Of a DNA stretch of 64,000 bases, positions 1 to 64,000 are shown one piece after another. Location of the stretch: NCBI RefSeq assembly GCF_003205575.1, contig NZ_PYBW01000011.1, positions 11,012-75,011 on the forward strand, in the 5' to 3' direction. Position 1 is the first letter of the stretch, and each line of letters opens with the position of its first letter. A model generated the notes under the pieces. It was not told the DNA's origin. It saw only the letters and a list, made by a program, of their open reading frames with translations, and made no database searches. The position numbers were made by a program, and so were the translations under genes. This stretch comes from Streptomyces tateyamensis (lineage in GTDB: Bacteria > Actinomycetota > Actinomycetes > Streptomycetales > Streptomycetaceae).

Positions 1-37
1 GTGACCGGCCCTGCGGCGTGTGCCGTGCTCCCCCGGC

Positions 38-685
38 CTACTGCTCCTCGGCCTTCTTGCGGTCCTGGGCCTCGCCCTCCTCGATGACCGCCTCGGCCAC
101 CGCCGCCATCGTCATCCGACGGTCCATCGACGTCTTCTGGATCCACCGGAACGCAGCCGGCTCGGTCAACCCGAACTTCGTCTGCAGCACGCTCTTCGCC
201 CGGTCCACCAGCTTGCGCGTCTCCAACCGCTGGGTCAGATCAGCGATCTCCCCCTCCAGCGCCCGCATCTCGGTGTACCGCGACACCGCCATCTCGATCG
301 CCGGTACCAGATCGGACTTGGAGAAGGGCTTCACGATGTACGCCATCGCCCCCGCATCCCGCGCCCGGTCCACCAACTCCCGCTGCGAGAACGCCGTCAG
401 CATCAGCACCGGCGCCAGCTGCGCCTCGTGGATCCGCTCCGCCGCCGAGAGGCCGTCCAGCACCGGCATCTTGACGTCCATGATCGCCAGATCCGGCTTC
501 AGCTCCTCGACCAGCCGCACTGCCGTCTCCCCGTCCCCGGCCTCCCCGACGACGGTGTACCCCTCCTCCTCCAGCATCTCCTTGAGGTCGAGGCGGATCA
601 GCGCCTCGTCCTCGGCAATCACAATTCGGGTGATCTGGGGCGAGTCGGTCTCAAGCGCCTGGGGCTGCTCGTCGGCGGTGCTCAC
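38..685 (-). CDS. pdtaR: ANTAR-domain response regulator (PdtaR type)
   Basis: A 215-residue two-domain response regulator. After a short disordered N-terminus a receiver domain begins near residue 20, with acidic pocket residues E25/D26, phospho-acceptor D70 in the IMDVKMP segment and the KPF lysine near residue 120. A coiled linker and a C-terminal ANTAR domain (about 150-205) follow. ANTAR proteins bind paired RNA hairpins and act as antiterminators after phosphorylation by a PdtaS-type kinase; no kinase gene is visible here. I chose the GTG at 685 because AGAGGAG lies just upstream. An in-frame start at 751 has no such signal and would add an arginine-rich tail. From memory, S. coelicolor has this gene next to pyruvate kinase; here about 15 kb separates them. 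Confidence 0.93.
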   Translation of the reverse strand: MSTADEQPQALETDSPQITRIVIAEDEALIRLDLKEMLEEEGYTVVGEAGDGETAVRLVEELKPDLAIMDVKMPVLDGLSAAERIHEAQLAPVLMLTAFSQRELVDRARDAGAMAYIVKPFSKSDLVPAIEMAVSRYTEMRALEGEIADLTQRLETRKLVDRAKSVLQTKFGLTEPAAFRWIQKTSMDRRMTMAAVAEAVIEEGEAQDRKKAEEQ

Positions 686-782
686 GTGACTCCTCTTCCG
701 GCGGGGGCTGCATGCATGAGGGTACCTAGACACGGTATGTTTGAGGCCCACAGGGTCGAGGGAAACCTTCGGATCTGAGGAT

Positions 783-855
783 GCCCCGGTAGCCCAGCGG
801 AAGAGGCACGGCGCTCAAACCGCCGACAGCGTGGGTTCGAATCCCACCCGGGGTA
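783..855 (+). tRNA. tRNA with anticodon CAA (Leu codon UUG), class I body
   Basis: The cloverleaf folds by eye. The 7-bp acceptor stem is 783-789 with 848-854, with a G-U first pair and discriminator A855. The D arm starts at 792 and has GG at 799-800. The 5-bp anticodon stem is 809-813 with 821-825, and its loop CTCAAAC gives anticodon CAA at 816-818. The T arm is 831-847 with loop TTCGAAT. CCA is not encoded. The variable region is only 5 nt (826-830), whereas bacterial leucine tRNAs normally carry a long variable arm. Its amino-acid identity is therefore less certain than the anticodon suggests. Confidence 0.88.
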
Positions 856-875
856 CTTTTCCTTGAATTCAAAGG

Positions 876-893
876 TCATCCACCGTTGGATGA
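876..893 (+). terminator. Small hairpin just after the tRNA
   Basis: TCATCCA at 876-882 pairs with TGGATGA at 887-893 around a 4-nt loop, about 20 nt past the tRNA 3' end. It could serve tRNA 3' processing or termination. The stem is short, so the call is weak. Confidence 0.3.
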
Positions 894-964
894 TCTTCAC
901 CACTTCGAGTGGCTCGTGCGATGAAGTGCCATCGTCGCGGCCAATTCACCGCACTCTGGCGTGC

Positions 965-1744
965 GTGACTCGGTCCTTGCGCGAACAAGCTCTTCTGCTG
1001 CTTCGAGACGGAACCCCCAACGCTGACGCAGCGCGTCGACTCGGAGTGCCGAATGGCACTGTCGGCTCGTGGAAATTCGGGGATCGCGCCAGGCGGGGCG
1101 AGAATCCTGGCAGAAAGCGTTCAGTGTGCCCCACCCACTACGGGGACCAGCTCAACGAGCCCGCCTACTCCTACTTGCTCGGCCTGTACCTGGGCGACGG
1201 CCACATCCTGCAGCCCAAGGGGCGTCGCTACTTCCACCTCGCCGTTACCTGTGACGACAAGTGGCCCGGACACATGGACACCGTCGAGCAGGCCATGCGG
1301 GACGTCCTGCCGACCAACAGTCCCTTCCGCGTCCGCCGCACCGGGTGCCACGACGTCAAGATCTACTCCCAGCACCTGCCCTGCCTCTTCCCCCAGCACG
1401 GCCCCGGCAAGAAGCACGAGCGGCCGATCATCCTCGAACCATGGCAACAGACCATCGTGGACGCCCACCCCTGGGGCCTGTTGCGCGGCCTGCTCCACTC
1501 CGACGGCTGCCGGATCATCAACTGGACCAGCAAGACGGTCAACGGCGTCCCGAAGCGGTACGAGTACCCGCGGTACTTTTTCACCAACAAGTCCTCCGAC
1601 ATCATCGGTCTCTTCACCCGCACCCTCGATGCAGTCGGCATCCGTTGGAAGGCCGCCCGGCACCAGAACGGCGGCACCAACATCTCCATCGCCCGCGCCC
1701 CCGACGTCGCCCTCCTCGACCGTCACATCGGCCCCAAGCACTGA
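965..1744 (+). CDS. LAGLIDADG homing-endonuclease-like protein with N-terminal HTH
   Basis: A 259-residue protein if it starts at the GTG at 965. Residues 3-40 look like a Hin/sigma-type helix-turn-helix (ADAARRLGVPNGTVGSWK). Two LAGLIDADG-like helices follow at about 71-79 (LLGLYLGDG) and 171-181 (GLLRGLLHSDG), each with the expected acidic residue. This arrangement is known from free-standing monomeric LAGLIDADG proteins in streptomycetes, often annotated only as HTH proteins. The frame stays open upstream to a TTG at 863, 8 nt from the tRNA, and also has an ATG at 890. None of the starts has a clear Shine-Dalgarno sequence. Placement beside a tRNA fits a selfish or mobile gene. No intron or intein is visible in the tRNA itself. 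Confidence 0.75.
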   Translation: MTRSLREQALLLLRDGTPNADAARRLGVPNGTVGSWKFGDRARRGENPGRKRSVCPTHYGDQLNEPAYSYLLGLYLGDGHILQPKGRRYFHLAVTCDDKWPGHMDTVEQAMRDVLPTNSPFRVRRTGCHDVKIYSQHLPCLFPQHGPGKKHERPIILEPWQQTIVDAHPWGLLRGLLHSDGCRIINWTSKTVNGVPKRYEYPRYFFTNKSSDIIGLFTRTLDAVGIRWKAARHQNGGTNISIARAPDVALLDRHIGPKH

Positions 1745-1835
1745 TCCCCGCCCGCCTGAGGATCTTCCGCCCCGCCTGGGTATAAGTCCCCTGCGGCCTC
1801 GCCGACTTGCGGGCCCATGGCCAAAGGAGGAGACC

Positions 1836-2528
1836 ATGTCCGCAACGACGCACGGGGCCCGGTCGGTGCTGGTCTTCGATGTCAACGAGACGCTCAGCGA
1901 CTTCACCGCCCTCAGCGCCCGGTTCGAGGAGATCGGGGCGCCCGGCACGCTGATGCCGACCTGGTTCGCGGGGGTGCTGCGGGACGGGTTCGCGCTGACG
2001 GCGGCGGGGGCCTACGCGGACTTCGCGAGCCTCGCCCTGGACGGCCTCCGCACGCTGCTGCCGACCGTGCCGGGGTGGAGTGGTGACCTCGACAAGAGCG
2101 CCCGGCACATCCTGGACGGACTGGCCGAGCTCGACGTGCACCCCGATGTCCCGGACGGCGTGCGACGGTTGAGCGACGCCGGATTCCGGCTGGTGACGAT
2201 GACCAACGGCAATGCGGCCCTGACTAGGCGGTTGCTGGAGCGGGCGGGTGTGGCGGACCGCTTCGAGGCGCTGCTGGACGTGGGTGGGAGTCGTTGCTGG
2301 AAGCCGGCGCCGGCCGCCTACCGCTACGCGGTCGAGCGGGCCGCGGTGCGCCCGGAGCAGGCTCTGATGGTCGCGGTCCACCCCTGGGACATCGACGGCG
2401 CGCAGCGGGCGGGTCTGGGCGGGGCGTGGCTGCGGCGGGACGGGGCGGCGGACTACCCGCTGAGCATGTCTCGGCCGACCTATGGTGTGCGTGATCTGGT
2501 GGAGCTGGCCGAGGTGCTGACGGTGTAG
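1836..2528 (+). CDS. Haloacid dehalogenase, type II (HAD superfamily)
   Basis: A 230-residue HAD hydrolase. Motif I is VFDVNETLSDF with nucleophile D15. Motif II is MTNGNAAL, the conserved lysine is in KPAPAAYRYA, and the acidic motif is in HPWDIDGAQRAG. Length and motifs match type II L-2-haloacid dehalogenases, which hydrolyse 2-haloalkanoates through an aspartyl ester, but many family members act on other substrates. The ATG at 1836 follows AAAGGAGGAG at good spacing. The 3' end overlaps the convergent phosphopantetheinyl transferase by 49 nt. It may be unrelated to the halogenase-like gene in the neighbouring cluster. Confidence 0.85.
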   Translation: MSATTHGARSVLVFDVNETLSDFTALSARFEEIGAPGTLMPTWFAGVLRDGFALTAAGAYADFASLALDGLRTLLPTVPGWSGDLDKSARHILDGLAELDVHPDVPDGVRRLSDAGFRLVTMTNGNAALTRRLLERAGVADRFEALLDVGGSRCWKPAPAAYRYAVERAAVRPEQALMVAVHPWDIDGAQRAGLGGAWLRRDGAADYPLSMSRPTYGVRDLVELAEVLTV

Positions 2529-3277
2529 TGCGGCCCGAGCGGATGCGGATCCTGTTCCCAGGCCGTCGGCAGCAGGATCCGCTCGATCCGGCTCGTGGTG
2601 GCGAGTGCGGCGTGGTGGCCGGTGCCGAGGGGGCCGCTGGGCGGGAGGTCGTGGAGGTGGACGGCGTCCTGCGGCCAGCCGGCGGGCAGGTCTCCGGCGG
2701 GGCGCAGCGTTGGTCCGGCGGCGTCCAGGTGGGCGAAGCGGGCGGCGATCCCGTGGCCGGTCAGTTTGCTGCCGGCTTCCTTGCGGGTCCACAGCCGGAC
2801 GAAGGCGGCCGCGCGCGCCGCTTCGGGCAGGCGGGCCAGTTCCTGCTGCTCGGAGACGGTCAGTGTGTTGCGCGACAGTCGGCGTGTGGTCTGGGGGTCG
2901 GGTGTGGTGTCGATGTCGAGGCCGATGAGGCCTTGGGAGACGACGGCGGCGAGTACCCAGTGGCGGGTGTGTGCGACTGAGTAGTCGAGTTGTCCGATGG
3001 CTGCGGGGAGGCGGGGTCGGCCGTGTGCTGCTCCGCAGTGGTGGCAGGTGCGGTCGATGTGCAGTTGGTGGGCGGGGATGCCCAGGTAGTGGCTTGCCAG
3101 GGTGCGTTGGAGGGCGCGCGAGGTGGTGTAGGTGGCGCGCGGGGGTCCGGGCGGGAGTGTGTCGGCGTGGGTGGCTTCGTCCTGGGTGAGCAGTGTGCGC
3201 AGGGTCGGGGAGGAGGTGACGGGCCACGCCCACAGGTGGCAGTCGCCGGGGCGGGGTGGTGTTGGGGGTGGGGTCAC
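2480..3277 (-). CDS. 4'-phosphopantetheinyl transferase (Sfp type)
   Basis: A 265-residue Sfp-type transferase that moves phosphopantetheine from CoA onto the serine of carrier proteins. Diagnostic motifs are GLDIDTTPD (Mg-binding D121 and D123) and WTRKEAGSKLTGHG (W163, K166, E167, A168), plus the SVAHTRHW segment before them. The GTG start at 3277 overlaps the TGA of the upstream ceramidase-like gene as GTGA, so it is probably translationally coupled. It is the last gene of the second unit of the biosynthetic cluster and the natural activator of the ACP encoded at 14324-14647. Confidence 0.9.
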   Translation of the reverse strand: MTPPPTPPRPGDCHLWAWPVTSSPTLRTLLTQDEATHADTLPPGPPRATYTTSRALQRTLASHYLGIPAHQLHIDRTCHHCGAAHGRPRLPAAIGQLDYSVAHTRHWVLAAVVSQGLIGLDIDTTPDPQTTRRLSRNTLTVSEQQELARLPEAARAAAFVRLWTRKEAGSKLTGHGIAARFAHLDAAGPTLRPAGDLPAGWPQDAVHLHDLPPSGPLGTGHHAALATTSRIERILLPTAWEQDPHPLGPHYTVSTSASSTRSRTP

Positions 3278-4008
3278 GGGCTGACGGGCTGTGCCGTGCC
3301 GGCCGGGTCCGCGGTCTGGGTGTGGGTGGTGGCGGTCCGGGCGTGCCAGTGGTTGATGAGGGTGCGGGAGGTCAGGTAGACGAGCAGGCCGTCGCCGAGG
3401 TGCCAGAGGAAGTGGGTGCCGGTGGGCAGTGCTCCGCAGACGCGCTCGTCCAGGGTGCGGGCGGTCAGGGAGATCGCGAACACGAGCGTCGACCAGGCGA
3501 ACGGGGCGGCGTACGGGCGCAGTTCGGCGTCGGGCGAGCGGCGCAGGGTTGCGGTGATGCCGATCAGGAGCAGCAGGACGGGGATGTAGGTGCCGGACTT
3601 GTTGGGGATGTAGGGGCCGGCGACGGCTATGAACAGGGCGAGGAAGACGATGAAGGCGCCGACGCCGAGCAGGGCTTGCTTGATGGGCCGGCGGTGGAAC
3701 CAGAGCAGGTAGCTGCCGAGGTACCACAGGACGTAGAGGCCGATCGGTGCGACGTCGAGGACCTGGGCCCAGCGGGTGCCGATGGTGTGGAAGGCGAAGC
3801 TGCCCAGGCCGATGCAGACCATCAGGGGTGTGGTGAAGGCGATGCTGACGGGTGTTCTGCGGCCGGCGGCGCGGTCCGGGGCGAGCATCCGCCAGATCGC
3901 CCAGGCGGCGAGGAGGAAGGAGGCGTTGCTGATCGCGTTGACCGGCTCGGACCAGAAGGCCGCCGTGGTCCGCTCGCAGTAGTCGAAGACGTGCTCGTTC
4001 AGGTTCAT
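3274..4008 (-). CDS. Ceramidase-family (CREST) integral membrane hydrolase
   Basis: A 244-residue protein with about seven hydrophobic segments. The N-terminus has the alkaline-ceramidase signature (YCERTTAAFWSEPVNAISN). Then come GSFAFHTI with a conserved His, an Asp in VLDVAPIG, and HFLWHLGDGLLVY near the C-terminus, matching the Ser/His/Asp/His zinc-hydrolase residues of the CREST superfamily. Eukaryotic relatives cleave the N-acyl bond of ceramide. The bacterial substrate is unknown. Start ATG at 4008 overlaps the antiporter stop as ATGA, so the gene is part of one transcription unit with its neighbours. An N-acyl-amide substrate would be consistent with the FeeM-type gene upstream, but that is inference. 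Confidence 0.78.
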   Translation of the reverse strand: MNLNEHVFDYCERTTAAFWSEPVNAISNASFLLAAWAIWRMLAPDRAAGRRTPVSIAFTTPLMVCIGLGSFAFHTIGTRWAQVLDVAPIGLYVLWYLGSYLLWFHRRPIKQALLGVGAFIVFLALFIAVAGPYIPNKSGTYIPVLLLLIGITATLRRSPDAELRPYAAPFAWSTLVFAISLTARTLDERVCGALPTGTHFLWHLGDGLLVYLTSRTLINHWHARTATTHTQTADPAGTAQPVSP

Positions 4009-5297
4009 CGGCTGTTTTCCGTCAGTTCCTTGTCGGACTCCCGTGCCGTGCGGGGCTGTTGCGGGAGCGGTGGGACGTCGTCGGCCGGCTGGGCGGCGAT
4101 GGCGAAGCGTCTGGTGTCCAGGACCGGTCCTGCCATGGCGGTGGTGACCACGGCCATGACGACCATCATCGAGTAGACGGTGCTGTTGATCAGGTGGAGT
4201 TCGAGGCCGACCGAGAGGATGACGAGTTCGGTCAGGCCCCGCATGTTCATCAGCGCTGTCAGCGGCAGTGCGAGGCGCGGGTCCACGCCGGAGAGCCTGG
4301 CTCCGCCGTACACGCCGGCGGCCTTGCCGGCCACTGCCACCAGGAGGATGAGGGTGAGCGTGAGGAGGGAGGCGGGGCCGAGGCCGTGGAGGTCGACCTT
4401 CAGACCGGCGACGACGAAGTACAGCGGGAGCAGCAGGGCGCCGATGTGGTTGGCGCGTTCGGTCACGTGTCGGCGCAGGTCCTCGAACCCGCTGCGGGGC
4501 ATGACGGCGCCGAAGGCGAACGCGCCGAAGATGTAGTGCACGCCGAGCCATTCCGCGGCTGCGCAGGACGTCAGCAGGCCCACGACGAGGAGCGGGAACA
4601 GGGTGGGGGGCAGGCGGTCGCCGGCGCCGTCGGTTCGGCGGCCCAGCAGCCGTTCGAGCAGGGGTCGCACGACGACCAGCAGGACCAGCACGTAGACGGG
4701 CAGCAGGCTGATCCGCCACTGCGGGGTGGTGCCGAACAGCACCACGACGCCGGCCAGGGTGATCCAGGCCACCAGGTCGCCGAAGGCTGCGGAGACGAGG
4801 GCGAGGACTCCGATGGGGGTGGCGGTCAGCCGGCGGTCCGCGAGCACCCGTGCCAGGACGGGAAAGGCGGTGACGGACATGGCGATGCCGAGGAAGAGGA
4901 CGAAGCCGGTCTTCGATCCGGGGGCGTACTGCTTGGCCAGCGGCAGGGCGAGGAGGATGCCCAGGGCCAGCGGTACCGTGACCGACCCGGCGGCTACGCC
5001 GAGCGCGCTGCCCCGCAGTCCGCGCAGGAGGGTGTGTTCCAGCTCGTAGCCGAGGACGAACATGAACAGGGCCAGGCCCAGCGCGGCGAGCGCGCCGAGC
5101 AGGGGCTGGACATCAGGGGGTACCAGTGTGTGGCGCACCGACGCGGGCAGGAGGAGGGGGCCGCAGCAGACGCCGGCGACGATTTCGCCGACGACGGCGG
5201 GCTGGCGTGCTCTGCGGGCGAGGGAGCCGAAGAGTTTGGCCACCGCCAGCAGGACGGACACGCTGAGGAAGAAATGGACGGCCGTGGGGCTGTTCAC
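4005..5297 (-). CDS. Cation:proton antiporter (CPA2 family)
   Basis: A 430-residue membrane protein with about 12 transmembrane segments. CPA2/Kef-NapA signatures are RQPAVVGEIVAG near the N-terminus, LFMFVLGYELE, SVTAFPVLARVL, HYIFGAFAFGAVMPR and ALMNMRGLTELVIL near the C-terminus. The family exchanges Na+ or K+ for protons and is sometimes found in antibiotic clusters as an export or self-protection factor. It has no RCK/TrkA-N domain. GTG at 5297 overlaps the upstream MFS stop codon as GTGA, and its own stop overlaps the ceramidase-like start, so it sits inside a tightly coupled operon. Confidence 0.88.
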   Translation of the reverse strand: MNSPTAVHFFLSVSVLLAVAKLFGSLARRARQPAVVGEIVAGVCCGPLLLPASVRHTLVPPDVQPLLGALAALGLALFMFVLGYELEHTLLRGLRGSALGVAAGSVTVPLALGILLALPLAKQYAPGSKTGFVLFLGIAMSVTAFPVLARVLADRRLTATPIGVLALVSAAFGDLVAWITLAGVVVLFGTTPQWRISLLPVYVLVLLVVVRPLLERLLGRRTDGAGDRLPPTLFPLLVVGLLTSCAAAEWLGVHYIFGAFAFGAVMPRSGFEDLRRHVTERANHIGALLLPLYFVVAGLKVDLHGLGPASLLTLTLILLVAVAGKAAGVYGGARLSGVDPRLALPLTALMNMRGLTELVILSVGLELHLINSTVYSMMVVMAVVTTAMAGPVLDTRRFAIAAQPADDVPPLPQQPRTARESDKELTENSR

Positions 5298-6754
5298 GAG
5301 TTCACCACCGCGGGGGTTACGGGCCGGGCCGGTGGGGCCGGACGCTTGGCGCGGACGATCAGCGCGGCGACGAGCGCGCCGAGGGTCAGCAGGGCAACTG
5401 GCAGGTAGACGGCGTCCGCCAGGGCGCTGCCGAAGGCGGGTCTGAGCGCCACGGGGACAGCCGTGCTGCCGTCGCTTCCTGCGGCGAGGTCGGCGGGCAG
5501 GCCGCGGGCGGACATCCGGGAGGCGACCACGGCGCTCACGGCGGCGCTGCCGAGGACGGAGCCCAGTTGGCGGGTCGCGTTGTAGACGCCTGCGCCCGCA
5601 CCGGCCTGTTTGGGGGAGAGCCGGAGTGTGGCGGCCACGGCCAGTGAGGGCCAGATGCAGGCGTTGGCGAGGCCGGCCACTGCGGCTGCGACGAGGAAGA
5701 GGCCGACAGGTGAGTGGGGTGTCATCAGCAGTGAGAATCCGGCGAGCGTGGCGGCGAAGAGCGCGAGGCCGGTGACGGGTGCGACGCGTGGGTGCAGCCG
5801 GTCTCCGAACAGGCCGATGATCGGGACGAACACGATGGCCAGCAGTGCCATGGGGGCGAGCAGCAGTCCGGCCCTGGTGCCGGGCAGGTCGCGCACCGAC
5901 TCGAGGTAGAGGTAGAGCGGCACCATCACGGCGGCGACCGCGGCGGCGGCGAGGCCGACGGCCAGGGCCGCTGCGGCGAAGGCGCGGTCGCGGAAGATGC
6001 CCAGGGGCAGCAGTGGGTCGGTCGCGGTGCGGTGCTGGTGGGCGACGAAGGCGGCGAGGACCGCGACGCCGCCCGCGGCCGACCAGGAGGTCCAGCCGTG
6101 GCTGCCGCCCTCCTGGATGCCGAGGACCAGCAGCGACATGCCGGTGCTGCTGAGGGCGAGGCCGGTCAGGTCGAACCGGCGGGTGTGGGCGGGCAGCGTC
6201 GGCACGTACCGGACGGCCAGGGCGGATCCGGCGATCCCGACGGGGACGTTGACGTAGAAGATCCACTGCCAGCCGGCCTGGTCTACCAGGAATCCGCCGA
6301 GCAGGGGGCCCGCCAGGTTGGCGAGGCCGGCGACGGCGCCCCACAGGCTCATCGCGGCGCTTCGGCGCTCGGGTGGGAAGGTCTGGGTGATCACTGCCAT
6401 CGTCTGCGGGGTCACCAGGGCCGCGCCGATGCCCTGGACGGCGCGGGCGGCGATGAGCGCGCCGATGGACGGGGCCAGGCCGCAGGCCAGGGAGGCGGCG
6501 GTGAACACGGCGATTCCGGCGAGGTACACCCGCTTGGGGCCGGCGTGGTCACCGAGTCGGCCGGCGGGCAGCAGCAGCGCGGCGAAGGTGAGCAGGTAGG
6601 CGCTGGTGGCCCAGACGAGGGAGCTGACGTCGGTTCGGAGGCTTTTCATGATGACCGGGTTGGCGACGGCCACCACGGTCATGTCCAGCACCACCATGAA
6701 GTAGCCGACGATCAGTGCGATCAGCGCTGGCCACGGACGGGATCGATCGGCCAC
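5294..6754 (-). CDS. MFS drug exporter, DHA2 (14-TM) family
   Basis: A 486-residue major facilitator protein with about 14 hydrophobic segments. DHA2 landmarks are VVLDMTVVAVA in TM1, GRLGDHAGPKR between TM2 and TM3, ARAVQGIGAALVTPQ in TM4, and GPLLGGFLVDQAGWQWIFYVNVPVG in TM5-6. Such proteins use the proton gradient to expel amphipathic compounds and commonly mark antibiotic clusters. The GTG at 6754 lies 69 nt below the FeeM-type gene stop. It is the likely exporter for the cluster product, with the CPA2 antiporter coupled behind it. Confidence 0.92.
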   Translation of the reverse strand: MADRSRPWPALIALIVGYFMVVLDMTVVAVANPVIMKSLRTDVSSLVWATSAYLLTFAALLLPAGRLGDHAGPKRVYLAGIAVFTAASLACGLAPSIGALIAARAVQGIGAALVTPQTMAVITQTFPPERRSAAMSLWGAVAGLANLAGPLLGGFLVDQAGWQWIFYVNVPVGIAGSALAVRYVPTLPAHTRRFDLTGLALSSTGMSLLVLGIQEGGSHGWTSWSAAGGVAVLAAFVAHQHRTATDPLLPLGIFRDRAFAAAALAVGLAAAAVAAVMVPLYLYLESVRDLPGTRAGLLLAPMALLAIVFVPIIGLFGDRLHPRVAPVTGLALFAATLAGFSLLMTPHSPVGLFLVAAAVAGLANACIWPSLAVAATLRLSPKQAGAGAGVYNATRQLGSVLGSAAVSAVVASRMSARGLPADLAAGSDGSTAVPVALRPAFGSALADAVYLPVALLTLGALVAALIVRAKRPAPPARPVTPAVVNS

Positions 6755-6823
6755 GGAGGGGTCCTCACTGGAACGTGCCGGCAGGGCTTTGGCGGGATAC
6801 GGCGGTCGGGACGGGTGTACCGC

Positions 6824-8206
6824 TCAGTGGAGGCGGCTGACGGTCCGCTTCACCCAGAACAGGGCGGTCCTGGGACCGCGCACGAGCCGGGTGAGGGCGT
6901 CGGGCGAGGAGGTGCGCATGTGGTGGTCGACCACCGGCCCGAACACGACCTGCCAGGGCAGCCACCGGCGGCCGAGCCGCCCGAGCTCCTGCCCGATGTC
7001 GATCGCCATGACGTGCACGGTTTCCTTGCTGTACGGGTGCGTCTTGACGATGGGCAGCCGTTTGCCGCCGATCCGCTCGTAGGCCGGGACGAGCTTCTCG
7101 ATGGCGTCCAGCACCAGGTAGCGGCAGTCGAGGTTGAAGGCCAGTCGGGCCGTCTCCCGGAAGAGCGCGAGGACGACGCCCGCGCCGCGGTGCGCGGGGT
7201 CGATGGCCAGCCGGGACACTTCGACGAACCGGCCGCGCCAGATGTGGAGGGGCAGGCCGACGGTGCCGGTCTCGATCTCGCTGAGGGCGCGGTCCCCGCC
7301 GTTGACCACGACCCGGCCGGTGCCGACCGGTTTCTCCCCCAGCAGGCACAGGAAGGTGACGGCGTGGGCGTCGAGCTCGTCGGCCACTTCGGTGGTGTCC
7401 TGCACGCCGGCGAGCCGGCCGAAGCGCTGGTTGCCGGCCAGTCGCACGTCGAGGGCCTGACGGTAGGTCAGGTCGTCGGCCACGGTGCGCACCGAGAGGT
7501 AACGGGTCATCAGGGAGGGCCGCACGCCGGTGTCCCGCAGCTCGGCGAACCCGAAGCCCGGGTCCGTCCCGGCCAGCACGGTCGCGCTGGTGCGCATCGA
7601 GGCCCGGTCCACGATCCGGAAGCCGAACCGGGTGGCGGCCGCCTCCTGGCGGCAGTCGGTCAGCTGGACGGTGAGCCGCCAGTGGCCGAGCCACGGCAGC
7701 CAGGCGTCGAGCACGACCGCCATCCCGGGGGCGAGGCAGCGGCCGGGGTCGTCGGTGGTGAACTGCCCCTGGTAGGGCGACAGTCGCAGCAGTTCGACCT
7801 CCTGCCGGCGGCCGAACAGGACGGTGCTGTCCAGCCGGGCGGGGATCGGCCGGGGCAGTGGCCGCGTCCGGTGGGCGCCGAGGCCTGCGGACAGGCGGAC
7901 CACGATGCGGCCGGCCTGCTCGTCCAGGCTGTAGTCGGTGGTGAACAGCGGCACCAGTCGGCGCCGCCGCAGCCGGGCGGCGTCGGCCCGGAAGGCGATG
8001 GCCAGCCGCCGGCCGGGCCGCAGGACGGCCAGCCGTTGCGGCTCGGGGACGGACAGCACCAGGGTGCCGTCCGCGCCGCGCTCCTCCAAGGTGGCCGTCA
8101 CCCGGTGCGGGCCCGACCAGACCAGCACTTCCGGGCGGTGAAGATCGGTCTTCCAGTACGCGTACGCCGCGCCGCGGTCGGTCGACTCCGCGTGAACGAG
8201 TTCCAT
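6824..8206 (-). CDS. FeeM-type N-acyl amino acid synthase with PilZ-like N-terminal region
   Basis: A 460-residue two-part protein. The first 210 or so residues form two beta-rich segments resembling YcgR-N/PilZ, with an arginine cluster in the first and DSTVLFGRRQEVELLRLS in the second. The canonical c-di-GMP residues look degenerate. Residues about 215-430 match the FeeM/GNAT acyltransferase fold (VSRLAIDPAHRGAGVVLALF, then CRYLVLDAIEKLVPAYER). FeeM enzymes transfer an acyl chain from acyl-ACP to an amino acid amine. ATG at 8206 has GGGGAG upstream. A hairpin pair at 8247-8339 separates this gene from the preceding hydrolase, so it probably heads its own transcript. Substrates are unknown. 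Confidence 0.75.
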   Translation of the reverse strand: MELVHAESTDRGAAYAYWKTDLHRPEVLVWSGPHRVTATLEERGADGTLVLSVPEPQRLAVLRPGRRLAIAFRADAARLRRRRLVPLFTTDYSLDEQAGRIVVRLSAGLGAHRTRPLPRPIPARLDSTVLFGRRQEVELLRLSPYQGQFTTDDPGRCLAPGMAVVLDAWLPWLGHWRLTVQLTDCRQEAAATRFGFRIVDRASMRTSATVLAGTDPGFGFAELRDTGVRPSLMTRYLSVRTVADDLTYRQALDVRLAGNQRFGRLAGVQDTTEVADELDAHAVTFLCLLGEKPVGTGRVVVNGGDRALSEIETGTVGLPLHIWRGRFVEVSRLAIDPAHRGAGVVLALFRETARLAFNLDCRYLVLDAIEKLVPAYERIGGKRLPIVKTHPYSKETVHVMAIDIGQELGRLGRRWLPWQVVFGPVVDHHMRTSSPDALTRLVRGPRTALFWVKRTVSRLH

Positions 8207-8246
8207 CGTGCGTCGCTCCCCCTGCCAAGCGCTCCGCTGGTGGTGC

Positions 8247-8274
8247 GGCGCCGCGCCGTGTCCGGCGCGGCGCC
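8247..8274 (-). terminator. Perfect 11-bp hairpin upstream of the FeeM-type gene
   Basis: GGCGCCGCGCC at 8247-8257 pairs perfectly with 8264-8274 around a 6-nt loop. It lies between the terminator of the first unit and the FeeM-type start. It could be a backup terminator or a leader structure of the second unit. Confidence 0.55.
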
Positions 8275-8311
8275 CTGTGCGGCCGGGTGCGCAGCCGCAT
8301 GTCGGACGTGG

Positions 8312-8339
8312 CCCCCGCACCCTTCGGCGGGTGCGGGGG
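8312..8339 (-). terminator. Strong hairpin after the hydrolase gene
   Basis: CCCCCGCACCC at 8312-8322 pairs with GGGTGCGGGGG at 8329-8339 around a TTCGGC loop, 12 nt beyond the hydrolase stop. This fits an intrinsic terminator of the high-GC type without a long U-tract, and marks the end of the ACP-to-hydrolase unit. Confidence 0.7.
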
Positions 8340-8351
8340 ACGGTGTCCTGG

Positions 8352-8906
8352 TCAGCCGGCGAGCTGCTGCTGGAAGAGGGTCCAGCCCTCTGCCCAGTCG
8401 CCCAGGCCCGCCGAGGAGTTGATGTGGCCCTTGGGCCCGACGTTCACCAGGGTGGCGCCGAGGCGTTCGGCCACCCCCGTGGCGTGCTCCACGCTGCTGT
8501 ACGGGTCGTCCGCGCTGGCGACCACGGTGACCGGGAAGGGCAGTGCGCCGCGGTACGCGGCCGCGCTGAAGCCCTCCGCGTCAGCGGGGAAGTTCTCCCC
8601 GTCGGGGTCCGGGGCCGCGACCAGGAAGGCGCCGGTCAGGTCCCCGGCCGCCTCGGGGTGCTCACCGGCCCATTCGCCGAGCAGCGTGCAGCCGAGGCTG
8701 TGGGCGATGACCACCTTGGGGCCCTGCACCGCGGCGAGCGCGTCCGCGAGGTCCTTCACCCACGCGTCCCGGACGGGGCGGTCCCAGGAGTCGTGTTCGA
8801 CCCACACGCTGTTCTGGGCCGACCGCTCGTACCACTGCCGCTGCCAGTGGTCGGGGCCGGAGTTGTCGATCCCCGCGAGGAACACGTACGTCGGGTTCTG
8901 TGCCAT
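8352..8906 (-). CDS. RBBP9/YdeN-family alpha/beta hydrolase
   Basis: A 184-residue compact alpha/beta hydrolase. The nucleophile elbow is VIAHSLGC (S70). The acid is probably the Asp in ASADDPYSS, and the histidine is in GPKGHINSS near the end. The N-terminal GIDNSGPDHWQRQW is typical of the RBBP9/YdeN serine hydrolases. It starts 2 nt after the halogenase-like gene stop and is the last gene of the first cluster unit. In a carrier-protein pathway it could release or edit acyl intermediates as a type II thioesterase would, but it is not a classical TE II, so that role is inference. Confidence 0.85.
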   Translation of the reverse strand: MAQNPTYVFLAGIDNSGPDHWQRQWYERSAQNSVWVEHDSWDRPVRDAWVKDLADALAAVQGPKVVIAHSLGCTLLGEWAGEHPEAAGDLTGAFLVAAPDPDGENFPADAEGFSAAAYRGALPFPVTVVASADDPYSSVEHATGVAERLGATLVNVGPKGHINSSAGLGDWAEGWTLFQQQLAG

Positions 8907-8908
8907 GG

Positions 8909-10624
8909 TCACACCTCGTACTCGACGCCGACGCCGTCGAAGCGCAGGCGGTCCTGGATGAGGACAGGCTGGTCGTTCTTGTCGAACCCGCTGACCAGCC
9001 CCGCCTCCATCAGCCGGATGACGATCTGCGAGCTGAGTTCCTGCCGGTCGAGCTCGCTGAGCTGACGGATGACGTCCTTGTAGGAGACGGTCTCCTTGAG
9101 CAGGGTCTGGAAGACCTCGCGGTGGGACTCCTCCAGCGGCCACTTGGTCATGTCCTGACCGTTCTCGTTGGCCAGCACCTGCTTGGGCTCCAGCCGGAAG
9201 CTGGTCGACTCGATCTTGTAGTACGGCTGGAGCCGGACCTCGGTGCCGTTCCAGCGGAGCCGCTTGATGCTGTTGAGCTGCTTGGTGAGCTGGCTGATCC
9301 AGCGGACCCGGGCGACGTTCAGCTCGTCGTCGCTGAACTCGTCGCTCAGCTCCTGCCGCTGGTGCCGGCCGATGGCGATCATCGTGGATGCGCGGTCCCG
9401 GAAGTCGGCCACGGACCAGTCCTCGCTCGCGTGGTCGATCGCGGACAGCCGCTCGAACCAGCTCTTGCGGTTGAGCCGGTCGTCGTCGGCCTCGCTGATC
9501 CTGCGCTTGGTCCAGAACTCCGACTCGGGTTCGGTGAAGGATGCGAAGGTGTAGAAGGAGGCGAGGAACTCGTGGTACTGCTCGTAGGTCTCGCGGTAGG
9601 TGCGGTTGTACCAGGCGTGCACCTGCTCCTGCTCGTCCTGGTGCGCGGTGATCCGGTCGATCGCGGCGGCGGCCGAGACGGCGGACTGGCTGGCGAGGTG
9701 GACGCCCTGCGAGAAGAGCGGGTCGGTGAAGCAGGCCGCGTCCCCGCAGAGGAAGAACCGGTCGCGGGAGAAGAGGTCGGACTCGTACGACCAGTCGTGG
9801 ACGATGCGCACCTCGTCGACCATCGGCGCGTCGCCCAGCAGGTCCGTGGCGCGCTTGGCCTTGGCGAGGGTCTCGCGGTAGAAGCGCTCCGGGCCCAGCT
9901 CCTTGACCTCGGCCGCCTTGGACCGGTCGACCACCAGGCCGACGCTGTACAGGTCGTCCTTGACCGGGATCATCCACACCCAGCCGTCCTCGAAGGTGAT
10001 CGAGTAGGTGGTGCCCTTGAGGTCACCGGTGAAGGGGTCCTCGCGCTTGAAGTACGACCAGATCGCGAAGTTCTTGTAGAACTCGTCGTAGCGGCGGACC
10101 TTGAGCTGGCGGGCCAGCGGACTGTTCGCGCCGCCGGCGTCGATGACGAAGTCACTGGTCACGGTGCGGGTCTCGGTGCCCTCGCGGACGGTGAGCGTGA
10201 CGGAGTCGGCCGCGGAGATGTCGACGTCGGTGACCGCGGTGCCCTCGTGCACGCAGATGCCGCGCTCGCGGACCTCGTCCACCAGGAGCTGGTCGAACTC
10301 CTCGCGCTTGACCTGGATGGCGTGGTCGAAGACCCACGGGGAGGTGCGGGGCGTGGTGAACGAGAACGTCCACGGCGCCTGGTCCTGACCCCACAGGAAG
10401 GTCGCCGACGGCTTCTTCACGTAGTTCTGGGCGTCGATCCTGTCCTGCAGGCCGAGCCGGTTGAGGATCGACAGGGTGCCGGGCAGGAACGACTCGCCGA
10501 TGCGGTAGCGCGGGAAGTGGTCCCGCTCGAAGACCTCCACGTCATGGCCGAGCTTGTGCAGGGTCAGGGCAGCCACGCAGCCTGCCGGGCCCGCACCGAT
10601 GATGGACACCTTCGCTCGCTTCAC
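8909..10624 (-). CDS. Flavin-dependent halogenase-like FAD oxidoreductase
   Basis: A 571-residue flavoprotein. GAGPAG (residues 10-15) is the FAD dinucleotide motif. RIGESFLPGT follows. WVWMIP (215-220) matches the WxWxIP motif that marks flavin-dependent halogenases, and CGDAACFTDPLFSQGVHLA (about 293-311) matches the second FAD motif of the same group. The last 100 residues form a charged helical C-terminal domain. Halogenases need FADH2 from a separate reductase, and none is encoded in the cluster. Some relatives with this motif are ordinary monooxygenases, so halogenation is probable, not certain. Genes for an ACP and a ligase upstream suggest a carrier-tethered substrate. Confidence 0.8.
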   Translation of the reverse strand: MKRAKVSIIGAGPAGCVAALTLHKLGHDVEVFERDHFPRYRIGESFLPGTLSILNRLGLQDRIDAQNYVKKPSATFLWGQDQAPWTFSFTTPRTSPWVFDHAIQVKREEFDQLLVDEVRERGICVHEGTAVTDVDISAADSVTLTVREGTETRTVTSDFVIDAGGANSPLARQLKVRRYDEFYKNFAIWSYFKREDPFTGDLKGTTYSITFEDGWVWMIPVKDDLYSVGLVVDRSKAAEVKELGPERFYRETLAKAKRATDLLGDAPMVDEVRIVHDWSYESDLFSRDRFFLCGDAACFTDPLFSQGVHLASQSAVSAAAAIDRITAHQDEQEQVHAWYNRTYRETYEQYHEFLASFYTFASFTEPESEFWTKRRISEADDDRLNRKSWFERLSAIDHASEDWSVADFRDRASTMIAIGRHQRQELSDEFSDDELNVARVRWISQLTKQLNSIKRLRWNGTEVRLQPYYKIESTSFRLEPKQVLANENGQDMTKWPLEESHREVFQTLLKETVSYKDVIRQLSELDRQELSSQIVIRLMEAGLVSGFDKNDQPVLIQDRLRFDGVGVEYEV

Positions 10625-10671
10625 TACTGCTCTCCTCGCAGGACTTCGGGGGGACTTGTCGGGTGGCTCGG

Positions 10672-11313
10672 TCAGAGGGACTTGAGGGACTTGACGCGGT
10701 TCGGCGCGAGGTACGAGAACCCGGTCGCAGCGTTATCGAAGAGCGTCAGGCCGGCCTGGAAGCGGCACTTGTCGCCGATCTCCACGCCGGGTGCGACCGT
10801 GCAGCTGAGCCCGAAGAAGTTGTCGTCGCCGATCTCCACGCTGTTGCCGCAGTGGAAGTTGGGGGCGACGAAGTTGTTCGACCCGACGCCGGAGTGGTGT
10901 CCGAAGCTGCTCCGGTAGTTCACGACGTTGAAGTCGCCGAACACCGTGTTCACTCCCACGTAGTTGTCGGGGCCGATGATGTTGCCGGTGCCGCGCAGCG
11001 CCGCCGGGTCGACGCGGGAGGACGGGTGGACGATGTTGTCCGCCACCAGGGCGTGCTTGGCGATGACGTCGTCGATCAGCTGCCGGCGCAGCGCGACCTC
11101 CGAGAGCGCGAGCAGCACCCGGCTGCCGGGCTCGGGCGCGAACTCGGCCAGGTCGACGGTCAGTTCAGCCGGAGCGTGGGTCGGCTCGCCCGCCACCGCG
11201 ACGTACTGCCGGATGCGGTAGCCTGCCTGCGGGTCGGCCGCGGTGACGTCCTCGAGGTAGCGGGCCACCTCCAGGGCGAACTTGCCGGCCCCCAGGAGAA
11301 CGACGTCCTTCAC
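10672..11313 (-). CDS. NeuD/PglD-like hexapeptide-repeat acyltransferase
   Basis: A 213-residue protein. It has an N-terminal nucleotide-binding-like fold (VVLLGAGKFALEVARYL) and a left-handed beta-helix of hexapeptide repeats from about residue 92 (VHPSSRVDP, GTGNIIGPDN, VGSNNFVAP, VEIGDDNFFG, VEIGDKCRF). The likely catalytic His is in FGHHSGVG. Family members O- or N-acylate sugars from acetyl-CoA or another acyl donor. No sugar-nucleotide genes lie in this cluster, so the acceptor may be different. GTG at 11313 overlaps the ligase stop as GTGA. Confidence 0.8.
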   Translation of the reverse strand: MKDVVLLGAGKFALEVARYLEDVTAADPQAGYRIRQYVAVAGEPTHAPAELTVDLAEFAPEPGSRVLLALSEVALRRQLIDDVIAKHALVADNIVHPSSRVDPAALRGTGNIIGPDNYVGVNTVFGDFNVVNYRSSFGHHSGVGSNNFVAPNFHCGNSVEIGDDNFFGLSCTVAPGVEIGDKCRFQAGLTLFDNAATGFSYLAPNRVKSLKSL

Positions 11314-12689
11314 GGCAGGATCCTCCTCTTCTTGAACCGCTCGGAGACCGAGAGCTCCTCGACCACCTGCACCTTGCTGGGGATCTTGAAGGGCTCGACC
11401 TTCCCGTCGAGGAACTCGTGGACGTGCTTGCGCGCCTCGGTGCGGCTCAGTGCGCCGACGGGCTGGATGTCGACGCAGACCGACTGTCCGGTGATCGAGT
11501 TCGGCTTGCCGTAGACCACGCAGTCGGCGATCAGCGGGCTGCCCAGCAGCAGGGATTCCAACTCCAGCGGGAGGACCTTCTCGCCACCGACGTTGATGAT
11601 CTCCTTGGCGCGGCCCCTGACCTTGAGGTAGCCCTCGGCGTTCTCCTCCACCAGGTCACCGGTGCGGAACCAGCCGTCCTCGGTGAGCGAGTCACTGGGG
11701 TAGTTGAGGTAGCCGAGGAACTGCGTCGGGCTCTTCAGCTGCAGTTCCCCCTCGACGACGCGGTACTGCACCTTCTCGTCGGAGATCTGGAAGTAGGTGC
11801 TGCTGGAGGACTCGCTCGTGGTGGTCGAGATGCCGGTCTCACTGGTTCCGAAGGTCTGCAGCAGCCTGGCCCGCGGGAACGCCGCGTGCACCCGCTTGAG
11901 CAGTTCCTCGGGCATGGGTTCGGTGCCGTAGGTGATCAGACGCAGGCCCGACAGGTCGAACTTCTCGGGGTAGCCGCCGATCAGGACGAGGTTGAGGAAG
12001 GTGGGGCTGGTCGGCAGCAGACGGATGCCGTACGACTCGACCAGCGCGCAGATCTCGTCCGGCGTGCGCTTCTCGGGAACGACCGCGGTTCCGCCCACCT
12101 TCAGCACACCCAGCAGCGAGTTGATGCCGCCGATGTGGTCGAAGAGCAGGAACATGAGGATGTTCTGCGCCTTGGCCCCGACCCGGGTCCGGGTGCCGAC
12201 CTTCTCCTCGACCAGGGAGTCGAGATTGTGCAGGATCGCCTTGGGGGCGCCGGTGCTGCCGCTGCTGAGCAGGACCAGGCCGGCCGCTCCGGCCTCGATC
12301 AGCGGCCGGTAGGCAGCCTCGGCCTCGGCCGCGTCGCCGGCCATGGGTTCGATGGTGAGGTCGCCCCGGCCGTCGTTCCCGTCGGGCTTGAGCAGGTGCC
12401 TCGGGTGGCAGGAGCCGGTCACCGTGGCGTGGGTGCCCTCGGTGAAGGTCACGACCGGCACCACGACGTTCCGGCCCAGGTAGAGCGCGAGGAACGCCGC
12501 GACGGACCGGAAGGAGAAGTCGGCGTTGAGGACGACGACCTCGTGCGGGCGGACCCCGCCCGCAGCCAGCTGCTCCTCGATCCGCCGGATCTCCGCGACC
12601 AGTTCGCGGTACGAGTACGTGTCCCCCCGGTGGATCACGGCCGGACGGTCCCCGAACTGCTCAAGTTTGGTGATGAGTTGGCTTCGCAT
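11310..12689 (-). CDS. AMP-dependent acyl/aryl synthetase (adenylate-forming ligase)
   Basis: A 459-residue member of the ANL superfamily. Core motifs are LLSSGSTGAPKA (A3, residues about 141-151), TFGTSETG (A5 region), DGWFRTGDL (A7) and GRAKEIINVGGEKVLPLELE (A8). The C-terminal lysine region is RFKKRR. It is shorter than typical acyl-CoA ligases (about 500-550) because the N-terminal domain is compact. It should adenylate a carboxylic acid and load it onto the ACP of this cluster or onto CoA. Its substrate cannot be read from the sequence. ATG at 12689 shares one base with the SDR stop (TGATG). Confidence 0.88.
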   Translation of the reverse strand: MRSQLITKLEQFGDRPAVIHRGDTYSYRELVAEIRRIEEQLAAGGVRPHEVVVLNADFSFRSVAAFLALYLGRNVVVPVVTFTEGTHATVTGSCHPRHLLKPDGNDGRGDLTIEPMAGDAAEAEAAYRPLIEAGAAGLVLLSSGSTGAPKAILHNLDSLVEEKVGTRTRVGAKAQNILMFLLFDHIGGINSLLGVLKVGGTAVVPEKRTPDEICALVESYGIRLLPTSPTFLNLVLIGGYPEKFDLSGLRLITYGTEPMPEELLKRVHAAFPRARLLQTFGTSETGISTTTSESSSSTYFQISDEKVQYRVVEGELQLKSPTQFLGYLNYPSDSLTEDGWFRTGDLVEENAEGYLKVRGRAKEIINVGGEKVLPLELESLLLGSPLIADCVVYGKPNSITGQSVCVDIQPVGALSRTEARKHVHEFLDGKVEPFKIPSKVQVVEELSVSERFKKRRILP

Positions 12690-13387
12690 CAGTTCACCCC
12701 GCCCAGGAAGAGCGTCTCTCCGGTGACGAACCCCGACCGTTCGGAGACCAGGAATTCGACGGGTCCGACGAGATCCGCCATCGTGCACATACGTTTGATC
12801 GCCTGACGTTCGATCAGGGAGTCGACCATCCCTTCGGGGAGCGTGCGGGTGAGCACGGTCCGCACCGGGGGCAGGCCGAGACTGTTGACCCGGATGCCGA
12901 AGCCGGCCAGCTCCTTGCTCATGACCCGGGTCAGCTGTTCCACCGCGGCCTTGCTGGCCGCGTAGACCAGTTGGCCGTCCAGCGCCCAGGGCACCGCGAC
13001 CGTCGAGATGTTGAGGATCGCCGCCGAGCCCGAGGGACTCTTCTGGAGCAGCTTCGCCCCCTCCCGGCTGCAGCTGAGCACCGAGAAGAAGTTGAGGTCG
13101 AAGATGTCCCGGGCGACGCTGTCCGGGGTCATCATGAAGTGGTTCATGTTGGACCTGCCGGCGCTGTTCACCAGCGCGTCCAGGTGGCCGAACTCCCGTC
13201 GGACCGCCCGGAACATGGACTTCACCGCGCTCGGGTCGGTGAGGTCCAGCCCGTGGTGCCGGTAGCCCGGGTGATCCAGACCTGTCGACTTCCTGCTGCA
13301 CCCGACGACCTGGTGCCCCTGGTCGAGGAAGTGTTCGGCAAGAGCCCTGCCCACACCGGTGCGCGTACCGGTAATCAGAATAATCAT
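12689..13387 (-). CDS. Short-chain dehydrogenase/reductase (FabG-like)
   Basis: A 232-residue classical SDR. TGTRTGVG (residues 6-13) binds NAD(P), NSAG is at 74-77, catalytic Ser is near 128, and Tyr142/Lys146 lie in VYAASK. An arginine after the glycine motif and the CSRKS segment suggest NADPH preference. It probably reduces a keto group on an ACP- or CoA-bound intermediate. It begins 2 nt after the GNAT stop and ends overlapping the ligase start, so it is in the same transcript. Confidence 0.87.
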   Translation of the reverse strand: MIILITGTRTGVGRALAEHFLDQGHQVVGCSRKSTGLDHPGYRHHGLDLTDPSAVKSMFRAVRREFGHLDALVNSAGRSNMNHFMMTPDSVARDIFDLNFFSVLSCSREGAKLLQKSPSGSAAILNISTVAVPWALDGQLVYAASKAAVEQLTRVMSKELAGFGIRVNSLGLPPVRTVLTRTLPEGMVDSLIERQAIKRMCTMADLVGPVEFLVSERSGFVTGETLFLGGVN

Positions 13388-13389
13388 GG

Positions 13390-14289
13390 TCAGTGCAGCC
13401 GATAACCGATCAGCAGCGGCAGGGAGTAGAGCGCCGGGCCGATGTCCTGCGCCGTCAGATCCTTGGACTTGTACTGGGAGGGCACCTCACGGGTGACGAC
13501 CTTGGCGAACGCGGGGGCGCCCCGCTGGTCGAGGAGGTCTGCCAGCTCGGCGTGGTCGATGACGACGAACGCGGCGCCCAGGCGCAGGCACAGGTCCAGG
13601 CGCAGCCGGTCGATGACGTCGAGCAGCATCGGCTTGTTGCTCGCGTAGAGGATCCGGCCGAACGGGACGTACTTGCGCAACCGGAGCTTCTTGACGACGA
13701 GGTAGAGGTAGTCGGTGCTGCCACGACGCATGACGAGGTAGTGGCGGCAGTCCAGATTCTCGTGGTCGAGGAAGATCTTCCGGTCGGCCTCGTCCAGATG
13801 CTGGATGATCAGGTGCTTTCGCGTCTCCAGCCGGTAGCCTGGACTCAGGGTCCGAGGTGTCGGCACCGGCAGGAACTGCAGGACCTTTGTCTCCAGGTCC
13901 GCCCAGCCGAACTTCTTACTGATGTCGTAGACGGTCCGGGTGGGAGTGTAGTTCAGCAGCGTGGCTTTTCGGATCGACATCACCGGAAGGAAGAGCTTCA
14001 TGCTCTCGTTCCGGTAGGCGTCCTTCACGAACCACGAGTGGATCTCGCAGAACTTGTGCCGCCGCCCGTCTATGTCACGTTCGGTGAAAAGCGTCCCGAG
14101 GAATCCGACGACCTCGCTGCCGTCCTCCATGACATAGCCGTAATACCCCTCGTTGCCGCCCCACTGCGGCTGGAACATCCGCCGGCGCGACTCGAACGGG
14201 ATCCATGACGAATTAAGCGTCGAATCCCGGAGCAGTGGGTAGACCTGGTGCAGGTCCTCGGCCACCGCCCTGCGTACCGTCACCGGCAC
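13390..14289 (-). CDS. GNAT-family acyltransferase
   Basis: A 299-residue protein with a GNAT fold in its first half: TVRRAVAEDLHQVYPLLRDS as the start helix, GYVMEDGSEVVGFLGTLF as the beta hairpin, and CEIHSWFVKDAYRNESMKL at the acyl-CoA loop, where the usual Q/RxxGxG/A is not clear. The second half (about 150-299) looks like a second degenerate GNAT unit. This resembles the double-GNAT proteins found next to ACPs in lipid-like pathways. GTG at 14289 has GGGAGGGAG upstream. Acyl donor and acceptor are unknown. Confidence 0.72.
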   Translation of the reverse strand: MPVTVRRAVAEDLHQVYPLLRDSTLNSSWIPFESRRRMFQPQWGGNEGYYGYVMEDGSEVVGFLGTLFTERDIDGRRHKFCEIHSWFVKDAYRNESMKLFLPVMSIRKATLLNYTPTRTVYDISKKFGWADLETKVLQFLPVPTPRTLSPGYRLETRKHLIIQHLDEADRKIFLDHENLDCRHYLVMRRGSTDYLYLVVKKLRLRKYVPFGRILYASNKPMLLDVIDRLRLDLCLRLGAAFVVIDHAELADLLDQRGAPAFAKVVTREVPSQYKSKDLTAQDIGPALYSLPLLIGYRLH

Positions 14290-14323
14290 GTGGCACTCCC
14301 TCCCCGCCCCGCCGGCGGCAGTC

Positions 14324-14647
14324 TCAGACCGCGCTTCCCTGGCCGGACTCGGCGCCGACCAGGACCATCTCCTCTTCGATGAACTCGATCAGCCGCTCGA
14401 CCCGGCTGAACGGGCTGATCCGCCGCGACACGGCCTTCTCGGAGGTCAGCGAGATCTCGAGGTCGTACTCGTCCTCGATCGCCTCCTCGACCAGGGTCAG
14501 GAAGTTGACCAGGTGCATGGAATCGAAGACACCCGCGTCGCCGTACAGGCTGACATTCAGCAGGTCATCGGTCGGGATCTTCTCGTCCCGCCGCTCATTG
14601 ATCTCGGCAATGACATTGCCGATCACTCCCAAAAGGCGGTCGTCCAC
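14324..14647 (-). CDS. Acyl carrier protein-like
   Basis: A 107-residue helical acidic protein. The phosphopantetheine site is GVFDSMHLVNF with S43, close to the canonical DSL motif, followed by an acidic helix (LTLVEEAIEDEYDLE). GTG at 14647 has AAAGGGGA 7 nt upstream; an ATG at 14698 would add 17 residues but has no ribosome site. It is the first gene of the cluster, with its modifying enzyme probably the Sfp-type transferase at 2480-3277. No ketosynthase or acyltransferase of PKS type is present, so it likely carries a pre-made acid loaded by the neighbouring ligase. Confidence 0.85.
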   Translation of the reverse strand: MDDRLLGVIGNVIAEINERRDEKIPTDDLLNVSLYGDAGVFDSMHLVNFLTLVEEAIEDEYDLEISLTSEKAVSRRISPFSRVERLIEFIEEEMVLVGAESGQGSAV

Positions 14648-14699
14648 GACACGGTCCCCTTTCCCGACAGCGAGAGCCGGCCGGCCGCTCCCCGACATG

Positions 14700-14796
14700 A
14701 CTCAATCCGTAATCACATGCTCGCGTACCAATAATCTCCACGCAACGGAAAGCCTGCTACGAGGAGATTAACAATTCCTCACACGTGCTAAAGCAC
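14700..14796 (-). promoter_or_regulatory. AT-richer leader and putative operator upstream of the ACP operon
   Basis: The 90 or so bases before the ACP gene are clearly AT-richer than anything around them, as expected of a promoter reading leftward. At 14785-14796 lies the palindrome GTGCTAAAGCAC, which could be an operator. No exact -10/-35 pair stands out, and no regulator gene is present in the cluster. Confidence 0.35.
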
Positions 14797-15016
14797 GGGC
14801 ATTGTCTGGCTATATCCGATTTGGCGTCGGTTCGTCGGCTGGGTCTGGCCGCCGTGCGGCTCGCCCCACTCGTCCGGGTCGGCCCGGAATCCTCGGAAGC
14901 CCCGCATGCGCCGAAGTGCGGGCAGGGTGGGGCGGTATCCGATTTGCATCGATTCGTCGGCGGGCCTGCCCGCCGTGCGGCCCACCCCGGCCCTGCGGGT
15001 CGGCCCACAGTCCTCG
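14788..15016. repeat. Imperfect tandem repeat in intergenic DNA, period about 123 bp
   Basis: Two copies, about 14788-14896 and 14911-15016, share a core that begins TATCCGATTTG (14813 and 14936), runs through CCGCCGTGCGGC and GGGTCGGCCC, and ends TCCTCGG. Identity is roughly 75% by eye with small indels. Six-frame reading gives no convincing protein. The 500 bases from 14648 to 15147 hold no gene that I can support apart from this repeat and the ACP promoter. Confidence 0.7.
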
Positions 15017-15147
15017 GCATCCACAAACGGCCAGGTCACGGACGGGTGAGGATTTGGTGATCCTTCGCCAGATTCCTGCCGGTACACCCGGTTTGCCCGC
15101 TTCTCGGGGGTTGCCATGACAAGCCGGCCCACCTACCTTCGGGGCTC

Positions 15148-16152
15148 ATGCCGCAGCCGCTCTTCTCCGTCGTCGTCCCCGCCCATGACCAGCAGGGACA
15201 GCTCTCCGACTGCCTGGAGTCGATCCTGGACCAGTCGTTCGGCGGCTTCGAGGTGATCGTGGTGGCCGACCGCTCCCCCGCGTGCCCCGAGGAGGTGCGG
15301 CAGGCGGGGTCGGATCCGCGGGTCTCGGTGCTGCGGTTGAACGCCGAGGTGGGGGTGGGCCGGGTGCGGAACGCGGGGGCGACCCGGGCGACGGGGAGCT
15401 ACCTGCTCTTCCTGGACGCCGACCACCTGCTCTCCCCCGGGGCGTTCCTGGGCCTGGTGGACCGGATCCGGGAGTTCGACGAGGAGCCGGAGCTGGTGCT
15501 GTTCGGGCACACCCGGCTGCACGCGGGGCGGGTCTGGCCGGGGGCGGCGGAGGCGGTGCTGGCGCGGGCGGGCAGCGGTGCTTTCGCGGCGTGCGAGCGG
15601 CCGGAGCTGTTCGGGGTGCCGGCCTTCGCCTGGGACCGGTTGATCAGCCGGCAGCTGTGGACCAGGGCGGGGCTGGGTTTCCCGGACGGGCGGTACGAGG
15701 AGGTGCCGACGGTGCACGAGGCGCTGCTGCGGGCCGAGCGGGTGGCGGTGCTGGAGCGGGAGCTGGTGCAGTTGCGGCGGCGGCAGACGGTGCATCCGGC
15801 GGGGTCGCCGGGGTCCTGCGAGTTCGACCTGTTCGACCAGTACGAGCGCAGTTTCGCGTTGCTGGACACGGCGGGGGCGCCGGCCGAGGTGCGGGCGCAG
15901 TTGTTCGAGCGGATGGTGCGGCACTACTTGTTCGTGCTGGATCTGGCGGGGTGTGTGAGCCGGGCGGAGCGGCCGCAGTTCTTCCATCGGGCGGCGGCGC
16001 ACTACCAGCGGTGGGTGCCGGAGGGGTTCCGGCGGCCGGCGGGTCGGGCGGGGGTGAAGTTCTCGTTGCTGGCGGGTGGGGTGTACAGCGCGTTCGAGGT
16101 GGCGAAGTTGACGCAGATCGCGCGGACGGCGGTGGCCGGCCGGATCGGGTGA
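15148..16152 (+). CDS. Family 2 glycosyltransferase
   Basis: A 334-residue GT2 enzyme with a GT-A fold. FSVVVPAHDQQGQLSDCLESILDQSF is the classic N-terminus, RNAGATRATGSYLLFLDADH contains the metal-binding DAD (D90-D92). No transmembrane segment is evident except a weak hydrophobic patch near the end. It resembles transferases that add sugars to teichoic-acid-like or cell-surface polymers. Transcribed opposite to the biosynthetic cluster and convergent with pyk. Whether it belongs to the accessory block or the core is unclear. Confidence 0.87.
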   Translation: MPQPLFSVVVPAHDQQGQLSDCLESILDQSFGGFEVIVVADRSPACPEEVRQAGSDPRVSVLRLNAEVGVGRVRNAGATRATGSYLLFLDADHLLSPGAFLGLVDRIREFDEEPELVLFGHTRLHAGRVWPGAAEAVLARAGSGAFAACERPELFGVPAFAWDRLISRQLWTRAGLGFPDGRYEEVPTVHEALLRAERVAVLERELVQLRRRQTVHPAGSPGSCEFDLFDQYERSFALLDTAGAPAEVRAQLFERMVRHYLFVLDLAGCVSRAERPQFFHRAAAHYQRWVPEGFRRPAGRAGVKFSLLAGGVYSAFEVAKLTQIARTAVAGRIG

Positions 16153-16200
16153 TCGGCGGCAGCGGCGGGACGTGGGTGGGGAGCGGGAGCGGCGGAGCGG

Positions 16201-16225
16201 CCCGCCCCCGGAACGCGGGGGCGGG
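16201..16225. terminator. Hairpin between glycosyltransferase and pyk 3' ends
   Basis: CCCGCCCCCG (16201-16210) pairs with CGGGGGCGGG (16216-16225) around a 5-nt loop, between two convergent stop codons. It probably ends both transcripts. Confidence 0.7.
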
Positions 16226-16236
16226 TCGCTGGTCCG

Positions 16237-17664
16237 TCAGTTGTCCAGCTCGCCGACGTGGTGCACGCGCACCAGGTTGGTGGAGCCGGCCAGGCCGGGC
16301 GGGGAGCCGGCGGTGATGATGACGATGTCGCCGCGCTGGCAGCGGCCCAGGCTGAGGAGTTGGGCGTCGACCTGGGCGACCATCTCGTCGGTGGTCGGGA
16401 CGAAGGGGCCGAGGAAGGTCTCCACGCCCCAGGTGAGGGCGAGTTGGCTGCGGACGGCCTGTTCGTAGGTGAAGGCGAGCACCGGGATGGGCGAGCGGTA
16501 GCGGGTGAGGCGGCGGGCGGTGTCGCCGGACTGGGTGAAGGCGATCAGGTACTTGGCGCCGAGGAAGTCGCCGATCTCGGCGGCGGCGCGGGCGACGGCA
16601 CCGCCTTGGGTGCGGGGCTTGTTGGTGGGGGTGAGCGGGGGCAGGCCGGCGCTGAGGACGTCGCTCTCGACGGCTTCGATGATCCGGCCCATGGTCTTGA
16701 CGGTCTCGACGGGGTACTTGCCGACGGAGGTCTCACCGGAGAGCATCACGGCGTCGGTGCCGTCGAGGACGGCGTTGGCGACGTCGGAGGCCTCGGCGCG
16801 GGTGGGCCGGGAGGCGTTGATCATCGAGTCGAGCATCTGGGTGGCGACGATGACCGGTTTGGCGTTGCGCTTGGCCAGCTTGATGGCGCGCTTCTGGACC
16901 AGGGGGACCTGCTCGAGGGGCATTTCGACCCCGAGGTCGCCGCGGGCGACCATGATGCCGTCGAAGGCGTCGACGATGGATTCGAGGGCGTCGACCGCCT
17001 GGGGCTTCTCGACCTTGGCGATGACGGGGAGGAAGCGGCCTTCTTCGGCCATGATGCTGTGGACGTCCTCGATGTCCTTGCCGCTGCGGACGAAGGAGAG
17101 GGCGATCAGGTCGGCGCCGATCCGCAGGCCCCAGCGCAGGTCGGCGACGTCCTTGTCGCTGAGCGCGGGCACGGAGACGGCGACTCCGGGCAGGTTGAGG
17201 CCTTTGTGGTCGGAGACCAGGCCGCCTTCGATGACGAGGCAGTGGACGCGGGGGCCGTCGACGTGGGTGACTTCGAGGCAGACGCGGCCGTCGTCGACGA
17301 GGATCCGCTCGCCGCGGGTGACGTCGGTGGCGAGGCCCTTGTAGGTGGTGCCGCAGATGTCGCGGCTGCCCGGGACGTCTTCGACGGTGATGGTGAACTC
17401 GTCGCCGCGTTCGAGGAGTACGGGTCCTTCGGCGAAAGTGTCGAGGCGGATCTTCGGACCTTGAAGATCGACCAGAATCCCGACGCTGCGGCCGCTCTCG
17501 TCCGCGGCTTTGCGGACCCGGCGGTAGCGCTCCTCGTGTTCGGCGTGCGAGCCGTGGCTCAGGTTGAGTCGGGCGATGTCCATGCCGGCGTCGACCAGGG
17601 CTTTGATCTGGTCGTACGAGTCGGCGGCGGGCCCGAGGGTGCAGACGATTTTTGCTCGGCGCAT
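16237..17664 (-). CDS. pyk: Pyruvate kinase
   Basis: A 475-residue pyruvate kinase converting phosphoenolpyruvate and ADP to pyruvate and ATP. Signatures include the N-terminal KIVCTLGPA, ARLNLSHG, the active-site VIAKVEKPQAVD segment, GIMVARGDLGVE, the TQMLDSMI helix and the MLSGETSVGKYPVE motif. The C-terminal allosteric domain is complete. I took the ATG at 17664 (MRRAKIV), the family's usual start, over an ATG 18 nt upstream. It is monocistronic, and the upstream 264 bp are shared with the divergent solute-binding protein gene. Confidence 0.97.
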   Translation of the reverse strand: MRRAKIVCTLGPAADSYDQIKALVDAGMDIARLNLSHGSHAEHEERYRRVRKAADESGRSVGILVDLQGPKIRLDTFAEGPVLLERGDEFTITVEDVPGSRDICGTTYKGLATDVTRGERILVDDGRVCLEVTHVDGPRVHCLVIEGGLVSDHKGLNLPGVAVSVPALSDKDVADLRWGLRIGADLIALSFVRSGKDIEDVHSIMAEEGRFLPVIAKVEKPQAVDALESIVDAFDGIMVARGDLGVEMPLEQVPLVQKRAIKLAKRNAKPVIVATQMLDSMINASRPTRAEASDVANAVLDGTDAVMLSGETSVGKYPVETVKTMGRIIEAVESDVLSAGLPPLTPTNKPRTQGGAVARAAAEIGDFLGAKYLIAFTQSGDTARRLTRYRSPIPVLAFTYEQAVRSQLALTWGVETFLGPFVPTTDEMVAQVDAQLLSLGRCQRGDIVIITAGSPPGLAGSTNLVRVHHVGELDN

Positions 17665-17928
17665 GAGTCCGAGGGTATGCATTACCCGCGCGTAACAACG
17701 CCGTTCCGCCGGATCGTCACATGACCACTGACGGAAGCTTCGTTTAACTCTCTGACGCATCATGATCTCTCTTGTCCGCCAGGAGAGTTGACTCATCTGT
17801 CTCGCGGCTGTTGCCGATCCGTGAAAGCCTGTTCACGCCCGGTTCGCCGGTGCGCCGGGTGCCGCTCCGAGCGGGGCGGGAGGCTGGTGTCCGTCGGACG
17901 CCGGGTTCGAGGCTGGGGGGACGGGAAC

Positions 17929-19017
17929 ATGAAGCGCCTGCTGGGCGGCGTGCTGGCACTTGCCCTGGTGGCCGGGGTGGTGGTGCTGATCGCTTCGCAC
18001 TGCTGCAGCCGGCCGACACCTGGTGCCGTCACCAGGGTGAGTGGCCTGATCGGTTCGGAAAAGACCAATTTCTTCGCCGATCCGGCGGTCGCGAAGGCGC
18101 TCTCCGATCAGCATCTGGGCGTCTCGGTGGACCACGCCGGGTCCTGGCAGATGGCCGACCTGTCGAAGAAGGCCAAGTACGACTTCGCGATCCCGTCCAC
18201 CGACGTGATCGGCGCGGACATACCCAACCAGGTGACGACGGTGCCGGTGCGCCCGTTCTACTCGCCGCTGGTGCTGGTGGCTCAGGCGTCGACCGTGGAC
18301 GCGCTGGACCAACTGGGCCTGGTCAGGAGACGGGACGACGGTGTGACGGTCTTCCTCACCAGGGCCTACCTGGACCTGGTCAAGGCGGGGCACCCGAGCT
18401 GGAACGACGTGAAGGGCCACCCCGAGCTGAGCGGGAAGGTCCTGGTCTCCACCACCGACCCGCAGTCCTCGGGCTCGGCCGCGCTCTACCTGGCCACCCT
18501 GGCCTACCTGGACCTGGGCAACAACGTGGTGACCGACCCGGCCTCGGCGGCCCGGGAGGGGACGGCGCTGAAGGGCTTCTTCGGGCCGCAGGGCGCGCTG
18601 CTGGCCAGCAGCGACCAGTTGGTGGGCGATTTCATCGCCGGCGCCGGCAAGCCGCTGATCTGGACGTACGAGTCGGAGGTGGCCGAGCGGGCCCGCGCGG
18701 GGACGCTGCCGAAGGACACGGTGGTGCTCTATCCGGACACCACGATCCAGAGTGACCACACGGTCGTCGAGTTGACGCCGCAGGCGCACCAGCTCGCGCT
18801 CGCCCTGCAGAGCGATCCCGCACTGGTGAAGCTGGAGGCCGACCACGGCTTCCGGCCGGAGACCGATCCGGGCGCCTTCGCGCGGGAGATGGGGGCCACG
18901 GTCCAGGCCAACCACTTCGTGGCCAACGTGGCCGACCTGAAGTCCGCCCAGGCCAACTCGCCGACCGGCGACCTGCTCAAGGCCATGATCAACGCTGCCA
19001 CCGGAAAGAACAGCTGA
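17929..19017 (+). CDS. Extracellular solute-binding protein, membrane anchored
   Basis: A 362-residue type II periplasmic-binding-like protein. Residues 5-24 are one hydrophobic segment followed directly by HCCSR, so it is a signal anchor or an atypical lipoprotein (the cysteines lack a good lipobox). Later parts carry SBP features (LSGKVLVSTTDPQSSGSAALYL). It resembles binding proteins for oxyanions or small organics but no permease or ATPase is adjacent. Its TGA shares one base with the next gene's ATG (TGATG), so the two are coupled. ATG at 17929 was chosen because the hydrophobic segment starts there. Confidence 0.78.
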   Translation: MKRLLGGVLALALVAGVVVLIASHCCSRPTPGAVTRVSGLIGSEKTNFFADPAVAKALSDQHLGVSVDHAGSWQMADLSKKAKYDFAIPSTDVIGADIPNQVTTVPVRPFYSPLVLVAQASTVDALDQLGLVRRRDDGVTVFLTRAYLDLVKAGHPSWNDVKGHPELSGKVLVSTTDPQSSGSAALYLATLAYLDLGNNVVTDPASAAREGTALKGFFGPQGALLASSDQLVGDFIAGAGKPLIWTYESEVAERARAGTLPKDTVVLYPDTTIQSDHTVVELTPQAHQLALALQSDPALVKLEADHGFRPETDPGAFAREMGATVQANHFVANVADLKSAQANSPTGDLLKAMINAATGKNS

Positions 19018-20675
19018 TGCCCCGTCATGCTCCCCGCCGGGCCGTGCTCGGCGCTCTCGCCCTGCTGCTGGCTGCCGTCACCGGTTGCACCAGCGGTTCC
19101 CCGCGCCATGACGGGGGCGCGTCCGGCAGTTCGGCGGCCGCGGCGCCGACCAGTACGCCGGGCACCCTGCGGATCCTGGCCGGCAGTGAGCTGCAGGACC
19201 TGCAGCCGGTGCTGGACGATGCCCAGAAGGCGACCGGGGTGACGGTGAAGTTCACCTTCACCGGCACGCTGGACGGGGCCGACACGGTGAGTTCGGGCAA
19301 GGCCGACGGTGCGTACGACGCGGTCTGGTTCGGTTCCAACCGCTATCTGCGGCTGGACCGGGCGGCCGGTGCCAGGCTGCTCTCGGAGACGCCGGTGATG
19401 GTCTCGCCGGTGGCGGTCGGGGTGCGCTCCTCGCTGCTGCCGGGGCTGGGCTGGGACCCGGCGAAGGTGACCTGGTCGCAGATCGGCGACGCGGTGCAGC
19501 AGGGCAGGCTGACCTTCGGGATGACCGACCCGTCGCGTTCCAACTCGGGCCTGTCCGCGCTGGTCGGGGTGGCCTCGGCGTTCTCGGGGGCGCAGGCGGC
19601 GCTGACCGAGGCGGACGTGGCCAAGGCGACGCCCGCGCTGCACGGCTTCTTCGGCGGCCAGAAGCTGACCTCGGGTTCCTCCGGCTGGCTGGCCCAGGCC
19701 TACCAGCGCACCGCGCAGGGTGGTTCGGGCAATCCGGTGGGTGCGCTGGTGAACTACGAGTCGGTGCTGCTGTCGCTCAACCGGACGCTGCCCGGGGACG
19801 CCCAGCTGACGGTGGTCCGCCCGACGGACGGGGTGGTGACCTCCGACTATCCGCTGAGCCTGCTCAGTTCGGCTCCGCAGTCGGCCAAGGACGACTTCGG
19901 GCGGCTGACGGCCTATCTGCTGCGCCCGGAGGTGCAGCGCAAGATCTCCGACACCACCGAGCGCCGGCCGGTGCTCGCCGGGGCGGCGCTGGGGCCGGGC
20001 CTGTCGCCGGACCGGCGGCCCGAACTGCCGTTCCCGGGCAGCCGGTCGGTGGCGGACGCGCTGCTGGCCGCGTACCAGAACGAGCTGCGCCGCCCGTCGC
20101 GCACGGTGTACGTGCTGGACACCTCGGGCTCGATGTCCGGGGACCGGCTGGCGGCACTGAAGACGGCGCTGGGCGTGCTGACCGGGTCCGGGGACACCCG
20201 GGCGGTGAACCGGTTCCGCAACCGCGAGGAGGTCACGCTGATCTCCTTCGCGGACGACGTGAAGTGGGAGAAGGTGCACCAGGTCCCGGCGACGGCGCCG
20301 GAGTCGGAGCTGGCGGCGATCAACGCCGATGTGCAGAGCCTGTCCACGGACGGCGGTACCGCGATCTACTCGACGCTGGAGGCGGCCTACCGGGAGGTGG
20401 CCAAGCAGCAGGCGGCCGCGAACGACGACCGGTTCACCTCGATCGTGCTGATGACGGACGGGGAGAGCAACGAGGGGGCGAGCGCGAAGGACTTCGCCGA
20501 CTTCTACCAGGCGTTGCCGGCCTCGGGGAAGGCGGTGCCGGTCTTCCCGATCCTGTTCGGCGAGGGGGCCAAGGACCAGTTGCAGGGCATTGCCGACACC
20601 ACGGGCGGCAAGTTGTTCGACGGGATGTCGGGTTCGCTGAGCGGTGTCTTCGAGGAGATCCGTGGCTACCAGTGA
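19017..20675 (+). CDS. Lipoprotein: substrate-binding domain fused to von Willebrand A domain
   Basis: A 552-residue lipoprotein. Signal peptide with lipobox VTGC (C24) and a Ser/Ala-rich tether, then a solute-binding domain (about 50-320, starting GTLRILAGSELQDLQPV) and a vWA domain from about 362 (VYVLDTSGSMSG, MIDAS residues 368-372, and later a conserved Thr and LMTDGESNEG). vWA domains bind metal-dependent protein ligands. The fusion suggests an extracellular sensor or adhesion device. It is coupled to the preceding binding protein. Confidence 0.85.
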   Translation: MPRHAPRRAVLGALALLLAAVTGCTSGSPRHDGGASGSSAAAAPTSTPGTLRILAGSELQDLQPVLDDAQKATGVTVKFTFTGTLDGADTVSSGKADGAYDAVWFGSNRYLRLDRAAGARLLSETPVMVSPVAVGVRSSLLPGLGWDPAKVTWSQIGDAVQQGRLTFGMTDPSRSNSGLSALVGVASAFSGAQAALTEADVAKATPALHGFFGGQKLTSGSSGWLAQAYQRTAQGGSGNPVGALVNYESVLLSLNRTLPGDAQLTVVRPTDGVVTSDYPLSLLSSAPQSAKDDFGRLTAYLLRPEVQRKISDTTERRPVLAGAALGPGLSPDRRPELPFPGSRSVADALLAAYQNELRRPSRTVYVLDTSGSMSGDRLAALKTALGVLTGSGDTRAVNRFRNREEVTLISFADDVKWEKVHQVPATAPESELAAINADVQSLSTDGGTAIYSTLEAAYREVAKQQAAANDDRFTSIVLMTDGESNEGASAKDFADFYQALPASGKAVPVFPILFGEGAKDQLQGIADTTGGKLFDGMSGSLSGVFEEIRGYQ

Positions 20676-21225
20676 GCCGTCGGGGCCGGCCGGGGCGCGG
20701 CGGTCGCCGCTGGGGCGGTGGTTCGACTCGGTGCCGCACTATGCGGGCAGTGCGGCGGGGTTGACCGGGTTGGCGGGTGCGCTGGCGGCGGGGGCCGGCC
20801 TGTGGGCGGTGGCCGCGGTGGGCGGGCTGTACGCGGCGGGGGCGCTGGTGGGCTGGCTGGTGCAGGATCTGCGCGGCCGGGGCTCTCGCCCGGTCCTGCC
20901 GGCGACGGGTCCGGATCCGCAGCTGCTGCGGGAGTTGGAGTCGGAGGTGGGCCGGCGGGCCGAGCAGGTGGCGGCGGCGGGTTGGCCGGCTGCGGCGGCG
21001 CGGCAGGCGGGGCTGCTGCTGGCGGCGGCCGAGGAGGTGGTGCGGCGGGCCGGGCCGGGCGCGGGGGCGCGGGCGTCGGTGGCGGTGCGCGAGTGGGTGC
21101 CGGAGCCGCTGGACTGGTACGAGCGGGCGCTGTGCTGGTGGCGGCTGGAGCCGCTGGGCGAGGATCCGGGGGTGGAGTTCGCGGCCCGGGTGGAGCGCGC
21201 GCTGGCCCGGTTGGCGGCGCTGTAG
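20662..21225 (+). CDS. Small membrane-associated protein of unknown function
   Basis: A 187-residue protein starting at a GTG at 20662, with GAGGAG 5 nt upstream and a 14-nt overlap with the vWA gene. Residues about 28-65 form two hydrophobic segments (AGLTGLAGALAAGAGLWAV, AVGGLYAAGALVGWLV). The rest is a helical Arg/Glu/Ala-rich cytoplasmic domain with DWYERALCWWRLEPLG near its end. I do not recognise the family. Its coupling to the two binding proteins implies they work together. Confidence 0.7.
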   Translation: MATSEPSGPAGARRSPLGRWFDSVPHYAGSAAGLTGLAGALAAGAGLWAVAAVGGLYAAGALVGWLVQDLRGRGSRPVLPATGPDPQLLRELESEVGRRAEQVAAAGWPAAAARQAGLLLAAAEEVVRRAGPGAGARASVAVREWVPEPLDWYERALCWWRLEPLGEDPGVEFAARVERALARLAAL

Positions 21226-21290
21226 CGCGCCTGGGCACGGTCGGGGCCCGGTCGCCCCGTGGCGGGGTGGCCGGGCCCGGTGGTGTCCGG

Positions 21291-21599
21291 TCAGTGGGCC
21301 GAGTGGTGTTCGGCGCCGCGGTGGCGGTGGCCCTTGAGTTCGGCGTGGCCCGGTGCGATGCCGGTGTGGGCCCGTTCCTCGGGGGCGCGGCGCCCGCCGT
21401 GCGCGAACGGGGCGGCGCCGGCCAGGGCCGCGTAGCTGCCGTAGCCGGCCGGGCGGGCAGCCGGGCCGGCGGCGGCCGTGGTGTGCAGCACCGGGCCGAC
21501 GGGGCGCTGGCCGCCGGTGGTGGTCATCATGCCGCGGCGTTCCAGCAGGTCCTGGGTACCGCGGCGCAGCTTGCTGCCGGGTGCGGCTCGTCTGGTCAT
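21291..21599 (-). CDS. Small basic hypothetical protein
   Basis: A 102-residue basic protein, Gly/Ala/His/Arg-rich, beginning MTRRAAPGSKLRRGTQDLL and ending with a histidine-rich tail. A good ribosome site (GGGAGG, 6 nt upstream) supports the ATG at 21599. No domain, signal or membrane segment recognised. It is convergent with the vWA operon, with only about 65 bp between. Function unknown. Confidence 0.5.
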   Translation of the reverse strand: MTRRAAPGSKLRRGTQDLLERRGMMTTTGGQRPVGPVLHTTAAAGPAARPAGYGSYAALAGAAPFAHGGRRAPEERAHTGIAPGHAELKGHRHRGAEHHSAH

Positions 21600-21666
21600 C
21601 TCCGGCCTCCCATCGCTGTCCTTCTGCGATGGTATGTCCGGAGATGACCGCTGCAACCCCGAGGTC

Positions 21667-23124
21667 TCAGAACGGGAACCGGCTGCGGCCGTGCTGGATC
21701 GAGATCCACTTGACCGTGGTGAACGCCTCGACGGTGGCTTCGCCGTTGAGCCGGCCGACGCCGGAGTTCTTCTCGCCGCCGAAGGGCACGATCGGCTCGT
21801 CGGCGATGGTCCCGTCGTTGACGTGGATCATGCCGGTCTCGATCCGCTGCGCCACCTGCACGCCGCGCTCGACCGAGCCGCTGTGCACGGCGCCGCTGAG
21901 GCCGAAGGGGGTGTCGTTGGCGATGGCCACCGCCTCGTCCTCGCCGTCGAACGGGAGCACCATGACCACCGGTCCGAACAGCTCGCGGTGCAGCAGCGGG
22001 TGGCCGGCCGGCACGTCGGTGAGCACCACCGGGTCCACCAGGGTGCCGACGGTGTTGCCGCGCAGCAGGGCGGTGGCGCCGTCGGCGATCACCTGATCGA
22101 CCTCGGCGGTGATCGCGTCGGCCTGGGTGCTGTTGATCAGCGGGCCGAGCTGGGTGCTCGGGTCGGCGGGGTCGCCCACCTTGAGGGTCCTGATCTTGGC
22201 GACGAACTTCTCGGTGAACTCGGCGAGCACGGCGCGGTCCACCAGCACCCGGTTGGCCGCCATGCAGACCTGGCCCTGGTGCGCGAAGCGGCTGAACACC
22301 GCCGCGTCCACCGCGTAGTCCAGGTCGGCGTCGTCCAGCACGATCAGCGCGCTGTTGCCGCCGAGTTCGAGCACGGTGCGCTTGAAGTGGGAGGCGGCGA
22401 CGGTGGCCACGTGGCGGCCGACCCGGTCCGAGCCGGTGAAGGCGATCACCTTGGGCACCGGGTGCTCGATGAACGCGTCGCCGATCTCGGCGATGTCGGT
22501 GACCAGCACGTTGAGCAGGCCGGCCGGCAGCCCGGCGTCCTCGAAGAGCTTGGCGAGCAGGGTGCCGCCGACGATCGGGGCGTCCTGGTGCGGCTTGAGC
22601 ACCACCGCGTTGCCCAGCGCCAGGGCGGGGGCGACGCCCTTGATCGACAGGAACAGCGGGAAGTTGAACGGGCTGATCACCCCGACCACGCCGACCGGCA
22701 GCCGGTACAGCCGGTTCTCCTTGCCGTCCACCGGCGAGGGCAGGATCCGGCCCTCGGGGCGGATGGCCAGCTGCATCGCCTCGCGCAGCATGTCCTTGGT
22801 GAGGGCGAGTTCGAAGCCCGCCTTCAGGTAGGTGCCGCCGAGCTCGGCGATGATCGCCTCGGTGATCTCCTGCTCGCGCTCCTCGACCAGGCGCAGCGCC
22901 CGTTCGAAGACCAGCCGGCGCTGGTAGGGGTTGGTCCTGGCCCACTCGCGCTGGGCGCGCTCGGCGGCCCGGTAGGCCTCGTCGAGTTCGCCGACGGTGG
23001 CCACCGTGATGCTGGCCAGCTTCTCACCGTTGAACGGGTTGATGTCGACGATGTCCCAGGAGCCGCTCCCCGGGCGCCACTGGCCGTCGATGTACTGCAG
23101 GGCGAGTTCCGAAAAGTAGGACAC
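21667..23124 (-). CDS. Aldehyde dehydrogenase family protein
   Basis: A 485-residue NAD(P)-dependent aldehyde dehydrogenase. ISPFNFP has the conserved Asn154, FTGSDRVG is the cofactor glycine region, LELGGNSA contains Glu253, and GQVCMAANR contains catalytic Cys287. The PFGGEKNSGVGR motif is near the end. Closest in look to benzaldehyde/vanillin or succinate semialdehyde type enzymes, but substrate cannot be assigned. GTG at 23124. Single gene, transcribed like its XRE neighbour. Confidence 0.92.
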   Translation of the reverse strand: MSYFSELALQYIDGQWRPGSGSWDIVDINPFNGEKLASITVATVGELDEAYRAAERAQREWARTNPYQRRLVFERALRLVEEREQEITEAIIAELGGTYLKAGFELALTKDMLREAMQLAIRPEGRILPSPVDGKENRLYRLPVGVVGVISPFNFPLFLSIKGVAPALALGNAVVLKPHQDAPIVGGTLLAKLFEDAGLPAGLLNVLVTDIAEIGDAFIEHPVPKVIAFTGSDRVGRHVATVAASHFKRTVLELGGNSALIVLDDADLDYAVDAAVFSRFAHQGQVCMAANRVLVDRAVLAEFTEKFVAKIRTLKVGDPADPSTQLGPLINSTQADAITAEVDQVIADGATALLRGNTVGTLVDPVVLTDVPAGHPLLHRELFGPVVMVLPFDGEDEAVAIANDTPFGLSGAVHSGSVERGVQVAQRIETGMIHVNDGTIADEPIVPFGGEKNSGVGRLNGEATVEAFTTVKWISIQHGRSRFPF

Positions 23125-23203
23125 CTGAATCCCCTTCGCGTGCGTGCGCGATATCCAGCTACCGTGTTCCCCCGGGCTGACTGAGGATCATCCTACTGAT
23201 GAG

Positions 23204-24073
23204 TCAGGCTTCCTGATGCAGTGTCCGCAGAAGCTCGCGGCTCTGCTCGACGGTGAGGCTGTCCACCCGCAGCCGCTCCAGGGTGTCGCGGTACTCCTCC
23301 ACCTCGCGCGGCCGGTCCAGGTAGAGCGCGGTGGTGAACTGCTCGAGGTAGACCACCTCGGCCAGGTCCGGCTCGCGGAAGGAGAGCAGCGAGAAGGTGC
23401 CGCTCTCCACGCCCGCGCCGGCGAAGCCCAGCGGCATCACCTGGATCTCGATGCCCGGGTGCTCGGTCAGTTCCAGCAGCCGGGCCAGCTGACCGCGCAT
23501 CACCTCGGGCCCGCCGCACGGGCGGCGCAGCGCCGCCTCGTCGATCACCGCGTAGACCGCCGGGGCCTGCTCGCCCTGCAGCAGCCGCTGGCGGCGCAGC
23601 CGCACCTCGACCCGCCGGTCGATCTCGCGCTGCGGGGCGGCCAGCGAGCCCAGTTCGACCACCGCGCGGGCGTAGGCCTCGGTCTGCAGCAGCCCGGGGA
23701 CGAACTGCACCTCGTAGCAGGAGATGACGCCGGCCGCCTCCTCGAAGCCGAGGTAGGTCTGGAACCAGGCCGGCACCACGTCGGCGTAGTCGTGCCACCA
23801 GGGCACCTCGTTGGCGGTGCGCACCATGCCGAGCAGTTCGGCGCGCTGTCCCCCGTCCTCGACGCCGTAGAGGGTGAGCAGGTCGGCCACGTCCCGCTCC
23901 TTGAAGCTGACCCGGCCCAGCTCCATCCGGCCGATCTTGGACTCGGAGGCGCGGATCTCGTAGCCGGCGTCCTCCCGGCTGACGCCCTGTGCCTCGCGCA
24001 GCCGGCGCAGTTGGGAGCCGAGCAGCAGCCGTCGGACCGTCACTCCGCTGCCGGTCTGGCCCGTGCCGTTCAT
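23204..24073 (-). CDS. XRE-family regulator with DUF5753 (Scr1 type)
   Basis: A 289-residue regulator. Residues 15-70 form a helix-turn-helix (LRRLREAQGVSREDAGYEIRA). The remainder is the DUF5753 ligand-like domain with VPWWHDYADVVPAWFQTYLGFE and the conserved ESCYEVQFVPGLLQTEAYARAV segment (here ISCYEVQ). These are abundant in streptomycetes and often pair with DUF397 genes; no DUF397 lies beside this one, though a DUF397-like gene occurs at 60664. ATG at 24073 has GGGAGG 7 nt upstream. Confidence 0.92.
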   Translation of the reverse strand: MNGTGQTGSGVTVRRLLLGSQLRRLREAQGVSREDAGYEIRASESKIGRMELGRVSFKERDVADLLTLYGVEDGGQRAELLGMVRTANEVPWWHDYADVVPAWFQTYLGFEEAAGVISCYEVQFVPGLLQTEAYARAVVELGSLAAPQREIDRRVEVRLRRQRLLQGEQAPAVYAVIDEAALRRPCGGPEVMRGQLARLLELTEHPGIEIQVMPLGFAGAGVESGTFSLLSFREPDLAEVVYLEQFTTALYLDRPREVEEYRDTLERLRVDSLTVEQSRELLRTLHQEA

Positions 24074-24475
24074 CGCGCTGCCTCCCCTGGCGCTGTCACG
24101 GACGGCAGTCTGCCATGTCCAACCGTCAACAACCACGGGTGGAAGCTGTGAGTTCGCCGGGGGACGATCGGTGAACGGCCCTGCCGGCGCGCCCTGTTGC
24201 CGGTGCGGGCGAGCGGGCCCGGCTGCACACCGCGCCGGCCGGGGCGCGGTCGGCGGGCTGACTGCGGACATGCCGACGGCGCCTGCCCCCCTTGGTCGGG
24301 GACGGGGCAGGCGCCGTCGTTGGTGCTCCGCTGAGGACCGGCGGCTCTGACGGGTCAGCGATGGAGCGGCCCGGCGAGCCGGGCTGTGTGCGGGAGGGTT
24401 AGGACCGCCGCACGGCGGTCGGAGTGCGGCCCGGCCGCCGAGCAGGTCGGCAGCCGGGTCGCGAGGCGTTGCGGG
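24074..24475. other. Intergenic region between XRE regulator and gltD
   Basis: This 402-bp gap contains the promoter side of the XRE gene (right of 24073) and the gltBD terminator at 24275-24318. I see no coding region or other structure in it. Confidence 0.6.
24275..24318 (-). terminator. gltBD terminator
   Basis: GACGGCGCCTGCCCC at 24275-24289 pairs perfectly with 24304-24318 (15 bp) around a 14-nt loop, about 160 nt beyond the gltD stop. No other gene ends here. Confidence 0.75.
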
Positions 24476-25928
24476 TCAGACCACCAGGGGGCGGTCGGTG
24501 GGGCGGATCGGTGCGGGAAGCGCCGTCTTGCCGCCCAGGTAGGCGTCGACCGCGGCGGCGGCGGAGCGGCCCTCGGCGATCGCCCAGACGATCAGCGACT
24601 GGCCGCGGCCGGCATCGCCGCAGACGTAGACGCCATCGACGTTGGTGGCGAACTTCCCGTCCCGGGCGATGTTACCGCGTGCGTCCAGGTCCACGCCCAG
24701 CTGGTCGACCAGGCCGTTGCCTTGGTCGGTGCCGGTGAAGCCCATGGCCAGGGTGACCAGCTGGGCCGGGATCGACCGCTCGGTGCCCGGGACCGGCTCG
24801 AACCGGCCGTCCTTGAACTCCACCTCGACCAGGTGCAGCTCCTGGACGTTGCCGTCCTGGTCGCCGGTGAAGTGGGTGGTGTTGACGGAGTAGACCCGCT
24901 CACCGCCCTCCTCGTGCGCGGAGGTGACCTTGTAGGTCATCGGCATGGTCGGCCAGGGCTGGCCGGCCGGCCGCGCCTCGCTCGGGCGCGGCATGATCTC
25001 CAGCTGGGTGACCGAGGCCGCCCCCTGGCGCAGCGCGGTGCCCAGGCAGTCGGCGCCGGTGTCACCGCCGCCGATCACGATGACGTGCTTGCCCTTGGCG
25101 CTGATCGGGGAGTCGACGTAGTCGCCCTCCTGGACCTTGTTGGCCAGCGGCAGGTACTCCATCGCCTGGTGGATGCCGTTCAGCTCCCGGCCGGGGACCG
25201 GCAGGTCGCGGGCGGTGGTGGCGCCGGCGGCGACCACCACGGCGTCGAACCGGTTGCGCAGGTCCTGGCCGGTGATGTCCTCGCCCACGTGCACGCCGGT
25301 GCGGAACCGGGTGCCCTCCGCGCGCATCTGCTCGACGCGGCGGTTGATGTGGCGCTTCTCCATCTTGAACTCGGGGATGCCGTAGCGCAGCAGGCCGCCG
25401 ATCCGGTCGGCCCGCTCGTAGACCACCACGGTGTGCCCGGCCCGGGTCAGCTGCTGGGCGGCCGCGAGGCCGGCCGGCCCCGAGCCGACCACGGCGACGG
25501 TCTTGCCGGACAGTCGCTCGGGCACCTGCGGGCGCACCCCGCCGTTGTCCCAGGCCTTGTCGATGATGGTGACCTCGACGTTCTTGATGGTCACCGCGTC
25601 CTGGTTGATCCCCAGCACGCAGGCCGACTCGCACGGCGCCGGGCACAGCCGCCCGGTGAACTCCGGGAAGTTGTTGGTCGCGTGCAGCCGCTCGATGGCG
25701 CCGGACCAGTCGTCGCGGAAGGCCAGGTCGTTCCACTCGGGGATCAGGTTCCCCAGCGGACAGCCGTTGTGGCAGAACGGGATGCCGCAGTCCATGCAGC
25801 GGCCGGCCTGCTTGGTGATGATCGGCAGGAGGCTGCGCTCGACGTAGACCTCGTTCCAGTCACGGAGCCGGACGTCGACCGGGCGGCGCTCCGCCAGCTG
25901 CTTGGGCGTGGTCAGGAAGCCCTTGGGG

Positions 25929-25936
<8 letters not shown>
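24476..25936 (-). CDS. gltD: Glutamate synthase small subunit
   Basis: A 486-residue NADPH-GOGAT beta subunit that passes electrons from NADPH to the large subunit. N-terminal cysteine clusters CMDCGIPFC and CPAPCESAC bind Fe-S centres. [13 protein letters not shown] is the FAD-binding motif, [10 protein letters not shown] is the NADPH motif, and the C-terminal [18 protein letters not shown] is the second FAD motif. ATG at 25936 overlaps the end of gltB by 8 nt, so they form one operon. Confidence 0.97.
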
Positions 25937-30527
<4,591 letters not shown>

Positions 30528-30927
30528 CGGCTCTCCCGTCGTCGTCTTGAGCATTTGGGGTGCCGCCCGGCCGCCGGCCAGGGGGTCACGTGCAACAGGG
30601 ACGACGTTGGCCCTCTGCGATTTCGTGCAGGTTACATGATGCCGGAAGTCCCGGGAAGTGGAATTTTTCGTCCACATGGCGGACAAGGCCGCAGCTCAGA
30701 GGCCCTTACCTACGGGTAGTGCGGGGACGTGGGCCCACCTCAGTGTGCCCGGTCGCCGCAGGGGCGAAACAGGGGCGAAACGGCGCCGGCCGACCCCGCC
30801 CCGGGGTCGGCCTGCGAATTCACGCGTTCAGCTGCGTCCGGAGCGACGGACCGATGGCGGACCGCCGCTCCCACCGCAAATTCTGCATGCCTATGCAGTG
30901 CAGTGAGTGAGATATCACACGGTCCGG
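30528..30927. other. gltB upstream region
   Basis: This 400-bp gap lies between the gltB start and the stop of the VIT1/CCC1 gene, both on the minus strand. It has a fairly AT-rich core (30620-30670) that should hold the gltB promoter, a GlnR-like half site at 30620-30635, and near 30880-30920 an AT-rich patch. I see no gene in it. Confidence 0.55.
30620..30635 (-). promoter_or_regulatory. Possible GlnR site upstream of gltB
   Basis: Read on the minus strand, this is GTAAC, six bases, GAAAT, close to the actinobacterial GlnR element gTnAC-n6-GaAAc. It is about 100 nt before the gltB start. One two-part site is visible rather than the usual pair. Confidence 0.35.
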
Positions 30928-31671
30928 TCAGCCGACCTGGCCGCCGATCAGCGCCCCCAGCAGGAAGGTGACCCCGGCCGCCGCGCCGCCCAGCACCAGC
31001 TGGCGCAGGCCGGAGAACCACCAGCTGCGCGCCGTGACCCGGGCCACCAGCGCACCGCAGCCGAACAGCCCGAGCACCGCCAGCACCAGGGCCGGCAGCA
31101 GCGAGTCGGCGCCCAGCAGGTAGGGCAGCAGCGGCAGCAGCGCGCCGAGCGCGAAGCAGCCGAACGAGGAGGCCGCGGCGACCAGCGGGCTGGGCAGGTC
31201 GTGCGGGTCGATGCCCAGCTCCTCCCGCACGTGCACCTCCACCGCCCGCTCCGGGTCCCGGGTCAGCTGCTCGGCCACCTGGTGGGCCAGCTCCGGGTCC
31301 ACGCCGCGGGATATGTAGACCTGGGCCAGCTCGGCCAGCTCGCCCGCCGGGTTGCGGCGCAGCTCGATCCGCTCCGCCTCGATCTCCGCCTCCACCAGCT
31401 CGCGCTGCGAGGCCACCGAGGTGTACTCCCCCGCGGCCATCGAGCAGGCGCCGGCCGCCAGGCCCGCCAGGCCGGTGAGCACCACGGCGCTGTGGCTCGC
31501 CGAGCCGCCGACCACGCCGGTCATCAGGGCGAAGTTGGAGACCAGTCCGTCCATCGCGCCGAAGACCGCCGGGCGCAGCCAGCCGCCGTTGACGTCGCGG
31601 TGGTGGTCGGCGTCCGGGATCCGCGGGGCCGTCGGCTCCTCGGTGGCGGGTTCGGTGACGGTGGCGCTCAT
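30928..31671 (-). CDS. VIT1/CCC1-type transporter family protein
   Basis: A 247-residue membrane protein of the VIT1/CCC1 family, which moves Fe2+ or Mn2+. DHHRDVNGGWLRPAVFGAMDGLVSN is the typical N-terminal segment with the TM1 acid. SMAAGEYTSVASQRELVEAEIEAER is the cytoplasmic metal-binding helix. Five hydrophobic segments are visible. It is monocistronic. The stop is followed by the gltB promoter. Confidence 0.92.
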   Translation of the reverse strand: MSATVTEPATEEPTAPRIPDADHHRDVNGGWLRPAVFGAMDGLVSNFALMTGVVGGSASHSAVVLTGLAGLAAGACSMAAGEYTSVASQRELVEAEIEAERIELRRNPAGELAELAQVYISRGVDPELAHQVAEQLTRDPERAVEVHVREELGIDPHDLPSPLVAAASSFGCFALGALLPLLPYLLGADSLLPALVLAVLGLFGCGALVARVTARSWWFSGLRQLVLGGAAAGVTFLLGALIGGQVG

Positions 31672-31830
31672 GATGGCGGCCCTCCCTGGTGCAGCGTGCT
31701 TCCCCGACCGCAGTCAGGGCGTCTCAACCTTGAAACTAGCCCGATGATCTGACGTTTTCTAGCAAGCCAGGGCTGGCTAACCTGCGCTGAGCTGCGGGTT
31801 CGGTGTTCGACTGCGCACCGGGCAGCAGAA

Positions 31831-31862
31831 CGGGCCCCGGAGTGCGTGCACTCCGGGGCCCG
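31831..31862 (-). terminator. lgt terminator
   Basis: CGGGCCCCGGAGTG at 31831-31844 pairs perfectly with 31849-31862 around a 4-nt loop. It lies 13 nt beyond the second in-frame stop (TGA at 31876-31878) and 58 nt beyond the TAG that ends lgt as read. Confidence 0.75.
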
Positions 31863-31920
31863 TGGTGACGGTGGGTCAGGCGGCGTCGTCCTGCTGGCTC
31901 GGCTCGTCCTGCGCGAGCTC

Positions 31921-32757
31921 CTAGTGCGCCGCCGGGTCGATGCTGTCCGGGTCCTCCCGGCCGGGCCGCAGCCGGCCGACGACCACGAAGTAGGCCACCG
32001 CGCCGGCGAAGACCACGATCGAGGTCCAGTCGTTCAACCGCAGACCCAGGAAGTAGTGCGCCTCGTCCACCCGCAGGTACTCGATCCAGAACCGGCCCAC
32101 GGTGTACGCCGCGACGTAGAGCGCGAAGGCCCGCCCGTGCCCGAGCCGGAACCGCCGGTCGGCCCAGATCACCAGCGCCGCCACGCCCACGCACCAGAGC
32201 GACTCGTAAAGGAAGGTCGGGTGGTAGGTGGCGAGGTCCGGGGTGTCGGGCGGCCGGTGCGCGGGGTCGATCTGCAGGCCCCAGGGCAGCGTGGTCGGCT
32301 TGCCGTACAGCTCCTGGTTGAACCAGTTGCCCCAGCGTCCGCAGGCCTGGGCCAGCGCGATGCCCGGTGCCACCGCGTCCGCCCAGGCCGGCAGCGGCAC
32401 GCCGCGCCGGCGGGCGCCGATCCAGGCGCCGACCGCGCCCAGCGCGATCGCGCCCCAGATGCCCAGGCCGCCCTCCCAGATCTTGAAGGCGTTCCACGGG
32501 TTCTTCCCCGGGGCGAAGTAGAGCTGGTGGTCGGTGATCACGTGGTAGAGCCGCCCGCCGACCAGGCCGAACGGCACCGCCCAGACCGCGATGTCGCCGA
32601 CCGTGTGCTTGGCGCCGCCGCGCGCGACCCAGCGCTTGCCGCCCAGCCAGACGGCCACGACGACACCGATGATGATGCAGAAGGCGTACGCGCGCAGCGG
32701 GATCGGTCCCAGGTGGAGGACGCCCCGCGACGGGCTCGGGATGTAAGCGAGTTCCAT
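31921..32757 (-). CDS. lgt: Prolipoprotein diacylglyceryl transferase
   Basis: A 278-residue polytopic membrane enzyme that attaches diacylglycerol to lipobox cysteines. Lgt signature RLYHVITDH with the essential His-containing segment, WEGGLGIWG, and ACGRWGNWFNQELYG are all present, with seven hydrophobic segments. After the TAG the frame continues for 14 codons encoding an acidic ELAQDEPSQQDDAA tail to a TGA, like the acidic tails of many streptomycete Lgt proteins. This stop may therefore be a recent nonsense change of little effect. ATG at 32757. Confidence 0.93.
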   Translation of the reverse strand: MELAYIPSPSRGVLHLGPIPLRAYAFCIIIGVVVAVWLGGKRWVARGGAKHTVGDIAVWAVPFGLVGGRLYHVITDHQLYFAPGKNPWNAFKIWEGGLGIWGAIALGAVGAWIGARRRGVPLPAWADAVAPGIALAQACGRWGNWFNQELYGKPTTLPWGLQIDPAHRPPDTPDLATYHPTFLYESLWCVGVAALVIWADRRFRLGHGRAFALYVAAYTVGRFWIEYLRVDEAHYFLGLRLNDWTSIVVFAGAVAYFVVVGRLRPGREDPDSIDPAAH

Positions 32758-32797
32758 GGCAGGTCCGACGCTACCGCCTGCCGACCGGCGAACCGGC

Positions 32798-32838
32798 ATC
32801 GCCCGGGGTACCGGTTCGGACACGGCACCCCGGGCGAT
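32798..32838 (-). terminator. Terminator after the DsbA-like gene
   Basis: ATCGCCCGGGGT at 32798-32809 pairs with ACCCCGGGCGAT at 32827-32838, a 12-bp stem just beyond the thioredoxin-like gene stop at 32851. Confidence 0.7.
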
Positions 32839-32850
32839 CGGCGGGCGGGC

Positions 32851-33723
32851 CTAGGAGCCGCCGCCCGAGGGCTGCAGCGCCGGGTCGCTCTCGGCCGCGG
32901 TGCTGGTGGGCGCGGGGCTGGCCGAGCCGCTGCCGGTGGTGCCCGGCTTCTTGCCCTGGTTGGCCTCGTCGACCCACTTCACCAGGTTGTCCGGGGTGAT
33001 CTCGTCGTTGCCGTTCTTGGGGTAGATCGGCTTGCCATTGAGCAGCACGGTCGGGGTGGACGTGTAGCCGGACTTGTCGAAGTCCTGCTCGACCGCGGAG
33101 ACCCAGCTGCCGAACTTGTTGCTGTTGACGCAGGACTCGAAGGTGGGCGAGTCCAGGCCCGGGACCTGCTTGGCCAGGTCGATCAGCTTGGACTTGTCCT
33201 TCCAGGCGTCCACCGTCTCGTCCGGCTGGTTCTTGTAGAGCACGTCGTGGTAGGCGCGGAAGTAGCCCGCGTCCTGGGCACAGGCCAGGGCGTTGGCCCC
33301 GTTCTTGGAGCCCTTGCCGCCGTCGTGCCGGTCGATGAACGAGACGATGTGGTAGTTCCCGTAGAGCTTGCCCTGGTCCTGCAACTGGTCGACGGTGGGC
33401 GCGAACTCCCGCTCGAACTGGCCGCAGGCGGGGCACCTGGGGTCCTCGTAGACGGTCAGCGTGGCCGGGGCGTTGGCCGGACCGTCCGGGATCACCAGGT
33501 TCTTGGGGCCGATCGCGCCGGCCGGGGCCGCGCTCGGCGTGTCCGAGCTGGAGCGGCTGCTCTGCACCGCGATGCCGATCCCGGCGGCCACCGCCAGCAC
33601 CACCACCACGGCGCCGATGACCAGGAGCTTCTTCTTCTTGGCGTGCTGGGCGTCCTGCGCGGCCCGCTCCTCCAGCATCCGCTCGCGGGCCGTCCGCTTG
33701 CCAGATCGGTTCTTCTCGCTCAT
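32851..33723 (-). CDS. DsbA-family thioredoxin-like protein, membrane anchored
   Basis: A 290-residue protein with a basic cytoplasmic N-terminus, one transmembrane segment (about 33-55), a Ser/Ala linker, and an extracytoplasmic DsbA/thioredoxin domain with active site CPAC (in DPRCPACGQFE) and the cis-Pro motif TSTPTVLLNG. It likely forms or isomerises disulfides in exported proteins. It follows the MauE-like gene 51 nt downstream. A Ser/Thr/Pro-rich tail ends the protein. Confidence 0.92.
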   Translation of the reverse strand: MSEKNRSGKRTARERMLEERAAQDAQHAKKKKLLVIGAVVVVLAVAAGIGIAVQSSRSSSDTPSAAPAGAIGPKNLVIPDGPANAPATLTVYEDPRCPACGQFEREFAPTVDQLQDQGKLYGNYHIVSFIDRHDGGKGSKNGANALACAQDAGYFRAYHDVLYKNQPDETVDAWKDKSKLIDLAKQVPGLDSPTFESCVNSNKFGSWVSAVEQDFDKSGYTSTPTVLLNGKPIYPKNGNDEITPDNLVKWVDEANQGKKPGTTGSGSASPAPTSTAAESDPALQPSGGGS

Positions 33724-33774
33724 GCCTTCTGCTTCTCCGGGTCGACGGTCAGGGGTTCGGCGGCGGTCAGGGGT

Positions 33775-34260
33775 TCAGGCGGCCAGCCAGCCGTCCACCG
33801 AGAACCTGGAGCGCGGCCTGGCCACCAGCCAGCCGGCCAGCAGCAGGAACCCGCAGTCGCGCAGGATCTCCTGGCCGTACTGGGTCTGCGACTTGTCCAC
33901 CGCGCCGCCGCCGCCGAAGCAGCCGCAGTCGATCGAGATGCCGCGGGCCCAGGCCGAGGCGATCCCGGCCACGAAGGCCAGCAGCAGCAGCACCGACACC
34001 ACCGCCGCGATCCGCACCCCGAGCCCGATCAGCAGCAGCAGCGCCAGCGCCAGTTCCAGGAACGGCAGCCCGTACCCGACCGGCTTGACCAGTCCCTCGG
34101 GCAGGATCCGGTAGGCCCGCACCGCCTGGGCCGCCACCGCCGGATCCGAGATCTTGGCGAGACCGGCCCAGGCCCACACCACCGCCAGGCCCAACCGGGC
34201 CGCGGTGCTGATCCACTCGACCACACCACCGCCGCCGCCACCGGCTGTGCGCGCTGCCAT
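33775..34260 (-). CDS. MauE/DoxX-like membrane protein
   Basis: A 161-residue protein with four hydrophobic segments. It begins after a glycine stretch with VVEWISTAARLGLAVVWAWAGLAKISDP, typical of MauE/DoxD, and has a conserved GISIDCGCFGGGG cysteine pair. MauE-like proteins feed electrons to periplasmic thioredoxin-like partners, which fits the DsbA-like gene directly downstream. ATG at 34260. Confidence 0.88.
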   Translation of the reverse strand: MAARTAGGGGGGVVEWISTAARLGLAVVWAWAGLAKISDPAVAAQAVRAYRILPEGLVKPVGYGLPFLELALALLLLIGLGVRIAAVVSVLLLLAFVAGIASAWARGISIDCGCFGGGGAVDKSQTQYGQEILRDCGFLLLAGWLVARPRSRFSVDGWLAA

Positions 34261-34373
34261 GCCGCCTCCCCCTCTCGGTCCTCGGCTCCCGCCGGAGCTT
34301 CCTGACGAACCGTAGGGGATTTGGTCTGTTTACTCCAAGCTCATCACATTCACCCGAATAGGGGAGGATGAGG

Positions 34374-34550
34374 TCACCTGTCCGTTTTGCCGCCGTGGCG
34401 CGCCGCCGGCTCCTCCACCCGGTGCGCGGCCTGCTCGGCACCGCGTTTGGCCAGCGCGTGCCCCACCGCGTGCTCGCCCCCGCAGGCCGCCAGCAGCGCC
34501 AGTGCGGCGACGGCCGCCCTGACCAGTACCGCGCGGTGCAGGCCGATCAC
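34374..34550 (-). CDS. Tiny putative lipoprotein or signal-anchored peptide
   Basis: A 58-residue peptide from a GTG at 34550, with GAGGAGG 6 nt upstream. It has a basic start, a hydrophobic stretch (AVLVRAAVAALALLAAC) and a lipobox-like LAAC at its end, then a basic/acidic hydrophilic tail rich in Ala, Glu and His. No homologous family recognised. The lipobox suggests export and lipidation, and lgt lies nearby. Confidence 0.55.
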   Translation of the reverse strand: MIGLHRAVLVRAAVAALALLAACGGEHAVGHALAKRGAEQAAHRVEEPAARHGGKTDR

Positions 34551-34725
34551 GATGGGCCTCCTCGGAGCCGGGGCGATCAACTGAGAAGTGTACGAACGGC
34601 AGGGCTGGAACCCGTTCCCCGCTGGACACTTGATGCAACGTCAGCCGCCCGGGGATGACACGAGCGGACCGCGCGATTCACCCCCGCGGGCGAGCGCGAA
34701 GCCGATCCGGGCGCCGGCAGCAGAA

Positions 34726-34757
34726 CGGCCCGCCACCCCCTGCGGGGTGGCGGGCCG
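34726..34757 (-). terminator. trp operon terminator
   Basis: CGGCCCGCCACCCC at 34726-34739 pairs with 34744-34757 around a CTGC loop, 14 nt past the trpA stop. Confidence 0.8.
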
Positions 34758-34770
34758 CCTCGACGGTGCA

Positions 34771-35576
34771 TCAGCGCGAGCGCACGCCCTGCGCCAGCTC
34801 GGCCGCCAGCGCGCGGACGGCGGCCAGCGCGGCCGGCTCGTCCTCGCCGGCGTCCAGGATCCGCTGCACGAAGGCCGAGCCGACGATCACGCCGTCGGCG
34901 AAGCCGGCCACCTGGGCCGCCTGCGCACCGGTGGAGACCCCCAGGCCCACGCAGACCGGCAGCTCGGTGGTGGCCCGGGTGCGCGCCACCAAGTCCTCGG
35001 CCAGCTCGCCGACCTGGGCCCGGGAGCCGGTCACGCCCATCACCGCGGCCGCGTAGACGAAGCCGGAACCGGCCGCGGTCACCTCGGCCAGCCGCTTGTC
35101 CTGGCTGGAGGGGGCGACCACGAAGACGGTGTCCAGGCCGTGCTCGGCGGCGGCCTTGCGCCACTCCGCGGACTCCTCCACCGGCAGGTCCGGCAGGATC
35201 ACCCCGGCCCCGCCGGCCGCCGCCAGGTCGGCCGCGAACCGGGCGGTGCCGTAGCGGTCCACCGGGTTCCAGTAGGTCATCACCAGCACCGCGGCGACCG
35301 GGTGCGCCGCGGCCACCTCCCGCACGGTGCGCAGCACGTCCGTGATCCGCACCCCGCCGCGCAGCGCGATGTCGTCGGCGGTCTGGATGGTCGGGCCGTC
35401 CAGCACCGGGTCGGAGTGCGGCAGGCCGACCTCGACCACGTCGCAGCCGCCCTCCAGCAGGGCGTTGACCGCCTTGATGCCGCCCTCCACGCTCGGGAAG
35501 CCGGCCGGCAGGTAGCCGATCAGCGCCGCCCGCTCCTCGGCCCGGGCCGCCGCGAGGACCTGGCTGAGCTTGCTGG

Positions 35577-35580
<4 letters not shown>
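34771..35580 (-). CDS. trpA: Tryptophan synthase alpha subunit
   Basis: A 269-residue TIM barrel that cleaves indole-3-glycerol phosphate. Family motifs: [28 protein letters not shown] with the catalytic Glu and Asp, DLPVEES, and [27 protein letters not shown]. The family usually reads PFSDP where this has PHSDP. ATG at 35580 overlaps the trpB stop as ATGA. Confidence 0.97.
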
Positions 35581-36812
<1,232 letters not shown>

Positions 36813-36850
36813 GGTGATCCTTCGTGACGGTGGGTCGGACGGACGGGGAT

Positions 36851-37000
36851 TCAGCCGTGCGTCCGGCGCCATCGCCGACCGGGCACCTGCCCGGGCTCGC
36901 AGCCGATCACGTACCGCACCCGCCGGCCCAGCACCCGGCGCGCGGGAGCGCGGCAGCCGCGCGGGCGGCAGCCGGGGGCCAGGCGGGCGCTGAGTGACAC
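36851..37000 (-). CDS. trpM: TrpM-like small basic protein
   Basis: A 49-residue strongly basic peptide between trpC and trpB, starting at a GTG 4 nt after the trpC stop. It reads [16 protein letters not shown] at its start and continues with an RRVRYVIG segment and PGQVPGRRW near the end. Length, position and the CRPRGCR and YVIG patches agree with the streptomycete TrpM, which was reported to affect tryptophan biosynthesis and development in S. coelicolor. It lies inside the trp operon, so its expression follows trpC. No domain is known. Confidence 0.75.
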
Positions 37001-37004
37001 GGTG

Positions 37005-37811
37005 TCAGCCCTTGTTCCGCAGCGCGGGGTGGGCGCCGGCGGCCACCAGGTCGGCCACCGCCGTCTTGGGGTCCTTGCCGGTCACCAGGGACTCGCCGAC
37101 CAGCACCGCGTCGGCGCCCTCGTTGGCGTAGGCGATCAGGTCGTGCGGGCCGCGCACGCCGGACTCGGCCACCTTGACGATGTGGTCCGGGATCAGGTGC
37201 GCCACGTTGGCGAAGGTGTTGCGGTCCACTTCGAGAGTCTTCAGGTTGCGGGCGTTGACGCCGATGATCCGGGCGCCGGCGTCCACCGCGCGGCGGATCT
37301 CCTCCTCGTCGTGCACCTCGACCAGCGGGGTCAGCCCGATCGACTCGGCCCGCTCGATCAGCGAGACCAGGGCCGGCTGCTCCAGTGCGGCCACGATCAG
37401 CAGCGCGAGGTCGGCGCCGTGCGCGCGGGCCTCCCACAGCTGGTAGGCGGTGACGATGAAGTCCTTGCGCAAAACAGGGGTGTCCACGGCGGCCCGGACC
37501 GCGTCCAGGTCGGCCAGCGAGCCGCCGAACCGGCGCTGCTCGGTGAGCACGCTGATCGCGGCCGCACCGCCGGCGGCGTAGTCGCGGGCCAGCGCGGCCG
37601 GGTCGGCGATCGCGGCCAGCGCGCCCTTGGACGGGCTGGACCGCTTGACCTCGCAGATCACCCGGATGCCCTCGCCGCGCAGGGCGGCCACGCCGTCCTT
37701 GGCGTCGCGGGCCTTGGCGGCCAGCTCCTTCAGCTCCTCCAGGGAGACCTGGGCCTGCCGCTCCGCGAGGTCCTGCCGGACCCCGTCGATGATCTCGTCG
37801 AGCACGGTCAT
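37005..37811 (-). CDS. trpC: Indole-3-glycerol phosphate synthase
   Basis: A 268-residue TIM-barrel enzyme. Motifs are [11 protein letters not shown] (catalytic Lys), [19 protein letters not shown], and ITGVNARNL-like [12 protein letters not shown]. The C-terminal [12 protein letters not shown] and [12 protein letters not shown] are typical. ATG at 37811; it heads the trpC-trpM-trpB-trpA transcript, and about 190 bp of non-coding DNA precedes it. Confidence 0.96.
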
Positions 37812-38009
37812 GCGCCCGCCTCCTTCTGCTAGCCGGAACTGCGTCCGGGGCGGCGTGGCAAAGCACCGGTGCCGCAACCCCCGTCGGCACCTCGATGGTA
37901 TCGGCACCGGGGCGCGCGGGGCGCATCCGCCCGGCGCGCGTCTCGCCCAGCGGACCGGCTGCTGAGCTGCCCGGACACCCGTCGATCGAGCGGTGGACGG
38001 GGCGGGGCG

Positions 38010-38450
38010 TCAGACCGCCGGGGGTGCCAGGGCGGCGCCGGCCGGCAGGTTGCGCAGCACCGTGAAGACCACAAGCACCAGGACCATCAGCACCGTCGCG
38101 CGGCGGCCCAGGGCGAGCCGGGGCGGCCTGCCGTCGGTGAGCGCGGCCCAGGCCCAGCGCAGCCAGCAGACGCCGAGCACCGCGAACAGCAGCACGGCCG
38201 GCAGGTTGTCGTGGACCGCCGCGCCGAGGTCGCCGCGGGTCAGCGCGTGCACGCAGCGCAGCCCGCCGCAGCCGGGGCACCACCAGCCGGTGGCCTGCAG
38301 GAACGGGCAGGTCGGGTAGTGGCCGGGACGGTTCGGGTCCACCGCGGCCACGTAGAGGGTGGGCAGCGCGACGGCGGTCAGGGCGGCGAACGGGCGGGCG
38401 AGGCGGCGCAGTGCGGCGGGGGCGCCGACCGGGGAGCTGGGGGCGGTCAC
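38010..38450 (-). CDS. DUF2752 membrane protein
   Basis: A 146-residue protein with about three hydrophobic segments. DUF2752 signature CPFLQATGWWCPGCGGLRC and VHALTRGD present. Function of the family is unknown. GTG at 38450; a pair of hairpins (38494-38584) lies just upstream, so it may have its own promoter. Its conserved location between trpC and HGxxPAAW genes is commonly seen in streptomycetes. Confidence 0.87.
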   Translation of the reverse strand: MTAPSSPVGAPAALRRLARPFAALTAVALPTLYVAAVDPNRPGHYPTCPFLQATGWWCPGCGGLRCVHALTRGDLGAAVHDNLPAVLLFAVLGVCWLRWAWAALTDGRPPRLALGRRATVLMVLVLVVFTVLRNLPAGAALAPPAV

Positions 38451-38493
38451 GGGCTGATTGTCCCCCGTGCGGGGGGGTGCCGGGTTACGCCGC

Positions 38494-38537
38494 GCGGGTG
38501 GTGCGGCGCACCGGCGCGGGTGCGCCGCACCACCCGC
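38494..38537 (-). terminator. Perfect 19-bp hairpin between the HGxxPAAW and DUF2752 genes
   Basis: 38494-38512 pairs perfectly with 38519-38537 around a 6-nt loop GGCGCG. It follows a second hairpin at 38547-38584, so it may act as a second terminator or as leader structure for the DUF2752 gene. Confidence 0.6.
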
Positions 38538-38546
38538 AACGCGCAC

Positions 38547-38584
38547 GGACCGGGGCGCCCGCCTGCGCGGCGGCGCCCCGGTCC
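38547..38584 (-). terminator. Hairpin after the HGxxPAAW gene
   Basis: GGACCGGGGCGCC at 38547-38559 pairs with GGCGCCCCGGTCC at 38572-38584 (13 bp, 12-nt loop), 20 nt beyond the stop. Confidence 0.7.
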
Positions 38585-38603
38585 GGGGAGTGTGCGGGAG
38601 GCG

Positions 38604-38882
38604 TCAGGCGCCGACGGTGACGGCCTCGGGGGTGCCCGCCGAGCGCGCCGCGCGGAACTCGGCCTTGTACTGCTCCACCGACGGGTCGGGCTGCTTGCCC
38701 AGGCCGGCCCCCTTCATCGCCAGGCCGACCGCGCCGGCGACGACGAACGCCACCACCATGCCCAGCACCACGACCAGCGTGGAGGCCATGATCATGCCGG
38801 CGCCGGAGATGCAGAAGCCGACGAAGCTGATGACCACACCGGTCCAGGCCGCGGGGGTGTGTCCGTGGGCTTGCTTAGACAT
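38604..38882 (-). CDS. HGxxPAAW-family membrane protein
   Basis: A 92-residue protein with HGHTPAAWTG near its start, matching the HGxxPAAW family name motif, and two transmembrane segments (about 15-58). The tail is hydrophilic. Function of the family unknown; it is regularly found beside trp genes in streptomycetes. Confidence 0.9.
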   Translation of the reverse strand: MSKQAHGHTPAAWTGVVISFVGFCISGAGMIMASTLVVVLGMVVAFVVAGAVGLAMKGAGLGKQPDPSVEQYKAEFRAARSAGTPEAVTVGA

Positions 38883-39006
38883 CTGGGTGCTCCTAGGTTT
38901 TGCGCTCCTGTCTCCCCCATTGTTGCGGACGCCTCGACGGTGCCCAAAGCGGGGTACGGGTGAGCACCGTCACGCTTGCCGGCCGCAGGGCGGGGAAGGA
39001 CAGCGG

Positions 39007-39621
39007 TCAGCCCTCGGTCGGGTCCTCGCCGCGGTCCAGCGCCTTCCACAGGTCGGCAGGGGTGTTCGCGCCGCTCTTGGCGGCGGCCTTGGCGGTGGGG
39101 GCCTCGTAGCGCGCGCCCATGGCCGGCCAGTCCCGCCCGCGCAGCAGGGTCAGCGCGCCGGCCGCGGCCAGCAGCAGGCCGCCGAGCACCGCGACGTACG
39201 GCCACAGGGTGTGGCTGACCTGCTCAGCCACCGTGCCGGTCAGCGCCAGGCGGCTCGCCGCCAGGGCGTCCACCGTGCTGCTGTCGCCCGCGCCCAGCGC
39301 CGCGCCGGCCGCCGCGCCCAGGCCGGCCGCCACCACCAGCACGCCGACCAGTTGCCGGCCGGCCCCGCGCACCGCGAAGACGGCCACCGCCGAGGCCAGC
39401 CCGACCAGCGCCAGGGCGCCCGGCAGCCCGGAGATCTGGCTGCCCGAGGCGGCCACCGCCAGCCCGCCGGCCGCCGTGCCCCGGGCCCAGGTCCGCCCGA
39501 CCGCGACCAGCACCAGCACCGCGCCCACCACGGTGAGCAGCAGCATCAGGGCCAGGCCCCGGCGGGCGCCGGAGCGGGCGGCGGGGGCGGACTCGGCGCG
39601 GGGGGCGGGAACGGTGCTCAC
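39007..39621 (-). CDS. Trp-biosynthesis-associated membrane protein
   Basis: A 204-residue protein with four hydrophobic segments, matching in length and pattern the Trp_oprn_chp family (TIGR02234). It contains RTWARG followed by the GSQISGLPGALALVGLASAV loop typical of it. Function unknown; placed directly after trpE in the same direction, with a 29-nt tandem repeat (39661-39716) between them. Confidence 0.85.
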   Translation of the reverse strand: MSTVPAPRAESAPAARSGARRGLALMLLLTVVGAVLVLVAVGRTWARGTAAGGLAVAASGSQISGLPGALALVGLASAVAVFAVRGAGRQLVGVLVVAAGLGAAAGAALGAGDSSTVDALAASRLALTGTVAEQVSHTLWPYVAVLGGLLLAAAGALTLLRGRDWPAMGARYEAPTAKAAAKSGANTPADLWKALDRGEDPTEG

Positions 39622-39660
39622 CGGACCACTATCCCCCGAGCCGGTCCGCCCCCGGCAACT

Positions 39661-39716
39661 GGGGGCACCTCCCGGCCGAAGGCTGGGCTGGGGGCACCTC
39701 CCGGCCGAAGGCTGGG
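39661..39716. repeat. 29-nt direct repeat, two copies
   Basis: The unit GGGGGCACCTCCCGGCCGAA plus GGCTGGG occurs at 39661-39687 and again at 39690-39716. Similar GGGGGCACCTCCC elements are scattered between genes in streptomycete genomes. The unit can fold as a short hairpin. Confidence 0.75.
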
Positions 39717-39721
39717 GGCGT

Positions 39722-41257
39722 TCAGGCCAGCGGGGCGCGCAGGGTGTTGGCGGTGGCCACCGCGCGCAGCACGGCGGCCGCCTTGTTGCGGCACTCGGTG
39801 TCCTCGCCGGCCGGGTCGGAGTCGGCCACCACGCCCGCGCCCGCCTGCACGTAGGCGGTGCCGCCGCGCAGCACCGCGGTGCGGATGGCGATCGCGGTGT
39901 CGGCGTCGCCGGCGAAGTCCAGGTAGCCGACGCAGCCGCCGTAGAGGCCGCGCCGGGTGGGCTCCAGCTCCTCGATGATCCGCATCGCGCGCGGCTTGGG
40001 CGCCCCGGACAGGGTGCCGGCCGGGAAGCAGGCGGTCAGCACGTCGAAGGCGGTGCGGCCGTCGGCCACCTCGCCGGTGACGGTGGAGACGATGTGCATC
40101 ACGTGGCTGTACCGCTCGACCGACATGAAGTCGACCACCTCGACGCTGCCCGGGGCGCAGACCCGGCCAAGGTCGTTGCGGCCCAGGTCGACCAGCATCA
40201 GGTGCTCGGCCCGCTCCTTGGGGTCGGCCAGCAGCTCGGCGGCCAGCTCCGCGTCCTCCTGGGGCGTGGCGCCGCGGTGCCGGGTGCCGGCGATCGGGTG
40301 CACCATCGCCTGGCCCGCCGTCACCTTGACCAGCGCCTCGGGGCTGGAGCCGACCACGTCGAAGCCGCCCTCGGCGCCGCCGTCCGGGCCGGGGAAGCGG
40401 AACAGGTACATGTACGGGCTGGGGTTGGTGGTGCGCAGCACCCGGTAGACGTCCAGCGCGGAGGCCGGGCAGGGCGCCTCGAACCGCTGCGAGGGGACCA
40501 CCTGGAAGGCCTCGCCGGCCCGGATCCGCTCCTTGACCACCTCGACCGCGGCCCGGTACGGCGCCCCGCCGAAGGGTGACACGGCGTCAGCGTCAGCGGC
40601 GGTGGGGGTGAAGGTGGCCAGGCCCGGGTCGACCGGCTTGGCCAGCTCGGCCTCCATCGCGTCCAGCCGGGCCACCGCGTCGGCGTGGGCCTCGTCGACG
40701 CCGCTGGCCAGGTCGTTGTGGTTGACCGCGTTGGCGATCAGCAGCACGGTGCCGTCCACGTGGTCGAGCACCGCGAGGTCGGTGGCCAGCATCATGGTCA
40801 GCTCGGGCAGGCCCAGGTCGTCCGGGTTGAGGTCGGGCAGCTTCTCCAGCCGGCGCACCACGTCGTAGCCGAGGTAGCCGACCAGGCCGCCGGTCAGCGG
40901 CGGCAGGCCGTCGTCGTCGTGGCGCGGGGTGTGCAGCGCGGCCAGCGCGGCCCGCAGCACCTCCAGCGGGTCGCCCTCGCGCGGGATGCCCACCGGCGGG
41001 GTACCCAGCCAGCGGGCGCCGCCCTGCTGGTCCACCGTCAGGGTGGCGGCGCCGCGCACGCCCACGAAGGAGTAGCGGGACCAGCTGCGGCCCTGCTCGG
41101 CCGACTCCAGCAGGAAGGTGCCGGGCCGCTCGGCCGCCAGCGAGCGGTACAGGCCGATCGGCGTCAGGCCGTCCGCCAGGAGCCGGCGGGTGACCGGGAT
41201 CACCCGGGTGTCGACGGCGAGCTTGCGGAACGCCTCAAGGTCCATGGCGTGGGGCAC
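39722..41257 (-). CDS. trpE: Anthranilate synthase component I
   Basis: A 511-residue chorismate-utilising enzyme. The LLESA segment (tryptophan feedback site) lies near residue 50, SQRFEAP begins the catalytic domain, [28 protein letters not shown] and [16 protein letters not shown] are its hallmarks. Component II is not in this window. The GTG at 41257 opens 31 nt after the hisI stop; an ATG 12 nt further in is an alternative. Confidence 0.95.
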
Positions 41258-41287
41258 CGATCTCTCGTGTGGGTGGTCGTGGCCGGG

Positions 41288-41671
41288 TCAGCCGGCGAGC
41301 AGCACGTCTTCGTCGAAGCAGGTCCGGGCGCCGGTGTGGCAGGCCGCGCCGCTCTGGTCGACCCGGACCAGCAGGGTGTCCCCGTCGCAGTCCAGGGCGA
41401 CCGACTTCACCTGCTGGACGTGCCCGGAGGTGTCGCCCTTGACCCAGTACTCCTGGCGGCTGCGGCTCCAGTAGGTGCAGCGGCCGGTGGTCAGGGTGCG
41501 GTGCAGCGCCTCGTCGTCCATCCAACCGAGCATCAGCACCTCGCCGGTGTCGTACTGCTGCGCGATGGCGGGCAGCAGGCCGTCCGCACTGCGCTTGAGG
41601 CGGGCGGCGACGGCCGGGTCGAGGGCGGTGCTGCCGGGGGCGGCGGGGCTGGGCGGCGGTACGGATGGCAT
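41288..41671 (-). CDS. hisI: Phosphoribosyl-AMP cyclohydrolase
   Basis: A 127-residue HisI-only enzyme (third step pair of histidine biosynthesis). Zn-binding cysteines are in [21 protein letters not shown], preceded by [15 protein letters not shown] and [10 protein letters not shown]. The start could be ATG 41671 or ATG 41680, as neither has a strong ribosome site. It is separated from hisF by a secreted-protein gene on the other strand. Confidence 0.93.
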
Positions 41672-41768
41672 GGGGCCCATTCTGGCAGGCCGACGGCGTG
41701 GCCGGGGCCGTGGACCAACTCGTGGAAACCGGCCCCGCGCGGCGCCGCACTGCGGAATTCTAGTGCGC

Positions 41769-42344
41769 ATGACCAAGTCCCCGCGCTCCCGCACGGCCGC
41801 GACGGTGGTGGCGCTGCTCGTCGCCCTGGCCGGGGTGGCGGCGGTGCTGCTGTGGCCGAGCTCGCCCAAGCACCCGGCGGCCGCCGCGCCGCCGTCGCCG
41901 AGCCACTCGCCGTCCCCGTCGCCCTCGCCCTCGCCGACCAAGAAGCTGCCCTACCCGTGGTTCCCGGTGGGCAGCTGCGTCGACCACCCGAAGCTGAGCC
42001 CGGTGATCACTGCGGCCGAGGCCCGCCCGTGCCAGGGGCCGCACGACGGCGAGTCGATCGCCAACCCGCTGCTGCCGGACGGGCTGACCAAGGAGAGCCA
42101 GATCGCGCTGGCGCTGATCCGGGCCTGCCAGCCGTACGTGACCAGCTGGGAGGCCGCGCAGGGCGGCGGCACCTGGTACGGCATCCCGATGGGCCCCTCG
42201 CTGGCCTACTACAACCAGGGCCTGCGCGACGCCACCTGCCTGCTCACCGACTCCCAGCACGAGGGTGGCACCAAGCTCACCGGTCCGCTCAAGCCGGCCG
42301 CCGACCCGTCACCCTCCCCCGCGGCGAGCCCGAGCAGCGGCTGA
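41769..42344 (+). CDS. Secreted or membrane-anchored protein with Ser-Pro linker
   Basis: A 191-residue protein with an N-terminal hydrophobic segment ([19 protein letters not shown]), a (SP)n linker at about residues 42-56 and a C-terminal domain that includes four cysteines (GSCVDHP, ARPCQGP, IRACQP, ATCLL). Likely extracellular. It lies on the plus strand between hisI and hisF, both on the minus strand. The domain resembles septum-formation-type secreted domains in cysteine spacing, but I cannot assign it. Confidence 0.75.
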
Positions 42345-42351
42345 CGGCGGA

Positions 42352-43122
42352 TCAGCGGACCGGGTGGCCGGCCTCGCGCAGCGCGGACTTGACGGCGGGG
42401 ATGGTGAGGTCGCCGAAGTGGAAGACCGAGGCGGCCAGCACCGCGTCCGCGCCGGCCGCCACCGCCGGGGCGAAGTCGGCCAGCCGGCCCGCGCCGCCGG
42501 AGGCGATCACCGGCACCGAGACCCGCTCCCGGACGGCGCGGATCATGGCCAGGTCGTAGCCGTCCTTGGTGCCGTCCGCGTCCATCGAGTTGAGCAGGAT
42601 CTCGCCGGCTCCGAGCTCGGCCGCCCGGGCTGCCCACTCGACCGCGTCCAGCCCGGTGCCGCGCCGGCCGCCGTGGGTGGTCACCTCGAAGCCGGAGGCC
42701 GTCTGCGTCCCCGCCGGGCAGCGCCGGGCGTCCACCGAGAGCACCAGCACCTGGCGGCCGAACCGCTCGGCGATCTCCCGGACCAGCTCGGGACGGGCGA
42801 TCGCGGCGGTGTTGACGCCCACCTTGTCGGCGCCGGCCCGCAGCAGCTTGTCCACGTCCGCCACCGCCCGGATCCCGCCGCCCACGGTGAGCGGGATGAA
42901 GACCTGCTCAGCGGTGCGGCGCACCACGTCGTAGGTGGTCTCGCGGTCCCCGGAGGAGGCCGTGATGTCCAGGAAGGTGAGCTCGTCCGCGCCCTGGGCG
43001 TCGTAGGCGCGGGCCAGCTCGACCGGGTCGCCCGCGTCGCGCAGGTTCTGGAAGTTGACGCCCTTGACCACCCGGCCCGCATCCACGTCCAGGCAGGGGA
43101 TCACACGTACGGCGAGGGTCAC
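42352..43122 (-). CDS. hisF: Imidazole glycerol phosphate synthase, cyclase subunit
   Basis: A 256-residue TIM barrel. [18 protein letters not shown] has catalytic Asp11; [10 protein letters not shown] and KVGVNTAAI bind phosphate; second catalytic Asp in [14 protein letters not shown]. It works as a complex with HisH (44328-44963). GTG at 43122. Confidence 0.97.
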
Positions 43123-43142
43123 TTCTGACTGCTTTCGAAGAG

Positions 43143-43568
43143 TTAGGGGGCTTCCAGGGTCCGCGCCAGGCCGGCGCGGTGGGCGTCGAGTTCCACCTGG
43201 ACCATCATCCGGGGGTCGACCAGCCCGGTCACCACCACCAGCGTGGTCACCGGGCGGACCGCGGCGAACAGTTGCCGGTGCGCCCGGCCGACTTCCTCCG
43301 CGTCCCGCACGTGGGTCACGTACAGCCGGGTGCGGAACACGTCCGCGGCCGTCAGACCGTACTCGGCCAGCGCCGCCAGGCCGTTGCCGACGGCGGTGAG
43401 CGTCTGGGCGAACGGGTCGCCCTCGTGCTCGATCCGGCCGTCCACCCAGGCGGAGCACCCCGCCACGTGGACCTGGTCGCCGACCGCCACCGCCAGGGCC
43501 GAGCCGAGCCCCTCCTCCCACGGGGTGGCACCGGACACCCTGCCGCGCACGATCCGAGGGTCCGTCAC
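43143..43568 (-). CDS. RidA/YjgF family protein
   Basis: A 141-residue protein of the RidA superfamily, with [22 protein letters not shown] and an [20 protein letters not shown] segment. The typical C-terminal FARPxxT-like strand reads [13 protein letters not shown]. RidA hydrolyses reactive enamines. The catalytic Arg is present in [13 protein letters not shown]? not clearly, so it may be a non-canonical member. GTG at 43568 overlaps the hisA stop as GTGA, so it is part of the his operon. Confidence 0.85.
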
Positions 43569-44290
43569 GATGACACAGCCTCCAGGGCCTCTTCGAGGGT
43601 GAACTTCTGCTCGTAGAGGGCCTTGCCGACGATCGAGCCCTCGACGCCCTCCGGCACCAGGGTGGCGATCGCGCGCAGGTCGGCCAGGGAGGACACGCCG
43701 CCGGAGGCGACCACGGGCTTGTCGGTGGCGGCGCAGACGTTGCGCAGCAGTTCCAGGTTGGGGCCGGTCAGGGTGCCGTCCCGGTTGACGTCGGTGACCA
43801 CGTAGCGGGCGCAGCCCTCGGAGTCGAGGCGGGCCAGCACCTCGTACAGGTCGCCGCCGTCGCGGGTCCAGCCGCGCCCGCGCAGCGTGGTGCCGACCAC
43901 GTCCAGGCCGACCGCGATCCGGTCGCCGTGCTCGGCGATCACCTTGGCCACCCACTCGGGGGACTCCAGCGCGGCGGTGCCCAGGTTGACCCGGGTGCAG
44001 CCGGTGGCCAGCGCGGCGGCCAGCGACTCGTCGTCGCGGATGCCGCCGGACAGCTCGACCTTGATGTCCAGCGCGCCGGTCACCTCGCGCAGCAGGTCCC
44101 GGTTGGAACCGGTGCCGAAGGCGGCGTCGAGGTCGACCAGGTGCAGCCACTCGGCGCCGGCGGCCTGCCAGGCGAGCGCGGCGGCCAGCGGCTCGCCGAA
44201 GGAGGTCTCGGTGCCGGAGGCGCCCTTGACCAGGCGGACCGCCTGGCCGTCACGGACGTCGACGGCGGGAAGCAGTTCGAGGCGGCTCAT
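43565..44290 (-). CDS. priA: HisA/PriA phosphoribosyl isomerase
   Basis: A 241-residue TIM barrel with catalytic Asp in [15 protein letters not shown] and another in [16 protein letters not shown]. Actinobacteria use this enzyme as PriA in both histidine and tryptophan biosynthesis because they lack trpF; none is seen in this window, consistent with the dual role. The annotation as bifunctional is inference from the lineage. ATG at 44290. Confidence 0.95.
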
Positions 44291-44327
44291 CGTTGGCTAC
44301 TTTCCGTGCTTTGGGGGTGTCGGGAGC

Positions 44328-44963
44328 TCAGAGGGTGTTGACCCAGTTGGTGAGCAGGGCGGCGCCGGCGTCACCTGACTTCTCGGGGTGGAATTGGGTG
44401 GCCCACAGCGGACCGTTCTCCACCGCGGCGACGAACGGCTCGCCGTGGGTGGTCCAGCTGACCAGCGGGGCGTGCAGCCGCGCGCTGTGCACCTCCAGCT
44501 CCCAGCGGCGCACCGCGTAGGAGTGCACGAAGTAGAACCGGGTGTCCTGGTCCAGCCCGGCGAAGAGGCGGCTGCCCGCGGGGGCGTCGACGGTGTTCCA
44601 GCCCATGTGCGGGATGACCGGCGCCTGCAGCGGCTCGACGGTGCCGGGCCACTCGTCGCAGCCCGCGCTCTCCACCCCGTGCTCGACCCCGCGCTCGAAC
44701 AGGATCTGCATGCCGACGCAGATCCCCAGCACCGGTCGGCCGCCGGCCAGCCTGCGGCCGATGACCTGCTCGCCGCGCACCGCCTTCAGCCCGCGCATGC
44801 AGGCCTCGAAGGCGCCGACGCCGGGGACCAGCAGCCCGTCCGCGTCCAGGGCCTGCTGGAAGTCCGAGGTGACGGTGACGTTCGCCCCGGTGCGCTCCAC
44901 CGCGCGCTGCGCCGAGCGCAGGTTGCCCGAACCGTAGTCGAGCACCACGACGTTCTTCGCCAT
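44328..44963 (-). CDS. hisH: Imidazole glycerol phosphate synthase, glutamine amidotransferase subunit
   Basis: A 211-residue class I amidotransferase. [20 protein letters not shown], catalytic Cys in [11 protein letters not shown], and the His/Glu pair in [10 protein letters not shown]. It supplies ammonia to HisF. ATG at 44963, downstream of the 50-aa membrane protein. Confidence 0.97.
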
Positions 44964-44980
44964 CTGTCGTCCTCCCGCTG

Positions 44981-45133
44981 CTAGAGGCGCATGATGCCTG
45001 CGGACAGGCACATGACCGAACCGACGGCGAGCACGGCGATGACGCCCCTGGAGACCTTCTGCTTCCAGAAGGAGAAGACGCCGCCGGCCAGGAAGAGGCC
45101 GACGAAGATGAACGCGACAGCGGACTTGCTCAC
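44981..45133 (-). CDS. 50-residue hydrophobic membrane protein in the his operon
   Basis: A 50-residue peptide with two hydrophobic segments ([19 protein letters not shown] and [19 protein letters not shown]) separated by KQKVSR. GTG at 45133 overlaps the hisB stop as GTGA, and hisH follows 17 nt later. It is therefore co-translated with his genes. Function unknown. Confidence 0.8.
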
Positions 45134-45723
45134 AGCGCACCCTTGGTCGAGGGGAGGATCCCGGCCGCCCGCGGGTCGAACTCGGCGGCGTAGCGCAGGG
45201 CCCGGGCGAGGGCCTTGAACTGGCACTCCACGATGTGGTGCGCGTTGCGACCGTACGGCACGTGCACGTGCAGGGCGATCTGGGCCTGGGCGGTGAAGGA
45301 CTCCAGGATGTGCCGGGTCATCGTCGTGTCGTAGCTGCCGATCATCGGCGCCATGTTCTGCGGCTCGGTGTGCACCAGGTACGGGCGGCCGGACAGGTCG
45401 ACGGTGACCTGGGCCAGCGACTCGTCCAGCGGCACCGTGCAGTTGCCGAACCGGTAGATGCCCACCTTGTCGCCGAGCGCCTGCTTGAAGGCGGCGCCGA
45501 GCGCGAGGGCGGTGTCCTCGATGGTGTGGTGGGTGTCGATGTGCAGGTCGCCCTCGGTCTTCACGGTGAGGTCGAACAGACCGTGCCGGCCGAGCTGGTC
45601 GAGCATGTGGTCGTAGAACCCGACGCCCGTGGAGATGTCGGTCACCCCGGTGCCGTCGAGGTCGATCTCGACCAGGACCGAGGTCTCCTTGGTGGTGCGC
45701 TCCACGCGCCCGATGCGGGACAT
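45130..45723 (-). CDS. hisB: Imidazoleglycerol-phosphate dehydratase
   Basis: A 197-residue HisB monofunctional dehydratase. Metal-binding histidines in [30 protein letters not shown] and [21 protein letters not shown] at 45723, 5 nt after the hisC stop. Confidence 0.97.
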
Positions 45724-45728
45724 TGGGT

Positions 45729-46826
45729 CTACAGCTCCTTGATCACGGTGGCGACGGCGGCCAGGAACGCGTCGTTCTCCTCGGGGGTGCCCGCGGTGAC
45801 GCGCAGGCGGCCGGGGACGCCGTTGTTGCGGACCAGCACGCCGTGGTCGAGGAGCGCGCGCCAGACGGCCTGCGGGTCCTCGAAGACGCCGAACTGGACG
45901 AAGTTGGAGTCGGAGTCGGTGACCTCCAGGCCCAGGGCGCGCAGCGCCCCGACCACCCGGTCGCGCTCCTGCTTGAGCCGCTGGACGTAGCCGAGCAGCG
46001 TGTCGGTGTGCTCCAGGCAGGCCAGCGCGGTGGCCTGGGTGACGGCCGACAGGTGGTACGGCAGCCGGACCAGCTGCACCGCGTCGACCACGGCCGGATC
46101 GGCGGCCAGGTAGCCCAGGCGCAGGCCGGCCGCGCCGAAGGCCTTGGACATGGTGCGGGTGACCACCAGCAGCGGGCGCCCGGTCAGCAGCCCCAGCAGC
46201 GACTCGCGGTGCGAGAACTCGACGTACGCCTCGTCCACCACCACCAGGACCGGCTTGACCGCCTGCGCGGCCTCGTACAGCCGCAGCACCGTCTCGGCGG
46301 CGACCGCGGTGCCGGTGGGGTTGTTGGGCGAGCAGACGAACAGCACGTCCGGGCGGTGCTCGGCCAGGGCCGCCACCGCCGCGTCCAGGTCGATGGTGAA
46401 GTCGGCCCGGCGCGGGCCGGCGATCCACCGGGTGCCGGTGCCGCGCGAGATCAGCTCGTGCATCTGGTAGCTGGGCTCGAAGCCGAGCGCGCTGCGGCCG
46501 GGGCCGCCGAAGGTCTGCAGCAGCTGCTGGATGACCTCGTTGGAGCCGTTGGCCGCCCACACCTGCTCGCGGGTGAGCGGGTGGCCGCTGGTGCGGGTCA
46601 GGTAGGCCGCCAGGCCCTCGCGCAGCTCCACCGCGTCCCGGTCCGGGTAGCGGTTGAGGTGGCGGGCCGCCTCGGCCACCCGCTCGGCGATCCGGGCCAC
46701 CAGCGGCTCGGGCAGCGGGTACGGGTTCTCGTTGGTGTTCAGCTGCACCGGGACGGTCAGCTGCGGGGCGCCGTACGGCGACTGGCCGCGCAGCTCCGCA
46801 CGGATCGGCAGGTCGTCGATCTTCAC
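45729..46826 (-). CDS. hisC: Histidinol-phosphate aminotransferase
   Basis: A 365-residue class I/II aminotransferase. Typical N-terminus [33 protein letters not shown] and PLP lysine in [34 protein letters not shown] near the end. GTG at 46826 overlaps the hisD stop as GTGA. Confidence 0.96.
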
Positions 46827-48130
46827 GTGTTCGGGACCGTCCAGTCGAAGCGGGCGCGGACGGCGTCGCCGTGGCCGGGCAGGTCCTCGGCGTCGGCCAG
46901 GGTGACCACGTGCGCGGCGACCTCGGCCAGCGCCTGCTTGCTGTAGTCGACCACGTGGATGCCGCGCAGGAAGGACTGCACCGACAGGCCGGAGGAGTGG
47001 CAGGCGCAGCCGGCGGTGGGCAGCACATGGTTGGAGCCGGCCGCGTAGTCGCCCAGCGAGACCGGGGCGTACCGGCCGACGAAGACCGCGCCGGCGTTGC
47101 GCACCCGGGCGGCCACCGCGGCCGCGTCCCGGGTCTGGATCTCCAGGTGCTCGGCGGCGTAGGCGTTGGCCACCGCCAGGCCCTGCGTCAGGTCGTCCAC
47201 CAGCACGACCGCCGACTGCCGGCCGCCGAGCGCGGTGGTCACCCGCTCGCGGTGCTTGGTCCGCGCGACCTGCTCGACCAGAGCGGCCTCGACCGCCTCG
47301 GCCAGCGCGACCGAGTCGGTGACCAGCACCGAGGCGGCCATCGGGTCGTGCTCGGCCTGGCTGATCAGGTCGGCGGCCACCTCGCCGGCGTCGGCGGTGT
47401 CGTCGGCCAGCACCAGGATCTCGGTGGGACCCGCCTCGGCGTCGATCCCGATCCGGCCCTTGAGCAGCCGCTTGGCGGCGGCCACGTAGATGTTGCCGGG
47501 GCCGGTCACCAGGTTGACCGGGGCGCACTCCTCGGTGCCGTAGGCGAACATCGCCACCGCCTGGGCGCCGCCGACCGCGTACACCTCGGTGACGCCGAGC
47601 AGCGCGCAGGCGGCCAGCACCGCGGGGTGCACCTTGCCCGCGAAGTCCTTCTGCGGCGGCGAGGTGACCGCGATGCCCGCAACGCCCGCCTCCTGGGCCG
47701 GGACCACGTTCATCACCACGGAGGACGGGTAGACCGCCAGGCCGCCGGGGACGTAGAGGCCGACCCGGTCCATCGGGACCCAGCGCTCGGTCACCGTGCC
47801 ACCGGGCACCACCTGGGTGGTGTGGTCGGTGCGGCGCTGCGCCCGGTGGACGATCCGGACCCGCCGGATGGTCTCCTCCAGCGCGGCCCGCACCTTCGGG
47901 TCCAGCGTCGTGAGCGCGTCGGTGATCTCCTGCTGCGGGACCCGGGTGGAGGCCAGCCGGACCCCGTCGAACCGCTCGGTGATCTCGATCAGCGCCGCCA
48001 CGCCGCGATGGCGCACGTCCTCGCAGATCGGACGCACCTTCTCCAGGGCGTCCTCCACGTCGAACTCGGCACGGGGCAGCAGGTCCCGCGGATCGGAGGT
48101 GGATCCGCGCAGATCGATTCGAGAGATCAC
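46823..48130 (-). CDS. hisD: Histidinol dehydrogenase
   Basis: A 435-residue NAD-dependent, Zn-dependent enzyme, catalysing the last two oxidations to histidine. [42 protein letters not shown], and catalytic [11 protein letters not shown] are present. GTG at 48130, promoter region short (about 110 bp to the divergent gene at 48241). It heads the his operon. Confidence 0.97.
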
Positions 48131-48240
48131 AGAGGCAAGTGTAAGGAGTGGCCGGAATCGGTGGTCCCGCATTTCAGTCCGTGATACGAACCCTGAGACG
48201 TGACGCGGGAAGACATTCGAAAACGGTGGGGGGATCGCAG

Positions 48241-50004
48241 ATGGAGCAGGCTCCGGCGGGGTGGAGCGAGGTGGAGCAGCGGCTGTGGCGGGCGTTCGGC
48301 CGCGGCGACATCCTCGACCTGGCCAGTGGCGACCAGGCCGCGGACGACCCGGCCACCGGCGCGGCCTGGGGGGCCGAGCGCACGGTGCGGGCCGAGACGC
48401 TGGCCCGGGTGCTGCTCGCGGGGCCGGCCCCGGAGCCGGGGCGGGTGCGCGGGCTCAAGCTGGTCGGTGCCCGGATCGCGGGACGGCTCTGGCTGGCCGG
48501 CGGCCGGTTCGAGTCCTTCGTGGAACTGCACGACTGCTACTTCGACACCGGTGCGGTGCTCTCCGAGGCGCACGCCGGCACGGTCCGCCTCGACGGCTGC
48601 CACATCCCCCGGCTGGACGCCTCCCGGCTGGACACCAGCGGCGACCTGGTGCTGGCCCGGTGCACCGTGCTGTACGGGGTCCGGCTGACCGACGCGCAGA
48701 TCGGCACCGACCTGATCGCCAACCACCTGCGGGTGGGCACCGACCAGTTCGGCCGCTCGTTCTCCGCCGACGGCATGACGGTGCACCAGGACTTCGAGGC
48801 GGACCGGCTGGAGTGCGACGGCGAGCTGAGCCTGCGCACCGCCCGGATCGGCGGCCGGTTCTCGCTGCGCGGCGCCCAGCTGCGCGGCCGCCCCGGCAAG
48901 ATGAACTGCTTCAACGCGGCCCGCCTCAGCGTGGGCAGCACCTTCTACCTGACCGGCTGGCGCGATCCGAAGACGATGGCCCAGCCGCAGTCGCCGGACC
49001 GGGGCGGGCTGCTGGAGCCGGCGGCGGCCGGCCGGCCGAACGGGCCCGAGCTGCGCTACAGCCGCCCGGAGGGCGACCCGGGCCCCTACCGGTCCGCGCT
49101 GCCGCCCCAACGGCTCGGCGAGCGGGAGGGCGAGGGCCAGGAGGAGCTGGAGGAGGAGACCGAGGCGGCCACCCGGATGGTGTACGGCCAGGGCTTCGGC
49201 GAGGACCCGGAGAGCGGCATCCCGTTCCGCGCCTTCGGCGGCGTCCGGCTGGAGGACGCCCGGTTCGAGACCGCCTGCCTGATCAACTACGCGGAGTTCC
49301 ACCTGGGCGAGGACCAGGAACTGTCGCTGCGCCGGATCCAGACGCCGGAGCTGCGGTTCACCTGCCCGGCCCCGCCGACCGGCAAGGTGGCGCTGTCCCG
49401 GGCCCGGGTCGGCAACCTGATCGACCGGCCCACCGCCTGGCCGCGCAACCACGAGGTGCGCCTGACCGGCTTCTCGTACGAGGCGCTGCGCTCCCCGGAG
49501 GGCGCCTACCAGAGCGTGCACCAGCGGATCGCGTGGCTGGACCAGGCGCTGGACACCTTCCACCCCGAGCCCTACGAGCAGCTGGCGGCCGCGCTGCGCC
49601 GGGACGGCCTGGACGACGACGCCCGCCAGGTCCAGTACGCCAAGCAGCAGCGCCGGGCCCGCACCCTGCCGGCGCCGGGGCGGGCCTGGTCCCGGCTGCA
49701 GGACATCACGGTCGGCTACGGCTACCGCCCCGGGCGGGCCGCGCTCTGGCTGCTCGCCGCCTGGGCGGTGGGCACCCTGTGGTTCGCCGGCCACCCGCCG
49801 GCCCCGGTCAAGGTGGACGAGCACCCGCACTGGAACCCCGCGCTGTACGCGGCCAGCCTGGTGCTGCCGATCGTCAACTTCGGCATGGACGGCTGGGCGC
49901 CGGCCGGGGTCGGCCAGTGGCTCAGCGCGGTGCTGGTGCTCTCCGGCTGGGTGCTGGCCTCCACCGTGGTGACGGGGGCGACCCGGGTGCTGCAGCGCGG
50001 CTGA
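48241..50004 (+). CDS. Large repeat-containing membrane protein
   Basis: A 587-residue protein. Residues about 55-420 contain repeated strand-like units with A/G-x-I-x-G-x-L/F-x-L pattern (for example [33 protein letters not shown]), suggesting a beta-solenoid. An acidic stretch ([10 protein letters not shown]) interrupts it near residue 300. The C-terminal 100 residues hold about three transmembrane segments with a small loop. Related proteins have been annotated as oxidoreductases without clear support. Function unknown. Divergent from hisD. Confidence 0.8.
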
Positions 50005-50038
50005 TCCGGTGCGCGGGCCGGCCGGTAGGGTGCCGGGC

Positions 50039-50548
50039 ATGATCGACGACGACCGGACCGGCCCGCCCCACTTCGGCACCGAGCGCGAAATGCTGCGCGC
50101 CTTCCTGGAGTTCCACCGCGCGACGCTGGCGATCAAGTGCCGGGGGCTGACGGACGATCAGCTGCGCGAGCGCTCGATGCCGCCCTCCACGCTGACCCTG
50201 CTCGGGCTGGTGCGGCACATGGCCGAGGTGGAGCGCGCCTGGTTCCGGCGCACCTTCGAGGACCCCGAGGTGCCGATGGTCTGGTCGGACCAGGTGGACT
50301 TCCAGGCGGCCTACGACGCGAGCGGCTCCACCCGGTCCGAGGCGTTCGCCGCCTGGGAGGCGGAGGTGGCGCACTCGCGCCGCGTCGAGGCGGCCGCCGA
50401 GTCGCTGGACACGGCGGGCTACCAGCCGCGGTGGGAGGAGGAGGTGTCGCTGCGCATGGTGCTGCTGCACGTGCTGCTCGACTACGCGCGGCACAACGGC
50501 CACGCCGACTTCCTGCGCGAGGGCATCGACGGCGTGACCGGGGCCTGA
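50039..50548 (+). CDS. DinB-family (DUF664) protein
   Basis: A 169-residue four-helix DinB-type protein. LTLLGLVRHMAEVERAWFRR carries the His ligand; DYARHNGHADFLREGIDG is the typical DUF664 tail. Such proteins can be mycothiol-dependent transferases. ATG at 50039 just downstream of the upstream gene's stop. The stop codon sits inside a palindrome (see 50531). Confidence 0.88.
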   Translation: MIDDDRTGPPHFGTEREMLRAFLEFHRATLAIKCRGLTDDQLRERSMPPSTLTLLGLVRHMAEVERAWFRRTFEDPEVPMVWSDQVDFQAAYDASGSTRSEAFAAWEAEVAHSRRVEAAAESLDTAGYQPRWEEEVSLRMVLLHVLLDYARHNGHADFLREGIDGVTGA

Positions 50549-50563
50549 GGCCCCGGTCACGCC
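50531..50563 (+). terminator. Palindromic terminator spanning a stop codon
   Basis: 50531-50546 is perfectly complementary to 50548-50563 with one central base, so the stem is up to 16 bp. The TGA of the DinB gene (50546-50548) lies at the tip. It can act as intrinsic terminator while ribosomes unfold it. Confidence 0.65.
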
Positions 50564-50654
50564 GTCCGGGCCTCAGGCCCCGTCGGCCGGCAGGCCCACA
50601 GGGCGCCCGGTACCGCGAACCGCGGTGGCCGGTGCGGCGGCTACGCTGTGCGCC

Positions 50655-51383
50655 GTGACAGAACGGCTGCCCATCTTCCCGCTCAACGCGGTGCTCTACC
50701 CCGGTCTGGTGCTCCCGCTGCACGTCTTCGAGGAACGCTACCGCCGGCTGGTCGCCGATCTGCTGGCCGAGCCCGAGGGGCGGCCGCGGCGGTTCGGCGT
50801 GCTGGCGATCAAGGACGGGCGCGAGGTCGCGCCGGTGACCGAGGACGGCGGGACGGCCGGACCCCTGGACGGCCTGGGCACCGAGACCGGCGATCCGCTG
50901 GAGGCGCTCTACCACATCGGGTGCGTGGCCGACGTGGCCTCGGTGACGCCGCAGCAGGACGGGCGGTACGAGCTGCTGGTGACCGGGACCACCCGGTTCC
51001 GGCTGCGCGCGGTGGACACCGCCGGGCCGTACCTGGTGGGCCAGTGCGAGCCGATCGCCGAGCAGCCCGGGAACGGGGCGGGCGCGTTGGCGGGCGGGGT
51101 GGAGCGGGCCTTCCGGACCTACCAGAAGCGGCTGGCCGGGGCCCGGCAGTCCAGCCTGGCGGGCGAGCAGGAGCTGCCGGACGACCCGCAGGTGCTCTCC
51201 TACCTGGTGGCCGCCGCCGCGGTCCTGGAGGTCCCGGTCAAACAGCGCCTGCTCGCCTGCGCGGACACCACCGAGCGCCTCGCCGCCGAACTCGACCTGC
51301 TGCGCCGCGAGACCGCCCTGCTGAACTGGCTCCCGTCGGTCCCGGCCGTCGACCTGACCAGGCAGCAGTTCAGCCCGAACTGA
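50655..51383 (+). CDS. LON N-terminal (substrate-binding) domain protein
   Basis: A 242-residue protein made of the Lon N domain only. LPIFPLNAVLYPGLVLPLHVFEERYRRLV is the diagnostic start; FRLRAV and YLVGQCE follow. It has no AAA or protease domain, so it may help recognise damaged proteins. GTG at 50655, with stop 38 nt before the YbaK gene. Confidence 0.9.
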   Translation: MTERLPIFPLNAVLYPGLVLPLHVFEERYRRLVADLLAEPEGRPRRFGVLAIKDGREVAPVTEDGGTAGPLDGLGTETGDPLEALYHIGCVADVASVTPQQDGRYELLVTGTTRFRLRAVDTAGPYLVGQCEPIAEQPGNGAGALAGGVERAFRTYQKRLAGARQSSLAGEQELPDDPQVLSYLVAAAAVLEVPVKQRLLACADTTERLAAELDLLRRETALLNWLPSVPAVDLTRQQFSPN

Positions 51384-51421
51384 GCCACACCCAGACCTGG
51401 AGCGACCGGGAGGCCGCCACC

Positions 51422-51916
51422 GTGCCCAAGAAGAAGTCCCCCGCCGGCGGTACCCCCGCGACGGTGGCGCTGGCCGCGGCCGGGGTGGTGTTCGCGGTGC
51501 ACGAGTACCCGCACGATCCGGCGGCTGCCTCGTACGGCGACGAGGCGGCGCAGGCGCTCGGGGTGGCTCCGGAGCGGGTGTTCAAGACCCTGGTGGCCGA
51601 GCTGGACGGCGCGCTGGTGGTCGGCGTCGTCCCCGTGGCCGGCCGCCTCGACCTCAAGGCGCTGGCCGCCGCCCTGGGCGGCAAGCGGGCCACCATGGCC
51701 GACCCTGCCAAGGCCGAGCGCTCCAGCGGCTACGTGCTCGGCGGCATCTCCCCGCTCGGCCAGCGCAAGCAGCTGCGCACCGTGCTCGACACCGGCGCGC
51801 TGGCCCACCCGACGGTCTACGTCTCGGCCGGCCGCCGCGGCCTGGAGGTGGAGCTGGCCCCCGCCGACCTACTGCGCCTGACGGGTGCCGTCACCGCCGA
51901 GATCGGCCGGGGCTGA
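51422..51916 (+). CDS. ybaK: Cys-tRNA(Pro)/YbaK-type aminoacyl-tRNA deacylase
   Basis: A 164-residue YbaK/EbsC protein, which hydrolyses mischarged Cys-tRNA(Pro). TPATVALAAAGVVFAVHEYPHDP is the N-terminal signature; KTLVAELDGALVVGVVPV, GYVLGGISPLGQRKQL and VYVSAGRRGLEVELAPADL follow. GTG at 51422. It overlaps the convergent DUF2567 gene by 48 nt. Confidence 0.92.
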   Translation: MPKKKSPAGGTPATVALAAAGVVFAVHEYPHDPAAASYGDEAAQALGVAPERVFKTLVAELDGALVVGVVPVAGRLDLKALAAALGGKRATMADPAKAERSSGYVLGGISPLGQRKQLRTVLDTGALAHPTVYVSAGRRGLEVELAPADLLRLTGAVTAEIGRG

Positions 51917-52642
51917 CGGAGCGTCGGCCGGGCCGCCGACCGCGGGCGGCTCCGGCGGAGCGTCCACCGGAGCCGACGGGGCGTCAGCCGGGCCGGTCGG
52001 CGGGGCGTGCGGGTCGTCCAGCGGAGTCGTCCCCGCCCCCCACTGCGGGCCCGCCCAGTACGGCGGCGGGTCCTCCTCGCGCTTGCCGAAGGCCGCCGTC
52101 AGCGCCAGCAGCACCACCATCGCGCAGATCGGCCAGGCGAACAGGGCCCCCTTGGCCTGCAGTTCGAGCGCCTCGTGGAAGCTGTGCCCGTCCCCGGCCG
52201 CCTTGGCCGCCGCGACCAGGTCCGAGGTCGGCCCGAGGGCCTGGCCCAGCCACATCCCGATGAACGAGCCCAGCACCGCCCCGGCGCCCAGGCCCACCGC
52301 CACCGCGATACCGCCGCCGCGCCGCCGGGTGGCGAAGAACGCGGCCGCTGCCGTGACCAGCCCGAAGCCCAGCCCGAGCAGCACGAAGGTGCCGTCTCCC
52401 CCCGCCCGCTGCTCGCCCTCGGGGTCCACGTAGAGCACCGACTGCCCGTGCACCACCAGCGGCACCTCAGGCGCCAGCCAGTACCACATCGCCCCCAGCA
52501 GCAGGCCGAGCAGCGCACAGCCGACGCCGATCAGCGCGCCGACGCCGAGCTCGGCGGGCAGCCGTTCGAACAGGACGGTTCTGGCCGACGGGGTCGGCGG
52601 GACGAGCAGCTCGCCGTCCAAGGGGGTGTTCGGTTCGGTCAC
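51869..52642 (-). CDS. DUF2567 membrane protein
   Basis: A 257-residue protein with four hydrophobic segments (GVGCALLGLLLGAMWYW, FVLLGLGFGLVTAAAAFF, VGLGAGAVLGSFIGMWLGQALG, LFAWPICAMVVLLALTAAF) and a Pro/Ala/Asp-rich C-tail with repeated PADAPSAP units. It fits DUF2567. Function unknown. GTG at 52642 or ATG at 52651. Confidence 0.8.
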   Translation of the reverse strand: MTEPNTPLDGELLVPPTPSARTVLFERLPAELGVGALIGVGCALLGLLLGAMWYWLAPEVPLVVHGQSVLYVDPEGEQRAGGDGTFVLLGLGFGLVTAAAAFFATRRRGGGIAVAVGLGAGAVLGSFIGMWLGQALGPTSDLVAAAKAAGDGHSFHEALELQAKGALFAWPICAMVVLLALTAAFGKREEDPPPYWAGPQWGAGTTPLDDPHAPPTGPADAPSAPVDAPPEPPAVGGPADAPSAPADLGGDGTRQAQ

Positions 52643-52694
52643 GCGCCCCATCGTGTCACGCCGCGCCCCACCAGGGGGCCAACGGGTACCGGGC

Positions 52695-53509
52695 CTACCG
52701 CGTGGTGGCCCGGCGGTACGCGTAGGTGGCCAGGGTCAGCGAGACCAGCCCGACGCCCGCGCAGACCGCGAGGTCGCCCAGCACCGCGGGCCAGGCGGGC
52801 GCGGGCGCGAAACTGCGGGCGAAGGCGTCCACTCCGTAGGTCGAGGGCAGCAGGTCGCGCAGCAGCCGGATCGCCTGCGGCAGCCGCCCCGCCGGCAGCA
52901 CGCCCAGCAGCAGCGCCGCCGACATGCCGAGCTGGCCGAGCAGGGTGGCGATCTCCTGCTTGGGGGCCAGCAGCCCGAGCGCCGCGCCGAGCCCGGACAG
53001 CGCCGCCCCGGCCAGTGGCACCACCGCCAGCAGCACCCACAGGTGGGTGAGCGGTAGTTGGAAGAACCAGGCGCCGAAGCCGGCCGTGACCAGCGCGCCG
53101 GGCAGGGTGAACGAGGCGTACGCGGCGGCCGCGCCGAGCACCACCGAGGCGGGCGGCACCGGCAGCGTCGCGTAGTGGTCCAGCCCGCCGGTGGCGCGCA
53201 GCCGGCCGAAGTACTGGGCCAGCAGGTTGAGCGCCACGAACGCCACCACCAGCACGCTGGAGCCGGCCACCACCGCGCGCGCGGACGGGTTGTCGCCGCC
53301 GTCCACCACGCCGCGCATCATCACCAGGATGCCGACCGACTGGAAGGTGGCGACGAACATCAGCGGGATCCGGGCCACCTTGGCCCGGGCCAGCTGCGCC
53401 CGGTACACCGCCGCCAGGGCCGGCAGCAGCCGGGCGGCGGGGGCGAGCGGGGCCGGTCCGGTGGCCGCGGCGCGCGGCGCGGTGCCGGTTTCGGTGTCGG
53501 AGAGCACGG

Positions 53510-53513
<4 letters not shown>
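52695..53513 (-). CDS. ABC transporter permease
   Basis: A 272-residue ABC-2-type permease with six hydrophobic segments after a basic N-terminal stretch. It is coupled to the ATPase (GTG at 53513 overlaps the ATPase TGA). The pair resembles drug or lipid exporters of the DrrAB kind. Confidence 0.88.
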
Positions 53514-54463
<950 letters not shown>

Positions 54464-54538
54464 GGCCAAGACTCTACGCGCCGGATCCCCCCGGTCGGAC
54501 CCGGGGTCACCCGGACCGGGCAGCGCCCACCTGGGGGA

Positions 54539-55735
54539 TCAGTCGTCCACCACGATCAGTTCGCCGCCCGGCACCCGGGTCGCCAGCTCCTTCCAGAAGC
54601 CGGCCCGGATCGCGTACCTGTCGTGCTCGTCGATCTGGTCGTCCTTGTGCGCGAGCAGGCCGAACCGGGCCGCGTACCGCAGCAGCTCGCCGTCCACCCG
54701 GTGCGGGACGCGCGGGTAGTCGGACCAGAGCAGGGTGAGCCGCTCCTTGTCGCCGAGCCGGTCCGTCCAGCGGCGGGCGAAGACCTGGCCGACCTCGTGC
54801 GGGTCGCCGCCGATCGCGGTGATGTCCTCCTCGCGGTCGGCCCAGCGCTGCTCGGCGGTGGTCAGCTGGGCCAGCGTGGGCAGCGCGTCGGCGGCGGTGG
54901 TCAGGTCGGTCGGCCCGCGGTCCACGTAGCCGCGGTCGGAGGACCAGCGCAGCACCGGGCCGGTGGCGGCCGCGGCGGCGGGCGGCTGGGGGTGGGCGGC
55001 GTGCACGGCGGCGGCCCGGCCGGCCAGGTCCTTGGGGGTGGGGACCACCTTGAGCGCGGCCGCCGGCAGCTGCGGCTCGGCCGGCGGTTCGGGCGCCTGG
55101 GCCGCAGCGGGGCGGGCGGTCGGCGGGGCGGCCAGGATCTTGGCGATCTCCGGCGGCGGGCCGGCCGGCGGGAAGGCGACGGCGGGTTCGCGCAGCCGCA
55201 CCGAGCGGGTGATCCACTCGCGGTCCAGCACCCGGCGCTCGTCGGCCTCGCCGACCAGGTCCTCGGACTGGTTGAAGTCGCCGTCGGCGGCCTGCAGCGC
55301 CCACAGGTGCACGGCCACCCCGTGCTCCTTGGCCGACATCATCCCGGGCAGCAGGTCGCCGTCCCCGGTGACCAGCACCACGTCGGCACAGGCCCGGTTG
55401 CGGGCCAGCTCGGAGAGCTCGGCGTGCATCGCGGCGTCCACGCCCTTCTGCACCCAGCGGCCCTCGGCCCGGGTGAGCGCGCCCAGCCGCACGGTGACCC
55501 GGGGCAGCACCCGCAGTCGGCGGTGCTCGGGCAGCGGGCGGCGTTCGGGGGCGGCGTCGAACCAGTAGATCCGCAGCAGCGGCAGGCCGGTCTCCTCCTC
55601 CGCCCGTTCGCGCAGCGAGGCGATCAGCGCGGTGTGGTCCACCGTCACCCGCGACCGGGACGGCTCACCGGCCAGCAGACTGGCGGAGGCGCCCAGCAGG
55701 TACCCGGCGTCCACGAGGACAACGCAGCGGTCCAC
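54539..55735 (-). CDS. NYN-domain (PIN-like) protein
   Basis: A 398-residue protein. An N-terminal NYN/PIN-like ribonuclease domain (CVVLVDAGYLLGASA, KGVDAAMHAELSELA, ADVVLVTGDGDLLPGM) carries the conserved Asp residues; a Pro/Ala linker (about 200-270) and a C-terminal helical domain follow. Family members are thought to cleave RNA with Mg2+. GTG at 55735 has AAAGGTG upstream; an ATG at 55765 would add 10 residues. Confidence 0.9.
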   Translation of the reverse strand: MDRCVVLVDAGYLLGASASLLAGEPSRSRVTVDHTALIASLRERAEEETGLPLLRIYWFDAAPERRPLPEHRRLRVLPRVTVRLGALTRAEGRWVQKGVDAAMHAELSELARNRACADVVLVTGDGDLLPGMMSAKEHGVAVHLWALQAADGDFNQSEDLVGEADERRVLDREWITRSVRLREPAVAFPPAGPPPEIAKILAAPPTARPAAAQAPEPPAEPQLPAAALKVVPTPKDLAGRAAAVHAAHPQPPAAAAATGPVLRWSSDRGYVDRGPTDLTTAADALPTLAQLTTAEQRWADREEDITAIGGDPHEVGQVFARRWTDRLGDKERLTLLWSDYPRVPHRVDGELLRYAARFGLLAHKDDQIDEHDRYAIRAGFWKELATRVPGGELIVVDD

Positions 55736-55951
55736 ATCCGCACCTTTCTCCCGGTCGGCCCCCATGGTCTGTGCTGCTGACGCCGCCTGAGGAGCAGTCT
55801 GCCCGAGCAGGCACCTCGTAGGGACCCGGTCGGAGTGTTGCGGTTGCCTTTACCCTCCGAAGGCCCTGCGAATCACCCGACTGCCCCGGTCTTCCAGCAG
55901 TGACGGCAACGGTGACGAGGCGGTGACGGGACACGGGGCCGGGAACGCGAA

Positions 55952-55983
55952 GGGGTGCCCGCCCCGGTGGGAGCGGACACCCC
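55952..55983 (-). terminator. asd terminator
   Basis: GGGGTGCCCGC at 55952-55962 pairs with GCGGACACCCC at 55973-55983 with one mismatch, about 20 nt past the asd stop. Confidence 0.6.
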
Positions 55984-56001
55984 GTCACGGGTGCCGAAGG
56001 G

Positions 56002-58090
<2,089 letters not shown>

Positions 58091-58162
58091 GGGGTCGACC
58101 CTCCCCCGCCCGGACTCTTCAGGTCTAGTTCGCTTTTCTGAGCCAACCCGTAAGCTGATCTG

Positions 58163-59131
58163 ATGCTCGATGTCCGCCGCCTGCGCCTGCTGCGCGAACT
58201 CGCCCACCGCGGCACCATCGCCGCCGTCGCCGACGCGCTCGCCTTCACCCCTTCAGCCGTCTCGCAGCAGCTCACTGCCCTGGAGCGGGAAGCCGGGGTC
58301 ACGCTGCTGGAACGCACCGGGCGCCGGGTGGCGCTCACCCCGGCCGCGCACCGCCTGGTCGGGCACGCGGAGGCGGTACTGGCCCGGCTGGAGCTGGCCG
58401 GCGCGGAGCTGGCCGAAGCCCGGCGCGGGCCGGCCGGACCGCTGCGGATCGGCACCTTCCCGTCCGCGGCCCGGGTGGTGATCCCGCCGGCCCTGGCGGC
58501 GCTCGCCCGGGACTGCCCGGACCTGGAGCCGATGGTCAGCGAGGTCGACCCGGCCGGGGTGGCCGACCTGCTGCGCTCGGGCGAGCTGGACGCGGCCCTG
58601 GTGCACGACTACGACTTCGCACCGTCCGAGCGCGACCCGGGGACCGAGCGCGAGCCGCTGTTCACCGAGCCGATGTACCTGGCCTCGCCGACGGCGCAAC
58701 CGGCCGTCGCGGTGCCCGGGGCCGCAGCGGTGCCCGGCGCCGGAGCGGTGCCCGGCGCCGGGACGGGGACGGCGGAGGGGCTGGCGGCGCACCGCGACAG
58801 CGCGTGGATCGTGGCCAACCACGGCACCCGGTGCCACGCGGCGGCGATCGGGGCCTGCCGGGCCGCCGGCTTCACACCGCGGATCCGGCACCGGGTGGAC
58901 GACTTCGACACCGTGCTGGCCCTGGTGGCGGCCGGCCAGGGGGTCGCCCTGGTGCCCCGGCTGGCGGTGCCGCAGCCGCCGGCCGCGGTCCGGCTGGAGC
59001 TGCTGGCGATGGAGCGGCGCACCGCGGTGGCGTTCCGCCAGGGGGCGGCGGGGCATCCGGCGGTCCGTGCGTTCACGGCGGCCGTGCGCGCCGCGCTTCC
59101 GCCCGATCTGTGCTGTTCAAGTAACAGTTGA
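58163..59131 (+). CDS. LysR-family transcriptional regulator
   Basis: A 322-residue LysR protein. The winged helix is at residues 3-62 (TIAAVADALAFTPSAVSQQLTALE), followed by the linker helix and a periplasmic-binding-like effector domain. A low-complexity insertion (VPGAAAVPGAGAVPGAGTG) near residue 185 comes from an 18-nt repeat in the DNA. Probably regulates the divergent dapA-like gene. Confidence 0.92.
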   Translation: MLDVRRLRLLRELAHRGTIAAVADALAFTPSAVSQQLTALEREAGVTLLERTGRRVALTPAAHRLVGHAEAVLARLELAGAELAEARRGPAGPLRIGTFPSAARVVIPPALAALARDCPDLEPMVSEVDPAGVADLLRSGELDAALVHDYDFAPSERDPGTEREPLFTEPMYLASPTAQPAVAVPGAAAVPGAGAVPGAGTGTAEGLAAHRDSAWIVANHGTRCHAAAIGACRAAGFTPRIRHRVDDFDTVLALVAAGQGVALVPRLAVPQPPAAVRLELLAMERRTAVAFRQGAAGHPAVRAFTAAVRAALPPDLCCSSNS

Positions 59132-59218
59132 CACCCCGGTCTATCCGGCTGACGGTGCGTCCCGATAGAACATCAGGTGGCACAGTCGAGCAGATTCACC
59201 ACCAGATGAGCGGGATTG

Positions 59219-59962
59219 ATGAGCACTAACCAGCCCGGGTACGGCTACCCGTCGGATCCGAACAACCCCTACGGCCAGCAGCAGCCGCCGCAGTACGGTG
59301 GCGGTGCGCCTCAGGGCCCGTACGACCCGCAGCCGCCGCAGTACGGCCAGCAGCCGCCCGCCTACGGTGCGCCGCAGCAGCCGGGCTACGGCCAGCAGCC
59401 GCCGCAGTACGGCTACCCGCAGGACCAGGGGCAGCAGCCGCAGGCCCCGTACGGCTACCCGCAGGGCCAGCCGGGCTACGGCCAGCAGCCGCCGGTGGGC
59501 GGCCTGCCGCACTGGCTGCTGACCCCGAACCCGTACGGCCCGCAGCGCATCCTGGCCAGCCCCAGCGACCGCTTCCTGGCCCGCCTGATCGACTGGGCCG
59601 TGCTGATCATCCCGGTCATCCTGGTCCAGTTCGTGATCTTCGCCTCGGTCGGCACCTTCGTCAGCGGCATCTTCAGCGCCGTGGTCGTCTTCGGCTACGA
59701 GATCCTGATGCTGCTGACCCAGAACCAGCAGACCGTAGGCAAGAAGGCGATGAAGCTGCGCGTGGTCTCCGTCGCCACCGGCCAGCGCCCGACCGACAAC
59801 GAGCTGTGGGCCCGCGCCGCGGTCTACGGCCTGCCCAGCGCCGTCTACTGCGTCGGCTCGCTGTTCAACCTGGTGAACGTGCTGTCGCTGCTCTGGGACA
59901 AGCCCCTGCAGCAGTGCTTCCACGACAAGGCCGCCAAGACCGTGGTGGTCAAGGAGTCCTGA
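59219..59962 (+). CDS. RDD-family membrane protein with Pro/Gln/Tyr-rich N-terminus
   Basis: A 247-residue protein. Residues 1-95 are repeats of PYGQQPPQYG type; an RDD domain follows with ASPSDRFLARLIDWAVLIIP, two further hydrophobic segments and GKKAMKLRVVSVATGQRP. RDD proteins are poorly understood transporters or membrane adaptors. ATG at 59219. A hairpin follows the stop (59981-60013). Confidence 0.9.
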   Translation: MSTNQPGYGYPSDPNNPYGQQQPPQYGGGAPQGPYDPQPPQYGQQPPAYGAPQQPGYGQQPPQYGYPQDQGQQPQAPYGYPQGQPGYGQQPPVGGLPHWLLTPNPYGPQRILASPSDRFLARLIDWAVLIIPVILVQFVIFASVGTFVSGIFSAVVVFGYEILMLLTQNQQTVGKKAMKLRVVSVATGQRPTDNELWARAAVYGLPSAVYCVGSLFNLVNVLSLLWDKPLQQCFHDKAAKTVVVKES

Positions 59963-60239
59963 CGCTCCACCGGCCGATCCGGCCCCCGCCGCCCACCACG
60001 GGCGTCGGGGGCCGTTCCGTTGCCCGGCGCCCGACCACCAGCCCGCCCGTCCCGGCCGCGGCCTGGCCCCCGAGCACCATGGCGAGCACCGCGATCTCGG
60101 GCCCCTGGCCCCACAGCCACACCCCGAGCCCCGCCATCACCCCGACCGTGGCCACCCCGACCACCGCCACCCGGACCCGCACCGCCCACGCCCCGGACAC
60201 CACCGCGGCCAACCAACCCACCACCGCCCCCGAGGCCAC
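59949..60239 (-). CDS. Small membrane protein (antisense to the ATPase 5' end)
   Basis: A 96-residue frame if it starts at the GTG at 60239; several other GTGs are possible down to 60200. It has a TM-like segment (AVVGWLAAVVSGAWAV), then VAVVGVATVGVMAGLGVWLWG, and a third hydrophobic patch (IAVLAMVLGGQAAAGTGGLVVGRR). Codons have near-100% G/C in third positions, as real genes here do. It ends inside the 3' end of the RDD gene. Weak ribosome site; the call is tentative. Confidence 0.4.
   Translation of the reverse strand: MASGAVVGWLAAVVSGAWAVRVRVAVVGVATVGVMAGLGVWLWGQGPEIAVLAMVLGGQAAAGTGGLVVGRRATERPPTPVVGGGGRIGRWSVRTP
59981..60013. terminator. Hairpin after the RDD gene
   Basis: GGCCCCCG at 59981-59988 pairs with CGGGGGCC at 60006-60013, with a further CGCCC/GGGCG inner stem, 19 nt past the RDD stop. 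Confidence 0.6.
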
Positions 60240-60567
60240 CTGCGAGGACCTCGAGGTGGCCATCTCCGAACTCGCCACGAACGCGGTGCGCGCCGCCGGT
60301 GCAGTCAACCGCCAAGGCGCCGCGTGGTCCTACCGGCTGACCGTCACGGCACACCCAGGTGCCCTGCACTTCGACGTCACGGACCCGAGCCCTGCCTTGC
60401 CCGTTCTCCGCGAGCCGGACCCGGTCGCCTGCCTCGACGCGCTCGCCGAGTCCGGGCGTGGCCTGCCCATGCTGCGCGGCTACGGGTTCACCTGGCGCCC
60501 CCTCCAGCACTACCGCTGGGGCAGCAAGACCATCCGCTATCAGCACCTGACCTCCCGGGCCCACTGA
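60079..60567 (+). CDS. Truncated anti-sigma-type ATP-binding (HATPase) protein
   Basis: A 162-residue frame from the ATG at 60079. Only the last 110 residues are convincing: an ATPase N-box (VAISELATNAVRAAG) and G-box (ESGRGLPML) and a typical RsbW/SpoIIAB-like end (SKTIRYQHL). The first 54 residues are Thr/Pro/Ala low complexity and lie antisense to the membrane gene, so the N-terminal part of the domain is probably missing. It could be a remnant. The next genes are DUF397-like and JmjC. Confidence 0.5.
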   Translation: MASTAISGPWPHSHTPSPAITPTVATPTTATRTRTAHAPDTTAANQPTTAPEATCEDLEVAISELATNAVRAAGAVNRQGAAWSYRLTVTAHPGALHFDVTDPSPALPVLREPDPVACLDALAESGRGLPMLRGYGFTWRPLQHYRWGSKTIRYQHLTSRAH

Positions 60568-60663
60568 GCGCAGCACGCCGGGCCCACTCCGCTTTCCGCC
60601 GTCAACCGACAGCGGAATGGCAGGTCGCGCCTGCTGGCGCAACCAACCCGTGAAAGGTGAGAC

Positions 60664-60903
60664 ATGGACGACACCAGCCCCAACCTCTACGAGCGGGACG
60701 TGACCGGCCCCTTCGCCGCGCTGTGCGGCGGCGGGACCAACGACGGCTCCATGGAGGACTGCATCAGCGTGGCCGAGCTTGCCGGCGGCGGCTATGCCCT
60801 GGGAGACACCAAGGCCGACGGCGCGGGCCGAGAGCTGCGGATGACCCGCGACGAGATCACCAGCTTCGCCGAGGCCTGGCTGGCGCGGGAGCGCCAGGCC
60901 TGA
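60664..60903 (+). CDS. DUF397-like small protein
   Basis: A 79-residue protein. The second half (CISVAELAGGGYALGDTKADGAGRELRMTRDEITSFAEAWL) follows the DUF397 pattern of a Cys/Val start, Gly-rich turn, D-T/S-K loop and a W or F near the C-terminus. The N-terminus (MDDTSPNLYERDVTGPFAAL) is extra. ATG at 60664 has AAAGGTGAG upstream. It is followed by a hairpin and then the JmjC gene. Confidence 0.75.
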   Translation: MDDTSPNLYERDVTGPFAALCGGGTNDGSMEDCISVAELAGGGYALGDTKADGAGRELRMTRDEITSFAEAWLARERQA

Positions 60904-60937
60904 CCGGCTCGCCCGGCGAACGGCATCACCGTTCGAA

Positions 60938-60965
60938 CCGTGGGGCGGCTGTGGCCGCCCCACGG
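60938..60965 (+). terminator. Hairpin between the DUF397-like and JmjC genes
   Basis: CCGTGGGGCGGC at 60938-60949 pairs with GCCGCCCCACGG at 60954-60965, 34 nt upstream of the JmjC ATG. It may reduce read-through, giving more small protein than oxygenase. Confidence 0.65.
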
Positions 60966-60998
60966 CTCCTTCCACCTGACCCGAGCGAAGGACCAGCC

Positions 60999-61889
60999 AT
61001 GTCCCTCACCTTTCTGATCGATGACCCCGAGGCCGTGCTTTCCAGTTGGCCGCGCGAGCCCAGGCGGTACCACCGTGACCCGCTCCTCTTCGAGCGTTAC
61101 CTCACGCTCGCCGAGGTCGACCGGCTGATCGACACCAACTGCTTGGCCACACGCAACGTCTCCTTGCTCAAGAACAGCAAGATTTTGGAGCGCCACCTCT
61201 ATGCGGACGAGGACCTCCCCCGGCCTGGCGCGCTACGGGAACACCTGAACGCCGGCGGAACGATCTCACTGCGCTCGCTGGAAAGGCTGGTCCCCGCCCT
61301 CGCGGACCTGCACCACGTGTTGCGCCAGGAGACCGGGTACGGAGTGCACGTCAACGCGTACCTGACGCCACCCGGGGCTCAGGGGCTCAAGTACCACTAC
61401 GACCCGTACGTGACGCTGATCCTGCAGCTCTCCGGCCCCAAGGCATGGCCGGTGCACGATCCGTTCGTGGTGAACCCGGTCCGGGAGTACGGCTCCTACC
61501 ACACCGACGGCTTCACGCCGGAGCAGTTGCGGTTCCTGGCCAACACTCCGCCGAAGGAGACATACACCCTCGCGCCAGGGGATGTCTTCTGGCTCCCGCG
61601 CGGCTATGTGCACTCTCCATACACGGTCGGTGACGCACCCTCCCTGCACCTGACCGTCGCTTTCAAAGAGCGCACGTATCACTGGGTGGCCGAGCGGATC
61701 GCTACCGAGGTACTGGCTCAAGCGCTGACCGATCCGGCGATGCGCGAAGAAGTACCACCTAGCACGATCACTGAGTACCCGGCCGGGGCCGTCCACCTGA
61801 TGCGCAACTACCTGCTCGGTGCCTTGCTGCAGCTGAACGAGGACGAGATGTGCGCCCAGCTGGCAGCTGAGGCTCAGCGTCCGGTATGA
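60999..61889 (+). CDS. JmjC/cupin-like 2-oxoglutarate-dependent oxygenase
   Basis: A 296-residue protein of the JmjC/cupin_4 kind (ribosomal-oxygenase-like). Fe ligands are H133 and D135 in YHYDPY and H205 in RGYVHSPYT. GDVFWLPRGYVHSP is the second strand motif. These enzymes hydroxylate proteins or peptides. ATG at 60999 with GAAGGA upstream. The small DUF397-like gene just before it is a plausible partner or substrate. Confidence 0.82.
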   Translation: MSLTFLIDDPEAVLSSWPREPRRYHRDPLLFERYLTLAEVDRLIDTNCLATRNVSLLKNSKILERHLYADEDLPRPGALREHLNAGGTISLRSLERLVPALADLHHVLRQETGYGVHVNAYLTPPGAQGLKYHYDPYVTLILQLSGPKAWPVHDPFVVNPVREYGSYHTDGFTPEQLRFLANTPPKETYTLAPGDVFWLPRGYVHSPYTVGDAPSLHLTVAFKERTYHWVAERIATEVLAQALTDPAMREEVPPSTITEYPAGAVHLMRNYLLGALLQLNEDEMCAQLAAEAQRPV

Positions 61890-62039
61890 GACGTCCGCGC
61901 GGAATCGGTGGCGCTCGGCGTGACAGACAACACGGGACGCCGAGCGTCCTCCACCAGGCCCACCGATTCGGGTGACAGGAGCAGGCTCCTGGCGCCGTTA
62001 GGGTGGGTATCTTCCCAGTGGTGTGTGAGGAGACCCCCT

Positions 62040-64000
62040 GTGCCAGATGGCTTTGTGCACCTGCACGTTCACACTGAGTTCTCGATGCTCGACGGGGCTG
62101 CCAAGAACAGCAAGCTGTTCGCCGAGGTCGAGCGGCAGGGGATGCCTGCGATCGCGATGAGTGACCACGGGAACATGTTCGGTGCCTACGAGTTCTTCCA
62201 GAAGTCCAAGGGGACCTCGGTCAAGCCGATCATCGGGATCGAGGCCTACCTCGCGCCCGAGTCCCGCTTCCACAAGAAGCAGGTGTTCTGGTCTCCTGGC
62301 GGCAAGCGGCCGGCCAACACGGACGGTGAGGGCGGTAAGGACGTCTCCGGTGGCGGGCGTTTCACCCACATGACCATGTGGGCGGAGAACGCCTCGGGCC
62401 TGCGCAACCTCTTCAAGCTCTCCTCGCTCGCGTCGATGGAGGGCTACTACACCAAGCCCAGGATGGACCGCGAGCTCCTGGCCCAGCATGCCAAGGGGAT
62501 CATCGCCACCACCGGGTGCCCCTCCGGCGAGGTCCAGACCCGACTGCGACTGGGTCAGTACGAGGAGGCGATCGAGGCCGCCTCCACCTACCGCGACATC
62601 TTCGGGAAGGAGAACTTCTTCCTGGAGCTGATGGACCACGGCCTGTCCATCGAGCGGGACGTTCGTGCCGATCTGCTGCGGCTCGGCAAGCAGCTCGGAC
62701 TCCCGCTGCTCGCAACCAATGACTCGCACTACGTCACCGAAGACCAGGCCGATGCCCACGACAACCTTCTCTGTGTCGGCACCGGCAAAAACAAGGACGA
62801 CCCGAACCGGCTCAAGTTCGGCGGCTCCGGCTACTACATCAAGACACCTGCCGAAATGCGGGAGCTCTTCAGCGAGTTGCCGGAGGCCTGCGACAACACC
62901 CTGGTGATCGCCGAGCGGATCGGCGCCTACGACGAGGTGTTCGAATACGTCGACCGGATGCCGCAGTTCGACGTCCCCGAGGGCGAGACCCAGGCCTCCT
63001 ACCTGCGTAAGAAGATCGAGCTCGGCCTGCACCGCCGCTACGGCGACAACCCGAGCCAGGAGGTGCTGGACCGGGTCGAACTCGAGATGGGCGTCATCAC
63101 CCCGATGGGGTTCGACGCCTACTTCCTCGTGGTCGCCGACATCTGCGAGTACGGCCGCAACAACGGCATCCCCGTGGGCCCCGGCCGTGGCTCGGCGGCA
63201 GGCTCGATGGTCGCTTACCTCACTGGCATCACGCAGTTGGACCCGCTGGAGCACGACCTCCTCTTCGAGCGGTTCCTCAACCCCGAGCGCATCAACCCCC
63301 CCGATGTCGACATCGACTTCGACGACCGCCAGCGCGACCAGATGGTGCGTTACGTCACCGAGAAGTACGGCGAGGCGTACACCGCCCAGGTGAACACCTT
63401 CGGCACCATCAAGGCGAAGGCCGCGGTCAAGGACTCGAGCCGAATTCTCGGCTACCCCTTCGCGATGGGCGACCGGATCACCAAGGCGATGCCGCCGGAC
63501 GTGATGGGCAAGGGCGTCCCGCTCGCCGATCTCTTCAACGAGTCGCACCCGCGGTACAACGAGGGCGCCGAGATCCGGCAGATGTACGCCAACGAGCCGG
63601 ACGTCAAGAAGATCATCGACACCGGCATCGGCATCGAGGGCCTGATCCGCGGCACCGGCGTGCACGCCGCCGCGGTCATCCTCTCCTCCACGCCCCTGCT
63701 GGACCTGATCCCGCTGCACAAGCGGGACAAGGACGGCGTGATCATCACCGGATTCGACTACCCGTCGTGCGAATCCATGGGCCTGATCAAGATGGACTTC
63801 CTGGGTCTGCGCAACCTGGGCATCATCGATCACTGCCTGCAGATCATCCGGGCCAACCGGGGCGTCGAGGTCGACATCGAGAAGATCCCGCTCGACGACC
63901 CGACGACCTACCAGATGCTGGCCCGCGGCGACACGCTGGGCGTCTTCCAGCTCGACGGCGGCCCCATGCGCGCCCTGCTGCGCCTGATGAAGCCCACCGA
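62040..64000 (+). CDS. dnaE: DNA polymerase III alpha subunit, partial (cut by window end)
   Basis: The first 653 codons of the replicative polymerase. N-terminal PHP domain ([25 protein letters not shown]) and catalytic palm motif PDVDIDFDD with the conserved Asp residues at about 63300-63326. The GTG at 62040 begins [15 protein letters not shown], with GTGAGGAG upstream. The remainder lies beyond the window. Confidence 0.96.

Follow-up and report, generated by a model that had tools for sequence, protein, structure and literature searches.

Which small molecule does a compact, carrier-protein-based gene cluster of Streptomyces tateyamensis assemble, and is its machinery that of any known pathway? 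The cluster lies in a 64,000-nt stretch of contig NZ_PYBW01000011.1 (assembly GCF_003205575.1), which we call the window. The initial annotation saw in it a carrier-protein system, at a guess for an N-acylated and possibly halogenated small molecule, built from a gene set that it could not recognize. The former view is consistent with our analysis, but the gene set can be recognized: by homology, four of the genes correspond to the cmlM-J-K-S set of chloramphenicol clusters, namely an acyl carrier protein (ACP), a short-chain dehydrogenase (SDR), an adenylate-forming ligase and the halogenase CmlS. With a probability of roughly 0.6, we read the cluster as a mobile unit that would form a dihaloacetyl group, most likely dichloroacetyl, on its dedicated ACP, in the way supposed for chloramphenicol producers, and deliver it to one or more amine acceptors via its own N-acyltransferases.

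Organization of the Gene Cluster

Pfam and NCBIfam profile searches confirmed that the twelve genes occupy 2480-14698, all on the minus strand, and belong to the families named in the initial annotation (Table 1); they found no ketosynthase, PKS acyltransferase or condensation domain among the twelve proteins, as had been claimed. The statement that overlaps of 1-4 nt link most genes is just right, since these occur at 6 of the 11 junctions: 1 nt between SDR and ligase, and 4 nt at ligase/NeuD, CmlS/hydrolase, MFS/antiporter, antiporter/ceramidase and ceramidase/PPTase. The remaining gaps measure 34, 2, 47, 145 and 69 nt, that of 145 nt separating the hydrolase from FeeM. The start of the ligase is better placed at 12689, giving 459 aa, and that of the ACP near 14647, as its homology with three Streptomyces loci (L013, L016 and L017) ends at 14641-14657. 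Promoter-like sites were not found, terminator-like sites were not in excess, and a search for RNA families across window positions 1-22000 found a tRNA alone.

Table 1. Features of the cluster and its surroundings, in window coordinates
Feature	Position	Strand	Evidence or remark
Acyl carrier protein, CmlM homologue	14324..14647	-	ORF readable to 14698
GNAT-superfamily protein, degenerate acyl-CoA P-loop	13390..14289	-	Acetyltransf_1 19.5 bits, below cut-off 20.7
Short-chain dehydrogenase (SDR), CmlJ homologue	12689..13387	-	PF13561 136.7 bits
Adenylate-forming ligase, CmlK homologue	11310..12689	-	PF00501 (AMP-binding) 119 bits
NeuD-like hexapeptide acyltransferase	10672..11313	-	TIGR03570 85 bits, below cut-off 160.8
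CmlS flavin-dependent halogenase	8909..10624	-	NF033113 equivalog 1094.6 bits, cut-off 900
Small serine hydrolase, AHSLG motif	8352..8912	-	PF06821 (Ser_hydrolase) 153.4 bits
FeeM-type N-acyltransferase, N-terminal YcgR/PilZ-like region	6824..8206	-	PF21926 43.3 bits, cut-off 27
DHA2-family MFS exporter, CmlF kind	5294..6754	-	TIGR00711 269.6 bits, above 230.2; MFS_1 195.2
CPA2-type cation/proton antiporter, CmlN kind	4005..5297	-	PF00999 (Na_H_Exchanger) 164.8 bits
Ceramidase-like membrane protein	3274..4008	-	PF05875 48.7 bits, above 32.5; retained in L013, L016, L017
Sfp-type phosphopantetheinyl transferase (PPTase), CmlL kind	2480..3277	-	ACPS-type PF01648 43 bits
Type II haloacid dehalogenase, convergent neighbour	1866..2528	+	TIGR01428 171.4 bits, above 125.4
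Genomic island, tRNA-Leu(CAA) side to GT2-pyruvate kinase side	1743..15130	.	Empty-site comparison with L070

Locus L070 represents the empty site: it matches the window from position 1 to 1742, divided over three pieces, and again from 15131, and has 811 nt between the two matching parts. Judged by this comparison, the twelve-gene unit and the adjoining haloacid dehalogenase gene form a 13.4 kb insertion near tRNA-Leu. The dehalogenase gene, inside the island, also adjoins the unit in L013 (82%) and, at E <= 1e-50, has a match in one genome out of the 70 compared from the genus; it is possibly a thirteenth member of the cluster. The GT2 gene at 15148-16152 was ruled out as a member, having matches in 70 of the 70 genomes of the genus, and the ORF at 1124-1744, which lies left of the unit common to the window and L013 and is partly present at L070, was not counted.

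The CmlS Module

The "halogenase-like flavoprotein" of the initial annotation is a full CmlS orthologue. Besides its equivalog score, the protein shows CmlS_C (192.1 bits) and Trp_halogenase (144.3 bits) domains in Pfam and aligns with 3i3l_A end-to-end over all 571 residues (E = 1e-281). K71, D277 and Y350 are conserved in 34 of 34 rows of a CmlS alignment that includes the window and in which three loci are entered twice; we take these to be Lys71, Asp277 and Tyr350 of CmlS, with the roles presumed for them there. A dichloroacetyl-forming role is predicted for the window enzyme. CmlS was not found in phage records.

The ACP reached no Pfam or NCBIfam cut-off, and resembles the ACPs of chloramphenicol-type clusters around the conserved serine motif (FDSM/FESM), which reads FDSM in the window. 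Here, one strand carries ACP, SDR, ligase and CmlS in that order, with GNAT and NeuD interspersed. Across the 31 other distinct CmlS loci, the ligase is found in all (47-87% identity), the SDR in 30 (56-88%) and the ACP, by tblastn, in 30 (42-84%); ACP, SDR and ligase precede CmlS with their order kept in 30, interspersed with NeuD and sometimes GNAT. The sole exception, from which the ACP is also missing, is a 4.7 kb stretch showing the ligase alone. Seven of these loci carry homologues of CmlP, CmlA and CmlI and are chloramphenicol-type clusters, to whose counterparts the four window proteins are 60-70% identical. A role in dichloroacetylation is considered likely for cmlM, J, K, S and T of S. 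venezuelae, according to the accessible text of one study (PMC4249514). In the accessible parts of three reports (PMC4249514, PMC8407142, PMC4227530), neither the substrate of CmlK and CmlS nor the way in which the dichloroacetyl group is built has been settled, even for chloramphenicol.

Candidate Acyltransferases and the Small Hydrolase

Three candidate acyltransferases are encoded, GNAT, NeuD and FeeM, among which substrates can be assigned only conjecturally. The usual GNAT acyl-CoA motif is R/QxxGxG/A; the P-loop of the window protein reads YRNES in the alignment, a degeneration by which the protein may be inactive. Its AlphaFold model (mean pLDDT 64.0) resembles the tandem GNATs 5kf1 and 2wpw in Foldseek, and that of the FeeM protein (mean pLDDT 67.6) matches 2rde (E 4.3e-8) and FeeM, 2g0b (E 3.4e-6); with both models of low confidence and TM-scores low, these fold matches are supportive at most. 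Distant GNAT relatives occur in two small genomes (G422 and G533), neither of which has CmlS above the cut-off.

The FeeM domain lies above the Pfam cut-off in the window protein and, at 33.1 bits, in the homologue on Rhizobium T136, and acyl transfer from the ACP to an amino acid is predicted for it. Its N-terminal part has fold matches to VCA0042 and YcgR in Foldseek, again from the low-confidence model. PilZ c-di-GMP receptors carry the motifs RxxxR and D/NxSxxG; the second reads RLSPYQG here, which is not canonical as judged by eye in the alignment.

Of the 32 distinct CmlS loci, 18 carry NeuD and 11 carry CmlH, and no locus carries both. We considered whether NeuD replaces CmlH, but this exclusion is weak evidence, since the CmlS tree places every CmlH locus inside a single clade of 13 rows (support 100/99); the exclusion may be a single event. 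The small serine hydrolase adjoins CmlS in 11 of the 32 loci and on two Rhizobium plasmids.

Recurrence in Other Bacteria

The two halves of the cluster belong together, as the initial annotation had supposed, and the notion that they never occur together elsewhere is refuted. The identical twelve-gene order is found in L013, L016 and L017; in L014, the contig ends after the hydrolase. The first eight genes, with order kept, stand on two Rhizobium plasmids (CmlS 64%, GNAT 47%, FeeM 39%), and the hydrolase and FeeM form a fusion protein in Rhizobium T1473. These plasmids are predicted to be conjugative and belong to rhizobia of Medicago/Melilotus nodules.

Sister CmlS modules accompany at least four other acceptor sets, ectoine genes among them. 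In the Rathayibacter locus L034, GNAT, FeeM and the module are linked to SbnA (353.4, cut-off 349.95) and SbnB (391, cut-off 326.9), i.e. a predicted diaminopropionate synthesis. Neither has a match in window positions 1-22000. In the S. tateyamensis genome, SbnB exceeds its cut-off in one unlinked place only (G000:C67), where it alone among eight scanned ORFs matched a family, the frames being probably wrong. At four loci, the module stands among EctA-like, EctC and EctD genes, for which a two-carbon acyl group on a diamino acid would be a natural fit. As NeuD stands beside the EctA-like enzyme in these ectoine-type loci, it may not be the final transferase.

Discussion

How might these proteins act together? 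In the order of steps that we infer, the PPTase would arm the ACP, the CmlK-type ligase would load a small carboxylate, and the CmlJ-type SDR would adjust its oxidation state such that the alpha carbon can enolize and be chlorinated twice by CmlS, by means of covalent FAD and a lysine chloramine. The small hydrolase, perhaps with NeuD, would trim or relay the haloacyl group, which GNAT and/or FeeM would pass to an amino-acid amine, perhaps that of a diamino acid, rather than to the chloramphenicol arylamine. The MFS protein would export the product and the adjoining dehalogenase would destroy spilled haloacid, with putative supporting roles for the antiporter and the ceramidase-like protein. 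The acyl chains known for FeeM enzymes are long, and a short haloacyl donor is therefore an assumption. Our best reading of the product is an N-dichloroacetyl amino-acid-type compound, in which both the acyl group and the acceptor are predicted.

A longer chain could be handled instead, if a fatty or 3-hydroxy acid were loaded by the ligase and converted to 3-oxoacyl-ACP by the SDR, CmlS dichlorinated C2 and FeeM moved the whole chain to an amino acid, giving a chlorinated, signal-like N-acyl amino acid. The score of the FeeM domain would agree with this, as would the AHL synthases BjaI and EsaI, which are also among the Foldseek matches of the FeeM protein, and the SDR gene immediately before the ligase gene. 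We nevertheless regard it as unlikely, given the identity of the core to seven chloramphenicol-type loci, whose pathway yields a dichloroacetyl group, and the ectoine-gene sister loci, which fit a two-carbon acyl; a longer intermediate could also be cleaved by the hydrolase. Cryptic halogenation, known in other systems, is improbable here: chlorine introduced at the ACP stage would be displaced afterwards, for instance to close a ring, leaving a halogen-free product. The type II haloacid dehalogenase encoded by the island might point this way, but such enzymes act on free 2-haloacids, and L016, L017 and both Rhizobium loci show no match to the gene within the stretches covered.

For seven of the twelve genes, chloramphenicol clusters contain a counterpart of the same kind, so could this be a chloramphenicol cluster with its arylamine genes elsewhere in the genome? 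A complete cluster is ruled out, as CmlP, CmlA and CmlI have no match in window positions 1-22000 and CmlA_N has no match in the whole S. tateyamensis genome; 14 control genomes have none either, and the same model scores in L026. The split arrangement is very improbable, since CmlH likewise has no match in 1-22000, and GNAT, FeeM and NeuD have none in all seven chloramphenicol-type loci. The distance between hydrolase and FeeM could in turn mark two unrelated operons adjoining by chance. This we reject as scarcely credible, because the same arrangement is found in three Streptomyces genomes and on two Rhizobium plasmids, one with the fusion protein, and GNAT and FeeM stand beside the module in Rathayibacter too.

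To our knowledge, hardly any natural product besides chloramphenicol contains a dichloroacetyl amide. In the literature searched, with subscription papers mostly outside its scope, we found neither a description of the module combined with GNAT, NeuD and FeeM nor a paper on a chlorinated ectoine, and the cluster probably makes a chlorinated small molecule not previously described. More tentatively, and at somewhat less than even odds, the chloramphenicol dichloroacetyl module may be a general, exchangeable acyl-warhead cassette. Here it would feed a FeeM/GNAT pair, and streptomycetes and nodule rhizobia would share a novel class of N-dichloroacetyl amino-acid metabolites. Its sister versions would supply diaminopropionate genes, enzymes of the ATP-grasp or condensation type, or ectoine enzymes, which would then yield a dichloromethyl ectoine. 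Compact clusters with a common ACP-SDR-ligase-CmlS core and varied acceptor genes would be simple systems in which to separate the halogenation and release steps. Novel chlorinated metabolites are predicted from them, one encoded on the predicted-conjugative plasmids of the nodule rhizobia.

Compared with known systems, the cluster shares its ACP, SDR, ligase and CmlS order with the chloramphenicol cluster of S. venezuelae, whose gene list in the accessible text includes cmlM, cmlJ, cmlK, cmlS, cmlL, cmlN and cmlF (PMC4249514). Its PPTase, antiporter and MFS exporter are of the types encoded by cmlL, cmlN and cmlF. However, no cmlP, A, I or H homologue was found in window positions 1-22000, the gene types listed for cmlB-E have no representative among the twelve, and the cluster adds NeuD, GNAT, the hydrolase, FeeM and the ceramidase-like protein. 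FeeM is an N-acyl amino acid synthase with FeeL as its carrier. As in that system, the window combines a FeeM domain with a dedicated ACP, but its FeeM protein has a YcgR/PilZ-like N-terminal region and shares its cluster with a halogenase module and a ligase. The diaminopropionate genes SbnA/SbnB, together with dapdiamide-type amide antibiotics, are a further comparison; the window has no match to either gene in 1-22000, whereas its Rathayibacter relative joins both genes to the module and also has GNAT and FeeM.

A gene set of Streptomyces shared in part by Rhizobium

Profile searches bore out the families that the initial annotation had given to the 12 minus-strand genes, of which 6 of the 11 junctions overlap by 1-4 nt. 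All twelve recur in the same order in S. achromogenes (L013), S. roseolus (L016, with the PPTase match split in two pieces) and Streptomyces sp. ISL-100 (L017), and Streptomyces sp. WELS2 (L014) carries the first seven, then its contig ends. Three Rhizobium sp. strains, T136, T1470 and T1473, also have CmlS (64%) in their plasmid records, and these plasmids are conjugative by predicted typing; one report renames the strains R. favelukesii and gives Medicago and Melilotus nodules as their source (PMC12981098). The T136 and T1473 loci (L076 and L077, plasmids NZ_CP088011.1 and NZ_CP149874.1) keep the first eight window genes in order, namely ACP, GNAT, SDR, ligase, NeuD, CmlS, hydrolase, FeeM; MFS, antiporter, ceramidase and PPTase had no match in them. 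Hydrolase and FeeM are fused in one 651-residue frame in T1473, and the record annotation of T1470 describes this place in the same way. Recurrence in both genera, together with the fusion, indicates that the two cluster halves co-occur across phyla and that hydrolase and FeeM are probably partners. The halves, which the initial annotation allowed might never be found together elsewhere, are joined in three Streptomyces and two Rhizobium loci. The observations of the initial annotation are confirmed and its interpretation is right in part, and there is a real chance that the cluster represents an undescribed class of halogenated metabolites.

The gene set is rare. In phylum samples of 396 genomes, CmlS over cut-off and an alignment to FeeM were each found solely in the window's own genome; GNAT aligned in three, the other two being distant relatives with no CmlS over cut-off. 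Among 70 genomes of the genus, GNAT (E <= 1e-10) was found in one, as was the adjacent HAD gene (E <= 1e-50), whose product passes the cut-off for a type II haloacid dehalogenase. Between the flanks matched by L070, a relative with an empty site, the window holds 13.4 kb vs 811 nt in L070. The last 15 bases of the nearby tRNA-Leu occur once in the window, so that an attachment repeat is not demonstrated.

Coordinates of features, in the window unless another record is named
Feature	Position	Remark
Match to L070 (empty site)	1-1742; 15131 onward	first part in three pieces
Match to L071	41-729; from 15130
tRNA-Leu	783-856	0.9 kb outside island edge
Collinear with L013	1829 to 14657	no other match in the 22 kb compared
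HAD gene	1866-2528	inside stretch common with L013
Twelve-gene cluster	2480-14698	minus strand
Repeated stretch	14777-15022	between ACP and GT2 genes; duplicated imperfectly, ~122 bases per copy, with three blocks at 70-82%
SbnB-family gene	G000:C67:49712-50683	same genome, unlinked to cluster; window lies in G000:C13
Rathayibacter GNAT copy	L034:1289-2169	apparent frame change near end

Surroundings and phylogeny of CmlS

One scan of genome contigs gave 27 CmlS loci, and 10 of 394 genomes in a sample of the taxonomic family carry the gene. Our comparison of 34 rows reduces to 32 distinct loci, window counted, as L005 and L007 have the same CmlS stretch as L026 and L038; further records that duplicate these loci (L003, L006, L008-L012, L042, L044, L045) were left out. 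The ligase is present in 32/32 and ACP and SDR in 31/32, the exception being L004, a 4.7 kb stretch. Homologues of CmlP, CmlA and CmlI mark seven loci, which we class by gene content as chloramphenicol-type clusters. CmlA and CmlI had no match in the four loci of the ATP-grasp ligase type, whose product is probably not chloramphenicol, and the condensation type would be a further product type of the CmlS module (ACP-SDR-ligase-CmlS).

Types of CmlS locus beside the chloramphenicol type
Type	Loci	Features
Window	window, L013, L014, L016, L017 (5)
ATP-grasp ligase and amino-acid permease	L024, L025, L033, L038 (4)	CmlS module, CmlH-like protein
Condensation	L015, L018, L019, L036, L040, L043 (6)	stand-alone condensation protein, large ATP-grasp protein (823 aa in L015), MFS
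Ectoine	L020, L022, L023, L041 (4)	EctC, EctD, EctA-like protein around CmlS module
Partial ectoine	L021	EctA-like gene without the other ectoine genes
SbnA/SbnB	L034 (Rathayibacter)	SbnA, SbnB, LysE with GNAT and FeeM
Outside these types	L030 (S. cyaneus), L035 (Nocardia bovistercoris), L039 (Pseudomonas piscis), L004 (4)	L030, L035, L039: CmlS modules in other surroundings; L030: weak SbnA/SbnB-like and NRPS-like matches

The CmlS tree (32 rows, Rhizobium rows left out) groups the window with L013 and L014 (100/98), and L016 is added next (97/92). A set with 97/92 unites these four with the ectoine-type group, and L017 joins that set from outside (96/89). Every CmlH-bearing locus, with L030 and L004, falls in one clade of 13 rows (100/99). 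Given the placement of L017 and the ectoine group, window-type clusters need not be one clade and may be the source of the ectoine type.

Acyltransferases and the putative acceptor

The FeeM protein model (mean pLDDT 67.6) matched YcgR/PilZ 2rde (E 4.3e-8) and FeeM 2g0b (E 3.4e-6) in a structure search; control by c-di-GMP would be possible but finds no support, as the second of the PilZ motifs departs from the canonical form. For GNAT the model is of poor quality (mean pLDDT 64.0), and its similarity to tandem GNATs and N-myristoyltransferases comes with low TM-scores. The P-loop, usually R/QxxGxG/A in GNATs, aligns as YRNES, which would fit an acyl-ACP instead of an acyl-CoA donor, or lost activity.

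A two-carbon haloacyl group is suggested by homology with the chloramphenicol module and by the acceptor genes of sister clusters, EctA-like and EctC, whose known relatives act on acetylated diaminobutyrate. In L020, the EctA-like protein scores 116.4 bits, just under the model cut-off of 120.6, and EctD 383.6 bits (TIGR02408, cut-off 336.5). The ectoine-type genome G378 has a second EctC at a separate place, and therefore its CmlS-linked EctC is an extra copy. The gene content of the ectoine-type loci (L021 in part) predicts a dichloromethyl ectoine. A diamino-acid acceptor is suggested by analogy, from the ectoine parallel and from Rathayibacter, where SbnA and SbnB are both over cut-off. 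For the window cluster itself such an acceptor would be a guess, since SbnA/SbnB had no match in window 1-22000 and the genome's SbnB-family gene (415.9 bits, over cut-off) lies elsewhere.

Comparison with the chloramphenicol cluster

Against the CmlS equivalog model (cut-off 900), the window halogenase reaches 1094.6 bits. It can also be aligned over its full length with 3I3L, a solved structure of CmlS, and these two results identify it by sequence as CmlS. Lys71, Asp277 and Tyr350, in what we take to be the CmlS numbering and roles, are conserved in all 34 aligned rows, which take in the window and three loci present twice. The CmlS flavin is attached to an aspartate, according to one study (PMC6864650). 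For S. venezuelae, PMC4249514 names cmlM (ACP), cmlJ (SDR), cmlK (ligase), cmlT and cmlS as likely taking part in dichloroacetylation, with gene roles that "remain obscure", and gives cmlL as PPTase, cmlN as antiporter and cmlF as efflux pump. ACP, SDR, ligase and CmlS stand in that order in the window, which also encodes proteins of the PPTase, antiporter and exporter kinds, and all seven kinds are thus common to the window and the S. venezuelae chloramphenicol cluster.
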